Shown here: piece after piece, positions 1 to 64,000 of the stretch | How the letters are laid out: each line of letters opens with the position of its first letter | How positions within the stretch are numbered: the stretch's first letter is position 1 | Assembly: GCA_018822545.1 (NCBI GenBank) | Contig: JAHJKA010000049.1 | Location: 1 to 64,000, forward strand | DNA length: 64,000 nt | Source: Pseudomonadota bacterium | GTDB lineage: Bacteria; Desulfobacterota; Desulfobulbia; Desulfobulbales; SURF-16 | Reading direction: 5' to 3' | Position numbers and translations under genes: made by a program | Notes under the pieces: model-generated | Database searches by the model: none | What the model saw: the letters and a program-made list of their open reading frames with translations, nothing else | What the model was told of the DNA's origin: nothing

Positions 1-1387
1 ACCCGGCCAGATAAGAGCCGATGGTGGCCGGCAGGACAAAATAACCATCGGCCAGGCCCTGCATCAGGGCGCTGGCCCCCAGACGATTGGCGCCATGATC
101 GGAAAAATTGGCCTCACCGAGCACAAAGAGACCCGGGATGGTGGACATGAGATTGTAGTCAACCCAGAGGCCGCCCATGGTGTAATGGACAGCGGGGTAA
201 ATCATCATCGGGGTGGTCATGGGGTCACTGGCCGTGATCTTTTCGTACATCTGAAAAAGATTGCCGTATTTGCGGGTGATGGTCTGCTCACCGTCACGCT
301 TGATGGCCTCGCTAAAATCAAGGTACACGGCCAGGCCGCTCTCACCTGCGCCCTTACCCTGATCGCACTGCTCCTTGGCATTACGGGAGGCCACATCACG
401 GGGCACCAGATTACCGAAGCTCGGATATTTCTGCTCGAGATAATAATCCCGCTCTACCTCAGGAATTTCGGCAGGCGGCCGTTTGTCCCCCGGTTTTTTA
501 GAGACCCAAACCCGGCCGTCATTACGCAGGCTTTCACTCATCAGGGTGAGCTTGGATTGATAATCGCCATGGACCGGGATACAGGTGGGGTGGATCTGGA
601 CGTAGCAAGGGTTGGCAAAACAGGCCCCGCGCTTATAGGCCCGGAAGGCCGCCGTGACATTGGAGGCCATGGCATTGGTGGAAAGATAAAAGGCATTGCC
701 GTAACCACCGGTGGCCAGCACCACGGCATGGCCCCCATGGCTCTCAAGTTCTCCGGTTACAAGGTTTCGTACGACGATTCCCTTTGCCTGGCCATTCTCG
801 ACCACCAGATCAAGCATCTCGCGCCGTGGCATCATGGTGACCTTACCCAGCTTTATCTGGCGCGACAGCGAGGAATAGGCGCCCAACAACAGCTGCTGGC
901 CGGTCTGGCCCCGGGCATAAAAGGTACGCGACACCTGAGCGCCGCCAAAGGAACGATTGGCGAGCTGGCCGCCATACTCCCGGGCAAAGGGCACGCCTTG
1001 GGCCACGCATTGATCGATGATATTATTGCTGAGCTGGGCCAGCCTGTAAACATTGGCCTCCCGGGACCGGAAATCACCGCCCTTGATGGTGTCGTAGAAG
1101 AGGCGAAAGACCGAGTCGCCATCATTCTGGTAATTCTTAGCGGCATTAATCCCGCCCTGGGCAGCAATGGAATGGGCCCGACGCGGGCTGTCATGGATGG
1201 TAAAACATTGCACGTTATAGCCAAGCTCAGCAAGCGTGGCAGCAGCCGAGGCCCCGGCCAGGCCGGAACCCACGACAATAATGGTATATTTACGCTTATT
1301 GGCCGGATTGACGAGCTTTGATGAAAAACAGTGCTTCTCCCATTTTTCTGCCAAGTTTCCGGCAGGTATTTTAGCGTCAAGTTTCAT
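1..1387 (-). CDS. sdhA: Succinate dehydrogenase/fumarate reductase flavoprotein subunit (3' end outside window)
   Basis: The frame is open from an ATG at 1387 to the left edge, giving 462 residues without a stop, so the C-terminus is missing. The N-terminus carries the FAD Rossmann signature [12 protein letters not shown] (about residues 38-49). [14 protein letters not shown], the segment carrying the FAD-attachment histidine, follows near residue 72. Later motifs include ATGGYGN, the active-site region IHPTCIP, and [10 protein letters not shown]. The sequence resembles the SdhA of the three-subunit B. subtilis/epsilonproteobacterial type rather than the E. coli type. The enzyme oxidises succinate or reduces fumarate at the membrane, passing electrons through SdhB and the cytochrome b subunit. 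It lies 47 bases downstream of sdhC; sdhB is expected just left of the window. Direction of catalysis cannot be told from sequence. Confidence 0.95.
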
Positions 1388-1434
1388 GGACAATGCCTTT
1401 TAATCAAATGAACATCAGAGAATAATGTCGGCTG

Positions 1435-2085
1435 CTAGCGTAAAAAACCATCCCACACGAGACCAAGGACAGGAATCACCATAAAAACCCCGGCAATAAC
1501 CACGGCACCCAGCAGGGCAAACCTCTCCAGGGTCAGATCGTAAAGGGGGTGATTGATTCCCAGGCTCTGCCATAAACTCCACAGACCATGGCTCAAGTGA
1601 AGGCCCAGGGCGGCAAGTCCGCCAATATAGAAAAAGGAAACAGGCTGGCTGGCAAACTCATTGCGGATAAGGACACTGATCGGGCCCGTATGACTGGCGA
1701 AATGGACGGTAACCAGATGAAAAACAAGCAAGGCCAGGATCAGCAGGCCGGAATAGAACATGGTGCGCGAGCCCGGGGTACGGCCCCCGGAAGAACGACT
1801 GACCTCGTAGCGCGAAGGCCGGGCCAGACTGTTTCGAATAAACAAACTGGTGCCAAAACTGATATGAACAAGAAATAACAAAAGCAAGGCCACCTCGGCC
1901 ACGGTCACCAACGGCCCGAGACCATGAAGATGGGCGGCATAACTGTTAAAGGCAGACTTCCCGAAAAAAATTGAAGTGTTGCCCAGCAGATGGACCACCA
2001 AAAAAAAGGCCAAACTCAAACCGCTCACGGCCATGATGTACTTGCGGCCCACTGAGGTGCCGCAAAAACGTCTCAAAACTTTCAT
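1435..2085 (-). CDS. sdhC: Succinate dehydrogenase/fumarate reductase cytochrome b subunit
   Basis: This 216-residue protein has about five hydrophobic segments. It contains the family landmarks SVGRKYIMAVSGL near the N-terminus, HLLGNTSIF, and GLHLSHGLWSLWQS. The histidines in or beside membrane helices (HLLGN, HISFG, HLVTVH, HLSHG) are the expected ligands of two b hemes. The start was placed at the ATG at 2085, where GGGAG lies seven bases upstream. The frame is open to 2133, but the extra 16 residues have no ribosome binding site. The gene precedes sdhA in the same operon. It anchors the dehydrogenase and exchanges electrons with the quinone pool. Confidence 0.92.
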   Translation of the reverse strand: MKVLRRFCGTSVGRKYIMAVSGLSLAFFLVVHLLGNTSIFFGKSAFNSYAAHLHGLGPLVTVAEVALLLLFLVHISFGTSLFIRNSLARPSRYEVSRSSGGRTPGSRTMFYSGLLILALLVFHLVTVHFASHTGPISVLIRNEFASQPVSFFYIGGLAALGLHLSHGLWSLWQSLGINHPLYDLTLERFALLGAVVIAGVFMVIPVLGLVWDGFLR

Positions 2086-2197
2086 GCACACTCCCGCAGG
2101 CATTCTCCAGGTATTAATACGGATACTCATCATAAAACAGCTGATGTTTTTTTGAAAGGGCTTTCAGGCGCAAGCAACATAGGACAGATCACAAAAC

Positions 2198-3220
2198 TCA
2201 TTTTTCAGCCAGTATCCTGGCCAGCAGCCGTTCCATACCACCCTCCTCCAGACGATACAGGCCTCTCTCTCGGGCCACCTGCCGGGCGCGCTTAAAATCT
2301 TCCGGAGCCAGAGGCCTATCCAAGGGTGGATAATCACCAGCATGAAAACAGGGATGGTATTGCCCCATCACATTGACGTACATGGAGGAAGAAAGTCCGG
2401 CTAAAAAACCAAAAATCTCCTCAGCCTCTTGAAGCCCGCCCGGCATAACAAGATGCCGGACCAAAAGTCCCCGTATCGCCAGCCCCTGACTGTCGAGTTC
2501 AAGATCACCCACCTGGCGGAACATCTCAGCAATGGCCGGCCTGGCAATATCAGGATAATCTGCGGCTACGCAGAATTTCTTGGATGAATGCGGGTCAATG
2601 AACTTAAAATCAGGCATGTAGATATCCACCACACCGTCAAGAAGACGTAAGGTCTCGACACTGTCATAGCCGCTGGAATTATAGACCAAAGGGATGGTCA
2701 AGCCCCGTTCACAGGCCAGAACCAGGGCAGCGAGAATCTGGGGTACCACATGGGAGGGCGTAACGAGATTGATATTATGGCAGCCCTGCTTCTGGAGGCT
2801 GATCATCATGGCAGCCAGCTGGCTGCTTTCAACCTCTACTCCCGCACCGCCATGACTGATTTCATGATTTTGGCAAAAGACGCAGCGCAGATTGCAGTGA
2901 CTAAAAAATATGGTCCCAGAACCTGCCACCCCGGACAGCGGCGTTTCTTCGCCGAAATGGGGTTCATAACTCGCCACCATGGCCCGCGCTCCTGTCTTGC
3001 AAAACCCCTTTTCTCCGTCCAGCCGATTAACCTCGCAGCACCGCGGACAGAGCGAACAGCAAGCCAGACGCGCCTGAGCCTGTTCGGCCCGCTGCCGAAG
3101 TTCTCCTAAAATATGAAGCTTCAAGTATGAAGGTGACATGGTGGCAGGTTGAGGTGCTTGAGATTTTTTTGGAACATCATAGCTTCGCCATGGCAGGGAC
3201 CCCAATCCGCATCGCCACAT
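2198..3220 (-). CDS. Radical SAM protein, PflA/PflX-like (COG1313 type)
   Basis: The protein contains the radical SAM cluster motif CNLRCVFCQ, with three cysteines in CxxxCxxC spacing. A second cysteine-rich N-terminal patch (CCSLCPRCCEVNR, then GFCKTG) is typical of the AmmeMemoRadiSam/PflX-like branch. The N-terminal cluster region is followed by a partial TIM barrel with LVYNSSGYDS and DIYMPDFKF. Family members resemble pyruvate formate-lyase activating enzyme, but most have no proven substrate. The start is uncertain: ATG at 3220 (340 residues) or ATG at 3139 (MSPSYLK, 313 residues), neither with a convincing ribosome binding site. The gene begins 25 bases after the histidine kinase stop, so it may share that transcript. 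Confidence 0.85.
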   Translation of the reverse strand: MWRCGLGSLPWRSYDVPKKSQAPQPATMSPSYLKLHILGELRQRAEQAQARLACCSLCPRCCEVNRLDGEKGFCKTGARAMVASYEPHFGEETPLSGVAGSGTIFFSHCNLRCVFCQNHEISHGGAGVEVESSQLAAMMISLQKQGCHNINLVTPSHVVPQILAALVLACERGLTIPLVYNSSGYDSVETLRLLDGVVDIYMPDFKFIDPHSSKKFCVAADYPDIARPAIAEMFRQVGDLELDSQGLAIRGLLVRHLVMPGGLQEAEEIFGFLAGLSSSMYVNVMGQYHPCFHAGDYPPLDRPLAPEDFKRARQVARERGLYRLEEGGMERLLARILAEK

Positions 3221-3245
3221 AACAGAGCAGGCACTCCAGAAGGAG

Positions 3246-5885
3246 TTAATCCTTTTTTTTCAGCAAATGCTCTTCTGTCTTCGATAAAGCCTTACGAATG
3301 CTTTGAGAAAGCACCTCAAAATCAACAGGCTTTTCAAGATAGATTTTAATACCGAAATCCTTGCTCGTTTCCTCTGAAACATTGCTACTGTAGCCGGAAC
3401 ACAAGATAACGGGCATCTCGGGTCGTATCTCAAGAATTTCCCTGATCATTTCCGTGCCGAGCATGTGGGGCATTGTCTGATCTGTAAGAATAAGATCAAA
3501 AGTATCCGGGTTGTTTTTAAAGACAGCAACAGCCTCTGCACCGCTATTACAGGCGGTCACATCATAGCCCAGGTACTCTAAACGTTTCAGCATAATCTCA
3601 AGGACAATCTTCTCATCATCAACTATCAAAATTCGCTCAGAGCCACCGATAAGATCTATGTCCCCCCCATCAACCGGATCAACTTCTTTATCGATAACGG
3701 GAAAATAGATCCTGAAACAGGTACCGGTGTCAGGATCGCTGGTAACACGAATCAGCCCACCATATTCTGCAACGATACCATGGACCACCGCCAAGCCCAT
3801 GCCTGTGCCGCTGCCGACCTCCTTTGTGGTGAAAAAGGGGTCAAAAATGCGATCCTTTACCTCAGGCTCAATACCTCTACCGGTATCAGAAACAGACAAC
3901 ACAACATATTCACCGGGTATCGCCCCCGGCTCGCCAAGCAAATCTTCCTCCTGCAGGTGCTCCTGGACAAGAGTGACCGTAAGTATGCCTTTCCCTGTAT
4001 CCATGGCCTGGACCGCATTGGTGCATAAATTCATCACAACCTGATGGATTTTCATGGGGTCAGCAAGAATTGCCCCTATTGATGTATCAATATCTTCCTT
4101 GATTTCGATACTGCTGGGAATTGTTGAGCGCAGCAGTTTCAAGACCTCTTTCACTATCGTGTAAGGGGCAAGGGATATAATTTCATGCTGATCCTTGCGG
4201 CTGAATGAAAGAATCTGCCGCACCAGATCTCTGGCCCTCATACCGCCCTTTATGACCTCTCGAATCTCTTCGACAGCGGGTTGCCCTTCAATATTACTTA
4301 GTTCCGCCATCTCGGCATAACCGATGACCCCCACCAGAATATTATTAAAATCATGGGCGATGCCACCAGCAAGGGTGCCGATGGCCTCCATCTTATGGGC
4401 CTGGCGAAGTCTGATTTCAAGAAGTTCCTTTTCTTGCTCAACCTGTTTTTTATCCGACAGATCAAGGGCCTGGCAGACAACAGCCTGAAATTCCCCCTTT
4501 TTGCCATACATTACACTGGAGGAAAACAACACCGGATACTCACGACCATTTTTTCCCCGATAGAACGTTTCTCGTTTATTAATGTGGGCGTGCTTTTTTA
4601 ATTCAGTAAAAAGCGCTTCCTGAATGATACGGGAAAAGGGTTCGCCGATTAATTCATCCTCCTGAAAACCCAATAATGCGAGAGTCGCGGCATTTACTGT
4701 CTCGATCTGTCCCTCTGCATCCAAAACAATGAGTGAGTTGGTCATTGTTTGAAAAATTCTGTCCACATAATCCTTTGATACCGTTGTTTTTCTCAGATCA
4801 AGGGCCATAGCGTTAAAACTGTCAACAAGCATGCCAACTTCCCCTGTGGCAGTAATCGCAATTTGTTCAGAAAATTCCTCATGGGATAATTTCTGGACAG
4901 AGTCTGCCAACTTGACAAGGGGCAGCGAAAGATACTTGGACACAAAAAAGGCAGCGATAATGACGAGACAAAAAGATACCATAAAAACAATTGCCAGAAA
5001 GCGAAGCACCCTTTGCACATCCTGATAGAGCAAGGCCTCAGGAATACTAATACACACCTTCAAAAGCGGGGAATTATCGCCAATTGCCAGATCGCTGCTG
5101 GCAACCAAACCACCCTGAGGGGTAGAAACGTTGATTTTGGAGGGGGCACTCTGTATCGAAAAAGGACGAGGATCAAGGATGTCTTGACCTGATGCGCTCG
5201 TAAGAACCTGCCCGTCCGCTGAAAAAATCCAGACAGGATTTTCAGCAAAGATCTTGATGGCCCGGGCAAATGCAAAAAAATCACCCAAATTATAATCGAT
5301 TATAACCGCACCACCGAATTCACCTATGTCAGGGTCGATTTTGGGGATACCGATTGAAAAAAGATAGTCGCCATCCTGATCGGCCGAAAGCCCGGTATGG
5401 ATAATACTTCCGGGTGGTGAGGCCTCAAGGTCAACAAACAATTTACTTTCACGAAAAGAACGATAGTCTCTCATCCTTCCCTGCTGCCCGACGACAACCT
5501 TATCCATTCCCCGGCTGTCAACAAATCGAATACGCTCTATGCCGGCAAAATACTTAATCTTTTGCAAAAAGAGCCTTTCAAGTGCCCTCGCATTGATATC
5601 CTGCGTACTCTCTGAAGACATCAGAAATTCATCCAATAAAGGATTGGCTGATAAAAGTTTCAGTTCCCGGATTAACGTTTCCTGGATGGTGTTGCGAAAG
5701 GTCTCATTAATACCCTCTAATTCACGGAAGACAGCTTCGTTGGCGTAGCTTGAGATGGAACTGCGGCTAAAGAGATAGTACGTCGTTGTCAGTGCACTAC
5801 AGACCACGATAAACACGGAAAGAAAGGCTATCAGCAGCCGGTGCAGAATTGATAAGCCCTGAATTTTAGTGTCGCCCTTTGCCAT
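3246..5885 (-). CDS. Hybrid sensor histidine kinase (periplasmic sensor, HAMP, PAS, HisKA, HATPase, receiver)
   Basis: The order is a membrane segment (about residues 15-39), a periplasmic sensor region of about 250 residues (Cache-like by position and size), a second membrane segment (about 294-317), HAMP (318-370), and PAS (374-480). The HisKA helix follows with GGIAHDFNNIL, phospho-acceptor His near 511. The HATPase domain has the N-box NLCTNAVQA, G1 DTGRGI and G2 GSGTGMGLA. A C-terminal receiver has acceptor Asp near 802 in LTDQTMP and the conserved Lys in LEKP. The ATG at 5885 overlaps the stop of the upstream binding-protein gene as TGATG, so translation is probably coupled. A TTG lies one codon earlier. 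No separate response-regulator gene is adjacent, so the output probably leaves through a phosphotransfer protein elsewhere. Confidence 0.93.
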   Translation of the reverse strand: MAKGDTKIQGLSILHRLLIAFLSVFIVVCSALTTTYYLFSRSSISSYANEAVFRELEGINETFRNTIQETLIRELKLLSANPLLDEFLMSSESTQDINARALERLFLQKIKYFAGIERIRFVDSRGMDKVVVGQQGRMRDYRSFRESKLFVDLEASPPGSIIHTGLSADQDGDYLFSIGIPKIDPDIGEFGGAVIIDYNLGDFFAFARAIKIFAENPVWIFSADGQVLTSASGQDILDPRPFSIQSAPSKINVSTPQGGLVASSDLAIGDNSPLLKVCISIPEALLYQDVQRVLRFLAIVFMVSFCLVIIAAFFVSKYLSLPLVKLADSVQKLSHEEFSEQIAITATGEVGMLVDSFNAMALDLRKTTVSKDYVDRIFQTMTNSLIVLDAEGQIETVNAATLALLGFQEDELIGEPFSRIIQEALFTELKKHAHINKRETFYRGKNGREYPVLFSSSVMYGKKGEFQAVVCQALDLSDKKQVEQEKELLEIRLRQAHKMEAIGTLAGGIAHDFNNILVGVIGYAEMAELSNIEGQPAVEEIREVIKGGMRARDLVRQILSFSRKDQHEIISLAPYTIVKEVLKLLRSTIPSSIEIKEDIDTSIGAILADPMKIHQVVMNLCTNAVQAMDTGKGILTVTLVQEHLQEEDLLGEPGAIPGEYVVLSVSDTGRGIEPEVKDRIFDPFFTTKEVGSGTGMGLAVVHGIVAEYGGLIRVTSDPDTGTCFRIYFPVIDKEVDPVDGGDIDLIGGSERILIVDDEKIVLEIMLKRLEYLGYDVTACNSGAEAVAVFKNNPDTFDLILTDQTMPHMLGTEMIREILEIRPEMPVILCSGYSSNVSEETSKDFGIKIYLEKPVDFEVLSQSIRKALSKTEEHLLKKKD

Positions 5886-8017
5886 CAATCCAACACAGAC
5901 GTTTCCACAATCTGCTCAATCCCCATCTGATCGGTAAGAATTATGCCAAGCATGTCCGCCCGTTTCCGGTTGACGATGAGCGGCCCGCGCTGAGGAGTCC
6001 GGGGTGGATAGGTTGCCGGACTCAGACCATTAACAAGGATATCAAAGCCGACCTGCACGGCCTCATAGCCTTGATTATAGCCGGAATCAAAGGCGACACA
6101 GAGACAACCTTTCTCCACAGCAAAGCCGGGCCCCACGGTTTCTGGAATAATGATATGGGTCAGATACCATTTCAACACTTCATCGGTGGAAACATTGTTG
6201 CCGGCCTTATCTTTAAGTGAAGCAAAATGTGCCAAAAAAAAGGCGTCAGTCTTGTGCTGGAGCTCCAGGGCCTTGGCCTGCCAGGATGCATAGTCGTCGG
6301 TAATCACCGTATCTACCAGAGTGAGGGGGAGTTCTTTTTTCTCTACCAGCCGCTCTATTGCCTTGGTGTAATTCCTCGCGGTATTTGAGCCATCAGAAAG
6401 GATAGCAAAGGACTTGATTCCCGGGGCAATGCTGCGCAGCAGATCAAAGCTCTCTAAGTAATACCCGCTCTGATAGATACCGGTGACATTATGCCCTGGC
6501 TTTTCTTTACTCTCAACCAAGCCATATTTTACCGGGGTATTATTAATTCCACAGAAGACAACAGGAACAGGAGAATCAAGAAATTTAGGCCCTAAAAATT
6601 TAGCAGCATTATCATCGTTCAGAAAAATAAGATCAGGTTGAAATTCTTTTGATTGTTCATAAAAAATAATACTCTTTGCTTCAATTTCGCCATCAGAACT
6701 TTGGCGCTTACTATCCATCCATAATTTCTTAATGATAAATCGTGAGGTGTCGACAAAATCATTTCTATCAAAATTTGCAACCTGCTGATCATTATCAAAA
6801 AAATTCAGCTCAAGCATGGCTGCATTAAACCCTTTTGTGATGCTCATAGTCCAGTCGAACTCCCGGTGGTAGCTATCAACAATAAGTATTTTCTTTTTTT
6901 CATGGGGAACAACTGCTGGGTCCTTGAGCACTGAAGCCTCTTCGATATACTCCTCGATACCCATTTCCTTACTGAGGGTGATGCCCAGCATCTTGGCTCG
7001 CTGCCTGTTTACCATAAGCGGGCCCCTTTTCGGGGCTCGGGGCGGGTAGGACGCAGGGCGAAAACCCTTGGCCAGGATATCATGGGCAATGCTCACAGCC
7101 TCATACCCCTGGTTATAGCCAGAATCATCTGCAGCACAAAGCCAACCCGCCTCTACCCGATAGCGGAACCCCACCGCCTCCGGGATGGTAATGTTTGCCA
7201 AATACCACTTTGCCGCCTCCTCGTTGCTGACCACCTTGCCGTTGTCATCCTTCAAGCCATTTGAAGAGGCGACAAAGAACGCATCCACCTTCTTCTGGAG
7301 TTCTAGGGCCTGTTGTTTCCATACCTCATAATCAGTCGTGGCAACGACAGCCATAAGCTTAAACGGCAGCTCCCCCTTGCGATCAAGATGCTCGATGGCC
7401 TTATTGTGAATCCTGCCGGTGGTCGTATCGTCTGAAAGAACGGCAAACGTCTTGACCTGAGGAACAATTTTTTTGAGCAGTTCAAGGCTCTCTTTATAGT
7501 ATGTTTTCTGATACACCCCGGTGACATTATGACCTGGCGTTTCAATACTGTCGACAAGGCCATATTTTACAGGGGTGTTATTAACCCCCCAGACAACGAT
7601 GGGAATTTTCGTATCGAGAAATTGATTTCCTATGTAATTGGCAGCATTATCGTCGCCGAGAAAAATAAGATCCGGATTAAATCGTTGAATAATCAATGAA
7701 AACTCTTTAGCGGTATTAGATTGTTCTTCCTTGCTCGGTTTCCTTTTGGTGTCCATCCACAAACGCGAGATAACTATCTTGGAGTTTTCAGCATAATCTT
7801 TGCTCTTGAATGCCTCTATTTCCTCCTGCTTCTCAAAATAACCAAAGGCCAACAGGGCATCACAAAGTCCCTGGCTCACATCCTGGGACCATTGATAGGC
7901 AGGATGATAGCTATCAACAATGATGATCCTGACTGGAGAGGTTACCTCAGCGCCCTGCCCTACGGAACAAAGCGCCCAGAGTGACAGGACAATCACGGCA
8001 AAGCTTATTTTTTTCAC
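5885..8017 (-). CDS. Periplasmic ABC-type binding protein with two tandem copies of the same domain
   Basis: A signal peptide (VKKISFAVIVLSLWALCSVGQG) begins at a GTG at 8017 that has AGGAG eight bases upstream; the frame stays open to 8089 without such support. The mature protein has two homologous halves of about 330 residues, starting near residues 30 and 372. Both repeat the same landmarks in order: IIVDSYH/LIVDSYH, DLIFLGDDNAA/DLIFLNDDNAA, NNTPVKYGLV, GHNVTGVYQ/GHNVTGIYQ, SGYNQGYEAV, YPPRAPKRGPL/YPPRTPQRGPL and the closing GI-E-Y/Q. The fold matches the ABC_sub_bind family (PF04392). No permease or ATPase is next to it. Instead it overlaps the downstream hybrid kinase by one base. I infer a sensory rather than transport role. 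Confidence 0.85.
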   Translation of the reverse strand: MKKISFAVIVLSLWALCSVGQGAEVTSPVRIIIVDSYHPAYQWSQDVSQGLCDALLAFGYFEKQEEIEAFKSKDYAENSKIVISRLWMDTKRKPSKEEQSNTAKEFSLIIQRFNPDLIFLGDDNAANYIGNQFLDTKIPIVVWGVNNTPVKYGLVDSIETPGHNVTGVYQKTYYKESLELLKKIVPQVKTFAVLSDDTTTGRIHNKAIEHLDRKGELPFKLMAVVATTDYEVWKQQALELQKKVDAFFVASSNGLKDDNGKVVSNEEAAKWYLANITIPEAVGFRYRVEAGWLCAADDSGYNQGYEAVSIAHDILAKGFRPASYPPRAPKRGPLMVNRQRAKMLGITLSKEMGIEEYIEEASVLKDPAVVPHEKKKILIVDSYHREFDWTMSITKGFNAAMLELNFFDNDQQVANFDRNDFVDTSRFIIKKLWMDSKRQSSDGEIEAKSIIFYEQSKEFQPDLIFLNDDNAAKFLGPKFLDSPVPVVFCGINNTPVKYGLVESKEKPGHNVTGIYQSGYYLESFDLLRSIAPGIKSFAILSDGSNTARNYTKAIERLVEKKELPLTLVDTVITDDYASWQAKALELQHKTDAFFLAHFASLKDKAGNNVSTDEVLKWYLTHIIIPETVGPGFAVEKGCLCVAFDSGYNQGYEAVQVGFDILVNGLSPATYPPRTPQRGPLIVNRKRADMLGIILTDQMGIEQIVETSVLD

Positions 8018-8345
8018 AAAGAACTCCTGGCTGAAAGCGTTAACCAATCGGGAATACACAATAATTTCAAGATAACCATGGAAAAACAAACCTCGCCGCC
8101 CACCTCAACCGTGGTGCATTCATGCATGGTATCAAAACCAAGACGAGGGATTCCAAAAAAAAATCTTTAAGAAGGAGATTCTTTTAATAAATAGACGAAG
8201 TACCCCATGTGCTCACGTAAAAACCAATACAAACATTAGAATTATCTGGATTAGGACCTATTTCATTATCCACCGCTCCAAGAGCGTGACGCAGGAAACC
8301 TTTCTGAGGAGATAAGTCCAGACAACATTCACCGTCTGAAAGATT
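8018..8345. other. Intergenic, 328 bases, no gene seen
   Basis: This lies between the Ycf46-type gene (ending at 8346) and the start of the tandem binding-protein gene, both read leftward. I see no open frame with a credible start, no strong terminator and no RNA gene. A weak hairpin (AATCT paired with AGATT) lies near 8167-8185. The promoter of the binding-protein/kinase operon should lie here. Confidence 0.5.
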
Positions 8346-9824
8346 TCAAGAGGCCGGACGAGCCCGTTTCTCTGCCCACTGGCGCAACTCTCCAATTTTC
8401 TCCTTATACGTCACCGAGAGGGGAACCGTTTCCTTAATTTCTGTCAGGATATCACCGTTGCTGACCTCCCTGCTCTCAGCAAAGGCGCGGTACAGCCCAG
8501 AGATCACCAACTGTTCGAGTTCAGCTCCGGTAAAACCAACCGATTCTACAGCAAATTTTTCAATATCAAAGGAGTCAGGATTCCTGTTTCTCTTTTTGAA
8601 ATGAATGGCAAGAATAGTCTTACGTTCTTTCAAGTCCGGCAGGTCAATAAAGAAGATTTCATCAAACCGACCCTTACGAAGGAGCTCAGGGGGAAGTTTT
8701 TCAATATTGTTAGCAGTGGCGATGACAAAAACAGGGGCTGTCTTTTCCTGCATCCAGGTCAGGAAGGTGCCGAAGACCCGGGCCGAGGTTCCTGAGTCGG
8801 AGTCGTTTTTCGAGCCCATGCCGGAAAAAGCCTTATCTATCTCGTCCATCCACAAAATATTCGGCGCCAGGGATTCAGCAATCTTGATGGCGTCGCGCAT
8901 GTTTTTTTCTGAAGAACCGATATAGGAGTCAAAAATCTTGCCCACATCAAGCTTGAGCAGAGGCAGGCTCCACAAAGAGGCCGTGGCCTTGGCGGCCAAC
9001 GACTTGCCGCAGCCCTGAACACCGAGAAGTAGAAGTCCTTTTGGCTCAGGCAACCCGAAATCTCGAGCCTTCTGACTGAACGCCAGCCCCCGTTGACTCA
9101 GCCATTTCTTGAGCATATCCAGGCCGCCGACATTTTTCATATCTTCTGAAAAATCGTAATAATCAAGCATGCCTGATTTGCGGATCACCTTCTTTTTTTC
9201 GGAGACCACAAAAGGCAGATCTTGGGCATCAAAGGACTTGTCCCTGACCACCAATTTGGCAAAAAGATTTTCCGCTTCCATTTCGGTGAGACCACGGGCG
9301 GCATTGACTACTTTTTCAATGAGTACCGCATCAAGATTGGCAGTAATTTTATTGATATCGGTCAGCGGCGTGATGATATCCATCAGGATGCGCTTGAGAT
9401 CTTCCGTATTCGGCAAAGGAATATCGATGGGGGTGATGGCATTTTCCAGACCAGGAGGTAAAACAAGGGCCGGCGCAATGATGCAGACGGTTTTGAAGCT
9501 TTTTTTCAGATTCGCAACCAGATCCCGTAGCTTACGGATGATCTGCGGCTGATCAAAAAAAGCATGGAAATCTTTAAGAACAAATATGCCAGGATCGTCG
9601 TGATCCATTATCGCCGCTAACGATTTAAACGGGTCCTTACCACGACTAAAGCGGTCGGTGTTGTAGAACCCTTCGGTCATGCTCCAGAAATAACAGGGTT
9701 TCTTGGCCTTTCGTGCCGCCTCTTCAAGGAGGCGTTCGGCCCGATTTTCCTCGGAGCTGATGATGTAGAGAATGGGATAGCGAGATTTGACATATAAAAC
9801 TACTTCCTCGACCAGATCTTCCAT
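8346..9824 (-). CDS. AAA-family ATPase, Ycf46-like
   Basis: This 492-residue protein has a degenerate N-terminal ATPase-like half ([17 protein letters not shown], then a region with GIFVLKDFH). The C-terminal AAA domain has Walker A GVQGCGKS near 268-275, Walker B ILWMDEID near 323-330, sensor ATANN, and an arginine-finger region LLRKGRFDE. The combination of an inactive N-half and an active C-terminal AAA module matches the Ycf46 family of chloroplasts and bacteria. In cyanobacteria that family has been linked to inorganic carbon use; its role here is unknown. The gene is divergent from the following operon and appears monocistronic. Confidence 0.85.
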
Positions 9825-9967
9825 GACGCACCGTGTTAAGGGTTAATATTTTTTAATTATTGTAGATAACAACGAACAAATTTACCATTTTCTGTATACT
9901 CTCACCTTCAGAACCCATTCTCGCTGTCCATCTTTATTTTTTGCATTATATCCTATGATGGGACGAT

Positions 9968-9982
9968 GGGGAAAAATTCCCC
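9968..9982. promoter_or_regulatory. Perfect inverted repeat, candidate operator
   Basis: The sequence GGGGAAAAATTCCCC is a perfect inverted repeat (GGGGAA, three bases, TTCCCC). It lies in the divergent region about 100 bases upstream of the candidate promoter of the binding-protein/OmpA operon. There is no downstream T-run, so it is not a terminator. A protein-binding role is inference. Confidence 0.3.
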
Positions 9983-10083
9983 GGTCACGAAAAATTCACG
10001 ACGAAAACTCACAATAACTGTTAAGATGAGCTTTTCAAAGAAAATATCCTTTAATATGAACTTCTTAAGAATTCATTCTATGG

Positions 10084-10113
10084 TTGAATTTTTTTGTGCT
10101 TTCACTATAGAAT
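10084..10113 (+). promoter_or_regulatory. Candidate sigma-70 promoter of the 10.2-19.5 kb operon
   Basis: TTGAAT (10084-10089) is followed after 18 bases by TAGAAT (10108-10113), five of six matches to the -10 consensus. A 16-base spacing to TATAGA is also possible. The operon's first ATG is about 90 bases downstream and has AAGGAA as ribosome binding site. Confidence 0.4.
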
Positions 10114-10201
10114 GTTCCCCACCCCTGTATCATCCGCACGGCAAAGAGGTCGGAAAGGCTCCAGTCCTAATCATTAAAATCGATAAAATGAAGGAATCTT
10201 T

Positions 10202-11992
10202 ATGAGCAAGCAAAGCAGAATGAACATGTTGGTCTTTTCCAGTGCCGACCATAGCCTGGACCGTGACAGCAGTTTTTTGTTGTGGGCAGGTTCCATACTG
10301 TTGACGATCATGTGCCTGTGCATGATCAATCCGGCCCAAGCGGCACAATACATCTCCTCGCCGCCCCTGGATAAGGAAATCACCCTTCCCGTCGGTAACG
10401 TGGCCAAAACAGCGTATACCCGTGTTCCTTTTATTACCTGGGGCGGTGACGAAGCCACTATCCTTGCCAACGGCAATCAGGCCAAGACGGCTTCCGGGAG
10501 CATTTTCGACAAACTGGGCTTGAAACTTGAACTTGTCAGGGAGGATGATTTCAAGAAACAGGTCGAGTCCTACATGAAAGGCTCCACCCCCTATCTCCGC
10601 GGCACACTGGGCATGATCAACATGGCTTCCGAACTTTTGGCCAAGGATCCACGCACCAAACCCGTGATCATTTATCAACTTACGTGGTCCAGCGGCGGGG
10701 ACTGCCTGGTCGTTAAAAATGGCATCAAAACCGCCACCGCCCTGAAAGGTAAAACAGTGGCCATCCAGGCCTATGGACCACATGTCTACTATCTTTCAAA
10801 AATTCTAGCTGACGGTGGGCTTTCCCTCAAGGATATTAATATCAAATGGGTTCGCGACCTCACCGGCACGGAGAATACACCCATGGAAGCGTTCCACGAC
10901 AGCAAAGTAGATGCCGCCATGGTGATCATTCCGGACGGACTCGTGCTGACGTCAAACGGCACCGTGGGCAACGGCTCCGAGGGCTCTGTCAAGGGTGCCC
11001 AGATACTCCTTTCCACCAAAACTGCAAACCGAATCATCAGCGATGTCTATGCCGTGCGCTCCGACTTCCTTAAAACACATCGCTCCGAAGTGGAGAGTTT
11101 TGTCCACGGGCTGCTGCTGGGCGAAGAGAATCTTCGCGAGTTATATCAAAATAAGAATACCCGGCTGGCCGAATATTCCAAAATGATCAAGGCCTCGGCA
11201 ACCCTTCTTCTGGACAGCCCCGCAGCCACGGCTGACGCCGAAGCCCTCTATACCGACTGCGAATACACGGGCTATAAGGGTAATATCAAATTTTTTACCG
11301 ACACCAACTATCCAAGGAATATGGATAAACTGTCCTCCCAGATTCAAGATGCCTTTATCAACATCGGACTGCTGCGCACAAGGACGCCCCTCACCCATGC
11401 ATCCCTTGATTTCGCCGCCCTCAAATCCGGCCTTAAAAAGACAGCCATTGCCGAGGCCGCGAAATTCGACACGGCCCAAGTAGCGGCAGTCATTCAGCGC
11501 AAACAACAACAAGACACCTTGGCAGAGGGGGAGCTTTTCTCCTTTGAGGTCTATTTTCAACCAAACCAAAACCAGTTTTCTCCGGATATGTACATCGATG
11601 CCTTCAACAAGGTTATTGAACTCGCCACCACATACGGCGGTGCGATCATCACTGTAGAAGGCCATTCCGACCCTCTCGGTTATCTCAAATCAAAAAAACA
11701 GGGCTCGTCTGAGCTTGTCCTGCGCCACATGGGGCAATCGGCCAAAAACCTGAGCCTTTCCCGGGCCAATGCGGTCCGGACCAGCATCATCCAATACGCA
11801 AAGAGCAACGGCATTGTTATGGATGAAACCCAGTTCGCTGTGATTGGCCATGGTATTCTAAAGCCCAAAAACGGTTTGTGCTGTAGCGACCCTTGTCCTC
11901 CCAAAACCGAGCAGGAGTGGCGCAACAATATGCGGGTCGAGTTCCGCATCCTCCAGGTAGAGGCGGAAAGTTCCGTCTTTAAACCTTTATAA
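10202..11992 (+). CDS. Periplasmic binding protein fused to a C-terminal OmpA-like peptidoglycan-binding domain
   Basis: The 596-residue protein starts at an ATG after AAGGAA. It has a long basic N-region and a hydrophobic signal segment ending near AQAA (about residue 48). Residues of about 50-400 form a substrate-binding-protein-like domain of the NMT1/TauA/phosphonate-binding type, with LKGKTVAIQAYGPHVYYL and a late lobe beginning ISDVYAVRSDFL. Residues of about 440-590 are an OmpA domain. It keeps the Asp in EGHSDPLG and the Arg in LSLSRANAVRTS, the two residues that bind diaminopimelate in OmpA. Four cysteines cluster in the GLCCSDPC insert. The product is probably held to the cell wall in the periplasm. 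It heads an operon with vWA, XpaC-like, TelA and ABC importer genes. The ligand is unknown. Confidence 0.8.
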   Translation: MSKQSRMNMLVFSSADHSLDRDSSFLLWAGSILLTIMCLCMINPAQAAQYISSPPLDKEITLPVGNVAKTAYTRVPFITWGGDEATILANGNQAKTASGSIFDKLGLKLELVREDDFKKQVESYMKGSTPYLRGTLGMINMASELLAKDPRTKPVIIYQLTWSSGGDCLVVKNGIKTATALKGKTVAIQAYGPHVYYLSKILADGGLSLKDINIKWVRDLTGTENTPMEAFHDSKVDAAMVIIPDGLVLTSNGTVGNGSEGSVKGAQILLSTKTANRIISDVYAVRSDFLKTHRSEVESFVHGLLLGEENLRELYQNKNTRLAEYSKMIKASATLLLDSPAATADAEALYTDCEYTGYKGNIKFFTDTNYPRNMDKLSSQIQDAFINIGLLRTRTPLTHASLDFAALKSGLKKTAIAEAAKFDTAQVAAVIQRKQQQDTLAEGELFSFEVYFQPNQNQFSPDMYIDAFNKVIELATTYGGAIITVEGHSDPLGYLKSKKQGSSELVLRHMGQSAKNLSLSRANAVRTSIIQYAKSNGIVMDETQFAVIGHGILKPKNGLCCSDPCPPKTEQEWRNNMRVEFRILQVEAESSVFKPL

Positions 11993-12003
11993 GAAAGGTG
12001 GGC

Positions 12004-12783
12004 ATGATGCGAATAATCTCCAAATTAACCTTCCTGCTTGTCGGAACAGTATTATTTTGCCAGGGCTGCGACAATGCTCCGCCGCCCTCCGCACCGACCC
12101 CAAAAAAACCACCTGTCAGCAACAAAGCGACTGCGACGAATATCAACTACGCGTGGCCTCCGGCTACCGCGGATAGCCGAGACATCGTCATGGAGGCGGA
12201 CCTGACAACCAAAAATTATTATGTCGTTTTTGATAGCAGCGGATCCATGAGTGAACGAAAATGCTCCCTGGATCGTACCAAGATTGAGGTGGGGAAGGAT
12301 GCCTTGGCCAAATTCGCGGACCTCGTCCCAGCCGATGCCAACTTGGGCCTGCTCGTCTTTGAAAAGAGTTTTATCCAAGAACTAGTGCCCCTTGGCAAGG
12401 GAAACAGAAAAGAATTTGTCTCGGCGGTACGCAGACCTCAGCCGGCAGGGGAAACCCCCCTCCAAAACGCCCTCCAGACCGGGTACCAAAAACTCGAGGA
12501 ACAGGGAAGAAAGCAACTCGGTTACGGTGACTATTACCTGGTTGTGGTCACCGACGGAGAAGCCAGCCAAGGACAGGATCCGACACCAACCGTCAAATGG
12601 ATACTGGCCAATACACCGATACAAATACACACCATAGGCTTCTGTATCGGACCAGACCATTCTTTGAACATGAAAGGCCGCACGGTTTACAAGGCTGCCG
12701 ACAATCCTGACCAGTTGCAGCAAGGATTGGCAGACGTTCTGGCAGAAGCCGAGGTTTTCGATGTCTCGGATTTTAATTTCTGA
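12004..12783 (+). CDS. von Willebrand factor A domain lipoprotein
   Basis: A lipoprotein signal is visible (MMRIISKLTFLLVGTVLFC then QGC), with the lipobox cysteine near residue 22, followed by a proline-rich linker. The vWA domain begins around residue 70 with YYVVFDSSGSM, the metal-ion-dependent adhesion site (DxSxS). It continues with GETPLQNAL, which supplies the MIDAS threonine, and VVVTDGEA. Such domains bind protein partners or ligands through a divalent cation. The ATG at 12004 (or 12007) follows AAAGGTGG; the upstream GTG at 11998 overlaps that site and is less likely. It lies 11 bases after the first binding-protein/OmpA gene, so the products are likely made together in the envelope. 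Confidence 0.85.
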   Translation: MMRIISKLTFLLVGTVLFCQGCDNAPPPSAPTPKKPPVSNKATATNINYAWPPATADSRDIVMEADLTTKNYYVVFDSSGSMSERKCSLDRTKIEVGKDALAKFADLVPADANLGLLVFEKSFIQELVPLGKGNRKEFVSAVRRPQPAGETPLQNALQTGYQKLEEQGRKQLGYGDYYLVVVTDGEASQGQDPTPTVKWILANTPIQIHTIGFCIGPDHSLNMKGRTVYKAADNPDQLQQGLADVLAEAEVFDVSDFNF

Positions 12784-12801
12784 TCATCGGGAGAGGTACT
12801 G

Positions 12802-14370
12802 GTGAATAAGAAGACATTGGGTGCCATTCTGCTTCTGTTGCTGAGCACGGCCACCATCCTGCTCATCTGGTATCTACTGCCCCGCTTTCTTGACCGGGAG
12901 CAGAAAACCACCAGTGATGCCCAGAAGATAAAGGGCAAGATCCATATCGCCTATGATAACTGGATCGGCTATTTCCCGCTTTGTTCACCGGAAATGAAAA
13001 GCCAAATGCGGCGCTCAGGCTGGCTACTCGTCTGCGAGGACGACAATGCCGATTATCCTGGCCGCATGAAACGGCTGGAGGAAGGGGAAATTGATTTGGC
13101 AGTGGCCACTGTCGACTCGTTTATCCTGAACGCCAAGGCCGTTGATTACCCTGCCACCATTACAATGGTCATCGATGAATCCAAGGGCGGCGATGCCATC
13201 CTTGCCCGCCAAGAAAAGGTGGCAAGCCTTGATGCACTGAAGGGCAGAAATGATGTCAAAATTGCCTTTACCCCCGGCAGCCCCAGTCACTTTCTTGCCA
13301 AAGCTGCGGCAGAGCATTTCAATGTCCCGGAGATTCACCCCTACGGCCCAAACCGCATTGAAACGGAAGGCTCGGAGAAAGCGCGTGACAAGCTGCTTTC
13401 CGGCACAGTCGATGTGGCAATTCTCTGGGAACCGGATGTATCAAAAGCTTTAGAGCACAAGGGTATCAAGAAAATACTCGGCACCGAAGACACCGAGCGT
13501 CTCATTGTCGACATTCTTCTGGTCAGACGCCAATTCGCTAAAAAGCAGCCAGAAACTGTCAAACTCCTGATGAACACCTACTTCAGGGTGCTTAAAAAGT
13601 ATAGGGAAGACCCCAACCTCCTACGGGGGCATGTCAAAGACTCAATATCCTTGCCCGAGGATAAAATCGACTCTATGTTGCGTGGCGTGCACTGGGTATC
13701 CTTTACCGAAAACTGCGAGAAATGGTTCGGTATTGCCGCGCCTGGCAACTATGCCGATGAAGGCCTGATCGACACTATCGAATCCACGGTAAGGATACTT
13801 ACTAGCGCCGGTGATTTTGCCAGCAACCCCATTCCTGATGGCGATTCCTATCGGCTGACCAGTTCCACATTTCTTGAAGAACTTTTTACTGAGGGCATTT
13901 CAGGATTCACGAAACCAGCCGCAGGCCTGCAACAAACCGGGCCGATCAACTCCTTGGAGGCAAGCTTCCCCGCCTTGAATGAGTCTGCGTGGGATACTTT
14001 GCAGGAGGTCGGCACCCTGAAAATAGACCCCATCGTCTTTCAGCAAGGATCGACAGAACTGGGTATTCTGGACAAACAGGTAGTTGATAATGCGGTGGAA
14101 CGACTCAGGCATTACCCTAACTTCCGGGTCATCATCAAGGGCCATACCGCTACACGAGGCGACAGCATAGAAAACCTCCGGCTCTCCAAAGACCGGGCCG
14201 AAGCGGTTTCAAGATATCTTGAAATCACCTATAACATCAATCAAAACAGAGTGCGGGCGGTGGGCTATGGCGGCGAAAAACCGTTATCCCGCCAAGCTGG
14301 AGAATCCCAGCGGGCCTACGATTATCGACTGCCGCGGGTGGAACTTGTCCTGGCCCGTGAAGTGTATTAA
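12802..14370 (+). CDS. Membrane-anchored binding protein fused to OmpA-like domain (second copy type)
   Basis: The GTG start at 12802 follows GAGAGG by five bases. Residues 6-26 form a hydrophobic anchor without a clear cleavage site. Residues of about 44-330 are an NMT1/SsuA-like binding domain (KIHIAYDNWIGYFPLC, DLAVATVDSF, VAILWEPDVSKAL). Residues of about 400-520 are an OmpA domain with IVFQQGSTEL, GHTATRGDS, LRLSKDRAEAV and VRAVGYGGEKPL. The usual Asp of the GHTD motif is Ala here, while the Arg of LSxxRA is kept, so peptidoglycan binding may be altered. It has the same architecture as the operon's first gene but is only distantly similar, so it is not a recent duplicate. Confidence 0.8.
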   Translation: MNKKTLGAILLLLLSTATILLIWYLLPRFLDREQKTTSDAQKIKGKIHIAYDNWIGYFPLCSPEMKSQMRRSGWLLVCEDDNADYPGRMKRLEEGEIDLAVATVDSFILNAKAVDYPATITMVIDESKGGDAILARQEKVASLDALKGRNDVKIAFTPGSPSHFLAKAAAEHFNVPEIHPYGPNRIETEGSEKARDKLLSGTVDVAILWEPDVSKALEHKGIKKILGTEDTERLIVDILLVRRQFAKKQPETVKLLMNTYFRVLKKYREDPNLLRGHVKDSISLPEDKIDSMLRGVHWVSFTENCEKWFGIAAPGNYADEGLIDTIESTVRILTSAGDFASNPIPDGDSYRLTSSTFLEELFTEGISGFTKPAAGLQQTGPINSLEASFPALNESAWDTLQEVGTLKIDPIVFQQGSTELGILDKQVVDNAVERLRHYPNFRVIIKGHTATRGDSIENLRLSKDRAEAVSRYLEITYNINQNRVRAVGYGGEKPLSRQAGESQRAYDYRLPRVELVLAREVY

Positions 14371-14390
14371 GTGTCTGAAGGGTATACTTA

Positions 14391-15230
14391 ATGACTTCAA
14401 GCCCCATGCAGATGAAAGATTATTCTCAGAAAGCCATCAAGAAAGAGGTGGTCAAAAACGGCCTCACCCACTGGCTGACTATCTATCCTCCCTCCCTGGG
14501 TCTGCCTCTGGGACTGGCCGCTCTCCTTTTCGATCTGCCCATTTTATATCTGGGCATGATAGGGGCTCTATCCCTGGGCTTGGGGAGTGCTATTATCAAT
14601 ATTTTCTTCCGCAACGAGGTCGTAGCTCAGAAATATATTGAGCAGCTTAATATCAAACTTAAAAGCCTGGAAAAACTCACCCTAGCGACCTTGCTCCACG
14701 ACCTGAAGGACTGCCTGAAAATCCCTGGTGCGCAACAGTATGCCGGTCAGGCAGTTGAGCAGTATAATCGTATTCGAGAAAAGTACCGCAATGTGGAGAT
14801 ACTCCTTGGCAAAAAACTCAAAACCGGAGAATTAACCTATGCGAGGTTTCTCGGCTCAGCGGAACAAGTTTACTTGAGCGGCCTGGACAACCTGCGCCAA
14901 ATTGAGTCCTCCCTGCACAGTGCCGGAAGCATTGATCCGGAATATATCGGCAACCGCCTCAAGAGCCTTGCGCAGAAAGGGGAACTCTCTCCGGCCGACG
15001 TCAAAGAAAAAAACACCCTTACCAAAAGACTCGAGCTGCGCCGGCAACAGTTTGAGAAAGTGAACACCCTCCTGACCAACAACGAGGAGGCCATGACCAA
15101 ATTAGAAGAAACCACCGCAGCCATTGCAGAGATGCAGACGAGCGGAAAGTTCGCCCAGACCGATTATGAAACTGCGATATCACAGCTTCAGGAAATGGCG
15201 GAACGTGCCAGAACTTACAATAAATCATGA
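14391..15230 (+). CDS. XpaC-like membrane protein with long coiled coil
   Basis: The ATG follows AAGGG by nine bases. The N-terminal quarter carries two close hydrophobic segments (about 29-46 and 50-70). The remainder is charged and helical, rich in heptad-like stretches, with no cysteines in conserved spacing and no catalytic motif. Size, topology and position immediately before telA (four-base ATGA overlap with an alternative telA start) match the XpaC family (PF10112, 5-bromo-4-chloroindolyl phosphate hydrolysis protein), which also pairs with TelA in Bacillus. The assignment is by context and architecture, not clear motif identity. Its biochemical role is not known. Confidence 0.55.
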   Translation: MTSSPMQMKDYSQKAIKKEVVKNGLTHWLTIYPPSLGLPLGLAALLFDLPILYLGMIGALSLGLGSAIINIFFRNEVVAQKYIEQLNIKLKSLEKLTLATLLHDLKDCLKIPGAQQYAGQAVEQYNRIREKYRNVEILLGKKLKTGELTYARFLGSAEQVYLSGLDNLRQIESSLHSAGSIDPEYIGNRLKSLAQKGELSPADVKEKNTLTKRLELRRQQFEKVNTLLTNNEEAMTKLEETTAAIAEMQTSGKFAQTDYETAISQLQEMAERARTYNKS

Positions 15231-15238
15231 GGGAAATC

Positions 15239-16456
15239 ATGCAGACGAAGGCGCACACCAAGGAATCTACTGTACTGAAACCATCCGACACCGAGCAGGT
15301 GAAGGAAGAGCTCGGACTTGTCGACCCGATGACCATTGAGGTGCCGGAAGAGGTCGATCCGGCCCTTGAGAAGATGGCCGATGAGTTTGTCAAGGCCATC
15401 CTCTCCTTTAATCCTGAAGAGGCCTCCCAGGCCGAACTTCGGCAGCAAAACATTGCGACGGTGGAGAATATCGGCGCCAAGACCCAGAAAGACGCTGCCC
15501 TGCGCAGCGCCATGCTCAAGGAACCCATCAGAAAACTGGCGGCCAAGGGCGAGGACGGCGGCGAAGTGGCTAATGCTCTCCTGGATCTCAACATCCAAGT
15601 GGAGGCCCTTGATCCAGGCAAATTCGATTTCGAGGCGGGCTGGTTCCCAAGGCTCCTGGGATTTATCCCTGGGGTGGGTAAGCCCATGAAGCGTTACTTC
15701 CTGAGATACGAATCCGCCCAGACTGTACTCGACGCCATTTTCCGATCCCTGGAAGGCGGCGCAGACATGCTCAAACGCGACAATCTCACCTTGAGCGAAG
15801 ATCAAAAAAAGATGCGGGAGCTGACCGCCAAGCTTCAGAAGGCCATTGAGTTGGGTATGCTCCTAGACAGAAAGCTCAACACCGTCTTGGAACAGGAGGT
15901 TCCGTCAGATGATCCGCGCTTCCGGTTTATCCAAGAGGAGCTTCTTTTCCCCCTGCGACAGCGTGTGATTGACCTCCAGCAACAACTGGCCGTCAATCAG
16001 CAGGCCATTCTGGCCATTGAGATCGTAATCCGCAACAACAAGGAACTGGTGAGGGGCGTAAACCGCGCGGTCAACGTTACCTCAAATGCTCTCAATGTCG
16101 CGGTGACTGTGGCCCTTGCCCTGGCAAACCAGAAAATCGTCCTGGACCGCATAGAGGCGACCAACGCCACGACAAACAAACTCATCGGCGATACGGCCCG
16201 AAAATTACGGGAACAGGGGGTTGAGATCCATAAACAAGCCGCCACAAGCCAACTGGACATCAACACCCTGAAACAGGCATTCAACGATATCTCGCAGGCA
16301 CTTAATGACATTTCCAAATTCAGGAAGGAGGCCCTGCCTCAGATGGCCGGGACCATCCTCGAACTTGACAGTCTGACCAAGTCCACCGAGGAATCCATCA
16401 CCCGACTTGAAAAAGGGGATAAGGTGAGCCCCTCAATGTACCTGGAAATTGATTAA
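15239..16456 (+). CDS. telA: TelA family toxic-anion resistance protein
   Basis: The 405-residue helical protein contains TelA family landmarks. These include LDPGKFDFEAGWFPRLLGFIPGVGKPMKRYF near 130-160, LRQRVIDLQQQLAVNQQA, IEIVIRNNKELVRGVNRA, and TVALALANQKIVLDRI. The ATG at 15239 has GAGGG at good spacing; an ATG at 15227 overlapping the upstream stop is the alternative. TelA proteins were named for tellurite resistance, but their wider distribution in stress and envelope loci suggests another role. Here it sits between an XpaC-like protein and an ABC importer. Resistance to tellurite specifically is not implied by the sequence. Confidence 0.88.
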   Translation: MQTKAHTKESTVLKPSDTEQVKEELGLVDPMTIEVPEEVDPALEKMADEFVKAILSFNPEEASQAELRQQNIATVENIGAKTQKDAALRSAMLKEPIRKLAAKGEDGGEVANALLDLNIQVEALDPGKFDFEAGWFPRLLGFIPGVGKPMKRYFLRYESAQTVLDAIFRSLEGGADMLKRDNLTLSEDQKKMRELTAKLQKAIELGMLLDRKLNTVLEQEVPSDDPRFRFIQEELLFPLRQRVIDLQQQLAVNQQAILAIEIVIRNNKELVRGVNRAVNVTSNALNVAVTVALALANQKIVLDRIEATNATTNKLIGDTARKLREQGVEIHKQAATSQLDINTLKQAFNDISQALNDISKFRKEALPQMAGTILELDSLTKSTEESITRLEKGDKVSPSMYLEID

Positions 16457-16504
16457 TATCGATTCACTTAAGCCGGCACATACCCAAATGAGGAGGATTT
16501 TTTT

Positions 16505-17566
16505 ATGAAAAAACTACTGCTATCTGTCTGCATCTTTCTGGTGACCCTTGGCATGGGTTTCAGTGCCCAGGGCGGCGAAAAATACAAAATCGCCTGGTCT
16601 CACTATACCGGATGGGAGCCCTGGGAATACATATCCCAGTCAGGAATCATGGCCAAATGGGCAAAAAAATACGGCATTGATGATATCGAGATCGTGCTCG
16701 TCAACGATTACATCGAAAGCATCAACATGTACACTACCGGTCAATTCCATGGCTGCACCATGACCAATATGGATGCCCTGACCATCCCTGCGGTGGGTGG
16801 TATCGACTCGACGGTTCTTGTTGTCGGTGACTTTTCCAACGGCAATGACGCCATTGTCCTCTTGAACGGTTCCTCGGTCAAAGACCTCAAAGACCGGAAA
16901 CTGCGCATTGTCGAGCTTTCCGTGTCCCATTATCTGCTGACCAGAGCCCTTGACATGAACGGACTGACCGAAAGGGATCTCACCCTGGTAAACACCAGTG
17001 ATGCCGACATCGCCGGCCTTTTCATCTCCGAAACTGAAAGAGATCCAAAGGCAGCTGTCTGTACCTGGAACCCACCCCTTATGCAGGTCCGTAACGTTAA
17101 AAACACGACAATGGTCTTTGATTCCTCCAAGATTCCCGGCGAGATCATCGATACCCTCGTGGTCAGGACAGATGCGCCCGACGCCCTCAAAAAAGCCCTC
17201 ACCGGTGCCTGGTTCGAGGCCATGGTCAATATGTCGAGCCACAACAAGGTCGGCAAGCAGGCTCTGGACATCATGGCCAAGTCAGCGGGCGGCACTTTGG
17301 CCGAGTTCAAAGGCCAACTGAAAACAACCAATATGTTTTACAAGGCCGCCGAGGCCGCCAGCTTTGCCGAAAGCGACATACTCAAAAAAACCATGGAATA
17401 CGTCCGTTCCTTTAGTTTCGACCACGGACTTTACGGTGAAGGCGCTCCGAGCAAAGACCTGGTTGGCATCCAGTTTCCTGACGGCTCGGTTATCGGGGAC
17501 AAAAACAATGTCAAACTCCGTTTCGATTCGAAATTTATGCGCATGAAGGCCGCCGGTCAAATCTGA
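16505..17566 (+). CDS. ABC transporter periplasmic binding protein, urea-carboxylase-region type
   Basis: A signal peptide (MKKLLLSVCIFLVTLGMGFSAQGG) follows a strong AGGAGG site. The mature part starts KYKIAWSHYTGWEPW. It contains VNDYIESINMYTTGQFHGCTMTNMDAL and GGIDSTVLVVGDFSNGNDAI. These match what I know of the TIGR03427 binding proteins, usually encoded near urea/guanidine carboxylase. No carboxylase gene lies in this window, so the substrate could be different; a small nitrogen- or sulfonate-type compound is likely. The permease and ATPase follow directly. Confidence 0.82.
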   Translation: MKKLLLSVCIFLVTLGMGFSAQGGEKYKIAWSHYTGWEPWEYISQSGIMAKWAKKYGIDDIEIVLVNDYIESINMYTTGQFHGCTMTNMDALTIPAVGGIDSTVLVVGDFSNGNDAIVLLNGSSVKDLKDRKLRIVELSVSHYLLTRALDMNGLTERDLTLVNTSDADIAGLFISETERDPKAAVCTWNPPLMQVRNVKNTTMVFDSSKIPGEIIDTLVVRTDAPDALKKALTGAWFEAMVNMSSHNKVGKQALDIMAKSAGGTLAEFKGQLKTTNMFYKAAEAASFAESDILKKTMEYVRSFSFDHGLYGEGAPSKDLVGIQFPDGSVIGDKNNVKLRFDSKFMRMKAAGQI

Positions 17567-17712
17567 AAGACTCCTAAATAATGAAAAAACAGTCGCGGTA
17601 AACAGCCGGATAAAAAATCAATTTCCTCCGGCTGTCATCATACCTGCATTGTAACTGATACTTTTTTTAGGGGCCACTGCAGTTCATTCTGTTGTTGGAG
17701 GAAGGTGAAACA

Positions 17713-18540
17713 ATGAGAAAATTGCCAGTCTTTTTGGGGCTCCACGCCTCACCGTCTACCTCCCTGAAATGGGTGCTGGCGGTTATCCCTTTTATCCTGC
17801 TGATTATGGTCTACCTCGTTGCCTCTGACATCAGGCACCGATCCAACCCATCGGACAAGCTGCTGCCCACGGTCAGCAAAATGTACACGGCCATTAACAA
17901 GGCAGCCTTTGAGGAAAACGCGCGGACTGGCCAATATCAGCTTTGGAACGATACGGCTTCAAGCCTGAAACGCATAGGCATCGGGCTTGGCGCTGCCGCC
18001 ATCTGCGGATTGTTCTGCGGACTCAACCTCGGACTCTTACCGGGAATCAAGAATCTCTTTCTGCCCTTCACCACCTTTATCTCCATTATCCCACCCCTGG
18101 CTATCCTGCCAATCATGTTCATCCTGTTCGGGGTTGACGAACTGGCCAAAATTGTTCTCATTTTTATTGGCACCTTCCCCCTCATAACCAGAGACATCTA
18201 CCTTACAGTCAAAAAGATCCCCAGAGAACAGATCATCAAATCCCTGACCTTGGGCGCCTCTCCTTTTTCAGTGACATACCTGATCATTTTACCACAAATC
18301 ATGCCCAGACTCATCGATACTGTCCGCATCAGCATGGGGCCGGCCTGGCTTTTCTTGATAGCCTCTGAGGCCATCGCTGCAACTTCTGGTCTTGGCTACA
18401 GAATTTTTCTGGTCCGCCGCTATCTCGCCATGGACACTATTATCCCTTATGTGCTGTGGATTGTCTTTATCGGCATCACAGTGGACTGGGGCCTGCGAAA
18501 AATCGTGCAGACTAAGTACCGCTGGTACCTGGAATACTAA
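17713..18540 (+). CDS. ABC transporter permease, taurine/nitrate type
   Basis: The ATG at 17713 follows GGAGGAAGG; a TTG at 17692 is the in-frame alternative. The 275-residue protein has an N-terminal membrane segment and a periplasmic stretch, then about five further segments (BPD_transp_1 fold). The ATPase-contact loop is the region around KSLTLGASPFSVTYLIILPQ, matching the EAA motif (EAAxxxGAxxxxxxxxIxLP). The end, GLGYRIFLVRRYLAMD, resembles TauC/SsuC/NrtB permeases. It lies between its binding protein and ATPase and is expected to form a homodimeric channel with them. Confidence 0.88.
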   Translation: MRKLPVFLGLHASPSTSLKWVLAVIPFILLIMVYLVASDIRHRSNPSDKLLPTVSKMYTAINKAAFEENARTGQYQLWNDTASSLKRIGIGLGAAAICGLFCGLNLGLLPGIKNLFLPFTTFISIIPPLAILPIMFILFGVDELAKIVLIFIGTFPLITRDIYLTVKKIPREQIIKSLTLGASPFSVTYLIILPQIMPRLIDTVRISMGPAWLFLIASEAIAATSGLGYRIFLVRRYLAMDTIIPYVLWIVFIGITVDWGLRKIVQTKYRWYLEY

Positions 18541-18620
18541 CAACAGAGGCACACCCGGCCCAGGCAAAGGACAGGCCCTAAGGATCGAGCAACTCGGATT
18601 ATGAACAACTGGAGAATGGC

Positions 18621-19523
18621 ATGATAGAAAAATTGCGGGAAAAGAGCATACTCTTTCTGCACGATGTCTATAAACAATATGGTGACAAGGTTGTGCTTGA
18701 TGACATCGACCTGGCCGTGGCCCCCGGCGAGATCGTCACCGTCGTGGGCCCAAGTGGTTGCGGGAAAACAACCCTTCTCCGGATGATCCTGGGCCAGGAA
18801 TTTCCCACTTCAGGACAGATGCTCATCAACGGTAACCCTGTAGGACTCGCCGACTCGACACGTGGCATAGTCTACCAAAAATACTCTTTATTCCCCCACC
18901 TGAACGTGCTTGACAATGTCCTGACCGGCCCGAAGCTGAGTCTCCCTTTTTTTGAAAGAGGGCGCCACAAACAACAACTTACCGACGAGGCCATGTATTA
19001 TCTCCGCAAGGTTAACCTTGCGGAACATTCCAACAAATTTCCCCATGAGCTTTCGGGGGGGATGCGGCAACGCGTGGCCATTGCCCAATCACTGATCATG
19101 AAACCAAAAATCATCCTCATGGACGAACCCTTCGGCGCTCTTGATCCAGGTACCAGAGAGAACATGCAGGTCTTTCTGCTCGAACTATGGGAAGAGTTTA
19201 AGATGACCTTCTTTTTTGTGACCCATGATTTGGAGGAGGCTGTCTTTCTGGGCACCAGGATTCTTGTGCTGTCGCAATACTATACCGATGACCGGGGCAA
19301 TGGTGCGGGAATTCCGCGCGGTGCAAAAATTGTCTGTGATCATGCCCTACCCAAAGAAGCCCAATCAACCTCAGTGAAAGCCACCCAAAAGTTCGCTGAA
19401 CTCATTCAGCGAATCAGAAAAGCAGGGTTTGACCCGGAATACCAGCAGCATGCCAAGGATTTCGACCTCAGCCACAGCGATTCTTTCAGGACCCTGCGTG
19501 AAGACCAATACACCGGAAACTAA
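18621..19523 (+). CDS. ABC transporter ATP-binding protein, taurine/nitrate type
   Basis: Walker A is GPSGCGKTT, the Q-loop YQKYSLFPHL, the signature LSGGMRQRVAIAQ, Walker B IILMDEPFGALD and the H-loop VTHD, all in the usual order. The start ATG follows TGGAGAA. At 300 residues it is about 40 longer than TauB/SsuB. The extra C-terminal part (after ILVLSQYY) resembles the extensions seen in urea-carboxylase-linked importers. It is the last gene of the operon; the next gene is over 700 bases away. Confidence 0.9.
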   Translation: MIEKLREKSILFLHDVYKQYGDKVVLDDIDLAVAPGEIVTVVGPSGCGKTTLLRMILGQEFPTSGQMLINGNPVGLADSTRGIVYQKYSLFPHLNVLDNVLTGPKLSLPFFERGRHKQQLTDEAMYYLRKVNLAEHSNKFPHELSGGMRQRVAIAQSLIMKPKIILMDEPFGALDPGTRENMQVFLLELWEEFKMTFFFVTHDLEEAVFLGTRILVLSQYYTDDRGNGAGIPRGAKIVCDHALPKEAQSTSVKATQKFAELIQRIRKAGFDPEYQQHAKDFDLSHSDSFRTLREDQYTGN

Positions 19524-19622
19524 TACGGACAATGGTGCATTGAAAAAACAAATTATTCCCGGATGACTTCACCCATAACAAATCCTGTTTTGCGTCCTAA
19601 GCCTTATCCCTCGAGCATCGTC

Positions 19623-19646
19623 AATGCAAAATTGCATTCTTTTTTC
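19623..19646 (+). terminator. Weak candidate terminator of the ABC operon
   Basis: AATGCAA and TTGCATT form a perfect inverted repeat separated by two bases, followed by CTTTTTTC. The stem is AT-rich, so termination strength is doubtful, but it is the only hairpin plus T-run after the ATPase gene. Confidence 0.3.
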
Positions 19647-19663
19647 TACAAGTCCTCCTTCAC

Positions 19664-19684
19664 AATTTCCAGTTCCTGGAAATT
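19664..19684. promoter_or_regulatory. Perfect 9-base inverted repeat
   Basis: AATTTCCAG and CTGGAAATT are exact complements separated by TTC. There is no T-run on either side. It may be an operator or an RNA hairpin; its role is unknown. Confidence 0.3.
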
Positions 19685-20003
19685 ATTAATCCGGATCATT
19701 GCGAGGGGTACAGCCTCCCTCAACATCTCTCCGCCAGCAAACGATACCAAACGGTAACAACTTGGCCGGACAGAAGTTACCTTATGGTTACACCGTTTTA
19801 TCTCCTCTATCTCTTTAGATAAACCAGAAACTGCAACTAAACAAAAAAACATATAATTTCAGGCTGTTACACTTCACTATTTTGTCTAAAACAGTTCATC
19901 CTGCTGTTCGGCATGGTCTTTGCTCTTTGAATATGGAAACAAGCTTGCTCCCGTCATCATAGTGCGTGTTGACGGAACCCATAAAATATCACAGCAAGCA
20001 GAC

Positions 20004-20034
20004 AGGACTGAAAGTCCTCCACGTAAACTTGACA
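20004..20034 (+). promoter_or_regulatory. Palindrome AGGACT-AGTCCT next to a TTGACA box
   Basis: AGGACT (20004-20009) and AGTCCT (20013-20018) are separated by GAA. They lie 10 bases before TTGACA (20029-20034), a perfect -35 box reading toward nrfH. The matching -10 is weak (AGGATA at 20054, 19-base spacing), which would fit an activator-dependent promoter. This is inference. Confidence 0.3.
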
Positions 20035-20111
20035 ATGAGAGCAAACATTTGCCAGGATACATCACACCGCTGACAAAAACTGACGTTTTAAAGGGATGAC
20101 GCGAAGAAAGC

Positions 20112-20127
20112 CTGTCCACGTGGACAG
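20112..20127. promoter_or_regulatory. 16-base perfect palindrome upstream of nrfH
   Basis: CTGTCCACGTGGACAG is a perfect palindrome, flanked by GAAAG on the left and CTTTC on the right, so an RNA copy could form a longer hairpin. It lies about 105 bases before the nrfH start. It could be a regulator site or a leader hairpin. Confidence 0.35.
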
Positions 20128-20232
20128 CGACTTTCCTGCTAACTCAAAAATGAGGGAGGAGAAATGCACAGAGAGAGAATTGGCAAGGGGAGACAATACT
20201 CACAAGAGAACATCAACCAGGAAGGCTGATCT

Positions 20233-20760
20233 ATGGAAATTGGTAAAGCGATGAGATTTATCGCAACCTTGAGTGTTGTGGTGGCTATTGGACTCTTTGC
20301 CTATGTGGTGAAAGCGTCCAACATGATATCGTATCTTTCCAGCGACCCGAAAGTATGTATCAACTGCCACACCATGAACACCGTTTATGCAACCTGGCAG
20401 CACAGTTCACACAGGAATCGAGCTACCTGTGTGGAGTGCCATCTGCCGAGGGACTCTTTTGCGCACAAAATGCTCGCAAAATCACGGGATGGCTTCAAAC
20501 ATTCCGTGGCCATGACGTTTCGCACCTACGGTCTTAATATCAGGGCCACCGAAAACGCGGCCGACCGCATTCAGGCCAACTGCATCATGTGTCACCAAGA
20601 AATGGTATCGCAGATTGCGATCAACAGCGGTTTGTACCAGGCTGCCGGCAGCAACACCGGCATCGACAGAAGATGCTGGGACTGCCATAGAGAGGTGCCC
20701 CATGGCATCAACACCAACCTGACCGCTACTCCTGATAATATCGGAGTGAAGGAATTATAA
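20233..20760 (+). CDS. nrfH: Cytochrome c nitrite reductase small subunit (tetraheme quinol dehydrogenase)
   Basis: An N-terminal membrane segment (about residues 8-27) is followed by four CxxCH heme motifs: CINCH, CVECH, CIMCH and CWDCH. This is the NapC/NirT/NrfH pattern. The protein takes electrons from the menaquinol pool and passes them to NrfA on the periplasmic face. AGGAAGG precedes the ATG. nrfA follows after 24 bases. The upstream region contains candidate regulatory palindromes. Confidence 0.95.
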   Translation: MEIGKAMRFIATLSVVVAIGLFAYVVKASNMISYLSSDPKVCINCHTMNTVYATWQHSSHRNRATCVECHLPRDSFAHKMLAKSRDGFKHSVAMTFRTYGLNIRATENAADRIQANCIMCHQEMVSQIAINSGLYQAAGSNTGIDRRCWDCHREVPHGINTNLTATPDNIGVKEL

Positions 20761-20784
20761 TCCAACCAAAGAGGAGAATTAAAA

Positions 20785-22287
20785 ATGAAAAAATCTGTAC
20801 TGGTGACAATGGGATCAGTGGTTGTGATTGTTCCTTTGTTTCTGCTGGCCCTGTCCATCAACGAAAACAAGGCCGAGCAAAAGGTTATTAATGAAGTTCC
20901 AAAAATTAAACACATGGAAACCATCAGCGCCGAGTGGAGCAAGCATTTTCCCCGGCAGTACGATTCCTATGTGCAGACCAAGAAAAGCGACAAGATTACC
21001 GACATGCTTGAGAAAAACCCTGCTCTGGTGGTGTTGTGGGCAGGCTACGGCTTCTCCAAGGACTACAATGCCCCCCGCGGTCATTCCTATATGCTGGAGG
21101 ACAATATCAACACCCTACGCACCGGCGCTCCGGTGGACGGCAACACCGGCCCCATGCCAACGGCCTGCTGGACCTGTAAATCGCCGGATGTTCCGCGCCT
21201 GATGGAAAAAATCGGCGAACTGGACTATTTCACCGGCAAATGGGCACGATTCGGCAGCGAGATTGTCAATCCGGTTGGCTGTGCTGACTGCCATGACAAC
21301 GAGACCATGCGCCTCACCATTACCCGGCCCCACCTGAAACGCGCCCTGGATGCGGAAGGCAGCCTGAAAGCAGCTGACGCCACCCATCAGGATATGCGTA
21401 CCCTGGTCTGCGCCCAGTGCCATGCGGAATATTACTTCAAGCCCACCGACTGGACCGATAAAAACGGTGAAAAGAAAGTGGCCAAGGTCGTTACCTTCCC
21501 TTGGGCAAATGGTTTTGCGGTGGAAGACATGGAGAAATACTATGATGATATCAACTTTGCCGACTGGACCCACCAAGTCAGCAAGACTCCCATGCTGAAA
21601 GCGCAACATCCGGGTTATGAACTTTACAAGACCGGTGTCCACGCCTTAAATGGTGTGTCCTGCGCTGACTGTCATATGCCTTATGTGCGTGAGGGTGGTG
21701 TCAAGTATTCGTCTCATAATGTTGGCAGCCCCTTGGATAACATCGCCAACACCTGCCTTAATTGCCACAGTTCAGATGAAAAAACCCTGCGTGACACCAT
21801 TGCCAGAAAACTTGAGCGCAAGGATGAGCTGTCCAAAACGGCCATGGATGTCATCGGCAAGGCTCATCTTGAAGCAGGCAAGGCCTGGGAACTGGGCGCA
21901 ACAGAAGAGGAAATGAAGCCAGTTCTTCTTGACATCAGGCATGCCCAGTGGCGTTGGGATTACTCCATAGCCAGCCACGGTTCCTTCTTCCACGCCCCTG
22001 AAGAAACCCTGCGAATCTTGGGTTCCGCCATCAACAAAGGTCAGGATGCCCGGGTGAAGTTACGCACCGTTCTGGCCCGTTACAATGCCGCTGACTATGT
22101 GGCACCTGATTTTTCCACCAAGGAAAAAGCGCAGCAGGTCATTGGCCTGCCCTACCAGAAGCTGGTTGATGAGAAGATGAATTTCCTCAACACCTTGCGA
22201 GAGGAATGGATCAAAGAGGCTACAGCAAAGGGTCTTTATGACCCGAAAACAAGAGAGGGCTTGGAATTTAAAACCTCCTACAAGTAA
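20785..22287 (+). CDS. nrfA: Ammonia-forming cytochrome c nitrite reductase catalytic subunit
   Basis: The 500-residue protein has an uncleaved or signal-like N-terminal hydrophobic segment. It has the diagnostic lysine-ligated active-site heme motif CWTCK (about 128-132), then four CxxCH motifs (CADCH, CAQCH, CADCH, CLNCH). It reduces nitrite to ammonium with six electrons from NrfH. It also reduces NO and hydroxylamine, so it can serve detoxification or growth. GAGGAG precedes the ATG. The transcript ends at the strong hairpin at 22329. Confidence 0.97.
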   Translation: MKKSVLVTMGSVVVIVPLFLLALSINENKAEQKVINEVPKIKHMETISAEWSKHFPRQYDSYVQTKKSDKITDMLEKNPALVVLWAGYGFSKDYNAPRGHSYMLEDNINTLRTGAPVDGNTGPMPTACWTCKSPDVPRLMEKIGELDYFTGKWARFGSEIVNPVGCADCHDNETMRLTITRPHLKRALDAEGSLKAADATHQDMRTLVCAQCHAEYYFKPTDWTDKNGEKKVAKVVTFPWANGFAVEDMEKYYDDINFADWTHQVSKTPMLKAQHPGYELYKTGVHALNGVSCADCHMPYVREGGVKYSSHNVGSPLDNIANTCLNCHSSDEKTLRDTIARKLERKDELSKTAMDVIGKAHLEAGKAWELGATEEEMKPVLLDIRHAQWRWDYSIASHGSFFHAPEETLRILGSAINKGQDARVKLRTVLARYNAADYVAPDFSTKEKAQQVIGLPYQKLVDEKMNFLNTLREEWIKEATAKGLYDPKTREGLEFKTSYK

Positions 22288-22328
22288 GCTTCATCTCATG
22301 TAACATCAGATAACTGCTTCATTCTACC

Positions 22329-22364
22329 AGTCCCGTCCGCCGCAAGGTGGGCGGGACTTTTTTT
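22329..22364 (+). terminator. Intrinsic terminator of nrfHA
   Basis: A 13-base-pair stem (AGTCCCGTCCGCC with GGTGGGCGGGACT, including G-U pairs) has a GCAA tetraloop and is followed by seven T residues. It starts 42 bases after the nrfA stop. Confidence 0.9.
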
Positions 22365-22491
22365 ATCGCTATTCTGCCGCGAGTTGATGCTTTGGCCAAA
22401 CGCGAAAAATGAATGGAACTTGAGGGGGAACTTGCAAGAAAACACTTCGGAAGATGACACCTAATACGAACAAGAACGGGGAGAGTCGAAA

Positions 22492-22776
22492 CTAGACAAC
22501 GACATCAATACGTTGGCTGGCCACTTTTTGTTGCTCAGCCTGAGCCTCTCGGACCTGTTGACGGGCTTGGAGTTCCGCGGCCTTAGCCTTGTCAAGACGC
22601 TCTTGGGCACGCTGCTCCTGAACCTGAGCCTCACTCCTGTTTTGGATGGCTTGCTGCTGCTCATCCCGGGTCTGCTGCACCCGGCGGGTGGCGGCCAGCT
22701 TGTCAGCTCTGAGCTGATCACTGGAATAAGAAGATGGTGATGGAGTGCTGTTACTTGCAATGTTGTTGGCTAACAT
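22492..22776 (-). CDS. Small coiled-coil protein, unknown function
   Basis: The 94-residue frame has a good GGAGG site five bases before its ATG. The N-terminus is Ser/Thr-rich (NSTPSPSSYSSDQL). The rest is a continuous Gln/Glu/Ala/Arg-rich helix that should form a coiled coil (RAQERLDKAKAAELQARQ). There is no signal peptide and no cysteine. It is convergent with nrfA and divergent from the KamA-family gene. I do not recognise the family. Confidence 0.6.
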   Translation of the reverse strand: MLANNIASNSTPSPSSYSSDQLRADKLAATRRVQQTRDEQQQAIQNRSEAQVQEQRAQERLDKAKAAELQARQQVREAQAEQQKVASQRIDVVV

Positions 22777-23070
22777 CGTAACCTCCGCATCTGTAGAAGA
22801 AAAATTGTTCGGTATTCATCCTCAGATAGAATCAATCTGCCAAAGAAATTATCTAAGAATTTTACACGTACATTCAATATAATAAGCAGTGATAAAAAAA
22901 ATGCCACAGAAATTATTTCTTTTGTTGCCAGGGTTATCGAACCACCATAAAAAGCTCTATAGCTTCATGGTTTAAAAAAATACAAAAAAATTCTTCGTGC
23001 GCATTGTGCCCGGCGTGGTAAAAAGACCTCCTTATCTCACTCTTTCAAACAATTCTGCCTTCAAAAAACC

Positions 23071-24111
23071 ATGGCCCGTTGGCAAAACATACTCAAACAG
23101 GCGATCACTGCGCCAAAAGATCTCCCTGTGGGACTGCAGCCCTTCATGCCTGAATCAGGAGCGGTGGCTGATCAGTATCCCATGCGGATTAACACTTATT
23201 ACCTGAACCTGATCAAAGAAAAAGGAGACCCCCTCTGGCTTCAAGCCGTGCCGCAGCCCCAGGAGCTTCATGATCAGGTCTGCGTGGCCGACCCCCTGGA
23301 CGAGGAAAATTTAAGCCCTGTTGCCAATCTGGTCCATAAATATCCAGACCGTGTCCTCTTTCTGGTTACCAGTCAATGCGCCATGTACTGCAGATTTTGC
23401 ACCCGAAAACGAAAAGTTGGCACGGCCAGCATGGTAATCAGCGATGACACCATACACGCCGGTCTGAACTATATCCGTACACACCCGGAGATCAAAGACG
23501 TGCTGATCTCAGGCGGCGACCCCCTTCTCTTAAGCGATGACAGGCTGGACTGGCTCCTTTCTTCGATACGCGCCATCCCATCAGTTGAAATCATCCGTAT
23601 CGGCAGCCGAGTGCCCTGCACCCTGCCCATGCGGATTACCGCAAAACTCTGCCGTATATTGAAAAAATATCATCCCCTTTACATCAACACCCATTTTAAC
23701 CATCCCGATGAGATTACTGCCGAAGCATCCTTGGCCTGCAAACGCCTTGCTGATGTCGGCATCCCACTAGGCTGCCAGACCGTGCTTTTAAAAGGGGTCA
23801 ACGATGATGCCACGATCATGGCAACATTAATGCGCAAGCTCCTCACCATCCGGGTCAAACCCTACTATCTCTTCCAGGGTGACCTGACCCGTGGCACCAA
23901 CCACTTCCGAACCACCATCGAAACTGGGCAAAAGATCATGCAACAGCTCATCGGCCACACCTCAGGCATGGCCGTGCCTACCTACGCCGTGGACGGCCCG
24001 GACGGTGCCGGCAAAATCCCCCTGACCCCTAACTATATTGAATCCCTGGGCAAACAGCTTTGCTTCACCAACTACCAGGGCAAAACCTGCTTTTATGACA
24101 ATGGTGGCTGA
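23071..24111 (+). CDS. KamA-family radical SAM aminomutase (lysine 2,3-aminomutase-like)
   Basis: The radical SAM motif is CAMYCRFC (CxxxCxxC), followed by the family's RKRKVG. Downstream features are DVLISGGDPLLL, IRIGSRVPCTLPMRIT, INTHFNHPDEIT, GIPLGCQTVLLKGVNDD and the PLP-lysine region VDGPDGAGKIPL. It has 346 residues, against about 416 for clostridial KamA; EpmB is about 340. Known members convert L-lysine to beta-lysine (compatible solute or antibiotic precursor) or act on EF-P lysine. No acetyltransferase (AblB) or EF-P gene is adjacent, so the substrate is open. No ribosome binding site is visible before the ATG. Confidence 0.85.
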   Translation: MARWQNILKQAITAPKDLPVGLQPFMPESGAVADQYPMRINTYYLNLIKEKGDPLWLQAVPQPQELHDQVCVADPLDEENLSPVANLVHKYPDRVLFLVTSQCAMYCRFCTRKRKVGTASMVISDDTIHAGLNYIRTHPEIKDVLISGGDPLLLSDDRLDWLLSSIRAIPSVEIIRIGSRVPCTLPMRITAKLCRILKKYHPLYINTHFNHPDEITAEASLACKRLADVGIPLGCQTVLLKGVNDDATIMATLMRKLLTIRVKPYYLFQGDLTRGTNHFRTTIETGQKIMQQLIGHTSGMAVPTYAVDGPDGAGKIPLTPNYIESLGKQLCFTNYQGKTCFYDNGG

Positions 24112-24533
24112 AAAGAAACCCTGAATCTTTTGCAAATAATCAGGGTATGGAGCTGACCGTGGCCCTTCCAGAACTCTACCTCATTACCGTTCATGGTCAG
24201 GGAGTAAATCCGGCCCGGCTCCATGTTCATTTTAGCAGCGTCACCAGCCGGCAGGATAAAGAGAGAGGCCTTCTGGTTGCCACGCATATAGGTAAGAAAG
24301 GCGGCATTACATTTTCCCAGCTTACAAACGCGACCACCGACCAGAGTAAAACCACGACCCACCATATCGGGCAGCGCTATGGCTTGGCCCATTTTGGCCT
24401 CATACCAGGCAGGGATACCAGCCACCTCTTGCGCGGTGAAAGCCATAGCCTCCGGGCTGACATGATCATGCAGGGCCACTTGGGCCAACTCTTCAAGAGA
24501 AGAAAAACCATGCCTGCGATGGTGATTCCCCAA
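24093..24533 (-). pseudogene. C-terminal part of a transmembrane anti-sigma factor, N-terminal domain missing
   Basis: The translated segment VGRGFTLVGGRVCKLGKCNAAFL followed by MRGNQKASLFILP resembles the periplasmic C-terminal domain of transmembrane anti-sigma factors. The frame continues upstream of the TTG at 24533 with a hydrophobic stretch (about 24540-24590), but no ATG, no ribosome binding site and no zinc-binding HxxxCxxC domain is found. The last 19 bases overlap the convergent KamA-family gene. It may be a decayed remnant, or a shortened gene using the TTG; no sigma factor gene is nearby. Confidence 0.4.
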
Positions 24534-24628
24534 ATGATTTAGAAAAAAAACAGGAAAGGAAAGAACGCTACCAAAATCTAGGAATGGCGCAAAAGGAACA
24601 TGGGCGTCGAACCCTTGGCCAAGGCCTC

Positions 24629-26971
24629 TTATCTTACCAGGGCAGGAATCTTCAGGGCGGGAATCTTCAGGGCGGGAATCATGACACCATCAAGATCCCG
24701 ATAATCCTGATGCTTATTTCTCCCTGCTGACGAAACAGCCCTGGGCAGCTTTTCAACCTTCACCCCCAGATACTCTGCCAACCGCCCTCTGTCTGAATAG
24801 AAAGGCCACCATACCCTGGTATTATAGAAACGAAAGGGGAAAGGATGGGGTTGCCCCTTAGCAAAGAGTAGCTCAAAGGCTGCCTTGGTATTTTCCTCAT
24901 GGGCCATGGCCAGGGCCTCAAGGGAAACAGCTATTTTCTCGACCAGATCGGTCCTGAAGGAGGAAGGATACCGGGCCGCGATAAAACGCAGCTTGACGGC
25001 AGCCTGGCGGGTGAGACCTGGATGGCCTGCCTCTGCCGCAAGCTGGCCATAATCAAAAAGAGACAAAAGCACCTGGGCCGCCTTACCCGTGTCACGGAAA
25101 CCCTTTTCGGTGATAAGCGCTACAGAACCCTGCGTGCCACCCCGCACAAAGGAAACATTTACCCTGGTTGCAACAGGCAGCGGCCCCACAATCTCCTGAA
25201 TCTGGCTGGCCATGGAGATGGGTTTGCCATTGATTGCAATCACCTTGTCTCCGGGCTGGAGTCCGGCCTGAACAGCCGGAGAATTCCCCGCCACCTTGGC
25301 GAGAGTCGTATAAAGAAAACCGCTCTTGGGATCCCTTTTAAAATCAAGGCCCAGCCTTGAAACCATGGGGCTCTTGTCGAGAATTGCCTGGGCATGAAAG
25401 GCAAAATAATCCCCCCACAGGGCAAGGGGCATATCAGGGTACTTGAAGTAAAATTCCGAGCCATTAAAGTCAAGGGGCAGATAGGGTTGCCGGTTAACAA
25501 TAGCTTTAAGCTGCTCAAGGCCTTTGGCATACTCGTTTTCGGCAAAAAGTTTTCGCGCCTTGTTAAAGAGAGCGACGTTCTCCATATCCATTTTTGTTAA
25601 GGCAGCCACGGTCCTTATCTTGCCGGCATCCACCACTCGCCAGGCATCGCTCACCACATCAAAGGTCAACAAAGTCCCCTGAGGGGCCACCGAACGTTCA
25701 TCAAGAAGCTGAAGGCCATTGCTCACGGTGAACCGTTTAAATTTCCCCTGATCCACCAAGCCAACAATGCCGTGGGGACTTATTTCCACCTGACACTGTG
25801 GGGCAAGGGCCAGCGAAAATTCCTGCGCCTTCTTACTGGGATCAAGAGGCAACAACCGGATGCCGGCAAGCTCACTGACAATGATGTACGCACCATCCTT
25901 TGAAATTCGCACATCTTCAGGGCCTCTGAGGCCTGGTCCCAGTGGAAACTCAAGGCTGCGGAGTCGTTCGCCGCTCTCTTTATCAAAAAGCCAGACAAGA
26001 TCGGCTTCTTTACCCTTTTTCTTCAAAACCCAGTCAAATTGGTACCGGCCGCCACGAACAAGAAGATTCTGCCCAGAGGGATCATAGGCCAGGTTCTTAT
26101 CAAAACGGCCATTGACCTTATTTGAGTCAAAACTGCTCAGTTTTTTACCCGTGCTCACATCATATCTTTCAATGCGGCTGGCCACTTCAGCATCCATGCA
26201 GACAGCGAGTTCCTTGCCGTCGGGAGAAAAGGCCAGGCCACAGGCATCATTCAAAAAGGCGTCGTTTTGCAACTCAATCTCGGTGACTTTTCCGGGCTGA
26301 AAATATTCTATCCGGATAACGGAACGACCCATATCAGCAATGGAATCCTGAATAAAAAGAGCGGAAGCATGCATCCCGGCATCAGAACTGACCGCGAAAT
26401 TACGGCCCATCTCAAGGGCACCCTTGTTTTTTACCACCGAGGTAAAACGCCAGACCTGGGTATCATTTTCATAGAAGAAAACCTGGCTTTGTTTATTACC
26501 AGCCACCGACGTCACAAAAAAACGCCCGTCACCGCTAAAACCCAAACCAACCGTCTTGTCATTACCGGGCTGGGGATAATGACGTCGACGCATACCCTCA
26601 AGCCGATACTCCTCAATCTTCCTGTTTAATTTGTCATTATCAAGGGAGATGACAACATCATCACCCAGGGCATAGATAAGACACTTGCCCACCACATGAT
26701 CACCCTGACCGCATTTGGCAAGGGCATCTGATATGGCAAAATCAAGATCATCATAACCCCAGGTATACCAGGCATCAAAACGTTCATCCTCCTGTTTAAG
26801 GGCGAAAACTTTATAATGAAGGGGGCTGGCCTTATAGGTGTCGTAGGCGGCCTGCAATCTGGCCCTGAAGGTGGCGGCAAGGCCCTGCCCAGGTGCCCCG
26901 AGGAGACAAAGGAAGACGACAAACGAGACGCGAAGATATTTCCGGTGGAATTTTCTTTGGAGGAAATTCAT
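24629..26971 (-). CDS. Exported beta-propeller-like protein with PDZ domain, unknown function
   Basis: A signal peptide (MNFLQRKFHRKYLRVSFVVFLCLLGAPGQGLA) begins at the ATG at 26971; an upstream TTG at 27010 lacks support. Residues of about 130-450 contain repeated WD/propeller-like blades (LGFSGDGRFFVTSV, LAFSPDGKELAVCMD, LAYDPSGQNLLVRG, VRISKDGAYIIVSE). A PDZ domain near 545-625 has AGLQPGDKVIAINGKPISM. The C-terminus is a tail containing the short repeat IPALK. The next upstream gene ends 35 bases before this ATG, so the two exported proteins probably function together in the periplasm. Confidence 0.7.
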   Translation of the reverse strand: MNFLQRKFHRKYLRVSFVVFLCLLGAPGQGLAATFRARLQAAYDTYKASPLHYKVFALKQEDERFDAWYTWGYDDLDFAISDALAKCGQGDHVVGKCLIYALGDDVVISLDNDKLNRKIEEYRLEGMRRRHYPQPGNDKTVGLGFSGDGRFFVTSVAGNKQSQVFFYENDTQVWRFTSVVKNKGALEMGRNFAVSSDAGMHASALFIQDSIADMGRSVIRIEYFQPGKVTEIELQNDAFLNDACGLAFSPDGKELAVCMDAEVASRIERYDVSTGKKLSSFDSNKVNGRFDKNLAYDPSGQNLLVRGGRYQFDWVLKKKGKEADLVWLFDKESGERLRSLEFPLGPGLRGPEDVRISKDGAYIIVSELAGIRLLPLDPSKKAQEFSLALAPQCQVEISPHGIVGLVDQGKFKRFTVSNGLQLLDERSVAPQGTLLTFDVVSDAWRVVDAGKIRTVAALTKMDMENVALFNKARKLFAENEYAKGLEQLKAIVNRQPYLPLDFNGSEFYFKYPDMPLALWGDYFAFHAQAILDKSPMVSRLGLDFKRDPKSGFLYTTLAKVAGNSPAVQAGLQPGDKVIAINGKPISMASQIQEIVGPLPVATRVNVSFVRGGTQGSVALITEKGFRDTGKAAQVLLSLFDYGQLAAEAGHPGLTRQAAVKLRFIAARYPSSFRTDLVEKIAVSLEALAMAHEENTKAAFELLFAKGQPHPFPFRFYNTRVWWPFYSDRGRLAEYLGVKVEKLPRAVSSAGRNKHQDYRDLDGVMIPALKIPALKIPALVR
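24640..24684 (-). repeat. Three 15-base tandem repeats at the gene's 3' end
   Basis: Three near-identical copies of GGGCGGGAATCTTCA (plus strand) encode the repeated peptide IPALK at the end of the propeller-PDZ protein. Copy number could vary by slippage without a frame change, because the unit is a multiple of three. Confidence 0.7.
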
Positions 26972-27006
26972 AGATGACCTAGGTTTCAAAAAGGCTGTCA
27001 ATGTGA

Positions 27007-28179
27007 TCAAAAAGGTGGAGGGGAGCTGCCTATGCCACCGCCACTGCCTTGCTGGCGTGAGGGCTCACCACCAGAACGGGGCGCTGTCAGAATTCTTCCT
27101 GGTTCAACAAGGACTTCAACTGTGGCGGAGGCTGTTCGTCCTGCCTGGTCTTTAACCTCCATGACAAACTTTTCTCTACCCGTTGCCACAGTCGGGGCAA
27201 CCTTAATGGTCCCCTCAAGCACACCTGGCAAGCCAACAGCATAGTTAAAAGTCACCCCTGGCTTCTGAGAAAAACTCATGGTGAAGGGCGGTGCAAAGGT
27301 ATCCGGCACCATGATCTGAAAGGAGGTAGCTTCTCCGGTCCGCACAATGGCAGGCATATCAACCTGAAGTTGAAGACCGACAATCTCGACAAAAACCTCT
27401 TCGGCGACAATGGTGCCGTCAGGGGCGGTAAGCAGCGCCGTCATCCTGGCTTTTTCGCCAGCCGGGATCAGGCCAGGGGTCAGACGAACACCGAAACGGC
27501 TTACCTTCCGGGTAGGATCACGATCCTTATAGGCCGAACGGGTGGCAAGCTGTTTACCCTTACTATCAAAAACATCGAGCTGGATAAGGACAGAGGGAAC
27601 ATCATAGGCCAGATGGTAATAAACGAAAACATGGGGAGACTGATCCTCATACAAAACAGGCCGATGTTCCGTGCCCTGTGATGACTCATCAACCAGAAAT
27701 GCGGTAATAGCGACAGGTTGCTTCACCTCAAAGGATTTAGAGACCTGAAAAGCAAGCTTTGGTTGGGCCGCATTTTGATGGGTGAAGCCCAGATAATAAA
27801 AACCGTTGGCCAATGCCTTGGTATTAACCTCAAAAGAGACAAACTCCTGACCGCCCACTTCTAAAATCTGGCGAATCTTTTCATATCCGGCAACAGGTTG
27901 GCCAGACTCGTCATAAAGCTGCCAGATCAAGTTGCCCAGAACAGTTTTTCCAGAACCACCGAGAAGGGGCACCCAACCTTGGGCGGTGACGAGCCTGCCA
28001 TCGGTAATATATCCGGAAAGCAGTGGGCCGGACATGGAGTCAAGACGCAGCTCAAGATCAAAGGGTTGAGGTGAGATGTCCTGCCCTGCACTTGCCGGAG
28101 AACAAATCACCAATCCGACAACGAACGGGATTGCCACAATTATGAGAAAAATCCTTGTCAGAAACATCTTTGCACACAT
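27007..28179 (-). CDS. Exported protein of unknown function, beta-rich
   Basis: An N-terminal signal peptide (MFLTRIFLIIVAIPFVVGLVICSPASA) is followed by about 340 residues with a beta-sandwich-like composition and no cysteines after the signal. Stretches such as LIWQLYDESGQPV and TALLTAPDGTIVAEEVFV look like immunoglobulin-like repeats. The tail is Gly/Ser/Pro-rich. The start is the ATG at 28179, or 28167; the frame is open to 28248. It precedes the propeller-PDZ gene. I do not recognise a family. Confidence 0.65.
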   Translation of the reverse strand: MCAKMFLTRIFLIIVAIPFVVGLVICSPASAGQDISPQPFDLELRLDSMSGPLLSGYITDGRLVTAQGWVPLLGGSGKTVLGNLIWQLYDESGQPVAGYEKIRQILEVGGQEFVSFEVNTKALANGFYYLGFTHQNAAQPKLAFQVSKSFEVKQPVAITAFLVDESSQGTEHRPVLYEDQSPHVFVYYHLAYDVPSVLIQLDVFDSKGKQLATRSAYKDRDPTRKVSRFGVRLTPGLIPAGEKARMTALLTAPDGTIVAEEVFVEIVGLQLQVDMPAIVRTGEATSFQIMVPDTFAPPFTMSFSQKPGVTFNYAVGLPGVLEGTIKVAPTVATGREKFVMEVKDQAGRTASATVEVLVEPGRILTAPRSGGEPSRQQGSGGGIGSSPPPF

Positions 28180-28392
28180 ACCTGCTTCAGTGGATTTCAG
28201 GGTAAACATAGAAGAACAACAAGAGATAAATCGAGGGACAGAAAGCATCTATAGCAACCAAAAAGTATGGACACATCGGGACTGTTACAGGTCATTTATG
28301 ACGTGTGTTGTTAAATAATAAACTCAGTACGCTTCAGGTGCCCCCTGACATCAGCTTTAATGTTTCAACGATAGTATGATTAGCAAGAAGAA

Positions 28393-29451
28393 TCAACAAC
28401 TGCTCTTTTTTAAGCAAATAAACAGCATTTCCCGAAGCGGCGCTGCCACATCCTCCACCTCGATGTTTATCATGCACCGAAAATCTGTCTTGCATTCCCG
28501 CTTCAGGCAGGGTTGGCAAGCAAGGTCCTTTTTCACCACCACGGCCTTCGGCGAATAAGGGCCGGTGGCGATATGATCCGTGGAGCCGAAAATAGCCACC
28601 AGAGGCGTTTGCACAGCAGCACCTACATGCATCAGCCCGGAATCGTTGGTGACAAAGGCATCGCATTGGGCAATGAGGGCCATGGCCTGGCCCAGTGTTG
28701 TTTTACCGGCCAGGCCGCTGATAAACTGGGGCCCGTGGCTGACAATAGTAGCGATACTTGCCGCGTCCGCCTTGGTGCCGAAAACAACGGCATGGATACC
28801 AAACTCCTCGTGGAGGCGGGCACAGAGTTCACCATAGCGTTCAGCAGGCCAACATTTGGCTGGACCAAAGGCTGCGCCAGGATTGATCCCCAGCAAGGCC
28901 TTGCCTCCCACTTCCTCCTTAAACGCCTTGGCCCACTGTGCATCTTCAGGGGTATGCTCTAAAAAAAGCTCATCCGCACCGCATTTAAGCCCCAAATCCT
29001 GCAGAAGGTACTGATAATAATGGACCTGATGCAACTGGCGCACCTCGGGGCAGATCGTGATCCCGGGCTTCAGGAAAAGCGACCTGCCGTCCCGACGATA
29101 TCCAGCCCGAAGCGGGATACCGGCAAGCCAGACCAGAAACGCGGCCTTAAACGCATTTTGCAGAAGAATGGCGCAGTCAAATTTCTGCTGTTTCAGCTCA
29201 GCAGCCAAACGCCATAAGCCCTTAAAGCCTTTATGGACACCAGCCGTATCATAGATCATGATCTCATCGACATGGGGGCTGGCCCGGAAAACATCAGCCA
29301 CCCAGGGATAGGCCAGCATGGTGATATGGGCATCCGGGAAATTCTCCCTGATGGTGCGCACTGCCGGCGTGGTCATGATGGCATCGCCGATCCAGTTTGT
29401 TGAACGCACCAGAATCTTTTTTGGTTGCATGGCGGGTAAAGAAAAGGACAT
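28393..29451 (-). CDS. waaF: ADP-heptose:LPS heptosyltransferase (glycosyltransferase family 9)
   Basis: The N-terminus ILVRSTNWIGDAIMTTPAVRTI is the hallmark of heptosyltransferase II. The C-terminal half has INPGAAFGPAKCWPAERYGEL and LIAQCDAFVTNDSGLMHVGAA, the ADP-heptose binding region, then AIFGSTDHIATGPY. The enzyme adds the second heptose to the lipopolysaccharide inner core on the cytoplasmic side, which implies a Gram-negative LPS-bearing cell. Four cysteines near the C-terminus (CQPCLKREC, FRC) occur in several members. GGGAAG lies upstream of the ATG at 29451; a second ATG lies at 29430. Confidence 0.9.
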   Translation of the reverse strand: MSFSLPAMQPKKILVRSTNWIGDAIMTTPAVRTIRENFPDAHITMLAYPWVADVFRASPHVDEIMIYDTAGVHKGFKGLWRLAAELKQQKFDCAILLQNAFKAAFLVWLAGIPLRAGYRRDGRSLFLKPGITICPEVRQLHQVHYYQYLLQDLGLKCGADELFLEHTPEDAQWAKAFKEEVGGKALLGINPGAAFGPAKCWPAERYGELCARLHEEFGIHAVVFGTKADAASIATIVSHGPQFISGLAGKTTLGQAMALIAQCDAFVTNDSGLMHVGAAVQTPLVAIFGSTDHIATGPYSPKAVVVKKDLACQPCLKRECKTDFRCMINIEVEDVAAPLREMLFICLKKSSC

Positions 29452-29520
29452 CTATAGTATCTTCCCTGTGATATTTATGAAAAAAAGAATCGCCAACTCT
29501 GCTGAATTTACAGGGTCATG

Positions 29521-31890
29521 TCAAGACTTTTCGGGAGAAAGGGCGTTGTCCGCCAGAGGCAGAGCGTCCGAATCGGTGGCCTGTTCACGGCATGCTCCCG
29601 TAAGCTCGCAGAAGGCGCCGGTCTTGCCGATGACATGGAGGATGTCCCCCGGCTCAATAATGAAATAAGGGGGCGGTGAGGTTATCTGCTGTTCGCCGCG
29701 CTGGATACCAAGCACGGTGATGCCGTAACGCTTACGGAGGTTGGCCCCGGCCAGATTCTTCTTGTTTAACTCGCAGTCATGCCCGACATAGATCGTGTCA
29801 ATCTTGACCTCAGCGCTGGTGCCAAGGTCACTGTCTGCCTTGCCTTTCTCTTGAGCAAACAGGCGACGGGCCGCATTGACCTGCTCCTTTTCACCAAACA
29901 GAAACAGCTGATCAAAGGGAAAGATCATGGTATCGGCGCTTGGATTATAGTGAACATAGCTGTGACGTGATACACCGATAATCGTTGCCCCTGTAAGACC
30001 ACGAATATTGAGTTCGCCTATTTTCAGGCCACAGGCCATGGAGTCAACCCCGATTTCAACCTCATTTATATGGACTGGCCATGGATAGCGCCGGGCAATT
30101 TCACTTACCTGTCGGTGCCTTTCCACCTCTTCTAAAGTCAACTGTTCCTCAAAACTTTTCATGAAAAACGTTTCAATGCGGCTATCCAAACGCCTGATGC
30201 GCTGCCAGAAAAAAAGCAGCGCACCCAGGCTCACCAGTAGAAAGGCCACCAAGGCCGTACCCTGCGGCATATACGAGGCTGCCAGGGAAAAATAAAAGGC
30301 CGCCACCAGGGTGATAACCGCCACGGACACCACAGCATGGAGCAGGCGGAGAAACCGTCGTTCAATTTGTTTAAGAATGTCAATATTGGCAAAGGCCGCC
30401 TCGGTCACCATGACCACCAAGTCATCAATATTACGGACGATTGCCGAACCAAAGGGCAGCAGGGCAATGGCGGCCAGCAGCCAGATGGCCAGGGAAAGCC
30501 AGCCACTATACGCAGCATAGCGCGGCACGTTGCCGGCAAAATCCACCAGGAAATAGGCAGTGATCATCAGACCAGTCATCAGAATGATATAAAAAATGAT
30601 AGCAAGCAGGGGGCGACGGATAAGGGCCAAGAGCTCATTGCGGCTGAGACGCAGCTGCAGCCCCTCAAAGAGGGTTTCATAATACCGATGAAAGGTAACC
30701 AGCAACCGCGGTAGTCTCTTGGCAGTATGCTCGATCAACGGCTCGACATTGGAGGCGAGCAGCTGACTCAGTATGGCGCTGAGGACGGAAACTCCCACGG
30801 CAATGGTCATGAAACTGGGGTCTGCAACCTTTAGATTAATGGCCAAGGCAACGATGATGAAACTGAACTCACCGATCTGCGCCTTCACCACCGCCGCCCG
30901 GAAACTGGTATCGGTCTTCTGGCCGACTAAAACCAACCCCAACCAGACGCTGGCAATCTTGACCACCACCACCATCAGCCCCATACCGACGATGGCAGGC
31001 CAGATATCAACAATAAGCCGGGGCTGAATAAGAATACCGATGGAGACAAAGAACACCGCAGTAAACACATTGCGCAACGGCTCCACGGCATGCTCAATTT
31101 TTTTTATGAGTTTCGACTGCGACAGGATAGAACCTGCCAAAAAAGCGCCGAGGGCCTCGGAGAAATGAAACTTCACCGCCAGCAGACTGACCGCCAGAAC
31201 AAAGGCCACCGCACTTAAGGTAATCAGCTCTTCGCTGCCCTGACGGTCGAGAAAATTAATAACCTTGGGCGACAATAACTTGCCCAGGTAATAAATCCCC
31301 ACCACAAACACCAGGATGAGAAAGGCAACCTTGGCAATGGCCATAAAACTGACCACCGAGGAAACGGCAACGCCGGAGAGCACCACCAGCATGGTGATGG
31401 CCAGAATATCTTCAAAAATAAGAATACCCACTGCCATCTGTCCATGGGGCGTATCCAGACTTTTGAGGTCACGGAGGATGGAAATGGTCACCATGGACGA
31501 ACTGATGGCGAGCAGGCACCCGAGAAAAAGGCCAAAAAGCGAGCCCTGCTTGAAAAGCGGCGCGATCTGCAAACCGATAAAGACAAAAAGAGCCGTCTGC
31601 AAAACAACAGCACTCAAGGAGGGCAGCAGCACCTGGCGCATGCGCTTCAGATCAAACTCCATGCCGATATAAAACATCAAAAAAATGATGCCAAGCTGGG
31701 CCAGCTGCTCAATATTGTGGATATCGCTGATCGGCGACGCGGCAAAGAGATTGGGCCCCACCAAGAGACCACTGGCAATATAGCCGAGAAAGACAGGCCA
31801 CTGCAGTTTGCTGAAAACGAGGCTGACCAGGGCGGCGCAGAGCAGCACCAGGGTAAAATCGTTGACCAGACCAATCTCATGCATTGCCAT
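29521..31890 (-). CDS. Monovalent cation:proton antiporter, CPA2 family with C-terminal RCK_C (TrkA-C) domain
   Basis: Twelve or so membrane segments in the first 380 residues form a KefB/NapA-like Na_H_Exchanger domain (GYIASGLLVGPNLF, GIIFLMFYIGMEFDLKRMRQ, FSEALGAFLAGSILS). A second hydrophobic region of about four segments (410-560) follows. The C-terminus has two stretches (about 620-690 and 710-775) resembling RCK_C ligand-binding domains (ATIIGVSRHSYVHYNP; ITVLGIQRGEQQITSPPPYFIIEPGDILHVIG). The protein should exchange K+ or Na+ for H+. It lies 62 bases downstream of another antiporter gene. Confidence 0.88.
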   Translation of the reverse strand: MAMHEIGLVNDFTLVLLCAALVSLVFSKLQWPVFLGYIASGLLVGPNLFAASPISDIHNIEQLAQLGIIFLMFYIGMEFDLKRMRQVLLPSLSAVVLQTALFVFIGLQIAPLFKQGSLFGLFLGCLLAISSSMVTISILRDLKSLDTPHGQMAVGILIFEDILAITMLVVLSGVAVSSVVSFMAIAKVAFLILVFVVGIYYLGKLLSPKVINFLDRQGSEELITLSAVAFVLAVSLLAVKFHFSEALGAFLAGSILSQSKLIKKIEHAVEPLRNVFTAVFFVSIGILIQPRLIVDIWPAIVGMGLMVVVVKIASVWLGLVLVGQKTDTSFRAAVVKAQIGEFSFIIVALAINLKVADPSFMTIAVGVSVLSAILSQLLASNVEPLIEHTAKRLPRLLVTFHRYYETLFEGLQLRLSRNELLALIRRPLLAIIFYIILMTGLMITAYFLVDFAGNVPRYAAYSGWLSLAIWLLAAIALLPFGSAIVRNIDDLVVMVTEAAFANIDILKQIERRFLRLLHAVVSVAVITLVAAFYFSLAASYMPQGTALVAFLLVSLGALLFFWQRIRRLDSRIETFFMKSFEEQLTLEEVERHRQVSEIARRYPWPVHINEVEIGVDSMACGLKIGELNIRGLTGATIIGVSRHSYVHYNPSADTMIFPFDQLFLFGEKEQVNAARRLFAQEKGKADSDLGTSAEVKIDTIYVGHDCELNKKNLAGANLRKRYGITVLGIQRGEQQITSPPPYFIIEPGDILHVIGKTGAFCELTGACREQATDSDALPLADNALSPEKS

Positions 31891-31952
31891 AAACCTCTAA
31901 AGTTTTATCCCAACCTGCCGGAGAGTGAGCCACAGTGTCCTTTGCCATTTTT

Positions 31953-33806
31953 TTAGCTCGTCTTGGAGCACAAGGGGTTGCGCCCAGCTTCCTTAACCGG
32001 CAGAGCACTATCTTCTTCCGGTGGCACCAGACCAAGCACAATCCAGTTGGCCTGGGGATTGGGCTGTTTCTCCACGGTAAAAATTTCCAGGGAACCACCT
32101 GGGGTGAGGGCAAAGAGGGGAATTGTGCTGCCGTGGTTGCTGTGAAGATACTCTGCAAAGGTAAAGCTTTCTGTAAGCTTAGTGCTGCGGATAGTCCAGC
32201 CCTGATGCAGGGCAGCCATTAGGGAAGAAAAGCTCACCTCTTTGCCAAAAAGAATGGGCCATTTTCGCGACGATGCCGCCTTCCTGTCCGCAGAAATCTC
32301 CTTATCCTTCTCGGTTTGCAGGGCATAAACCGCATTATAACCTAGCTCCATCCGGTAATGCAGGCACGACAACGAGTTTAATGATCCACGGGGCGACAGT
32401 CCCAGCATCCGGCCGATACCGACCAGATCAAGATGCCGACCGGCATGCTCAGAAACGGGCTGGCCATAATAGGTCGGCAACCCCTCCATGCGCGCCATGC
32501 TGATCTTCTCCCAGCTGGTATCAACCAGCAATACCCGGAACCCCTCCTGCTGTAAGGCCTTGCCAACCGCCCGGGCCAAGAGATTGGCGCCAACAATCAG
32601 AAATCCCTTCGGGTCAGGCTCAGCCACACCGAGCCACCTGGCAATGAACCCGGCTGTGGCGCTCTGCAATCCCACGGTACCGATGATCACCATGAAGGTC
32701 AGGGGCACCAAAAGGGGGGCCTCGACATAGCCGGTCTGCTCCAACCTTATGGCAAAAAGGGCTGAGATAGCCGCTGCCACGATACCCCGGGGGGCGATCC
32801 ATGCCAAAAGATGTCGCTCCGGCCAGCTCAGCTTTGAGCCAAAGGACGAAATGACGACACTCAAGGGCCGCGACAGAAACTGGATGGAAAGAAAGACAAA
32901 AAGAGCAGGCCAGCCAAGCCTGACAAACATCTCGAAATCCACCCGAGCGGCCAGAACAATAAAAAGAACGGAGATCAAAAGGACGCTCAGACTCTCTTTA
33001 AAATCGATAATTTCATCAATATTGAGATTCTTGGAGTTAGCGAGCCACATGCCCATAACCGTGACGGTGAGCAAGCCTGATTCATGCTGAAGGGCGTTGG
33101 ATATCGCAAAGACCATGATGACCACAGCCAGTGTGGAAACATTATGGAGAAATTCCGGCAGCCAGTGCAAACGCAGCAAGATGCTATAAAGATAGGCAGA
33201 TACCACACCCAGAACCAGGCCGATGGCGACCATCTTGCCGAAAGCATAGAAAGTATGGCCCAGGGCGTTGCTGCCGGAGCCAAGCAGAATAAATTCATAA
33301 ACCAAAACGGCCAGGGTGGCGCCGATGGGGTCAATGACAATACCTTCCCAACGCAGGATATTGGCCACCGATGCACTTGGTCTGACCGTGCGCAGCAGCG
33401 GTACAATCACGGTGGGCCCAGTGACCATGGTTATGGCACCAAAGAGAAATGATATTTCCCAGGAAAAACTCAAGGCATAATGGGTAGTTATCGAGGTAAT
33501 CAGCAGGGTAATAAGGCCGCCGATGGAGACCATGTTACGAATTACCCTGCGGAGCCCGGCGATCTCGTGAAATTTCAGCGTCAGGCTGCCTTCAAAAAGA
33601 ATAATGGCAACCGAAAGGGAGATAAACGGAAAGAGCAGATCACCAAACAGGGCATCGGAGTCAAGCCAGCCAAACACCGGCCCGGCAACGATACCACCGC
33701 AGAGCAGAAAGAGAATGGCCGGCAGCTTCACCCGCCAGGCCAACCATTGACAAAAGATTCCGGCAAAAACAACCAGGGAAAGTATTAACGCCTTATCTGC
33801 GACCAT
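31953..33806 (-). CDS. NhaP-type sodium:proton antiporter (CPA1) with TrkA-N domain
   Basis: The first 400 residues carry about twelve membrane segments with CPA1 marks: AIILFEGSLTLKF, ATMVTGPT-like TMVTGPTVIVPLL, and the ion-site region WEGIVIDPIGATLAVLVYEF. LLAWIAPRGIVAAAISALFA lies in the transport core. A Rossmann TrkA-N-like domain (FLIVGANLLARAVGKAL, then VLLVDTSWEKI) occupies about 410-520, followed by a further regulatory tail. It exports Na+ or K+ in exchange for H+. The start ATG at 33806 lacks a clear ribosome site. It is the first gene of a two-antiporter unit. Confidence 0.87.
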   Translation of the reverse strand: MVADKALILSLVVFAGIFCQWLAWRVKLPAILFLLCGGIVAGPVFGWLDSDALFGDLLFPFISLSVAIILFEGSLTLKFHEIAGLRRVIRNMVSIGGLITLLITSITTHYALSFSWEISFLFGAITMVTGPTVIVPLLRTVRPSASVANILRWEGIVIDPIGATLAVLVYEFILLGSGSNALGHTFYAFGKMVAIGLVLGVVSAYLYSILLRLHWLPEFLHNVSTLAVVIMVFAISNALQHESGLLTVTVMGMWLANSKNLNIDEIIDFKESLSVLLISVLFIVLAARVDFEMFVRLGWPALFVFLSIQFLSRPLSVVISSFGSKLSWPERHLLAWIAPRGIVAAAISALFAIRLEQTGYVEAPLLVPLTFMVIIGTVGLQSATAGFIARWLGVAEPDPKGFLIVGANLLARAVGKALQQEGFRVLLVDTSWEKISMARMEGLPTYYGQPVSEHAGRHLDLVGIGRMLGLSPRGSLNSLSCLHYRMELGYNAVYALQTEKDKEISADRKAASSRKWPILFGKEVSFSSLMAALHQGWTIRSTKLTESFTFAEYLHSNHGSTIPLFALTPGGSLEIFTVEKQPNPQANWIVLGLVPPEEDSALPVKEAGRNPLCSKTS

Positions 33807-34201
33807 AAAAAAAACCTTCCCCTTGACCCACCCACAACATATGTTAACAAAAATCCAAACAGACTGAAATTATTAGCCCTTATCGGTGAATTATCCAACA
33901 CTAATTTCAATATGCGCCATTGAGCCCTGAAACGAAGGCAAACAGGACAAGAATTTACCGTTTATCACCTTGCAATCTTGGTCATTGAGTGGTAAAAGGT
34001 CTTGTTTTTCAATGTCAAAATACACCTGCAAAGCCTGCACTTAAAGCCATCCGCTTTAAAACATCGCTAAACAGTGTAGAGCGACTCAAACCTCGCACAT
34101 CCCTGCAAAGACCCTTTGGTGCCTGCCCCCTCTCCTTCCGGAGATTAAGGAAAACAGGTTGGGCATGGGATGGATGAACAACCAAAATTGGAGATTTACC
34201 C
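33807..34201. other. Divergent intergenic region upstream of rpsB, 395 bases
   Basis: It holds the promoter regions of the leftward antiporter operon and of rightward rpsB. I see a small hairpin (TCTCC, four bases, GGAGA at 34131-34144) about 60 bases before rpsB. No gene or known leader RNA is recognisable. Confidence 0.5.
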
Positions 34202-34966
34202 ATGAGTAACATTAAAATGAAAGAGATGCTGGCTGCTGGCATGCATTTTGGTCATCAGACCAGACGCTGGAACCCTAAGATGAAACCGTATATTTTCGGG
34301 GCCCGCAACAAAATCTATGTCATCAACCTTGACAAAACCCTGCCCCTTTTCAACAAGGCCTATGAATTCATCGCCAACACCGTAGCTGACGGTGGCACCG
34401 TCATGTTCGTCGGCACCAAGCGCCAGGCCCAGGAAACCATCAAGGAAGAAGCCAAGCGCTGCGGCATGTTTTATATTAATCACCGCTGGCTCGGTGGCAT
34501 GATGACCAATTTCCAGACCATCAAGCAGTCCGTTGACCGCATGAAGAAAATCCAGAACATGCAAGAAGACGGCACCATCACCCAATATAAGAAAAAAGAA
34601 GCACTAATGATGAAAAAAGACCTGATTAAGCTCCAGCGCAACCTGGGCGGTATTCAGGACATGAAGGGTCTGCCTTCTGCCATCTTCGTCATTGACCCAA
34701 AGCGTGAGAACATCGCCGTTGATGAGGCGCAAAGATTAGGAATTCCCGTTGTTGCCATTACCGACACCAACTGCGATCCTGACCGTATTGACTACATCAT
34801 CCCCAGCAACGACGACGCCATCAAATCCATCAAGCTGATTACCAGCAAGATGGCTGATGCGGTTCTGGCCGGCAAGGCCCGTCGCGGTGAAGCTGTTGAG
34901 ACAAACGAGGATCTGGCCGCTGCGATGACAGCAGCCAATACCGAGGCGCCTCAGGCCGAAGCTTAA
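34202..34966 (+). CDS. rpsB: 30S ribosomal protein S2
   Basis: The 254-residue protein starts [33 protein letters not shown], matching S2 at the usual length. It also has [19 protein letters not shown], a canonical S2 segment, and [20 protein letters not shown] precedes the ATG. It starts the conserved rpsB-tsf-pyrH-frr block. A strong terminator separates it from tsf. Confidence 0.98.
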
Positions 34967-34989
34967 AGCCCCTCCTCTGCGTACCAAGC

Positions 34990-35027
34990 CGCCCGACTCG
35001 TGATCATCTTTTGAGTCGGGCGTTTTT
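34990..35027 (+). terminator. Intrinsic terminator between rpsB and tsf
   Basis: CGCCCGACTC (34990-34999) pairs with GAGTCGGGCG (35013-35022), giving a perfect ten-base-pair stem followed by TTTTT. It starts 24 bases after the rpsB stop and may set the S2 to EF-Ts ratio by partial read-through. Confidence 0.85.
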
Positions 35028-35093
35028 ATATTTAAATATGAAAAGCATCTTCTCGCAATCGCAAGCAGGTGCCCAAGAACAGGATAAAAAGCT

Positions 35094-35687
35094 GTGAAAA
35101 TTACAAGCCAAATGGTTAAAGAACTCCGCGACAAAACCAACGCGGGAATGATGGATTGCAAGAAGGCCCTTTCTGAACATGACGGTGACATGAACAAAGC
35201 CGTTGATTACCTGCGCCAAAAAGGATTGGCCGTGGCAGCCAAACGTGCTGATCGCGCCACCAGCGAAGGTATCATTGAGACCTATATTCATGCCGGCGGC
35301 AAACTTGGCGCCATGGTAGAAATTGGCTGCGAGACCGATTTTGTTGCCAAGACCGATGCCTTTATCGCTTTTGCCAAAGATATCGCCATGCACGTGGCAG
35401 CGGCCAACCCCATCAGCCTGGTCCGTGAAGATGTGCCTGCCGAGGTGTTTGAGCGTGAAAAGGCCATTTATATCCAGCAGGCCCTTGATTCCGGCAAACC
35501 CCAGAACATTGCTGAGAAAATGGTCACCGGTAAGATGGACAAGTACTACGCTGAAGTCTGTCTGCTTGAGCAAAAATTTGTCAAAGACCCGGATATCACT
35601 ATCCAGGACATGCTCAACCAGCTCGTTGCTTCCATGGGTGAGAACATCACCATCAAGCGTTTTGCCCGTTTTGCCGTAGGCGCGTAA
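35094..35687 (+). CDS. tsf: Translation elongation factor Ts
   Basis: The N-terminal UBA-like region (VKELRDKTNAGMMDCKKAL) is followed by the EF-Tu contact segment GMVEIGCETDFVAK-type (GAMVEIGCETDFVAKTDAF). At 197 residues it is the short form that lacks one of the two dimerisation repeats found in E. coli (283 residues); short EF-Ts is common in Desulfobacterota and Thermus. The start is GTG with only a weak AGGAT upstream. The protein recycles EF-Tu-GDP. Confidence 0.97.
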   Translation: MKITSQMVKELRDKTNAGMMDCKKALSEHDGDMNKAVDYLRQKGLAVAAKRADRATSEGIIETYIHAGGKLGAMVEIGCETDFVAKTDAFIAFAKDIAMHVAAANPISLVREDVPAEVFEREKAIYIQQALDSGKPQNIAEKMVTGKMDKYYAEVCLLEQKFVKDPDITIQDMLNQLVASMGENITIKRFARFAVGA

Positions 35688-35704
35688 TTTATTCTTGCTA
35701 GCCC

Positions 35705-35746
35705 AAAGGAGTATGCGGAGGATTTCCTCTGTGTACTCCTTTTTTT
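35705..35746 (+). terminator. Intrinsic terminator after tsf
   Basis: AAAGGAGTA, with inner GGAGGA, pairs with TCCTC and TACTCCTTT in an interrupted 15-base stem, followed by TTTTTT. pyrH starts 80 bases downstream, so pyrH probably has its own promoter in between. Confidence 0.75.
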
Positions 35747-35826
35747 ATGCAAAAATTATCGAGTACGTGCTATTGCTTCGTTGTTTTTATTGACTGATAA
35801 ACCGCGCTGATTGCAGGAGGTAGTCC

Positions 35827-36552
35827 ATGACCAAGGCCAAGTTCAAAAGGGTATTGCTCAAACTCTCAGGCGAGGCCCTGATGGGCGACGAAGAGTATGG
35901 CATCAGCACGAAAATTCTGGACTATCTGGCCAAAGAAGTCAAAGAGGTCACTGAGCTCGGCGTCCAAGTGGGCATGGTTATTGGCGCCGGCAATATATTT
36001 CGTGGCGTTTCCGGGGCCTCAAGCGGCATGGACCGGGCCGCCGCCGACAATATGGGCATGCTGGCCACGGTGATGAACTCCCTGGCCTTAAAAGATGCCT
36101 TAGATAATATCGGCGTTTCCACCGCCGTTCTTTCCGCCATTCCCATGGCAAGTGTCTGTGAGCCTTACTCGCGACTGCTGGCCCTTGACCATTTCCACCG
36201 TGGCGACGCGGTCATCTTTGCCGCCGGCACTGGCAATCCTTATTTCACCACCGATACAGCTGGCGTCCTGCGGGGCCTTGAGATCAATGCCAATCTTATC
36301 TGTAAGGCCACCCGCGTTGATGGGGTTTACGACAAGGATCCACTCAAGTATGATGATGCTGTCAAATTTGACCAGCTCACCTTCAGCGAGGTACTGCACC
36401 GTCGCCTGAAGGTTATGGATGCAGCGGCAATATCCCTGGCCATGGATAACCACCAGAAAATATTAGTTTTTGACCTTAATATCCCCGGCAATATCAAAAA
36501 AGCTGTGTGTGGCAAAAAGATTGGAACTCTTATTAGCGGAGAAAACGAATGA
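35827..36552 (+). CDS. pyrH: UMP kinase
   Basis: Typical motifs are KRVLLKLSGEALMG at the N-terminus, MVIGAGNIFRGV, MDRAAADNMGMLATVMNSLAL, IFAAGTGNPYFTTDTA, KATRVDGVYDKDP and the C-terminal GTLISGE. Length is 241 residues, normal for the family. The enzyme phosphorylates UMP to UDP and is a hexamer regulated by GTP and UTP. AGGAGG precedes the ATG. Its stop overlaps the frr ATG by four bases. Confidence 0.98.
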   Translation: MTKAKFKRVLLKLSGEALMGDEEYGISTKILDYLAKEVKEVTELGVQVGMVIGAGNIFRGVSGASSGMDRAAADNMGMLATVMNSLALKDALDNIGVSTAVLSAIPMASVCEPYSRLLALDHFHRGDAVIFAAGTGNPYFTTDTAGVLRGLEINANLICKATRVDGVYDKDPLKYDDAVKFDQLTFSEVLHRRLKVMDAAAISLAMDNHQKILVFDLNIPGNIKKAVCGKKIGTLISGENE

Positions 36553-37106
36553 GTAAAGAACTATTGTCAGAAATGGCCAGCAAGATGGCCAAAAGCATGG
36601 AAGCCTTTCGTAACGATCTTTCCAAAATCCGGACAGGCCGAGCTTCCTTATCACTTTTTGACGGGGTCAAGGTTGATTCCTACGGGTCCCAGATGCCCCT
36701 AAACCAGGTTGCCACCCTGACCATCCCTGAAAGCCGGATGATCGTCATCCAGCCCTGGGACCCTCAGCTCTTACCTGCCATTGAAAAGGCCATTTTAAAA
36801 TCAAATTTGGGCCTGACCCCGGCAAGCGACGGCAAAATAATCCGCATTTCCGTACCCCAACTCACTGAGGAACGCCGCAAGGACTTGGTCAAGCAGGTAA
36901 AAAAGACCTGCGAGGATTTCCGCATTAATATTCGCAACTGCCGCCGGGATACCCTTGATCATTTCAAGAAGATGAAAAAAGACAAGGAGATCTCCGAAGA
37001 CGACCTCTTTAAATATTCGGATGAGGCCCAGAAGGAAACGGACCGCTTTATCAAGCAGATCGACGATGCTTTGATTGATAAAGAAAAAGAGGTTATGGAG
37101 GTTTAA
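36549..37106 (+). CDS. frr: Ribosome recycling factor
   Basis: The 185-residue protein contains LSKIRTGRASLSLFDGVKVDSYG, near-universal in RRF, and RISVPQLTEERRKDLVKQVKK and RRDTLDHFKKMKKDKEISEDD. It disassembles post-termination ribosomes with EF-G. The ATG overlaps pyrH (ATGA), implying coupling. Confidence 0.98.
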   Translation: MSKELLSEMASKMAKSMEAFRNDLSKIRTGRASLSLFDGVKVDSYGSQMPLNQVATLTIPESRMIVIQPWDPQLLPAIEKAILKSNLGLTPASDGKIIRISVPQLTEERRKDLVKQVKKTCEDFRINIRNCRRDTLDHFKKMKKDKEISEDDLFKYSDEAQKETDRFIKQIDDALIDKEKEVMEV

Positions 37107-37113
37107 ATTTCCT

Positions 37114-37839
37114 TTGCAGCTTGACCCGGATAATCTCCCCAAACATATTGCCATCATCATGGATGGCAACGGGCGCTGGGCTCAGGCCCAGGGACTCATC
37201 CGCCTTATGGGCCACAAGGCAGGGGTCAAGGCCGTTAAAGAGATTGTCGAGGCGGCCCGCGAGCTCGCCATTCCTGTGCTCACCCTCTATGCCTTTTCCA
37301 CGGAAAACTGGAACCGGCCGCACGACGAAGTCTCCGGCCTTATGACGCTTCTGAAAAACTACCTCAAAAGCGAACTTGAGGCCATGCTCAAAAACGACAT
37401 CCAGCTCAGGGCTATTGGCGATCTGCAAAAACTCCCCGCGGATGTCTACGATATCCTCAGCGAAACCATGGAGCGCACCAAGGGTAACAAAGCCCTCATC
37501 CTCAATCTGGCGCTGAACTACGGCGGTCGCAACGAGCTGGTCCATGCCATTAAAGATATCGGCCGCAAGCTGCTCAGCGGCAAAGTGCAGGTAGATGATA
37601 TTTCCGAGGATCTGGTGAATAACCACCTCTACACACGCGGCCTTCCTGACCCGGACCTTCTCATCCGTACCGGTGGCGAAGCCCGGCTTTCAAACTTTTT
37701 ACTCTGGCAGTCTTCCTACTCGGAAATCTATTTCACTGACACGCCGTGGCCTGAGTTCAACAAAGAAAGTCTGAAAAAAGCCATTGCCGATTACCAGCAG
37801 CGCCAGCGGCGTTTCGGCAAAACAGGAGAACAGGTATGA
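37114..37839 (+). CDS. uppS: Isoprenyl transferase (undecaprenyl diphosphate synthase)
   Basis: Family motifs are HIAIIMDGNGRWA (substrate Asp), GHKAGVKAVKEIV, LTLYAFSTENWNRP, LNYGGRNEL and PDPDLLIRTGGEARLSNFLLWQ followed by YSEIYFTDTPWPEF. The protein builds undecaprenyl diphosphate for peptidoglycan and LPS synthesis. The start is ambiguous: no ATG precedes the conserved domain. TTG at 37114 lies 12 bases after GGAGG; TTG at 37075 within the end of frr would add 13 residues. Confidence 0.95.
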   Translation: MQLDPDNLPKHIAIIMDGNGRWAQAQGLIRLMGHKAGVKAVKEIVEAARELAIPVLTLYAFSTENWNRPHDEVSGLMTLLKNYLKSELEAMLKNDIQLRAIGDLQKLPADVYDILSETMERTKGNKALILNLALNYGGRNELVHAIKDIGRKLLSGKVQVDDISEDLVNNHLYTRGLPDPDLLIRTGGEARLSNFLLWQSSYSEIYFTDTPWPEFNKESLKKAIADYQQRQRRFGKTGEQV

Positions 37840-38633
37840 GAACCAGGATCATCACCGGCGTTATTGCCATCTCTTTCTGGTTTTTTCTTCTCTACGCCGG
37901 ATATTACAAACCCTTCTGGCTGGTGATGACCGTGATCGGCCTGCTCAGCTCCTATGAGTTTTTCAGCATGGTCCTGGGTGAACAGGAGAAAAAACTCCTG
38001 CCCCTGGTTGTTCCCCTGGCTGCAATTCCCCTGTACCTTATATTTACTCCCAGCCTCGAGCATCTGGCCGCGGGCATCTTTTTTGCCGCCCTGGCCGGAT
38101 TCCTGCTTACACTGTATTCCTATAAGTCCCTGCCCGAGCCCTTCACCTTTATGGGCAAATATATTTTCGGCGTGGTCTACTGCGGCTTTCTCATGGGTCA
38201 TATTATCCTGCTCATGGGACTCGACAGGGGGGGCTACTGGCTCATAGTACTCACCGCCATTGTCTCGGCCTCAGATAGCGGCGCCTATTTTGTCGGAAAA
38301 TTCCTGGGCAAAACCAAGCTCTGTCCCCATATCAGCCCAGGAAAGACTGTGGCCGGTTTTGTCGGCGGCATCATCTTCGGCACCTTGGGCGGCATGCTGC
38401 TGGCCTTTCTGTTCTTACCGGAAATTTCTCTGGTGAAGATTGCCCTTTGTGGGGCCCTGCTCTCTGCACTGGGTGTGGCCGGCGACCTCACTGAATCAAT
38501 CATTAAAAGGGCCACCGGCACCAAGGACTCAGGAAAACTTCTGCCCGGCCACGGTGGTGTTCTTGACCGCAGTGACTCCATGCTTTTTTGTGCCCCCGCC
38601 TTTTATTATATTCTCACCTTCAACCTGCTTTAA
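37836..38633 (+). CDS. cdsA: Phosphatidate cytidylyltransferase
   Basis: About eight membrane segments and the family signature SGHGGVLDRSDS-type (LLPGHGGVLDRSDSMLF) near the C-terminus, preceded by GDLTESIIKRATGTKDSG and SDSGAYFVGKFLGKTKLCPHISPGKTVAGF. It makes CDP-diacylglycerol for phospholipids. The ATG overlaps the uppS stop by four bases. Confidence 0.96.
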   Translation: MRTRIITGVIAISFWFFLLYAGYYKPFWLVMTVIGLLSSYEFFSMVLGEQEKKLLPLVVPLAAIPLYLIFTPSLEHLAAGIFFAALAGFLLTLYSYKSLPEPFTFMGKYIFGVVYCGFLMGHIILLMGLDRGGYWLIVLTAIVSASDSGAYFVGKFLGKTKLCPHISPGKTVAGFVGGIIFGTLGGMLLAFLFLPEISLVKIALCGALLSALGVAGDLTESIIKRATGTKDSGKLLPGHGGVLDRSDSMLFCAPAFYYILTFNLL

Positions 38634-38645
38634 GTTGTCACAACC

Positions 38646-39866
38646 ATGACTCTCAACATCTCCCTGCTCGGTTCTACAGGCTCCATTGGCACCAATGTCC
38701 TTGATGTGGTACGCCAATACCCAGGCAAATTCCGCATCGTCGGTCTGGCCGCCGGCAATAATGTTGAACGTCTTCGCGATCAGGTTGAGGCCTTTAACCC
38801 GCAACTCGTCTCGGTTGCCACCGAGAAAGGAGCTGCCAAACTCCTTGAGATGCTGGGCCCAAAATGGCGTGATAAAATCGTCCATGGCCGCCAGGGTGCC
38901 ATTGCCGTTGCCACATTGCCTGATGCCACCACGGTGGTCTCTGCCATTGTCGGAGCAGCCGGACTCCTGCCGACCTTAAGCGCTATTGAGGCCGGTAAAC
39001 ATATTGGCCTGGCCAACAAAGAAACCCTGGTCATGGCTGGCGATCTAGTCATGAAGGCGGCCCGCAAGAACAAGGTCAACATCCTGCCCATTGACAGCGA
39101 ACATAATGCCATCTTCCAGGCCCTGGCCGCAGGTCAGCGTCAGGATGTCTTCAAAATTATTCTCACTGCCTCAGGCGGCCCCTTCCGTGAAAAAAGCATG
39201 GAGGAGCTGTGGGACGTATCGCCAGACCAGGCCCTGGCCCACCCAAACTGGGAGATGGGCCGAAAAATATCCATCGATTCTGCAACGTTAATGAATAAAG
39301 GTCTTGAGGTTATTGAGGCCAGCTGGCTCTTTGACATCAAGGTCGAAGATATTGAGGTGGTCATCCACCCCCAGTCCATAGTGCATTCCATGGTGGAATT
39401 TATTGACGGCTCGGTGATTTCGCAGATGGGCGTTCCGGATATGCGTATCCCCATTGCCTACGCCCTCTCCTACCCGGACAGGTTGCGCATCAATCTGCCG
39501 AGGCTCAACCTCATAAAAAACCAGGACTTAAGCTTTCACGCCCCGGACTTTAAAAAATTCCCCGCCCTTAAACTTGCCTACCAGGCCTGTAAGCGTGGCG
39601 GCACCATGCCGGCCGCCCTCAATGCCGCCAATGAGATCGCCGTGGAGGCCTTTCTTAACGGCAAAATTCGTTTTCCGGAGATTGCCCTGGTGGTTGCTGA
39701 AACCCTGGAACGTCATGACCCCAAGGAAATTAAAGATGTCGACACCGTGCTGCAGGCCGATCTTTCAGCCCGTATGCAGGCAGAATCTGTGGTGGAGGCC
39801 TTAGGAATGCGTAGTCGTCAAAAAAGAGGCCTTGATCTTGCCGGTCCTGCGATGCCTGTCGCATAG
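38646..39866 (+). CDS. dxr: 1-deoxy-D-xylulose 5-phosphate reductoisomerase
   Basis: The NADPH site [18 protein letters not shown] opens the protein. [35 protein letters not shown], and [20 protein letters not shown] (metal and substrate binding) follow, then [18 protein letters not shown]. Length 406 is usual. It commits pyruvate/glyceraldehyde 3-phosphate carbon to isoprenoids through methylerythritol phosphate, feeding UppS upstream in the cluster. Confidence 0.98.
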
Positions 39867-39923
39867 CACGTAGAAAGTGACAGCAACACTCTGATACGGC
39901 CACCACATAATTTAACTACGCCA

Positions 39924-39951
39924 AGAATAGGTGGAACTCCACACCCATTCT
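39924..39951 (+). terminator. Weak candidate hairpin between dxr and rseP
   Basis: AGAAT/ATTCT flank an inner GGTGG/CCAC pairing around AACT, followed within seven bases by CTCTTTT. The stem is interrupted; it may attenuate rather than stop transcription. Confidence 0.25.
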
Positions 39952-40005
39952 GGCCTCTTTTAAACTATAACCAACCCTTTTCAATTAAACATACGTGTAT
40001 CCCTT

Positions 40006-41079
40006 ATGACCACTGCCTTTGCCTTTATCTTAGTTCTCGGAATCCTTATTTTCGTCCATGAATTCGGCCATTTCATTGTCGCCAAACTCTTCAATGTCAA
40101 AGTTCTGAAATTCTCCCTGGGCTTTGGCCCCAAAATGGTCGGCAAGACAATAGGTGATACCGAATATGTGGTAAGCGCCTTCCCCTTAGGGGGTTTTGTC
40201 AAAATGACCGGCGAAAATCTTGATGAAGAGGTGGCTCCCCTTGATGAGGCGCGCGCTTTCTCCCACAAGCCGGTATGGCAGCGTTTCTGTATTGTTTTTG
40301 CCGGACCTGCTTCCAATCTTCTCTTTACCGTTTTTCTGCTCAGCACCATCTTCATGGTGGTCGGCCTGCCCATCCTCCAACCGTCCAGCATGATCGGCGA
40401 GGTCACCACAGACGGGGCCGGCGCCCGGGCCGGTCTAATGACCGGAGACATCGTCACCCAGATCGATAGCCAGGAAATCAGCGACTGGTCTGAGGTCTAT
40501 TATATAGTCACCGAGTCGGCAGGAAAAACCCTCAAGATTACCGTGGAGAGAAAGGGCGAAATCATTACGGTGGAAGCCACCCCTGAAGAGACGGACATCA
40601 AAAACGAGTTTGGTGAAGTCACCGGCCAAGGCTATCGCCTCGGAATTGCCCGGGACATGAGCGTCGAGTTCGAACCGGCTTCAATCAGCGCGTCTGTCGC
40701 CGCTGGTTTCAATCAAACCGTGGAAATGACACGTAAAACTCTGCTTGGTGTCTGGAAGATGCTGCAGCGTAACATCCCGGCTTCTGAAATCGGCGGCCCC
40801 ATCCTCATTGCCCAGATTGCCGGTAAACAACTGCAATCAGGCTGGCTTGATTTCCTTTATTTCATGGGCTTTTTGAGCGTTAATTTGGGCATCTTGAATC
40901 TCCTGCCCATCCCGGTTTTGGATGGCGGCCACCTTGTCTTTTTCACCATGGAAGCAGTGCGCCGTAAACCACTCACCCGTGCCCTCCAGGAAAAAATGCA
41001 GCTTGTCGGCATTGTCCTTCTGGTCAGCCTCATGGTCTTTGCTTTTTACAATGATATTCTCCGCATAATCACTGCCTAA
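40006..41079 (+). CDS. rseP: Site-2 intramembrane zinc metalloprotease
   Basis: The zinc motif HEFGH lies in the first membrane segment (FVHEFGHFIVAKLFNV). The FSLGFGPKMVG strand follows. A single PDZ domain near 125-195 contains DGAGARAGLMTGDIVTQIDSQEI, and the LDG motif is NLLPIPVLDGGHLVFF. The protein has 357 residues; E. coli RseP has 450 and two PDZ domains, so this is the single-PDZ form. It cleaves membrane-embedded anti-sigma factors or signal peptide remnants. No ribosome binding site is obvious before the ATG. Confidence 0.96.
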   Translation: MTTAFAFILVLGILIFVHEFGHFIVAKLFNVKVLKFSLGFGPKMVGKTIGDTEYVVSAFPLGGFVKMTGENLDEEVAPLDEARAFSHKPVWQRFCIVFAGPASNLLFTVFLLSTIFMVVGLPILQPSSMIGEVTTDGAGARAGLMTGDIVTQIDSQEISDWSEVYYIVTESAGKTLKITVERKGEIITVEATPEETDIKNEFGEVTGQGYRLGIARDMSVEFEPASISASVAAGFNQTVEMTRKTLLGVWKMLQRNIPASEIGGPILIAQIAGKQLQSGWLDFLYFMGFLSVNLGILNLLPIPVLDGGHLVFFTMEAVRRKPLTRALQEKMQLVGIVLLVSLMVFAFYNDILRIITA

Positions 41080-41081
41080 TC

Positions 41082-41822
41082 ATGGCCCATGTGCAGAGAA
41101 ATATCAGTTGGAGTCCACCGCTGATCCTGGCCATTGACAACTCCACCATGTACGGCAATGTCGCCCTGACCTCAGCGGACGGCCTTCTGGCCGAGCATAC
41201 CCTGCTGTCGCGCCTCACCCACTCAAAGAGACTCCTGACCTCCCTGGAAAACATCCTCCAGGAAAGCGATCTTGACTGGCACCAGCTCGACGCCCTTGCC
41301 GTCTGCCTCGGGCCGGGAAGCTTTACCGGCCTGCGTATTGGTCTAGCCACCATCAAGGGTATTGCCATGGCCACCGGCCTGCCGCTTATCGGCATCAGCA
41401 GCCTGGACGGTCTGGCCAGCCAACTGCCCTTTGCCAAGCAGCAGATCTGCACCATCCTCGATGCCCGCAAGCATGAAATTTATGCCGCCTTTTATGAGAG
41501 CAACGACAGCGGCGAGGTGGAGCGAACCAGCGATTATCTCGTCATGGAACCTGAGGAGCTTATCGCCGCCATCGACTGCCCCACCATCTTTGTTGGCGAT
41601 GGCGTCAACGTCTATGCCGATTTACTCAAAGAAAGCTTAGGCGCACGAGCCCTCTTTGCCCCAGAGCACATTATCTTTCCTAGGGCCGCCACCATCGGCA
41701 AACTGGCCCTCACCCAGTATCAGCAAAAGCAATTTCTTGATCCAGCCTCTGCTGTCCCCCTCTATATCCGCGCCTCAGATGCTGAAATACAGCTCAAGAA
41801 AAAACGGAGCACCGCCACATAA
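41082..41822 (+). CDS. tsaB: tRNA threonylcarbamoyladenosine biosynthesis protein TsaB
   Basis: ILAIDNSTMYGNVAL at the N-terminus, and LAVCLGPGSFTGLRIGLATIKGIA with LPLIGISSLDGLA, are typical of TsaB (YeaZ), an ASKHA-fold partner of TsaD. It is required for the t6A37 modification of ANN-decoding tRNAs. The 246-residue length is normal. The gene begins two bases after the rseP stop. Confidence 0.93.
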   Translation: MAHVQRNISWSPPLILAIDNSTMYGNVALTSADGLLAEHTLLSRLTHSKRLLTSLENILQESDLDWHQLDALAVCLGPGSFTGLRIGLATIKGIAMATGLPLIGISSLDGLASQLPFAKQQICTILDARKHEIYAAFYESNDSGEVERTSDYLVMEPEELIAAIDCPTIFVGDGVNVYADLLKESLGARALFAPEHIIFPRAATIGKLALTQYQQKQFLDPASAVPLYIRASDAEIQLKKKRSTAT

Positions 41823-41933
41823 CGTCAACCCGGCAACTCCTTACCCTCTCCTGAAGCTCCATACCTGAGACAACACAAACTCACCAAGTCACAATTCCTT
41901 ATCACAAAAAGGTTAGGATGCCGATCAAAGGAA

Positions 41934-41961
41934 TTGACATCAAGTATTATTTCAGTATGTT
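41934..41961 (+). promoter_or_regulatory. Candidate sigma-70 promoter before the lipase-like gene
   Basis: TTGACA (41934-41939), 16 bases, TATGTT (41956-41961). The -35 is perfect and the -10 has four of six matches. The gene start is 85 bases downstream. Confidence 0.4.
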
Positions 41962-42045
41962 ATAAATCATTCGACCATAAATAATAGTCAGGAAACAGCA
42001 CAGTGGGGAGACAAAGTCATCGCAAAGAATACGACCGCTCGAGCT

Positions 42046-42813
42046 ATGAAACGAAGACGATTTTTCGCCCATGGAATTTCTTTCTGTAAAAACATGAAAC
42101 TCATCTTATTTTTTTTACTGATCGTGTTTCCTGTCCATGCTCAAGCTGCCTGCGTTATTCTGCTGCATGGCCTGGCACGCACAGACAGCTCCATGAAAAA
42201 GCTTGAAAGTGAACTTCTGAAAGAAAATTTCAGGCCAATTAACGTTAAATACCCCTCCCGAGAGGACGCAATCGAGGTCCTTGCTGAAGAGACTATTCCC
42301 CCGGCCTTAGCACAATGCTCGCCAGAGGAAGAAGTCAACTTTGTCACCCACTCCATGGGGGGCATTCTGGTTCGCCAATACTTGTCACAGCACGAGATTA
42401 CCAATCTTAATCATGTTGTTATGCTCGGCCCTCCCAACAAGGGCAGCGAAGTTGTCGACAAACTAGGCGACTTTCCAGGTTTTCATTTCTTAAATGGCGA
42501 CGCCGGTATGCAATTGGGTACTGGAGAAATGAGTGTTCCCAACAAACTAGGCAAGGCCAATTTTGATGTTGGTATCATTGCCGGGACCAGAAGCATCAAC
42601 CTGATTTTGTCCATGCTCATTCCGAGCACCGATGACGGGAAAATATCCATTGAACGCACTAAACTTGAAGGCATGCATGACCATCTTGAAATGCCCGTTA
42701 CCCACCCCTTTATGATGAAAAATGATGACGTCATCGCCCAGGTCATCTATTACTTAAAAAACGGCACTTTCAAACGCGACAACAACCACATCCAGTCAAA
42801 CACCCACGACTAG
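42046..42813 (+). CDS. Exported alpha/beta hydrolase, lipase/esterase-like
   Basis: A signal peptide ends near HAQA (KLILFFLLIVFPVHAQA). The mature domain opens with CVILLHGLARTDSSM (oxyanion region). It has the nucleophile elbow VNFVTHSMGGILVRQYL, with Ser in HSMGG, then MLGPPNKGSEVVD, which is typical of the lipase/PGAP1-like group. A late His (MHDHLEMPVTHPF) likely completes the triad. The start could be the ATG at 42046 or at 42094 (MKLILFF). The substrate is unknown; it may be a lipid or ester in the periplasm. Confidence 0.8.
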   Translation: MKRRRFFAHGISFCKNMKLILFFLLIVFPVHAQAACVILLHGLARTDSSMKKLESELLKENFRPINVKYPSREDAIEVLAEETIPPALAQCSPEEEVNFVTHSMGGILVRQYLSQHEITNLNHVVMLGPPNKGSEVVDKLGDFPGFHFLNGDAGMQLGTGEMSVPNKLGKANFDVGIIAGTRSINLILSMLIPSTDDGKISIERTKLEGMHDHLEMPVTHPFMMKNDDVIAQVIYYLKNGTFKRDNNHIQSNTHD

Positions 42814-42960
42814 AACCTGCTCTTTGTAAAGTGCCTGCGCCGACACCACTTGAGCGGTGGACATTGTTGTCATAAAGAGCGTATTTTAAAGTACAATTCA
42901 TTTCGACACCTCATAGTGTTGATGATCCCAGCTTGGATAAGATAAACAAGGAGGTTTGGC

Positions 42961-43536
42961 GTGGTAAAGGCTTTTGCTGATTTTAACGGTCTCGAGATAT
43001 TCTTTCTGATATGTGCCATTATTGGCGGCTTCTTTGTATTGTTCAAACTCGTCATGCAATTTATTGGCGGTGATGCTGATACAGATGGTGGTCTATCCGG
43101 CGACCTTGATACCGAGCACGTGGATTCTGACGTGGGTTTCCGCTTACTCTCCATGCATGGACTCTCAGCCTTTTTTATGATGTTCGGCCTGGTAGGACTT
43201 GCCTTTTACCGCCAAAGCCAGGTTGGGGTCATCATCTCCATAGTCGGCGCGCTGACAGCCGGCATGCTCGCGGTGTGGGTCATCGGCAAACTCTTCCAAG
43301 GGGCGACACGCCTGCAGTCAAGCGGCACCCTGAAGACTGCTGATGCGGTGGGAAGCACCGGTACTGTATATCTGACCATCCCGGCCAAAGGAACAGGCAT
43401 GGTCAGTCTCAACTTTCGCAACAGACTTCGTGAATTTGATGCCACTGAAAGAAATGGAGCCGAGGTGGCCACGGGCACGCCTGTCCGGGTTGTTGATGTG
43501 AAGGCTAATATCTTGGTCGTGGAAATTATTAACTAA
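42961..43536 (+). CDS. NfeD-like membrane protein with C-terminal OB-fold domain
   Basis: GTG at 42961 follows GGAGG by five bases. Three to four membrane segments are visible (about 12-36, 65-83, 87-108). The C-terminal 75 residues (AVGSTGTVYLTIPAKGTGMVSLNFR, GTPVRVVDVKANILVVE) resemble the NfeD OB domain of the YqiJ/DUF1449 type. It lies 96 bases before the flotillin gene; NfeD and flotillin pairs act together in membrane microdomains. Confidence 0.75.
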   Translation: MVKAFADFNGLEIFFLICAIIGGFFVLFKLVMQFIGGDADTDGGLSGDLDTEHVDSDVGFRLLSMHGLSAFFMMFGLVGLAFYRQSQVGVIISIVGALTAGMLAVWVIGKLFQGATRLQSSGTLKTADAVGSTGTVYLTIPAKGTGMVSLNFRNRLREFDATERNGAEVATGTPVRVVDVKANILVVEIIN

Positions 43537-43632
43537 AGCTGAGTTGAGCAGCTTGTCTGCTCAAACGAAACTTGTACCCCTCAAGGGTACTGAAAAGAGT
43601 GCCCTTGTGGTATAAAAAAGGAGTAGTCATTC

Positions 43633-45198
43633 ATGTTTGATTTTTGGATTCTTCCCATTGCCGCCTTTCTTATCCTGGCAATAACGACAATCTCGTTTCT
43701 GGCATCTCGATATAAGCGTTGTCCATCCGACAAGATTCTGGTGGTCTACGGTAAGGTTGGTGCTGGCCAATCGGCAAATTGTATCCATGGTGGCGGCGCC
43801 TTGATCTGGCCGCTCATCCAGGATTATGCCTACATCAGCCTGACCCCGATCACCATCAGCATTCCCCTCCAAAAAGCCCTTTCCTTGCAGAATATCCGCA
43901 TTAACGTTCCTTCGACGTTCACAGTGGGTATCAGTACGGAACCCGAGGTCATGACCTCCGCTGCCGAGCGCTTGCTCCACCTGTCGCAAAATGAAATTGA
44001 AGAGATGGCCAAGGAGATTATCTTTGGACAATTGCGCCTTACTGTGGCTTCGCTCACCATCGAGCAGATTAATCAGGACCGCGAAAGTTTTCTTGAATCA
44101 GTACGCAAAAATGTGTCGCCTGAGCTCAATAAAATCGGTCTGTTTCTGATCAACGTTAACATTACCGATATCACGGATGAGTCAGGCTATATTGATTCCA
44201 TTGGTAAAAAAGCAGCCTCCGAGGCAATTAACCAGGCCAAGGTTGATGTGGCCGAACAAGAGAAGCTAGGCGCCATTGGTGAGGCCGTGGCCACCAAGGA
44301 AAAAGATGTCCGGGTGGCCGAGAACGTGGCCCAGGGTGAAAAAGGTAAGAAAAAGGCAGAGGCTGACCAGCGCATCTATGTGCAACAGCAGGAAGCAGAA
44401 GCCACCATCGGTGAGGCAGCTGCCAACCGTGAACAGGATATCAAGGTTGCTGAAAATGTCGCGGAGTCGGCAAAGGGTCAGAAAAAGGCCGAGGCTGATC
44501 GCCGTATCGTTGTCCAACAACAGGAAGCCCAGGCGGTGGATGGAGAAAACCGCGCCAAGGCTGATATCGCCGATGCCAATGCGGAACTGACCGTCAAACA
44601 GGCCGCCGCCCTCCAACGAGGTGAAGTAGCGCGACGCGAGGCTGAGGTTGAAATCCAGAAAGCACAATACAAGGCTGAACAGGAACGGCTCAACGCCGAA
44701 GAAATTGTCCGCCAGGAAATCGATAAGCGAAAAATTGAAATTGCCGCTGAAGCCGAAGCCGAAAAAACCCGGCGCGAGGCCAAAGGCCAGGCCGATGGTA
44801 TCCTTCTCAAATATCAGGCCGAGGCCGAGGGTATTCGCAAGGTCCTTGAAAGTAAGGCCGCTGGTTATCTGAGCCTGGTCAAGGGCTGCAACGGCGATGC
44901 AAAAGCTGTGGCCACCCTGCTCATGACCGAGAAAATCGAACACATAGTCCAAATGCAGGTGGAGGCCATCCGCAACATCAAGATCGACAAGATCACGGTG
45001 TGGGACTCTGCCGGTGGTGATAAAGACGGCACAACAACCTCGAATTTTCTTTCCGGGTTGATTAAAAGCCTCCCACCTCTGCATGATGTAGCCGGCATGG
45101 CAGGCATCGAACTTCCTAAATATCTCGGTGAAATTTCTCCGGACAAGGTGGAGAAGATAGTTCCTCAAGAGGAAACTGCTTCCAGCGAAAAAGCTTAG
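43633..45198 (+). CDS. Flotillin-like SPFH-domain protein
   Basis: An N-terminal membrane segment (about 5-24) is followed by the SPFH (band 7) domain (residues of about 30-200; KILVVYGKVG, TITISIPLQKALSL, DITDESGYIDSIG). A long Ala/Glu/Lys-rich coiled coil (about 200-420) contains a 44-residue tandem duplication (see the repeat entry). A C-terminal oligomerisation region follows. The YqiK/flotillin family scaffolds membrane microdomains. Context with the NfeD-like gene supports this. The transcript ends at the hairpin at 45238. Confidence 0.9.
   Translation: MFDFWILPIAAFLILAITTISFLASRYKRCPSDKILVVYGKVGAGQSANCIHGGGALIWPLIQDYAYISLTPITISIPLQKALSLQNIRINVPSTFTVGISTEPEVMTSAAERLLHLSQNEIEEMAKEIIFGQLRLTVASLTIEQINQDRESFLESVRKNVSPELNKIGLFLINVNITDITDESGYIDSIGKKAASEAINQAKVDVAEQEKLGAIGEAVATKEKDVRVAENVAQGEKGKKKAEADQRIYVQQQEAEATIGEAAANREQDIKVAENVAESAKGQKKAEADRRIVVQQQEAQAVDGENRAKADIADANAELTVKQAAALQRGEVARREAEVEIQKAQYKAEQERLNAEEIVRQEIDKRKIEIAAEAEAEKTRREAKGQADGILLKYQAEAEGIRKVLESKAAGYLSLVKGCNGDAKAVATLLMTEKIEHIVQMQVEAIRNIKIDKITVWDSAGGDKDGTTTSNFLSGLIKSLPPLHDVAGMAGIELPKYLGEISPDKVEKIVPQEETASSEKA
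44278..44541 (+). repeat. Two tandem 132-base units in the flotillin coiled coil
   Basis: Units 44278-44409 and 44410-44541 encode paired 44-residue segments beginning GEAVATKEKDVRVAENVA and GEAAANREQDIKVAENVA and ending QQQEAEATI and QQQEAQAVD. The copies are diverged, so the duplication is old; it lengthens the coiled coil by about six nanometres if fully helical. Confidence 0.8.
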
Positions 45199-45237
45199 AC
45201 TGCTGTCACACCTCTTCTACGCTTGCTGGCAGATAAG

Positions 45238-45286
45238 AAAAAGGGCGCAATTTTTTATTAATTTAAAAAATCAGCGCCCTTTTTTT
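45238..45286 (+). terminator. Intrinsic terminator after the flotillin gene
   Basis: AAAGGGCGC pairs with GCGCCCTTT around an AT-rich centre that can itself pair (ATTTTTT with AAAAAAT-like), and the arm runs into a T-tract. As the arms are A-rich and T-rich, the element may work in both directions, also ending the convergent K+ channel transcript. Confidence 0.75.
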
Positions 45287-45331
45287 ATCTGCGAATCACT
45301 CAATTTCACCCTGCCCTGTCAGGACCGCACA

Positions 45332-46168
45332 TCAGGAAGGAGGATCAAGTTTGGCCGCGCAACGCCGGCAGTAGCGGGCATCGGCACCATGCTCTTCAGC
45401 ACCACATTGCTTACAGGATAAGACTTGGCCCGAGGGAGTAAGACTGTTTGCCGCCCGCCCCATCTCCACCGTCACAATGCCGGTGGGCACGGCAATAATC
45501 CCGTAACCAAAGATCATAATCACCGAGGCCAGGGCCTGGCCAAGACTGGTGGTGGGCGAGATATCGCCATAGCCCACGGTGGTCAGCGTCACAATGGCCC
45601 AGTAAATACTGCGCGGAATACTGGTAAAACCACTGGCGGCCGATTCAATGACATACATCAACGACCCAAAAATAATAACCAGGCTGAGGATGGCATAAAG
45701 AAAGACAAAGATCTTTACCCGGCTGGCGCGCAAGGCCCGCATCAGCATATTGGCCTCGTCAAGAAACTTAACCAGCTTGAGAACACGAAAGACCCGCAGC
45801 ACCCGGAGTACCCGGATAACAAGCAGATACTGACCGCCAGGAAACAACAGGCTGAGATAGGTGGGCAGGATGGCCAACAGATCCACCACGCCAAAAAAGC
45901 TGGTCACATAGCCGAGAGGACGACCGGCACAATAGAGCCTGAGGAGATATTCCACGGTAAAGGCCAGGGTGAAAAACCATTCAAGGAAATAAAGGATAGA
46001 GCCATACTGGCTGGCAATGGAACTGACGCTGTCAAGCATCACCGCAATGACGCTGAGCTTGATAAAGATGATGAGCCCCACATCAAAGAGCTTACCCATG
46101 GGGGTATCGGCCTCAAAAATCATCCGGGCCAGACGGTCTTTAAAGTTACCGCCGTTTTCGTTACCCAT
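45332..46168 (-). CDS. Voltage-gated potassium channel (Kv-like) with C-terminal zinc ribbon
   Basis: Six membrane segments are visible. S4 has regularly spaced arginines (IRVLRVLRVFRVLKLVKF near 118-136) and the pore loop has the K+ filter TTVGYGD. The C-terminal tail after S6 (EMGRAANSL) ends in a small zinc-ribbon-like module with CKQC and CRRC pairs, residues of about 250-270. There is no cyclic-nucleotide or RCK domain. It is expected to act as a tetrameric membrane K+ channel. It is convergent with the flotillin gene. Confidence 0.88.
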   Translation of the reverse strand: MGNENGGNFKDRLARMIFEADTPMGKLFDVGLIIFIKLSVIAVMLDSVSSIASQYGSILYFLEWFFTLAFTVEYLLRLYCAGRPLGYVTSFFGVVDLLAILPTYLSLLFPGGQYLLVIRVLRVLRVFRVLKLVKFLDEANMLMRALRASRVKIFVFLYAILSLVIIFGSLMYVIESAASGFTSIPRSIYWAIVTLTTVGYGDISPTTSLGQALASVIMIFGYGIIAVPTGIVTVEMGRAANSLTPSGQVLSCKQCGAEEHGADARYCRRCAAKLDPPS

Positions 46169-46220
46169 AAAGCCTTCCTTAAAGAGACATTTTCAGGAGA
46201 TCATACCCCAGGAGAACCCC

Positions 46221-47837
<1,617 letters not shown>

Positions 47838-47885
47838 GATCGTCTCGCGTTATTTCTTCTGGCCCACAGGGGCCGGGCAGTCCTT

Positions 47886-47916
47886 GAAAATAAAAAACCA
47901 CAGGAAGTACCTGTGG
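47886..47916 (-). terminator. Intrinsic terminator inside the ABC-F leader (attenuator candidate)
   Basis: Read on the minus strand, CCACAGG and CCTGTGG pair perfectly around TACTT and are followed directly by TTTTTTATTTT. No gene ends upstream of it on this strand, since the next gene (mgtC) is divergent. It therefore sits in the 5' leader of the ABC-F gene, whose ATG is 49 bases further on. Confidence 0.6.
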
Positions 47917-47932
47917 CTACGTTGTTCCTTGT

Positions 47933-47974
47933 CTATAGCATTATTAGCGGTCTGACGGCAACGACTTTCCGCAT
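47933..47974 (-). CDS. Possible 13-residue leader peptide of the ABC-F gene
   Basis: ATG at 47974 opens a short frame coding MRKVVAVRPLIML and ending in TAG at 47933, sixteen bases before the terminator stem. An AAGGAG lies 12 bases upstream, with AAGAAG nearer. Position and size match leader peptides that couple ribosome stalling to anti-termination of ABC-F and erm genes. There is no family match; expression is inferred only from layout. Confidence 0.35.
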   Translation of the reverse strand: MRKVVAVRPLIML

Positions 47975-48267
47975 TCTTCTTGTGCTTCTCCTTCTAAATA
48001 ATGGTCTCTGATTCCTCCGTAGGACAGAGCGAAAAAAATCCGTAAAAACCCTTCAATTCTCTTGTTTGTTTGTTCTCGGCGAGGGTATCTTAGAGACCAT
48101 CAACCTCGTATAAAGAGAATATCGGCCGTTAGTGATCATAATCTTTCAAGACCTGTGTTCTCGTATAAAACAAGCTCGTGATTTCAAGCTGTCGACAACG
48201 AACATCGCCATCCCCACATGCTTTCGCTTGCAGCACAAATACCGCTTAAACAAAGGAAACATTTACC

Positions 48268-48753
48268 ATGAATACTCCAGTTTTAGACCCCAAAACCATG
48301 GTGTTCTGGACCCACATTGCCGCCACCATTATCTGCGGCGGCATTATTGGCATTGAGCGCCAACTCCGCGGCAAAGCAGCCGGCATCCGGACAAGCATTC
48401 TCATCTGCCTTGGCACCCATGTCTTCGTGAGCCTGCCCGCTTCTCTCGGCGGCACCACCATGGACCCCTCCCGTGTGCTGGGTCAGGTCGTCACCGGCAT
48501 TGGTTTTATCGGCGCCGGGGTGATCATGTCAAAGGAGGGCCTTGTCAAAGGGGTGACCTCTGCCGCCATCATCTGGGTTCTTGCCGGCATCGGGGCAGCC
48601 ATCGCCTTTGATCAACTGGCCATGGCCCTGGCCATCACCGTGGTCACGGTGGGCGTCCTTGTCGGTGTTGAGGTGCTGGAGTCGAGCTTCAAAAAGCTGC
48701 GCCGCGGCGTCCACTCCAAGTATCGCAAGCATAACGACTATTCCGGCGAATAG
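48268..48753 (+). CDS. MgtC/SapB family membrane protein
   Basis: About four to five membrane segments are present with the MgtC landmarks GGIIGIERQLRGKAAGIRTSILICLG (conserved E-R-Q and G-R-T) and VVTGIGFIGAGVIM, then GLTTAA-like GVTSAAIIWVLAGIGAA. At 161 residues it lacks the cytoplasmic C-terminal domain of Salmonella MgtC. Members are linked to growth in low magnesium; a transport function has not been shown. Confidence 0.9.
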   Translation: MNTPVLDPKTMVFWTHIAATIICGGIIGIERQLRGKAAGIRTSILICLGTHVFVSLPASLGGTTMDPSRVLGQVVTGIGFIGAGVIMSKEGLVKGVTSAAIIWVLAGIGAAIAFDQLAMALAITVVTVGVLVGVEVLESSFKKLRRGVHSKYRKHNDYSGE

Positions 48754-48912
48754 ACTCCACCCCTCCATTCCTGTTTCACGAAAGGCCACATTGCTCGCAG
48801 CAAATGCCCCCAAGATGGCTAAAATTCACTAAAAGACAACACCTCCTTTTTCTTCTTACGGAGAAACTGATACACTGACCGTAAGAAACGTAACTAAGGA
48901 GGGGCTAACCAG

Positions 48913-49698
48913 ATGAAAGGTGTCCATCAGCAATTATACACTGTAATTTTATTAATTTTGTCATTGCTTCTTTATGGCTGCCAGACAACCTCGTCAGTAA
49001 ATAAGACCAGAACTTTAGCAGAACAAGAGGCCCAGGGCCTCATCCACACCGGCCTTCAACCTCTCTACCCCTCGCAGGCGCACTGCCTTGAAGTGGCTTC
49101 TTTCTTTGCCGACCGAACGCGCTACGACGGCAGTCTGCGCACCGTGTCCAGCAATAATGGCTATCATGGCGGTATTGATATCAGTGTGCCCTCCGGCACC
49201 CCCATTGTCGCCATTGCCGCCGGCACCGTGGTCCAGGTGGCCCGCGGCGGCCAGTTAGTGGGCAACAAAATCACCCTGCAGCATGCTCCGGCGGACACCG
49301 GCTGGCCGCTCTGGACCTACTCCAAATATCAACACCTGGCTGAACTCCCAGACCTTGCCCCCGGCCAACGGGTTAAAATGGGTCAGGTTATCGCCCTGTC
49401 TGGAAAAACAGGCACCGCCGGCAAACATTACGGCAAAGCTGGCTACCCCCACCTCCACATGAATGTCTACAGCAGCGACTCGTCGCATTTTATGATCAAG
49501 GGCCACAAACTCATTCCCGACCACATGCGATATGTTGACCCGCTGGCCTTCTATCTCGGCAAGGAGCTGGACAGCAATACCCTTCGCCTTCTTACTCCTG
49601 AAGACAAGACCTTTGCCGTGCCCTTCATGGACACCAGCGGCAACATAACACCGCCCGACACTAAGGTTGTCTGGCCTTTTCTGTGCACGCCAAGCTAA
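48913..49698 (+). CDS. M23 peptidase-family lipoprotein
   Basis: A lipoprotein signal ends in LLYGC (cysteine near residue 23). The LytM domain has zinc-ligand motifs HGGIDIS (HxxxD) and HLHMNVY, with VVQVARGGQLVGNKITLQHA between them. GGAGGG precedes the ATG at good spacing. The enzyme is expected to cut peptide cross-links in peptidoglycan or to regulate amidases from the outer membrane; the zinc ligands look intact, favouring activity. Confidence 0.88.
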   Translation: MKGVHQQLYTVILLILSLLLYGCQTTSSVNKTRTLAEQEAQGLIHTGLQPLYPSQAHCLEVASFFADRTRYDGSLRTVSSNNGYHGGIDISVPSGTPIVAIAAGTVVQVARGGQLVGNKITLQHAPADTGWPLWTYSKYQHLAELPDLAPGQRVKMGQVIALSGKTGTAGKHYGKAGYPHLHMNVYSSDSSHFMIKGHKLIPDHMRYVDPLAFYLGKELDSNTLRLLTPEDKTFAVPFMDTSGNITPPDTKVVWPFLCTPS

Positions 49699-49775
49699 AA
49701 CACCGATCATCCATCAACCTCTTGCGTCAAAGAGAGTGGTCGTAAATTATAGATAAAAATGGTACTGACCCGGCA

Positions 49776-50261
49776 ATGAAGACATCATCACCACCACAAA
49801 CGATCATTGGTTGGCGCGAGTGGGTGGTTTTGCCTGACTTGGGCATTCCTGCCATCAAGGCCAAGATTGACACCGGGGCCCGAACCTCGGCCCTGCACGC
49901 CTTCTTTGTCGAGCCCTTCACCGAAAACGGCATCCAAAAAGTCCGTTTCCAGATTCACCCCCTCCAGCAAAGGACTGACATTGAATTAACCTGCATCGCC
50001 GAGGTGATTGACCAACGAATGGTGACTGATTCTGGTGGACATCGTGAAATGCGATACGTTATAAGATCAAAAATCTTTGTGGGCGCAACTGCGATTGAAG
50101 CAGAAATAACATTAACCGACAGGGACACCATGCAGTTTCGTATGCTCCTGGGCCGTACTGCCCTTGCTGACAAATTCCTTGTCAGTGCTGACCTTTCATA
50201 TCTCGAAGGGCGCAGACCTAAAAATACATATCGCCTGAAAAAGAAGAGGAAAAAACAGTGA
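49776..50261 (+). CDS. RimB/ATP-dependent zinc protease-like (aspartic protease fold, PF05618)
   Basis: [32 protein letters not shown] contains the family DTGA(R/K) motif of a retropepsin-like fold; [36 protein letters not shown] is the matching second half. Proteins of this family occur beside RimK, where RimB (Pseudomonas) acts as the partner protease-like regulator of RimK glutamate ligase. Its stop overlaps the rimK-like ATG by four bases. Confidence 0.88.
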
Positions 50262-51163
50262 AAATTGCCATCCTGTCCCGAAATAAAGACCTGTACTCCA
50301 CCAATAGATTGGTGGAGGCCGCCAAAACCCGCGGTCATGAGGTTAAAGTTATTGACCCCCTCCGCTGCTATATGAACATCACTTCCCACAGGCCATCCAT
50401 CCATTTCAAGGGTGAGCCCCTTGTAGGCTACGATGCAATCATTCCGCGCATCGGCGCTTCCATCACATTTTTCGGCACCGCTGTTGTCCGCCAATTTGAA
50501 ATGATGGGGGTTTACAGCATAAACGAGTCCGTGGCAATTACCAGATCACGGGACAAACTCCGATCCCTGCAGCTTCTGGCCCGAAAGGGTATAGGTCTGC
50601 CTGTTACCGGATTTGCCCACTCCACAATGTATACCAAGCATCTGATTGATCTTGTCCATGGCGCCCCCCTGGTTATTAAACTGCTGGAAGGCACCCAGGG
50701 CATTGGGGTGGTGCTGGCGGAAACCCTGCAAGCTGCGGAAAGTGTTATCGAAGCTTTTCGAGGTCTCAACGCCAACATACTCGTGCAGGAATTTATTAAA
50801 GAAGCGGATGCCAAGGATGTCCGCTGTTTTGTGGTGGGCAACAAGGTTATTGCCGCCATGATGCGGGTGGGTAAAGAAGGTGATTTTCGCTCAAATATCC
50901 ACCGGGGCGGTAGTGCCCAGAAGGTGAAAATAACCCCGGAAGAACGCTCCACCGCCGTGCGGGCCGCCAAGATCATGGGCTTGAATGTTGCGGGGGTTGA
51001 TCTGCTACGCTCAGACCACGGACCTGTGGTTATGGAGGTTAATTCTTCTCCAGGCTTGCGCGGCATTGAAACAGCAACGGAAATAAACGTCGCAGAAATG
51101 ATTATTGAATTCATTGAAAAAAATGCCATTCCTGGCAAAACTAAAACCAAAGGACAGGGTTAA
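50258..51163 (+). CDS. rimK: RimK family ATP-grasp glutamate ligase
   Basis: [28 protein letters not shown] and [14 protein letters not shown]-type text match RimK; the ATP-grasp core has [41 protein letters not shown] and [14 protein letters not shown] (Mg/ATP site). RimK adds glutamates to the C-terminus of ribosomal protein S6 in E. coli; related enzymes make other peptides. Translationally coupled to the RimB-like gene upstream. Confidence 0.93.
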
Positions 51164-52183
51164 GTGCCAAGCCGAAATCCCATCACAATTGGTGGAACCT
51201 GTGTCCAGCCAGGCGAACGGGCTACCATCGACCTGCCCATTGCCAGGCTTTACACCCACACGGAGATGACCCTGCCCGTCCATGTTGTCCATGGCAAGAA
51301 AGATGGGCCTGTTCTTTTTATCAGCGCCGCTATCCATGGCGATGAGATTAATGGGGTGGAGATTGTCCGGCGGCTGCTTAAGCTGAAACTGCTCAAGGAG
51401 CTCAAGGGCACCCTCATCGCCATCCCCATCGTCAATGTCTTTGGATTTATCAACCAATCCCGTTATCTCCCGGACAGACGCGATTTGAACCGCTCTTTCC
51501 CCGGCAGCTACACTGGGTCCCTGGCCTCACATCTTGCCCGACTTTTCATGGACGAAATTGTCGCTAAATGCACCCATGGTATCGATCTTCACAGCGGCTC
51601 AAGCCACCGCACCAACCTGCCGCAGATACGTGCCACCCTCGACAATCCTGAGGTGGAGCGCCTGGCCATTGCCTTTGGGGCGCCGGTCATTGTTAATGCC
51701 CGCCTGCGCGATAGTTCCCTGCGCGAGGCTGTCATTGACAGGGGCATCCCCATGCTGCTCTTTGAGGGCGGCGAGAGCCTGCGCTTTAACGAGCACCCCA
51801 TAAACATCGGCTTAAAAGGTATTGTCTCAGTAATGCGAAACTTAGGCATGCTTCCCAAAAAGCCCCGGAAAAAAGCGCCCCAGCCGGTCATTGTCAAGGC
51901 CACCCACTGGGTACGGGCCAATAAAAGCGGTATTATCCACTCGGCCGTGCCCCTTGGTTCGCTGGTGAAAAAAAATCAGGTCATGGCCTGCATTATTGAC
52001 CCAATTGGCGATAATGAGGAAAAGCTGCTGGCCCCCTTCGAAGGCATTATCATCGGCAGTCTCAAACTACCGCTGGTCCATAAAGGGGACGCCATTTTTC
52101 ATCTCGCCTCAGCAGAGAGCCGCCAGGATCTTGAAGAAATAAGCGATATGGTTCTTGCCGAAACCCTGGTGAATGGCAAATGA
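51164..52183 (+). CDS. Succinylglutamate desuccinylase/aspartoacylase family hydrolase
   Basis: The GTG at 51164 immediately follows the rimK stop and has AGGACAGGG upstream. Zinc-carboxypeptidase-like motifs are present: AAIHGDEINGVEIVRRLL (zinc HGDE), DRRDLNRSFPG, and GIDLHSGSSHRTNLPQIRA (zinc His). A C-terminal beta/biotinyl-like stretch (ANKSGIIHSAVPLGSLVKKNQVM) follows. Members next to RimK/RimB are common but their substrate is unproven; removal of N-acyl or C-terminal glutamate groups is a reasonable guess. Confidence 0.88.
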   Translation: MPSRNPITIGGTCVQPGERATIDLPIARLYTHTEMTLPVHVVHGKKDGPVLFISAAIHGDEINGVEIVRRLLKLKLLKELKGTLIAIPIVNVFGFINQSRYLPDRRDLNRSFPGSYTGSLASHLARLFMDEIVAKCTHGIDLHSGSSHRTNLPQIRATLDNPEVERLAIAFGAPVIVNARLRDSSLREAVIDRGIPMLLFEGGESLRFNEHPINIGLKGIVSVMRNLGMLPKKPRKKAPQPVIVKATHWVRANKSGIIHSAVPLGSLVKKNQVMACIIDPIGDNEEKLLAPFEGIIIGSLKLPLVHKGDAIFHLASAESRQDLEEISDMVLAETLVNGK

Positions 52184-52300
52184 TCCTTTCTTGGCCATCT
52201 ATCTGGTTATACTTGGGGAAATTCAACTCAGGAACTTGCTGCCACATTGGCCAACGTAACAACTTATATTTATTAGTAAAATTACTCTGGTGATACCACT

Positions 52301-53140
52301 ATGAACATTCGAAAAATCACCTCTTTGACCATGCTCATCTCCTTTGTGTTTTGCATCGTCTCAAGTGTCATCTTGTATATTGCCCCACATGGTCGCGTCG
52401 CATATTGGTCAGATTGGCGGCTGTGGGGCTTAACCAAAACACAATGGAGCGAGCTCCATCTCAACTTGGGCCTTCTTCTTGTCTTGGTTGGCTTTCTGCA
52501 CCTTTATTATAACTGGAGCGTCATAACTGCTTATTTAAAAAGCAAAGCCCGACAACTTAAGGTGTTTACTCTAAATTTCAATATTGCCCTGGTCCTCACC
52601 CTTCTTGTCGGCATGGGCACCTATTTTCAGATTCCTCCCCTGAGTACCATCCTTACTGTCGGAGGCGCCATAAAGGATGCCGCCAGCATCAAGTACGGCG
52701 AACCGCCCTATGGTCATGCTGAGCTTTCCTCTCTGAAAATGTTTGCCAAAAAAGTCGACCTTGATCTTGGTATAAGTATCGACTTACTGCACCAAGCTGA
52801 TATTCATTTTACAAGTGATAAACAAACCATCCTTGCCATCGCCACGGAAAATAATCTGACCCCAAAACAGCTCTTCGAGATTATGCAACCGGCAACGCAA
52901 ACGCAGAGCATCCCAGAGCATGCTGCCTTCCCCGATTCACCACCGCCAGGTTTCGGCAGAAAAACCCTGGCGGAGATTTCCACGGAGTTCAATCTGAATC
53001 TTCCGGATCTCCTCCAGGCCTTATCGCAAAGAGGGCTACAGGTGAAGCAAACCCAGAGCATAAAAGAAATTGCCGCCGACAATGACATGGAACCAATGGC
53101 GCTCTTTGAGATAATCAGAGACATCGTTAACGCTTCTTAA
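52301..53140 (+). CDS. DUF4405 domain membrane protein
   Basis: Three membrane segments in the first 125 residues (about 9-29, 50-73, 92-110) contain histidines (LHLNLG, LHLYYN) spaced like cytochrome b ligands, as in DUF4405 proteins. The C-terminal 150 residues are soluble and contain two or three copies of a short helical motif (ATENNLTPKQLFEIM; STEFNLNLPDLLQAL; AADNDMEPMALFEII). It starts 117 bases after the aspartoacylase gene and may be separate. Heme binding is inference. Confidence 0.75.
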   Translation: MNIRKITSLTMLISFVFCIVSSVILYIAPHGRVAYWSDWRLWGLTKTQWSELHLNLGLLLVLVGFLHLYYNWSVITAYLKSKARQLKVFTLNFNIALVLTLLVGMGTYFQIPPLSTILTVGGAIKDAASIKYGEPPYGHAELSSLKMFAKKVDLDLGISIDLLHQADIHFTSDKQTILAIATENNLTPKQLFEIMQPATQTQSIPEHAAFPDSPPPGFGRKTLAEISTEFNLNLPDLLQALSQRGLQVKQTQSIKEIAADNDMEPMALFEIIRDIVNAS

Positions 53141-53285
53141 AGCGTTACAACCTGAAAATGAAACGTGCCATCAAAGAAGATTTGGTGGCATAAACTGACT
53201 CCACACCACGTAAAGCTTCATATTCTCACCAGTAACCACAGCTCAACCCATGTAAACAGGAAGAGAACCGTAACCCCAAAAGTCC

Positions 53286-53316
53286 TTGTTTCCCCGATTC
53301 CTTTCAGTTATATAAG
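53286..53316 (+). promoter_or_regulatory. Candidate promoter of tRNA-Arg
   Basis: TTGTTT (53286-53291) is followed after 17 bases by TATATA (53309-53314), with TATAAG overlapping at 53311-53316. The tRNA begins 13 bases past the -10, an appropriate distance for a short 5' leader. Confidence 0.45.
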
Positions 53317-53328
53317 TTGCAACGGTTC

Positions 53329-53403
53329 GCCCCCATAGCTCAGTGGATAGAGCATCGGATTCCTAATCCGTGTGCGCAAGTTCGATTCTTGCTGGGGGCA
53401 CCA
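53329..53403 (+). tRNA. tRNA-Arg (anticodon CCT), CCA encoded
   Basis: Acceptor GCCCCCA pairs with TGGGGGC, followed by A and the encoded CCA. D arm GCTC/GAGC, anticodon loop TTCCTAA (anticodon CCT, reads AGG), T arm GCAAG-TTCGATT-CTTGC. The outermost anticodon-stem pair is a T-T mismatch. All other stems are perfect. Confidence 0.97.
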
Positions 53404-53492
53404 TTCTCAATGTACCGTTCTCCCCCTCTTTTTTGCACTCCCAAGAATTTCTTTTCTGACCCCAACAATACGCAATTCTACCTATTTTTCCT

Positions 53493-53549
53493 GTTGACAT
53501 TTATAGTTGCCCCATACATATTTAACGAGTCAACTATTAAGGAGTCAAC
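53493..53549 (+). promoter_or_regulatory. Promoter and candidate operator of the MarR-RND operon
   Basis: TTGACA (53494-53499), 17 bases, CATATT (53517-53522). ATAGTTG (53503-53509) and CAACTAT (53531-53537) form an inverted repeat straddling the -10. GTTGAC at 53493 is mirrored by GTCAAC at 53529 and 53544, and GAGTCAAC occurs twice. These repeated half-sites are a plausible autoregulatory MarR site. Confidence 0.4.
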
Positions 53550-53550
53550 A

Positions 53551-54018
53551 ATGAGTATTTCCAGATACATTCATCAGGGCAATGAGGCGCAACCCATTCC
53601 CCGCCTGATTTATTTCACTGCCCAGGATTTTAAAAATCTGGCAGAAAAAATCCTCAAGCCCTACGAATTGACCATTGAGCAATTTCATCCTTTGAAGATT
53701 CTCTCCTTTGAGCCAGGCCTTACCCAGCGCCAGATCGGTGACGAGTGCAACAAGTCCGCTGCCAATCTCACCAGAATTCTTGACCGCCTTCAGAAAAAAA
53801 ACCTTATTGACCGCCGGGAAAACCCGGAAGACCGCCGGGCTTCTTTGGTCTTTCTCACCAAGCACGGCGAATCCCTGGTCAAGGAGGTGTCCGTCATATT
53901 GGACTCTTTTGCCGCCAAATCTTTAGCTGATATCAGTGCCAAAGACCAACATGTTCTCCGCCAGGCCCTTGAAAAAATGAATGCCAATCTCCAGCACATC
54001 GACCTGAACACTTTATGA
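53551..54018 (+). CDS. MarR family transcriptional regulator
   Basis: The ATG at 53551 follows AAGGAG. The winged helix-turn-helix region is LTQRQIGDECNKSAANLTRILDRLQKKNLIDRR-type (residues of about 55-88), followed by the wing NPEDRRASLVFLTKHGE. The 155-residue length is normal. It heads an operon with efflux adaptor, RND pump and TolC genes, overlapping the adaptor's upstream ATG, so it probably represses the pump until a ligand binds. The frame also stays open upstream through the tRNA gene, which is incidental. Confidence 0.92.
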   Translation: MSISRYIHQGNEAQPIPRLIYFTAQDFKNLAEKILKPYELTIEQFHPLKILSFEPGLTQRQIGDECNKSAANLTRILDRLQKKNLIDRRENPEDRRASLVFLTKHGESLVKEVSVILDSFAAKSLADISAKDQHVLRQALEKMNANLQHIDLNTL

Positions 54019-54041
54019 ATCACTACGCTCAAGGAAAAAAA

Positions 54042-55094
54042 ATGCGCCCCCTTCACTCCCTGATACTTATCACCCTTTTGCTTCCGGCCCTGGCAACTGC
54101 TCAAGAAATGCCACCGTCCCAGGTTATTGTCACCAAGGTCGTCCACGAAGAAATCGCCCAAAACCAATCGATGATCGGCACCCTGTATTATGAACGGGTA
54201 AGCCATGTTTCCAGTGAGCTTGCCGGTCTGGTTGCTGAGGTTCACATCAAGGAAGGCGACCAGATCAAACAGGGGGCCTCTGTCATCGTCCTTAATACTG
54301 AGATTCTTGACCTTGACATCAAACTTACCAAGACCCGCATCGACCAGATCGCCCTGCGCATTGAAAAGGCTGAGAAAAACTTTAAGCGCCTGGAGAGGCT
54401 CTATGCCAAGGACGGCGTCAGTGAAAAAGATTACGAGGATGCCCTCTACTCTTTCCAGGATCTCAACAAGGAGAAGCTGGCCACAGAGGACGCCTTGCAA
54501 AAACTCCTTGTACAGAAAAAGCGCAGCAACATCAAAGCACCCTTTGATGGATTGGTGCTCAGTAAAAATGTCGATCTTGGCGATTGGATCCACCAGGGCA
54601 AGGAGATCGTCACCATCGGCTCCACCAACGACCTCTTTGTCCAGGTGCCGGTGGGCGAGACCATGCTCCGCCACATCACCATTGGTGACAGCGTGCCGGT
54701 GAATATCAACGCCTTTGACCGCGAGCTGACCGGCACCATCCATGCCATTGCGCCCAAGGCCGACCCCCAGACCAAAAATGTTTTTTTGAAGGTGAAGATT
54801 CCTGCCCAGAAAGATATTGCCGAAAATATGTCTGCCACCATCTTTGTGGCGGCAAGCTCCAAGAAAATGCTCGCCATTATTCCGCGCGATGCCCTGATCA
54901 AATTTCAGGGCAAGGATTTCATCTATACCGTCAAAGAGGGCAAAGCTGCCATCCTGCCGGTGAACATCGTCGCCTTCCTCGGCCAAAGGGTGGGCGTTGA
55001 TAACCCTTATATCGTGCCTGGCCTGCCTGTGGTCATCGAAGGCAATGAACGCCTGCGCCCTGATCAACCGGTGGTGGTGACAGGAGAAAAATAA
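54042..55094 (+). CDS. RND efflux periplasmic adaptor (membrane fusion protein)
   Basis: The ATG at 54042 follows AAGGA and opens a signal peptide (MRPLHSLILITLLLPALATAQ); an ATG at 54015 is possible. The lipoyl-like half-motifs HVSSELAGLVAEVHIKEGDQIKQG and RSNIKAPFDGLVLSKNVDLGDWI bracket a coiled-coil hairpin (about residues 90-160). Beta-barrel and membrane-proximal domains follow. It links the inner-membrane pump to the TolC-like channel. Stop overlaps the pump ATG (TAATG). Confidence 0.93.
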   Translation: MRPLHSLILITLLLPALATAQEMPPSQVIVTKVVHEEIAQNQSMIGTLYYERVSHVSSELAGLVAEVHIKEGDQIKQGASVIVLNTEILDLDIKLTKTRIDQIALRIEKAEKNFKRLERLYAKDGVSEKDYEDALYSFQDLNKEKLATEDALQKLLVQKKRSNIKAPFDGLVLSKNVDLGDWIHQGKEIVTIGSTNDLFVQVPVGETMLRHITIGDSVPVNINAFDRELTGTIHAIAPKADPQTKNVFLKVKIPAQKDIAENMSATIFVAASSKKMLAIIPRDALIKFQGKDFIYTVKEGKAAILPVNIVAFLGQRVGVDNPYIVPGLPVVIEGNERLRPDQPVVVTGEK

Positions 55095-58000
55095 TGGACA
55101 TCATCAAGACCTCCATAGAAAAACCGGTGGCCATCACCGTTGCCGTCATCCTGGTGGTTATGTTCGGCCTTATCGGCCTGAACAAGCTGCCCGTTCAGCT
55201 TACACCCGATGTCGAGACCCCGAAGATCACGGTGAACACCACCTGGCCCGGCGCCACGCCCTATGAGATAGAAAAGGAAATCATTGAAAAGCAGGAAGAG
55301 GCCCTTAAGGGTCTGCGAGGCCTGACTGAGCTTGAGAGCGCAAGCTTTAACAGCTATGGCGAGATCTCTCTGTCTTTCGAACTCGACACCGATCTTGACG
55401 CCGCCCTGCTCCGGGTCTCCAATAAGATGAACGAGGTGTCAAACTATCCGGAAAATTCTAACCAACCAGTCATCGAGGCAGCAGGCGCCAGCAGTTCGCC
55501 GGTGATCTGGATGATGTTGAAGACCAAACCTGAAAACAGCCACCACATCAACGAGTTCAAAACTTTTTTTGAAAACAATATCCGCCAGCATCTTGAACGG
55601 GTCAAGGGGGTTGGCTCTCTCTTTGTTTTTGGTGGCACGGAAAACGAGCTTCATATCACCCTGGATGCTGAAAAGATGGCCCGCAACAATATCACCATCA
55701 ATCAGGTGATCGGCTCGGTGCGCAAAGCCAACACCACCATTTCGGCAGGCGTCCTCGGCATTGCCAAGAAAAATTACCGCATCCGAACAGTGAGTCAGTT
55801 CCAGTCACCCACCGAGGCACTCGATGTCGTTATTTTTGATGATGGCACCAAACGTGTTTATCTCCACGATGTGGCCCGGGTTGATAATGGCTTCAAAAAA
55901 GAAGATGTCGCTGTGGAGCAAAACGGCACCCAGGTCATTGTCATCGGTGTCCGTAAGGAGCAAGGCGCCAATGTTCTGGCCATGACCGAACAGATCGAAA
56001 GTAAGGTCACTCAGCTTAACGAAGGGTTGCTGGCCAAAAACGATCTGTACATCGACTGGGTATACGACCAGCGGCCTTACATCAATACTGCCATCGACCT
56101 GGTGAAACAGAACGTCCTGGTGGGCAGTATTCTGGCAATCTGCGTGTTGCTTATTTTTCTGCGCAGCATCCGATCCACCCTCACCACAGCGATTGCCATT
56201 CCCATTTCGGCCATCGGCACCTTTATCTTTTTGTGGATCATGGGCCGTAACCTGAACGTGGTGAGCCTGGCCGGTATCTCTTTTGCCGTGGGCATGCTGG
56301 TGGATAACTCCATCGTGGTTCTGGAAAATATCGACCGCCACCGCAAGATGGGCAAATCAGCCATGACTGCTGCCCATGATGGGGCCACCGAGGTCTGGGG
56401 AGCCGTGCTTGCCTCCACCGCCACCACGGTGGCTGTCTTTCTGCCGGTTATTTTTATGCAGGAAGAGGCAGGCCAGCTCTTTCGCGATATCGCCATTGCC
56501 ATCACCTTCTCCATCATTCTGAGTCTCTTTGTCTCAGTCTCGGTGATTCCCTCCCTCTTCCATCTTTTTTATCGCAACCAGAAGAGCCCCACCCAAGAGG
56601 CCAAGCAGACTCAGACAGGCGCCTTTTTTAGTATGATCGGCACCTTTTTTGTCGCCAAACTGATGACACTTTCTGATTTCTGCCTGAAAACAAATCGCAG
56701 TCGGACTTTCATTGTGGTCCTTTTTACCAGCCTCTCCATCGCTCTCACCTGGCTCCTCATGCCCCCTGCCGAATATCTCCCCCAGGGCAACAGAAACCTG
56801 ATCCTGAACATTCTCATTCCGCCCCCCGGCTATTCAGTGGACAAGATGAAGGAGATCGGCGGCTATGTATATAATGAAGTCGAACCCTATCTTAAGGAGG
56901 ATGGCAAGGATGGCATCCCCCAGATCAAGGATATTTTCTATGTCGCTTCCGATCGCATGACCCTCTTTGGTGGCCTTTCTGCCTATGAAACCAGGGCCAA
57001 GGAGATGATGCCTCTTTTTAACCGTATCATGCACTCCATCCCCGGTGTTTTTGGGGTCAGTATCCAGGCCGGTATCTTTGAAAGTGATATTGGCGAGGGC
57101 AATAACATCGACATTAACGTTTCCGGGGTGAGCATTGAGGCCATGATCAATGCCTCCCGCACGCTCTTTGGTACGGTGAGCCAGAAAATCCCCGGCGCCC
57201 AAGTGCGCCCCGTTCCTTCGCTGGAAACGAGCTACCCTGAGGTCAGGATCATTCCCAACAAGGAAAAACTGGCGGCAAACGGCCTCAGTGAAGAGGATCT
57301 CGGCATCTATATTGATATTCTGATGGATGGCCGCAAAATCGATGAATATCGCCCTGAGGGTATTAAACAGGTGGACCTGCTGATCAAGGGTAACGACACC
57401 ATCTTTACCACCCCGGAGGCCATCATCAAAAGCACCATTGTCAATAGTTTCGGCCAGCTGATCCGGGTGGGTGATGTCGCCGATCTTGTTTACACCGAAG
57501 GGATGCCGCAGATTAACCACCGGGAACGCCTGCGCACCATCACCCTGCAGGTCACACCACCCCCGGGCCTGCCTCTGCAGACCGCCATGGAAACCGTTCA
57601 AAATGAGGTGATCGCCGGTCTGCAAAATGCCGGTGCCCTTGATGGCGTTACAGTGACAGTGGGCGGTAATGCCGACAAATTAACGGAAACAAGACAGGCA
57701 CTGCAGTGGAACCTGCTGCTGGCTTTGCTCATCACCTATCTGCTCATGGCCGCCCTGTTTGAGAATTTTCTCTACCCGCTGATCATTCTCTTTTCGGTAC
57801 CCCTTGCTGCGGCCGGCGGTTTTGTCGGCCTGCGCCTGGTGGATATCTTCATTGCCCCCCAGGGTTTTGATGTCCTGGCCATGCTTGGCTTTATTATTCT
57901 GATCGGCACGGTGGTCAACAACGCCATTTTGATCGTCCATCAGTCCCTTAATAATGTACGCTACAACAACCTGCAGGGCGTGGCAGCCATCTCCGATGCC

Positions 58001-58222
58001 GTTCAGACCCGGATCAGGCCCATCTTCATGAGCGCCACCACCAGTGTTCTCGGCATGCTGCCCCTGGTGCTGTCAACGGGTTCGGGCAGTGAACTTTATC
58101 GGGGCCTGGGCAGCATCCTTCTTGGCGGCCTTGCCATGTCCACGCTATTCACCCTCTTTGTCATCCCCGCGCTGCTTGCCTTTGTCATCGGCATGGAAAG
58201 GAGTCGTCATGAAACTCTCTAG
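55094..58222 (+). CDS. RND efflux permease, AcrB/HAE1-like
   Basis: The 1042-residue length is standard. It begins with the first membrane segment (EKPVAITVAVILVVMFGLIGL). It has two large periplasmic loops and twelve expected segments. TM4 contains VGMLVDNSIVVLENIDRHRK, where AcrB has two adjacent Asp and this has Asp-Asn, as in several HAE/HME relatives. FIILIGTVVNNAILIVH in TM10 and TRIRPIFMSATTSVLGMLPL near TM11 are family marks. The substrate is unknown; drug, solvent or metabolite export is likely. Confidence 0.95.
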   Translation: MDIIKTSIEKPVAITVAVILVVMFGLIGLNKLPVQLTPDVETPKITVNTTWPGATPYEIEKEIIEKQEEALKGLRGLTELESASFNSYGEISLSFELDTDLDAALLRVSNKMNEVSNYPENSNQPVIEAAGASSSPVIWMMLKTKPENSHHINEFKTFFENNIRQHLERVKGVGSLFVFGGTENELHITLDAEKMARNNITINQVIGSVRKANTTISAGVLGIAKKNYRIRTVSQFQSPTEALDVVIFDDGTKRVYLHDVARVDNGFKKEDVAVEQNGTQVIVIGVRKEQGANVLAMTEQIESKVTQLNEGLLAKNDLYIDWVYDQRPYINTAIDLVKQNVLVGSILAICVLLIFLRSIRSTLTTAIAIPISAIGTFIFLWIMGRNLNVVSLAGISFAVGMLVDNSIVVLENIDRHRKMGKSAMTAAHDGATEVWGAVLASTATTVAVFLPVIFMQEEAGQLFRDIAIAITFSIILSLFVSVSVIPSLFHLFYRNQKSPTQEAKQTQTGAFFSMIGTFFVAKLMTLSDFCLKTNRSRTFIVVLFTSLSIALTWLLMPPAEYLPQGNRNLILNILIPPPGYSVDKMKEIGGYVYNEVEPYLKEDGKDGIPQIKDIFYVASDRMTLFGGLSAYETRAKEMMPLFNRIMHSIPGVFGVSIQAGIFESDIGEGNNIDINVSGVSIEAMINASRTLFGTVSQKIPGAQVRPVPSLETSYPEVRIIPNKEKLAANGLSEEDLGIYIDILMDGRKIDEYRPEGIKQVDLLIKGNDTIFTTPEAIIKSTIVNSFGQLIRVGDVADLVYTEGMPQINHRERLRTITLQVTPPPGLPLQTAMETVQNEVIAGLQNAGALDGVTVTVGGNADKLTETRQALQWNLLLALLITYLLMAALFENFLYPLIILFSVPLAAAGGFVGLRLVDIFIAPQGFDVLAMLGFIILIGTVVNNAILIVHQSLNNVRYNNLQGVAAISDAVQTRIRPIFMSATTSVLGMLPLVLSTGSGSELYRGLGSILLGGLAMSTLFTLFVIPALLAFVIGMERSRHETL

Positions 58223-59522
58223 TCTGCTCTTTATTCTTCTTCTCACGGCCTCTTCCTGTTTCGGGGCCAGCCTCATCGAGCTGCAGAAAAACGCCATTGA
58301 TAACCGGAAAATCATTGAACAATACCAGGCATATCTTGACAAGAGCAGTAAGGACGTCACCATTGCCAGAAGTAGCTTTATGCCCAATTTTGACGTGTCC
58401 TACTCCACCAACTCCCTGAATGAGAGCAATCCCCAGGAGGCCATCGACAATTCGGTGGCCTATGGTGTTATCACCTGGAATCTCTTTTCCGGCTTTTATG
58501 ATTATTACAATATCCGCTCTGCCCGCCTCCTTGAAAAAGCCCAGCTTTACAAGCTGCAATCCGTCAAACAGGATATCCAGCTCAACGTTGCCTTGCGTTA
58601 TCTCGAAATCTTCAATCGCCAAAGCAGCCTTGAGGTCGCCGAAGAATCCCATATCACCCTCAAAAAGCTGCATGAGGACGCCCAGAACCGCTTCTCGGTT
58701 GGCCTTATTGAAAAAAACGAGCTCCTGCGTTTTAAGGTGGATATGAACAATGCTGCTATCGCGGCCAAAAAAGCCCAGGCAGAACTCTCCAAAAGCTTGC
58801 AGCGCCTGGTGTTTGAGACAGATGCACCTATCAGCATGATTGATCTTGATTTCAAGGAGTTCAGCCAGTTACCCGTCCTTGAGAACCAGGAAAACTATCA
58901 GCTCAGCATGCTGACCAAGCGCAGCGAGATCATGGCCCTGGAAGAGCTGGCGAAGGCCGTTACCCTCCAGGTCAAGGCCGCCTATGCCGGCCGCTACCCT
59001 CGCCTGGATGTCAGCGGCAGCTATAGAAAATACGAGAACGACTATCTCACTGGTGACGGCGACTATTACGAAGAAGAGCTGCGCGGCAAAGCGGTGCTCA
59101 CCATGACCCTCTTTGACGGTTTTTCCCAACAGGCTGAAGTCAGCAAGGCCAAAAGCGAAAAACGAAGCGTTGCGGCCCAGCTCCAGGAGTTAAAAAAATC
59201 CCTGCACATGGAGCTCACCAACCTCTTTCTCGACTATGACGTAAGCATCGACAATGCCGCTGTCTCCCTGGCCACCATCGAGCAGGCCGAAGAAAATTTG
59301 CGGATTACCAGATTAAAATACAAGGAAGGTCTTGAAAAGGAGTCTGATCTCCTGGATGCCATCACCAATCTGTCCCGGGCCAAATATACCTATGTCACGG
59401 CCCGCACTGAGGTCTTTGCCAATTATTTCAAGATTACCCGAGCGGTTGAAAATTTCAACACGACACCCATTGAGCTCGTAGACTCCATGGCCTCAACCAA
59501 ACAAGAATCTTTTCAACAATGA
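58209..59522 (+). CDS. TolC family outer membrane channel
   Basis: The start at 58209 has AAGGAG at good spacing and gives a signal peptide (MKLSSLLFILLLTASSCFG); the frame is also open upstream within the pump gene. The rest is helical with two repeated halves, including SYSTNSLNESNPQ and ASYRKYEN-like beta strands (SGSYRKYENDYL). 437 residues is normal. The 14-base overlap with the pump gene indicates one transcript and a complete tripartite pump. Confidence 0.92.
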   Translation: MKLSSLLFILLLTASSCFGASLIELQKNAIDNRKIIEQYQAYLDKSSKDVTIARSSFMPNFDVSYSTNSLNESNPQEAIDNSVAYGVITWNLFSGFYDYYNIRSARLLEKAQLYKLQSVKQDIQLNVALRYLEIFNRQSSLEVAEESHITLKKLHEDAQNRFSVGLIEKNELLRFKVDMNNAAIAAKKAQAELSKSLQRLVFETDAPISMIDLDFKEFSQLPVLENQENYQLSMLTKRSEIMALEELAKAVTLQVKAAYAGRYPRLDVSGSYRKYENDYLTGDGDYYEEELRGKAVLTMTLFDGFSQQAEVSKAKSEKRSVAAQLQELKKSLHMELTNLFLDYDVSIDNAAVSLATIEQAEENLRITRLKYKEGLEKESDLLDAITNLSRAKYTYVTARTEVFANYFKITRAVENFNTTPIELVDSMASTKQESFQQ

Positions 59523-60322
59523 CCACTTTTAAATCACCCCTGGAACTCTATAAGATCCTGCCTCAGACCAACTGCAGGCAATGCGGCCTGCCCTCGTGCC
59601 TGGCCTTTGCCGCCGAGGTGCTCAAGGGAGGCAAACGTCTTGACTCCTGCCCCCACCTGTCCCCTAATATTCTCGACATCCACCAGAGCGACAGAAACAG
59701 CCCTACAGTTCTTGAGCAGGAGCTCAACGATTCCATGGATATCCTGCAGGCCCAGGTCGCTGATCTTGATTTCCAGGAAGCTGCCAAACGTTCAGGGGGT
59801 TTGGTGCACAACGGCAAACTGCTCATCAACTGCCTGGGCAACAAGTTTGAAATCAACGACAGGGGCAAGGTCTCCTCTCTCTGTCATACCAACCCCTGGT
59901 TTACCGTGCCTCTGCTCAACTATGTATTAAAAGGCAAAGGGACACCACCATCAGGTGAATGGGTGTCCTTCCGCGAATTGCCAGGCGGCAGCGAATGGAA
60001 CCCCCTCTACCGGCAACGCTGCGAAAAACCCCTCAAGCAGCTGGCCGACAAACACCCTGAGCTTTTTGCCGACCTCATTGACATCTTCAGCGGCCGGCAA
60101 CCACAGCATCATTTTGACGCGGACATCGGCGTCCAGCTCCTGCCCTACCCAAAACTACCGCTGCTCATCTGCTATTGGCAACCTGAAGAAGATTTGGTCT
60201 CCAAACTGCAGATATTTTACGACATCACCGCCGGTGACAACCTACCGACCGAATTCGTATACAGGTTAGGAGCAGGACTTGTCCGGATGCTTGAGAAAAT
60301 CTCGCAGCGCCATACGCTTTAA
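59519..60322 (+). CDS. Fe-S and DUF3786 domain protein
   Basis: The N-terminal 50 residues hold a four-cysteine cluster motif (TNCRQCGLPSCLAFAAEVLKG, then DSCPHL) like the 4Fe-4S domain of corrinoid/acetyl-CoA pathway proteins. The rest matches DUF3786 in character (LLINCLGNKFEINDRGKV, LLNYVLKGKG, PLLICYWQPEED). This pair of domains is common in Desulfobacterota; its function is not known. The ATG overlaps the TolC stop by four bases, so it is in the efflux operon, an unexpected association. Confidence 0.8.
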   Translation: MTTFKSPLELYKILPQTNCRQCGLPSCLAFAAEVLKGGKRLDSCPHLSPNILDIHQSDRNSPTVLEQELNDSMDILQAQVADLDFQEAAKRSGGLVHNGKLLINCLGNKFEINDRGKVSSLCHTNPWFTVPLLNYVLKGKGTPPSGEWVSFRELPGGSEWNPLYRQRCEKPLKQLADKHPELFADLIDIFSGRQPQHHFDADIGVQLLPYPKLPLLICYWQPEEDLVSKLQIFYDITAGDNLPTEFVYRLGAGLVRMLEKISQRHTL

Positions 60323-60349
60323 GGGGAGTTGTTGGAATAAAACTGGGTG

Positions 60350-61807
60350 TTACAATTTTCTTGAGATGGCGAAATAAAAAGTGACGCCCTTACCTGTCTC
60401 TGATTCGCTCCATACCTTGCCGCCATGAAGTTCGGCAATCTCTTTGACTATGGCAAGGCCAAGACCGCTGCCGGAGACATTCTGGCTGGTCACTTCACGT
60501 GCAAAAAGTTCAAACACCTTTTGACAGGCTTCAGGGTCGAGACAGGCCCCGTCGTTATGCACTGAAAAGATGTGTAAGAGAGGAGCCTTCTCATAAGCAA
60601 TGTCAATATGCGCCAAGCCCTCGCCACCATACTTCAAGGCATTATCAACAAAATTGCGAAAAACTCTTAACAGAGCCAATCTATCGGCAGTGACCTCAGG
60701 GATGTTTTCAGGCTCGTGCCACGTAATAGACCTATCATTCAAAGCCTTACTGTGCTCTTGGCGCACCTGGGCAAAAATATCTTTGGGATCGAGCACTTCA
60801 ACGTCAATGGGTTGTTCTTTGGTGGAGATATAGATATTGATCTGCTCAACGAGCTTGGTAATCTGCTCAGCTGAACGGATAATCTGCTGACAATAACGAC
60901 TGCCCTTCTCATCAAACAGATGGCCGTAGTGCTTCTCCAAAAGTTTAGTCAGACCATGGATGGAGACCACGGGATTTTTCAGATCGTGTGACACGGAGTA
61001 GGCAAAGAGCTTTATCTTTTCAAAGCTTTCCTCCAAACTCTGCTGGGTGGTATTTCTTTCGACAAGGCGCCTCTTACCATGAACAAAAGAAAAGACTATC
61101 ACCAGCAGGCCGAGTAACCAGAACAAAATATGACTCAGATAAATAACGCGTAACGCTTTGGCCTCCAGGGCCTGGTAGGGCGCCATGGAAAAGGAAACGC
61201 CCACAGCGCCTCGCACGTCGCCGGCTTTGTACCCCTGGGCCGCATGACACTTGAGACAAAAGGCGTTGGTAATCATCGGCCGCATCAGTCTCAACCAGGA
61301 CTCACCGTCATCGCCCTGAACAATCTCAAAGACCTCTTTTTCACCCTGCTCAAATTTGGCAAGGGCCCTTTTTTCCCAATCATCCGGGGCATTCTTCTCA
61401 TTGAGAAGTTTCAGACTGGTGATATGGCCCTTGACCTCATAGAGTTCCTCATACTGCTCCATGATCTGCCGCATCATGTAGGCAGGATTAAGCAGGGTAA
61501 GCCGTTTGCCGCTGGGGGTGACAATATCACGCTCGGGGATATGACTTAAGGCCGGATTAGGGGGAGTTTCCTTGGTCTCGGGGACATAAACGCCGCCATG
61601 CTTGTTCCCCCAGAGACGAAAGGCTTGATCCTTATTAAAAATGGTTAGCGCCTCTTTCTGAGCGAGCTCCATTGTCCTGCCCTTCTCCATGTCTACATAG
61701 AAATATCCGGACAGAGAACAAAGAAATGACCAACCAAAAACAGCAAGAATCGTAACCCGTTGCACCGACTGCAGGTCGTTGTTATAGATTTTGTTCCAAA
61801 TTCCCAT
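60350..61807 (-). CDS. Sensor histidine kinase with periplasmic Tll0287-like (DUF3365) heme domain
   Basis: A membrane segment (about residues 18-36) is followed by a periplasmic DUF3365-type domain with one c-type heme motif CLKCH in ITNAFCLKCHAAQGYKAGDVRGAVGVSFSM. A second membrane segment (about 222-242) leads to HisKA (FAYSVSHDLKNPVVSIHGL) and HATPase (RNFVDNALKYGG, SGSGLGLAIVKEIAELHGG). The ATG at 61807 was chosen; a TTG at 61885 would add 26 hydrophobic residues. It probably senses redox, NO or CO through the heme. No response regulator is adjacent. Confidence 0.9.
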   Translation of the reverse strand: MGIWNKIYNNDLQSVQRVTILAVFGWSFLCSLSGYFYVDMEKGRTMELAQKEALTIFNKDQAFRLWGNKHGGVYVPETKETPPNPALSHIPERDIVTPSGKRLTLLNPAYMMRQIMEQYEELYEVKGHITSLKLLNEKNAPDDWEKRALAKFEQGEKEVFEIVQGDDGESWLRLMRPMITNAFCLKCHAAQGYKAGDVRGAVGVSFSMAPYQALEAKALRVIYLSHILFWLLGLLVIVFSFVHGKRRLVERNTTQQSLEESFEKIKLFAYSVSHDLKNPVVSIHGLTKLLEKHYGHLFDEKGSRYCQQIIRSAEQITKLVEQINIYISTKEQPIDVEVLDPKDIFAQVRQEHSKALNDRSITWHEPENIPEVTADRLALLRVFRNFVDNALKYGGEGLAHIDIAYEKAPLLHIFSVHNDGACLDPEACQKVFELFAREVTSQNVSGSGLGLAIVKEIAELHGGKVWSESETGKGVTFYFAISRKL

Positions 61808-62080
61808 GGTCACGTTAGCATCACGACACACAACACATAAATAAAAGACGACAAAGAGAGCAAACGCCTCCGCAAAAAAGCACAAATATTACAATATCAT
61901 GAAATTATTGGATATCCAAAGAAAGATAGCAGAAGGTTTCGGAGCAGGGCATGAAGTCCTGCCGACCAGACAAGTCGTGCCCGTCAAAAGGAAATATCTA
62001 CCTGCTTAGGGCCACAGACTTAGGACAAGAAACACATCAATCAGCCTGCGGCCTGCGGAAGAAAGCAGCCGAGCTTGACA

Positions 62081-62299
62081 CTAGCTCTTAATGAGTTTGG
62101 CAATCTCGCCCTCTTCAGGGAAGCGGCCCAAGGCCTTTTTCGAAAAGATGTTTTTGCCGTCGACATCCACCTCAAAAACTCCACCTGAACTGGCAGTCAG
62201 TTGCACTCTCGCATCAAAGGCAGCCTGCAATTCGTCTCCCAAACTGGAAGCACGTGGCTTATAGTTTCACTTTGCGCAGTAGGTTATGATAATTTCCAT
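62081..62299 (-). CDS. SelW/Rdx family selenoprotein (in-frame TGA as selenocysteine)
   Basis: ATG at 62299 has AAGGAG nine bases upstream. The frame reads MEIIITYCAK, then TGA (62269-62267), then NYKPRASSLGDELQAAF, continuing to TAG at 62083. This gives 72 residues and the redox motif CxxU of SelW-type thioredoxin-fold proteins. C-terminal features match the family: SSGGVFEVDVDGKNIFSKKALGRFPEEGEI. A candidate SECIS hairpin lies just after the TGA. Gene callers reading TGA as stop will miss or truncate it. It probably has a thiol/selenol redox role in the cytoplasm; the partner is unknown. A pseudogene is unlikely because both sides of TGA are conserved. Confidence 0.88.
62233..62254 (-). promoter_or_regulatory. 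Candidate bacterial SECIS hairpin of the selenoprotein
   Basis: On the minus strand, CGT-(G)-CTTCC pairs with GGGAG-ACG around the loop AGTTT (62245-62241), which contains GU. The loop begins 21 bases after the TGA, a distance typical for SelB-binding hairpins. A second possible fold (AAACT/AGTTT with AAGC/GCTT) overlaps it. Confidence 0.55.
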
Positions 62300-62491
62300 C
62301 GAGCTCTTCTCCTTGAAATTAGACGGGATAAGCAAACAAATTAATCACTTCGCTGCTTGCTCGCCTCTCCATGAATATGCTATTATTTTAACAAATTACT
62401 TACAAGCAGAAAAACTGCCACACCATATGAACGTTGAGAAGTCCCCCTTCTTCTCATGGTAACCCATCCTGAAACCCTTTAAGGAGCACCA

Positions 62492-62857
62492 ATGGCAGCA
62501 AAGGAAAAGCAAGAGAAGGTCGGTAGGAAGTTTTTCCGTATCCCCCTGGAAGACCCCCATGATGCTTCTATTACTATTAATGGCAAAAAATTTGCGGTGA
62601 TTAATGTTGCCTCCCATGGCGTTGGCATTTATCTGGAGGACGCCGACACCTTTGATATCGACACAGAACTCACAGATGTCGATCTTTCAATTAATGGCAC
62701 ATCTTGCACAGTTAAGGGCCGCATTGCCCATGTAACCCCCGCCAGTATTCATTACCTCTGTGGCATTGAGATAATTGAGATGACCCAACAGGCAGCGGAT
62801 ATCCTTCAGGGCTTTATTGATCAGCATAACGCCAGCCTTTTTTCCTTTATGCCCTAG
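62492..62857 (+). CDS. PilZ domain protein
   Basis: The 121-residue single-domain protein contains RKFFR (RxxxR motif) near residue 13 and NVASHGVGIYL ([D/N]xSxxG), the two c-di-GMP binding motifs. AAGGAG precedes the ATG. It probably responds to c-di-GMP in the cytoplasm and could act on motility or adhesion. It is followed, after 14 bases, by a small possible DNA-binding gene and then ParA. Confidence 0.88.
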   Translation: MAAKEKQEKVGRKFFRIPLEDPHDASITINGKKFAVINVASHGVGIYLEDADTFDIDTELTDVDLSINGTSCTVKGRIAHVTPASIHYLCGIEIIEMTQQAADILQGFIDQHNASLFSFMP

Positions 62858-62871
62858 CAGACACCAAACCT

Positions 62872-63312
62872 ATGTCTTTTGCGCCGGAACGAACAAACAT
62901 CATTAAAGAAATAATGGCCGACGGCGCTCACTGCGGGGATCCAATACCCGTGATTGATGAGTTAACGCAACTCATCAGGCTGTACACTCCACAGAATCCT
63001 GTCGGCCCGAGCGGACGCAACACAACCCTCTCCTCGCCACTACTGTGCAAACTGCTCCCACCGGATTACAGCAGAAAAAAAAGCAACTTCCATCTCTCCC
63101 ATGATGTTACCGAGGGCTTAGAGAACGCAATACGCTTTCTTCGGGATCAACTGCCGCTGGGCTCAAAAATGGAGATCACTAAATCAAAAATTGTAGAATA
63201 CGCCCTTGAACTCCTCCTTGAGGACTTCGACGAATACGGAGTCGACTCTATCCTGGCCCAAAAAATCTTAAAAGAATTTCAGGATAAAGGCGATACTAAT
63301 GAGCTTACTTAA
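62872..63312 (+). CDS. Small protein of unknown function, possible ParA partner
   Basis: The 146-residue protein has a polar N-terminal half and a helical C-terminal half (HDVTEGLENAIRFLRDQLPLGSKMEITKSKIVEYALELLLEDF), which looks like a ribbon-helix-helix or other DNA-binding fold by its strand plus two helices pattern. It starts 14 bases after pilZ and ends 20 bases before the ParA gene. Position suggests a centromere-binding or adaptor partner, but no family was recognised. Confidence 0.55.
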   Translation: MSFAPERTNIIKEIMADGAHCGDPIPVIDELTQLIRLYTPQNPVGPSGRNTTLSSPLLCKLLPPDYSRKKSNFHLSHDVTEGLENAIRFLRDQLPLGSKMEITKSKIVEYALELLLEDFDEYGVDSILAQKILKEFQDKGDTNELT

Positions 63313-63332
63313 AGAACGTTGAGAAACAACCC

Positions 63333-64000
63333 ATGATTTTAACCTGCCCGCATTGCTCAAAAGAACACTCCATTGACGAGTCCAAAATCCCAGCGGACGT
63401 CACCAAGGTACGGTGCAAGTTTTGCAAACAACTTTTCCCCTTTGGTGAGGAAAAAAAGAGTGGCAGCCAGACGCCAAGGGTACGAAAAATTGCCGTCTCT
63501 TTAAGTAAAGGCGGGGTTGGCAAGACCACCACGGCAGTCAACCTGGCCCACGGTCTTTCTCTGGCCGGCTACAAGGTTCTTCTTATCGACACCGACACCC
63601 AGGGCCAATCAGCATTTATGTTGGGGGCAAAACCATCGGCCGGGCTCACGGAACTGGTCACCAATGAACTTGCACCGGAGGAATGCCTCTTCCAAGCCAG
63701 AGAAGATCTCTGGCTGCTCGCCGGCGGCAAATCTCTGGCCGGAGTCAAGAGGGTTATTGATCGTAAGGATTTCGGTGGAGAGATGACCTTGGCGGAGAAA
63801 CTTGCTCCCCTTGAAGATCAATTTGACTATGTAATCGTTGACACATCACCGGGCTGGGATCCTCTGATTGTCAACGTGCTTTTTTATGTCACGGAAATAC
63901 TCATACCTGTTTCTCTGGAAGTCATGACCTTGCAGGGACTTGTGGAGTTCTTGAAATCAATATCCTCCATCCAGAAATATCAACCGGAACTGGGCCTGAA
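63333..64000 (+). CDS. ParA/Soj-like ATPase with N-terminal zinc ribbon (3' end outside window)
   Basis: ATG at 63333 opens a zinc-ribbon (CPHC, then CKFC, residues of about 5-32) of the MJ0042 type. The deviant Walker A KGGVGKTTT (about 60-68) follows, with Walker A' LLIDTDTQGQSAF and Walker B YVIVDTSPG. The right edge cuts the gene after 222 codons. ParA-like proteins position chromosomes, plasmids or protein complexes. The zinc-ribbon fusion and the PilZ neighbour suggest positioning of a c-di-GMP-linked or DNA-associated structure rather than a plasmid. Confidence 0.85.
   Translation, partial: MILTCPHCSKEHSIDESKIPADVTKVRCKFCKQLFPFGEEKKSGSQTPRVRKIAVSLSKGGVGKTTTAVNLAHGLSLAGYKVLLIDTDTQGQSAFMLGAKPSAGLTELVTNELAPEECLFQAREDLWLLAGGKSLAGVKRVIDRKDFGGEMTLAEKLAPLEDQFDYVIVDTSPGWDPLIVNVLFYVTEILIPVSLEVMTLQGLVEFLKSISSIQKYQPELGL

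What the first reader, a model, noticed from the sequence alone, without database searches (positions are those of the whole stretch)
10202..19523. Eight-gene envelope operon: two binding-protein/OmpA fusions, vWA lipoprotein, XpaC-like and TelA proteins, and a full ABC importer
All genes are co-directional with gaps of 5-146 bases and good ribosome sites. Two proteins join a solute-binding domain to a peptidoglycan-binding OmpA domain, which would fix a ligand receptor to the cell wall. A vWA lipoprotein, XpaC/TelA pair and an importer follow. XpaC-TelA and taurine/nitrate-type importers are each known separately; I know of no described function for the combination. Inference: a wall-anchored solute capture or surveillance complex in which TelA and the coiled-coil protein act with the vWA protein.
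Basis: partly seen in the sequence, partly recalled or inferred. Interest (0 to 1): 0.75.

Follow-up and report, generated by a model that had tools for sequence, protein, structure and literature searches.

The report
Wall-anchored receptor–TelA–ABC transporter gene cluster
Eight genes that travel together across distant bacteria and plasmids appear to build one machine spanning the cell envelope, in which small-molecule receptors (at least one tied to the cell wall) serve a membrane pump with an inner scaffold, and a cut-down version is carried by many huge phages; I found no description of it.

Summary
The eight genes are real and co-directional. They form a mobile, conserved unit, not a chance neighbourhood. 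All eight, in the same order, occur in nine other loci (Desulfobacterota-type, Gammaproteobacteria, Sungbacteria); rearranged copies lie in a 'Bordetella' MAG and on Vibrio plasmids. The cluster is absent from 57 relatives of the host, so it was probably acquired.

Corrections:
- Gene 4 is not recognisably XpaC.
- Only the first OmpA domain keeps both canonical peptidoglycan-binding residues.
- The free binding protein matches the urea/guanidine-carboxylase-linked family TIGR03427, not taurine/nitrate, yet none of 11 cluster genomes has that carboxylase above its cut-off.
- TelA, the free binding protein, or the ATPase/permease can be missing in single loci.

Unexpectedly, a related five-gene module (two coiled-coil proteins, wall-type binding protein, permease, ATPase) is conserved in many huge phages, including phage G, Lak phages and the 735-kb phage. 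One 595-kb phage has a near-complete version without TelA.

Best explanation: a trans-envelope ABC system. Wall-tethered receptors serve a dedicated transporter, and a membrane-hairpin protein and TelA form a cytoplasmic-face scaffold. Ligand and physiology are untested. I found no description in the searched literature.

The parts
10202..11992 (+). Gene 1, SBP1-OmpA: secreted TauA/SsuA-like solute-binding domain (about residues 70-400) joined to a C-terminal OmpA-type peptidoglycan-binding domain (about 440-585)
   Evidence: PF09084 E 3e-6 and PF00691 E 4e-4; PDB profile matches TauA 6ssy and Omp38 3td3; Asp490 and Arg521 invariant in 14 sequences
11998..12783 (+). Gene 2, vWA domain protein, membrane-anchored (lipobox Cys in the Desulfobacterota-type members, uncleaved TM-like segment in several gammaproteobacterial members)
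   Evidence: PF00092 E 1e-10; MIDAS residues DxSGS...T...D invariant in 14 members
12802..14370 (+). Gene 3, SBP2-OmpA: N-terminal membrane anchor, SsuA-like binding domain, C-terminal OmpA/MotB-like domain lacking the canonical Asp
   Evidence: SsuA family E 7e-16, OmpA PF00691 E 2.5e-16, closest solved OmpA domains 5wtp/3td3; residue 450 is A/G/S in 15 of 15 members
14391..15230 (+).
   Evidence: No Pfam/NCBIfam family; related to the phage LR756511 239-aa protein (hhalign 95.7%) and to a TelA-linked 290-aa protein in L014 (90.4%)
15227..16456 (+). Gene 5, TelA (toxic anion resistance family), cytoplasmic helical protein
   Evidence: PF05816 E 3.8e-70; the only TelA in the genome; predicted long helical hairpin 152-223/230-315, no significant solved relative
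16505..17566 (+). Gene 6, SBP3: free periplasmic binding protein of family TIGR03427
   Evidence: 473.6 bits vs cut-off 333.9; AlphaFold model pLDDT 89, closest solved fold TauA/SsuA
17692..18540 (+). Gene 7, ABC permease (probably starts at the ATG at 17713)
   Evidence: PF00528 E 2.4e-17, TauC-like; start site
18621..19523 (+). Gene 8, ABC ATPase with C-terminal extension
   Evidence: PF00005 E 1.6e-32
8346..9824 (-). Optional partner: AAA+ ATPase, divergent from the cluster
   Evidence: PF00004 E 9e-32; 70% identical gene directly upstream of the cluster in L019; no match at E<=1e-100 in 18 relatives of the host that were searched

Best explanation
The cluster encodes one trans-envelope ABC system. 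Shown by sequence: three related TauA/SsuA-type binding proteins (one free, one secreted with a canonical peptidoglycan-binding OmpA domain, one anchored in the inner membrane with an OmpA/MotB-like domain), a membrane-anchored vWA protein with intact metal site, a TauC-like permease and ATPase, a membrane-hairpin coiled-coil protein, and cytoplasmic TelA; these are inherited and moved as a unit. Inferred: the OmpA domain holds SBP1 on the wall next to the permease; SBP2 bridges membrane and periplasm as MotB does; the vWA protein organises the receptors through its metal site; gene 4 and TelA form a scaffold on the cytoplasmic face. The transporter takes up a small solute, probably urea/guanidine-like for SBP3, with capture and perhaps activity coupled to the position of wall and membrane. 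Mechanical or stress coupling is the least certain step.
For: Same eight genes in the same order in nine other loci of Desulfobacterota-type, gammaproteobacterial and Sungbacteria genomes, plus an ATPase-first version on Vibrio plasmids. Absent from 57 order relatives, three of them congeners, so probably acquired and kept as a block. Pairwise identities correlate across most of the proteins, vWA least. The permease and ATPase stay when SBP3 is lost (L086), and in most phages SBP-OmpA accompanies permease and ATPase with no free binding protein seen at the locus, so OmpA-fused receptors plausibly serve the permease themselves. Canonical peptidoglycan residues in SBP1. Vibrio and 595-kb phage copies keep receptor + vWA + gene-4-like + permease + ATPase. 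SBP3 shares 68 conserved positions with urea-carboxylase-linked SBPs, with four fixed differences. TelA and xpaC-yaaN act in envelope stress in Firmicutes (PMC12791056, PMC3498285).
Against: TelA is dispensable in one genome. In L035 the permease and ATPase do not follow the other genes, in L029 no good ATPase is adjacent, and L024 has SBP2 alone. OmpA-2 lacks the canonical Asp. TelA had no significant fold match and a weak model. No expression or interaction data. No urea/guanidine carboxylase over cut-off in 11 cluster genomes, so the ligand may differ.
Confidence: 0.55

Rival explanations
1. Ordinary nutrient importer: a urea/guanidine-type ABC transporter acquired with envelope genes; TelA, vWA and OmpA parts are bystanders or mild stress helpers with no joint machine.
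For: Free SBP, permease and ATPase resemble the importers beside urea carboxylase (L073, L088-L090). SBP3 invariants match in 68 positions. TelA, SBP3 or the transporter is missing in single loci.
Against: Eight genes retained together across phyla; none of 11 cluster genomes has the carboxylase over cut-off; OmpA-fused receptors go with permease and ATPase in phages as well.
Confidence: 0.2
2. Envelope-stress or exclusion system: receptors detect an envelope-active compound, or block incoming phage/DNA, and TelA/gene 4 reinforce the membrane; carried by plasmids and phages for competition.
For: Plasmid and phage carriage; TelA placed among sub-membrane components of Ter systems in jumbo phages (PMC7824862) and linked to nisin tolerance in Listeria (PMC12791056); flotillin/NfeD/YqiJ genes beside two copies; OmpA-2 resembles ZorB/MotB.
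Against: No nuclease or toxin effector; PADLOC finds no defence system, only generic ATPase and MotB matches; no TerB/C/D hit among the 18 window proteins scanned; most phage versions lack TelA and vWA.
Confidence: 0.2
3. Membrane-remodelling complex of the FtsZl1/vWA/OmpA type proposed by Makarova and Koonin.
For: Same pairing of vWA and OmpA-domain proteins (PMC2875224).
Against: No FtsZ/tubulin-family protein or P-loop GTPase among the 18 window proteins scanned; the conserved core here is an ABC transporter.
Confidence: 0.05

Closest known systems
Urea/guanidine-carboxylase-linked ABC transporter (TIGR03427 SBP with permease and ATPase)
   Same: Same SBP family over cut-off, 53% identity to the L073 protein, nearly identical conserved motifs, same SBP-permease-ATPase order
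   Different: No carboxylase, allophanate hydrolase or UAAP genes; joined to two SBP-OmpA proteins, vWA, gene 4 and TelA; four fixed residue differences, including E38 for M
xpaC-yaaN (XpaC-TelA) pair of Firmicutes
   Same: A TelA gene preceded by a small membrane coiled-coil protein gene
   Different: Gene 4 shows no detectable PF10112 relationship; no ABC transporter or OmpA receptors are described for the Firmicutes pair
TelA operons with an SBP_bac_11-vWA fusion and, in L011, PF10112 (L011, L013, L014; plasmid L038 with vWA)
   Same: TelA with a solute-binding domain and a vWA domain: the same parts list in fused form
   Different: No OmpA domains or permease/ATPase seen in those operons
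Ter stress systems (TelA, TerF vWA, TerC/TerD)
   Same: TelA together with a vWA protein
   Different: No TerB/C/D found among the scanned window proteins; receptors and transporter added
Huge-phage SBP-OmpA/ABC module (phage G gp243-gp250, Lak, LR756501; PHROG 25518)
   Same: OmpA-fused TauA-like receptor, permease, ATPase, membrane coiled-coil protein, second coiled-coil protein
   Different: No vWA or TelA in most; coiled-coil proteins not detectably homologous; I found no description of it as a module in the searched literature

Membership tests
TauABC/SsuABC-type ABC importer | TauA/SsuA-fold binding protein, BPD_transp_1 permease, ABC ATPase together | tested here: met
TIGR03427 urea/guanidine-carboxylase-linked transporter | SBP above the family cut-off | tested here: met
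   473.6 vs 333.9 bits
TIGR03427 urea/guanidine-carboxylase-linked transporter | Urea/guanidine carboxylase (TIGR02712 over cut-off) in the genome | tested here: not met
   0 of 11 cluster genomes; the carboxylase-linked genomes G016 and G147 scored over cut-off; G000 is about 85% complete
XpaC-TelA pair | TelA (PF05816) | tested here: met
XpaC-TelA pair | XpaC (PF10112) | tested here: not met
   0 of 14 members by Pfam; hhalign 0.3-0.4%
Peptidoglycan-binding OmpA-like domain | Canonical Asp and Arg of the diaminopimelate site (positions from prior knowledge of Omp38) | tested here: inconclusive
   Met in SBP1 (14/14), Asp lost in SBP2 (15/15)
Ter stress system | TerB/TerC/TerD or PRTase/HAD genes alongside | tested here: not met
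   No such Pfam hits among 18 window proteins in and around the cluster
FtsZl1-vWA-OmpA membrane-remodelling system | FtsZ-like protein in the operon | tested here: not met
   No tubulin/FtsZ hit among 18 window proteins
Phage shock / ESCRT-III (PspA) system | PspA/IM30 protein or TelA with that fold | tested here: inconclusive
   No PspA in G000; TelA fold search not significant; phage G gp247 weak PspA_IM30 match, E 0.36; hhalign negative
Known anti-phage defence system | PADLOC system match | tested here: not met

The most novel reading that the evidence does not exclude
A previously undescribed class of trans-envelope ABC machine in which wall-tethered binding proteins gate or feed a transporter held by a cytoplasmic coiled-coil scaffold, so that transport responds to wall-membrane geometry or turgor; huge phages carry a minimal version to control solute supply or envelope state of the host during long infections.
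Probability: 0.25. Interest if true: 0.9.

Novelty: new variant of a known kind. Interest (0 to 1): 0.72.

Why it matters
Binding proteins of ABC importers are normally free, lipid-anchored or fused to the transporter; here they carry wall-binding domains and travel with TelA, a widespread protein whose mechanism is unknown. The cluster offers TelA a concrete set of partners. The related module in phage G, Lak phages, the 735-kb phage and more than ten IMG/VR contigs is a conserved but unexplained feature of huge phages, and phage G gives a culturable test case.

Tried and rejected
PspA/ESCRT-III link: the phage protein in the TelA slot looked PspA-like by eye, but Pfam and hhalign gave nothing significant, and the TelA model matched no solved fold significantly; not claimed. 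Guanidine riboswitch: none in the window and no guanidine-I in five genomes searched (other guanidine riboswitch classes not searched genome-wide). PDB profile searches for TelA and gene 4 found no credible relative. First viral-contig scans with bacterial SBP2 or single phage queries failed; only the phage alignment worked. TelA search of phages: no match. Promoter/terminator scan uninformative: promoters 14 vs 8.5 expected, terminators 21 vs 12.6. GC content unremarkable. Literature searches found no description of the combination.
Full report
OBSERVATION. Eight + strand ORFs lie at 10202-19523. Their domains are NMT1-like SBP + OmpA, vWA, SsuA-like SBP + OmpA, no known family, TelA, SBP, permease and ATPase. 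Gaps are 5, 18, 20, -4, 48, 125 and 80 bases; the 125 becomes 146 if the permease starts at the ATG with the better ribosome site. An AAA+ gene lies divergently at 8346-9824, and cytochrome genes (nrfHA-like) start at 20233.

CORRECTIONS. Gene 4 is not recognisably XpaC: no Pfam or NCBIfam hit, none of 14 members hits PF10112, and hhalign to two PF10112 proteins found nothing. That last test used only two proteins, so a very distant relation is not excluded. The free SBP is TIGR03427, above its cut-off. OmpA-1 keeps Asp490 and Arg521 in 14 of 14 members; OmpA-2 has A, G or S in place of the Asp in 15 of 15 but keeps the Arg. The role of these residues in diaminopimelate binding is my prior knowledge of Omp38. 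The vWA metal site is invariant.

CONSERVATION. A scan of 84,980 species genomes with an SBP2-OmpA alignment found 17 loci. Nine have all eight genes in the window's order (L019, L021, L023, L025, L026, L027, L028, L031, L034), some with a gene inserted; L030 has TelA moved to the end; L020, L022, L032 and L033 end at contig ends but agree as far as they go. Exceptions: L035 has no permease or ATPase after SBP3, L029 has no good adjacent ATPase, and L024 has SBP2 alone. G312 (L074) has everything except TelA, and its genome has no TelA; L086 lacks SBP3. Vibrio plasmids carry the set with the ATPase first, at about 37-38% identity for SBP2. L023 and L016 are the same contig, so G243 is counted once. 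The query was SBP2, so the survey is blind to clusters that lack it.

RARITY AND MOBILITY. TelA occurs over cut-off in 8 of 297 genomes of the phylum. SBP2-OmpA occurs in 4 of 369 gammaproteobacterial genomes, two of which were already known loci, and in none of 57 order relatives of the host, including three congeners. The AAA+ gene has no close match in the 18 relatives searched but sits next to the cluster in L019 at 70% identity. This fits acquisition as a block; gene loss in all relatives is the less likely alternative.

TRANSPORT PART. SBP3 folds as TauA/SsuA (pLDDT 89). Its nearest functional relatives lie beside urea carboxylase, allophanate hydrolase and UAAP genes. A recent review says that most enzymes annotated as urea carboxylase prefer guanidine (PMC12186494). 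Across 16 cluster and 4 carboxylase-linked SBPs, 68 positions are conserved in both sets and four are fixed differently (E38/M, L65/Q, V97/A, T264/D). No cluster genome tested has the carboxylase over cut-off (0 of 11). So the ligand is probably of similar size and chemistry, but the downstream pathway is different. The public label 'putative urea ABC transporter substrate-binding protein' on these copies is likely an over-transfer.

PHAGES. tblastn in 50,697 phage records found SBP-OmpA proteins covering at least 80% of the query in the 735-kb phage records, 15 Lak phages (540-552 kb), phage G (498 kb) and the 595-kb phage LR756511, plus one 38-kb faecal contig. In LR756511 the order is SBP1-OmpA, vWA, SBP2-OmpA, gene-4-like, a 277-aa coiled-coil protein in TelA's place, SBP3, permease, ATPase. 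Phage G has gp243 permease, gp245 ATPase, gp247 membrane coiled-coil, and gp249 and gp250 SBP-OmpA. An IMG/VR scan added 15 loci on contigs of 54-513 kb, one of them phage G itself and two that look identical; nearly all show coiled-coil protein, membrane coiled-coil protein, SBP-OmpA, permease, ATPase in order. Contig lengths are lower bounds and I did not count huge phages without the module, so a link to genome size is a lead, not a result. The jumbo-phage review mentions TelA and Ter but no OmpA or SBP; the huge-phage and Lak papers searched do not describe it either.

MECHANISM. Shown: parts, co-inheritance, residue signatures. Inferred: OmpA-fused receptors serve the permease, because they stay with permease and ATPase where SBP3 is missing (L086) and where no free binding protein is seen (most phages); wall tethering through OmpA-1; scaffold role for gene 4 and TelA. 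TelA's link to envelope stress comes from Firmicutes (PMC12791056, PMC3498285). Whether the system imports a nutrient, senses the envelope or excludes attackers is open; I put most weight on transport coupled to wall position.

NOVELTY. Components and some fusions are known to annotation pipelines; I found no description of the cluster or of the phage module in the open-access library searched, which does not hold most subscription papers. Filed as a new variant of an ABC importer.

Noticed in passing
L036, L037, L040, L041, L042, L091-L105: Conserved huge-phage module: coiled-coil protein, membrane coiled-coil protein, SBP-OmpA, ABC permease, ABC ATPase (phage G order differs, with two SBP-OmpA genes).
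   Followed up: partly
window 8346-9824: Divergent AAA+ ATPase, 70% identical to a gene directly upstream of the cluster in L019; no close match in 18 relatives of the host. PADLOC gives generic IetA matches only.
   Followed up: partly
L011, L013, L014, L038: Other TelA operons carry a solute-binding/vWA fusion or vWA protein, and in L011 a PF10112 protein: a fused form of the same parts list.
   Followed up: partly
L019 16662-17681, L021 10480-11520, L031 4944-6008: A protein of about 340-354 aa with no clear Pfam family sits next to the cluster in three loci; it is not in the window.
   Followed up: no
L023 2568-4726, L026 4661-7132: Flotillin (Band_7) with NfeD- or YqiJ-type partner beside the cluster in two unrelated genomes.
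   Followed up: no
L031 8883-9773; L034 11763-13385: Genes inserted inside the cluster: a PPK2-type polyphosphate kinase in L031 and an AAA ATPase in L034.
   Followed up: no
L025 15626-18398: A second gene-4-like protein and an SBP/vWA fusion lie just downstream of the complete cluster in this Sungbacteria genome.
   Followed up: no
window 3246-8089: Hybrid histidine kinase (dCache, PAS) next to an ABC_sub_bind protein, upstream on the minus strand; possible separate sensing pair.
   Followed up: no
window 20233-22287: Cytochrome c nitrite reductase pair (NrfH- and NrfA-like) directly downstream; looks like a separate unit.
   Followed up: no

Follow-up and report, generated by a model that had tools for sequence, protein, structure and literature searches.

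The window, the 64,000-nucleotide stretch of DNA that was analysed here, contains a short frame with an internal TGA, and the question is whether this codon ends translation or is read as selenocysteine. The original prediction had proposed an unannotated SelW/Rdx selenoprotein of 72 codons at this locus. Its coordinates were correct; the gene lies on the minus strand, which had been left unstated, and a plus-strand reading of 62081..62299 gave no sensible protein. The features of the gene are as follows.

62081..62299, minus strand: SelW-like (Rdx family) selenoprotein gene, 72 aa, with ATG at 62299 and a TAG stop at 62083..62081
62267..62269, minus strand: TGA at codon 11, in frame, read as selenocysteine (CAKU, CxxU motif)
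62309..62314, minus strand: Shine-Dalgarno sequence AAGGAG, by direct reading, 9 bases 5' of the ATG
62236..62250, minus strand: bacterial SECIS upper stem-loop CUUCCA-GUU-UGGGAG, with 22 nt between the UGA and the loop

Translated from 62299 to 62081 on the minus strand with TGA as U, the gene gives MEIIITYCAKUNYKPRASSLGDELQAAFDARVQLTASSGGVFEVDVDGKNIFSKKALGRFPEEGEIAKLIKS, in which the predicted CAK-TGA-NYK reading appears as C8-A-K-U11. The ribosome binding site described as strong is the AAGGAG listed above, and GGAG-type sites at similar spacing precede the gene in many relatives. Promoter and terminator scans gave results at chance level, and an Rfam family search over this stretch returned no match at E values up to 10. 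As selenocysteine is written as a stop codon, the gene is hidden from ordinary gene finders; the mechanical listing of open reading frames gave only a 53-aa fragment beginning with TTG, 3' of the TGA (62081..62242, minus strand), as had been anticipated.

Family membership was assessed by profile searches with TGA as U. The translation scored above the cut-off of Pfam Rdx PF10262 (74.8 bits versus 22.6, E = 6.2e-21, profile positions 2-73 of 74), of TIGR02174 (62 versus 34.2) and of NCBIfam NF041051, the SelT/SelW/SelH family (seleno)protein (100.9 bits versus 88). The segment after the TGA reached a family E value of 5.7e-14 by itself, which bears out the SelW-like C-terminus proposed for it, while a 20-residue stretch at the N-terminus, in which Cys stood in for Sec, gave 2.2e-4. 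Since each part scores separately, the sequences before and after the TGA are parts of the same protein. Both C8 and U11 were invariant in the alignment.

One public genome collection was scanned with peptide patterns that left out the TGA. It yielded 47 relatives, most of them Desulfobulbaceae or relatives of Desulfocapsa, with others from Gemmatimonadota, Planctomycetota, Actinobacteria-type and other bins. Cultured relatives that have the gene include Desulfopila aestuarii DSM 18488 and Desulforhopalus singaporensis DSM 12130 (L032 and L035). The TGA was present at the CxxU site in all 47, so that close relatives carry it at the same codon and do not show random stops there, and the upstream segment MEIIITYCAK was kept in every one. 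Within the window's own family the gene was found in 19 of 22 genomes, as 19 copies with one TGA each, and all 18 copies from genomes other than the window's read as CxxU; this set and the 47-relative scan are not independent, several loci apparently coming from the same genomes (identical sequences, e.g. L070 and L023). A phylum-wide sample of 297 genomes contained 42 with a match, of which 39 had a TGA inside it and three did not, these three having Cys at the site (CTQC, CGVC and CGVC). This is the exchange of Sec and Cys that is expected of a selenoprotein. Given that the frame scores as this family before and after the TGA, and that the TGA is conserved, chance can be excluded. Comparison of the part after the TGA with the nearest relative gave a dN of 0.12 and a dS of 0.75, further relatives being near dS saturation. 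No relative of the gene was found among viral contigs. In the three family genomes that lack the gene (G003, G012 and G018), a search run without a positive control gave no match to the neighbouring PilZ-domain protein either; the absence may reflect either an assembly gap or loss of the locus.

A hairpin with a GU loop 21 bases downstream of the TGA had also been predicted. The hairpin is present, with a GUU loop, and the distance is 22 nt. Folding of the 40 nt from the TGA gave a minimum free energy of -8.7 kcal/mol and a 6-bp upper stem, CUUCCA/UGGGAG, closed by GUU. The published bacterial SECIS model has a loop of 3-9 nt, an upper stem of 4-16 bp, a G at one of the first two positions of the loop, a distance of 16-37 nt from the UGA and a minimum free energy of at most -7.5 kcal/mol (PMC13188914). 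The present hairpin lies within all of these limits, with a 3-nt loop (G first, then U), 6 bp, 22 nt and -8.7 kcal/mol. Its energy was only modestly better than that of shuffled sequences (z = -1.7; 11 of 200 shuffles as good).

Stronger evidence came from covariation of the stem. Among 41 distinct sequences, standard pairs filled 89.9% of the pair cells. Changes on both sides of a pair, seen at three pairs, were found in 28 cells as compared with 6.7 in shuffles, and covariation was 0.331 versus 0.155, these values being supportive rather than probabilities because the shuffles ignore relatedness. Sliding the partner strand by one to three bases reduced pairing to 29-51%, and RNAalifold on its own recovered six of the seven pairs that were counted. 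Failures were concentrated at the basal pair 19-35 (21 of 41 sequences) and were fewer at pair 22-32 (6 of 41). Compensatory pair types included UA, CG and GC at columns 21-33 and UA and GC at columns 22-32, for which the protein alone would offer no ready explanation, although these bases are also constrained as codons. It is thus the covariation that makes the hairpin convincing, the energy by itself being modest.

A selenocysteine codon implies that the organism encodes SelA, SelB, SelC and SelD, and all four were found in the genome, a 3.34-Mb draft that is 84.8% complete: selA (625 bits), selB (365 bits, full length), selD (373 bits) and tRNA-Sec (72.8 bits; ARAGORN anticodon tca). A second selB-like match (C42) was rejected as a second SelB, its translation reading as EF-Tu. 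There are two forms of SelD, one of Cys type with AGCAAK (L010, on contig 50) and one with an active-site TGA in SGUAAK (L011, G000:C5:14986-15903, minus strand); the genome therefore has at least one further selenoprotein gene. A scan of the window for CxxU, UxxC and UxxS/T frames yielded many chance candidates on the motif pattern alone.

Profile scores, the covarying SECIS, the Sec machinery and the conserved TGA all agree. We conclude, with a probability of about 97%, that this gene of a Desulfobulbales-type bacterium encodes a SelW-like selenoprotein of the Rdx family, with the UGA at codon 11 decoded as selenocysteine by means of SelB and the hairpin. SelB, attached to the hairpin that follows codon 11, would deliver Sec-tRNA(UCA) to the UGA, and the 72-residue product would have a thioredoxin-like fold, its first strand followed by CxxU, as solved relatives suggest. 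The protein is most likely a small cytosolic thiol/selenol oxidoreductase, with a presumed redox activity, acting on thiols, and a presumed partner.

Three other explanations were weighed. A decayed gene, in which a Cys codon mutated to TGA and left the frame as a pseudogene, would look the same in one genome, where only a bare in-frame stop is seen, and one relative does carry a broken second copy (G020 contig 165). This reading is contradicted by the TGA, which all 47 relatives, from several phyla, keep at this codon, and by the amino-acid constraint 3' of it; the covarying hairpin also stands against it, and we regard decay as very improbable. It is just as hard to credit that the UGA is read as an ordinary amino acid, by suppression or a changed code: nothing specific favours it, TGA is a normal stop here, as it ends 18 of the 44 open frames of at least 250 codons in the window (not all of which are genes), the genome has the complete Sec machinery and, with that of SelD, a second gene of Sec type, and the homologues without TGA have Cys at the site. 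Finally, a 53-residue product started at the internal TTG (62242), bypassing the TGA, is the frame given by the standard listing, but it would have neither the first strand nor the CxxU motif and would leave the conserved upstream segment, with its invariant C8, unaccounted for, and there is almost no chance that it is the true product.

As a SelW-like selenoprotein, the window protein is homologous over most of its length to Cys-containing Rdx/SelT-SelW-SelH proteins of solved structure (2obk, 2oka and 2fa8; phmmer E = 5e-10 for 2obk). The alignments with 2obk and 2oka place CxxC where the window protein has CxxU, and the chains of all three have about 104 residues, as compared with 72 here. 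Mammalian selenoprotein W (2npb), also solved, belongs to the same Rdx family and is remote in sequence (E = 9e-4). It has a CxxU motif, and the eukaryotic SECIS is located outside the coding frame, in the 3' UTR.

Among bacteria, a SelW-like selenoprotein was named in 2006 for Desulfotalea psychrophila, a deltaproteobacterial sulfate reducer, with others in further Deltaproteobacteria, and Cys homologues of the family were described as few or absent in organisms that use Sec, as is the case here (PMC1794560). The likeness is drawn from that published listing, and no difference beyond species-level sequence is expected between the two proteins. The 2005 survey of the Sargasso Sea metagenome reported 48 SelW-like genes, the most abundant family found; from their description they share the family, the CXXU motif and the bacterial SECIS with the present gene, but are sequences of marine plankton (PMC1088965). 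SelW-like selenoproteins are thus not new, and the window gene is a routine, previously unannotated member; as the family has long been known, it implies little surprise. Its identification restores a gene overlooked in a draft genome and provides, for this lineage, a well-sampled SECIS with compensatory changes.

The surroundings of the gene are also conserved. The neighbouring genes are as follows.

62492..62857, plus strand: PilZ-domain protein, divergent neighbour, recurring near the gene in many relatives
62872..63312, plus strand: small conserved protein with no Pfam match, in the same syntenic block
63333..63998, plus strand: zinc-ribbon/ParA-type ATPase, same syntenic block, running off the window
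60350..61885, minus strand: Tll0287-like sensor histidine kinase, downstream neighbour, adjoining selW in the closest relatives

In many relatives within the family the PilZ, small-protein and ParA genes are found as a block near the SelW-like gene, PilZ identities going down to about 27%. This recurrent linkage may reflect shared ancestry only. That its persistence across genera of the family denotes a functional tie, for instance through a motility-related or cyclic-di-GMP module under redox control, is unlikely; the conserved neighbourhood may nonetheless point to a partner for a selenoprotein family whose function has been called unclear and for which interaction with glutathione has been reported (PMC1088965).

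Some further observations concern individual loci. The second copy in G020 (L088, G020:C165:4308-4481, minus strand) is truncated at the 5' end, where the start and the Cys of CxxU are missing, and adjoins what appears by eye to be the C-terminal end of an IS3-type transposase; an intact copy is found on another contig of the same genome. The SelW-like translation in a record titled uncultured Sulfurovum (L031) is identical to that in a Desulfocapsa bin (L030), and probably reflects a binning or naming error in the public record. Elsewhere in the window, the frame at 59519..60322 (plus strand) joins an Fe-S domain (PF04060) to DUF3786 in one protein.
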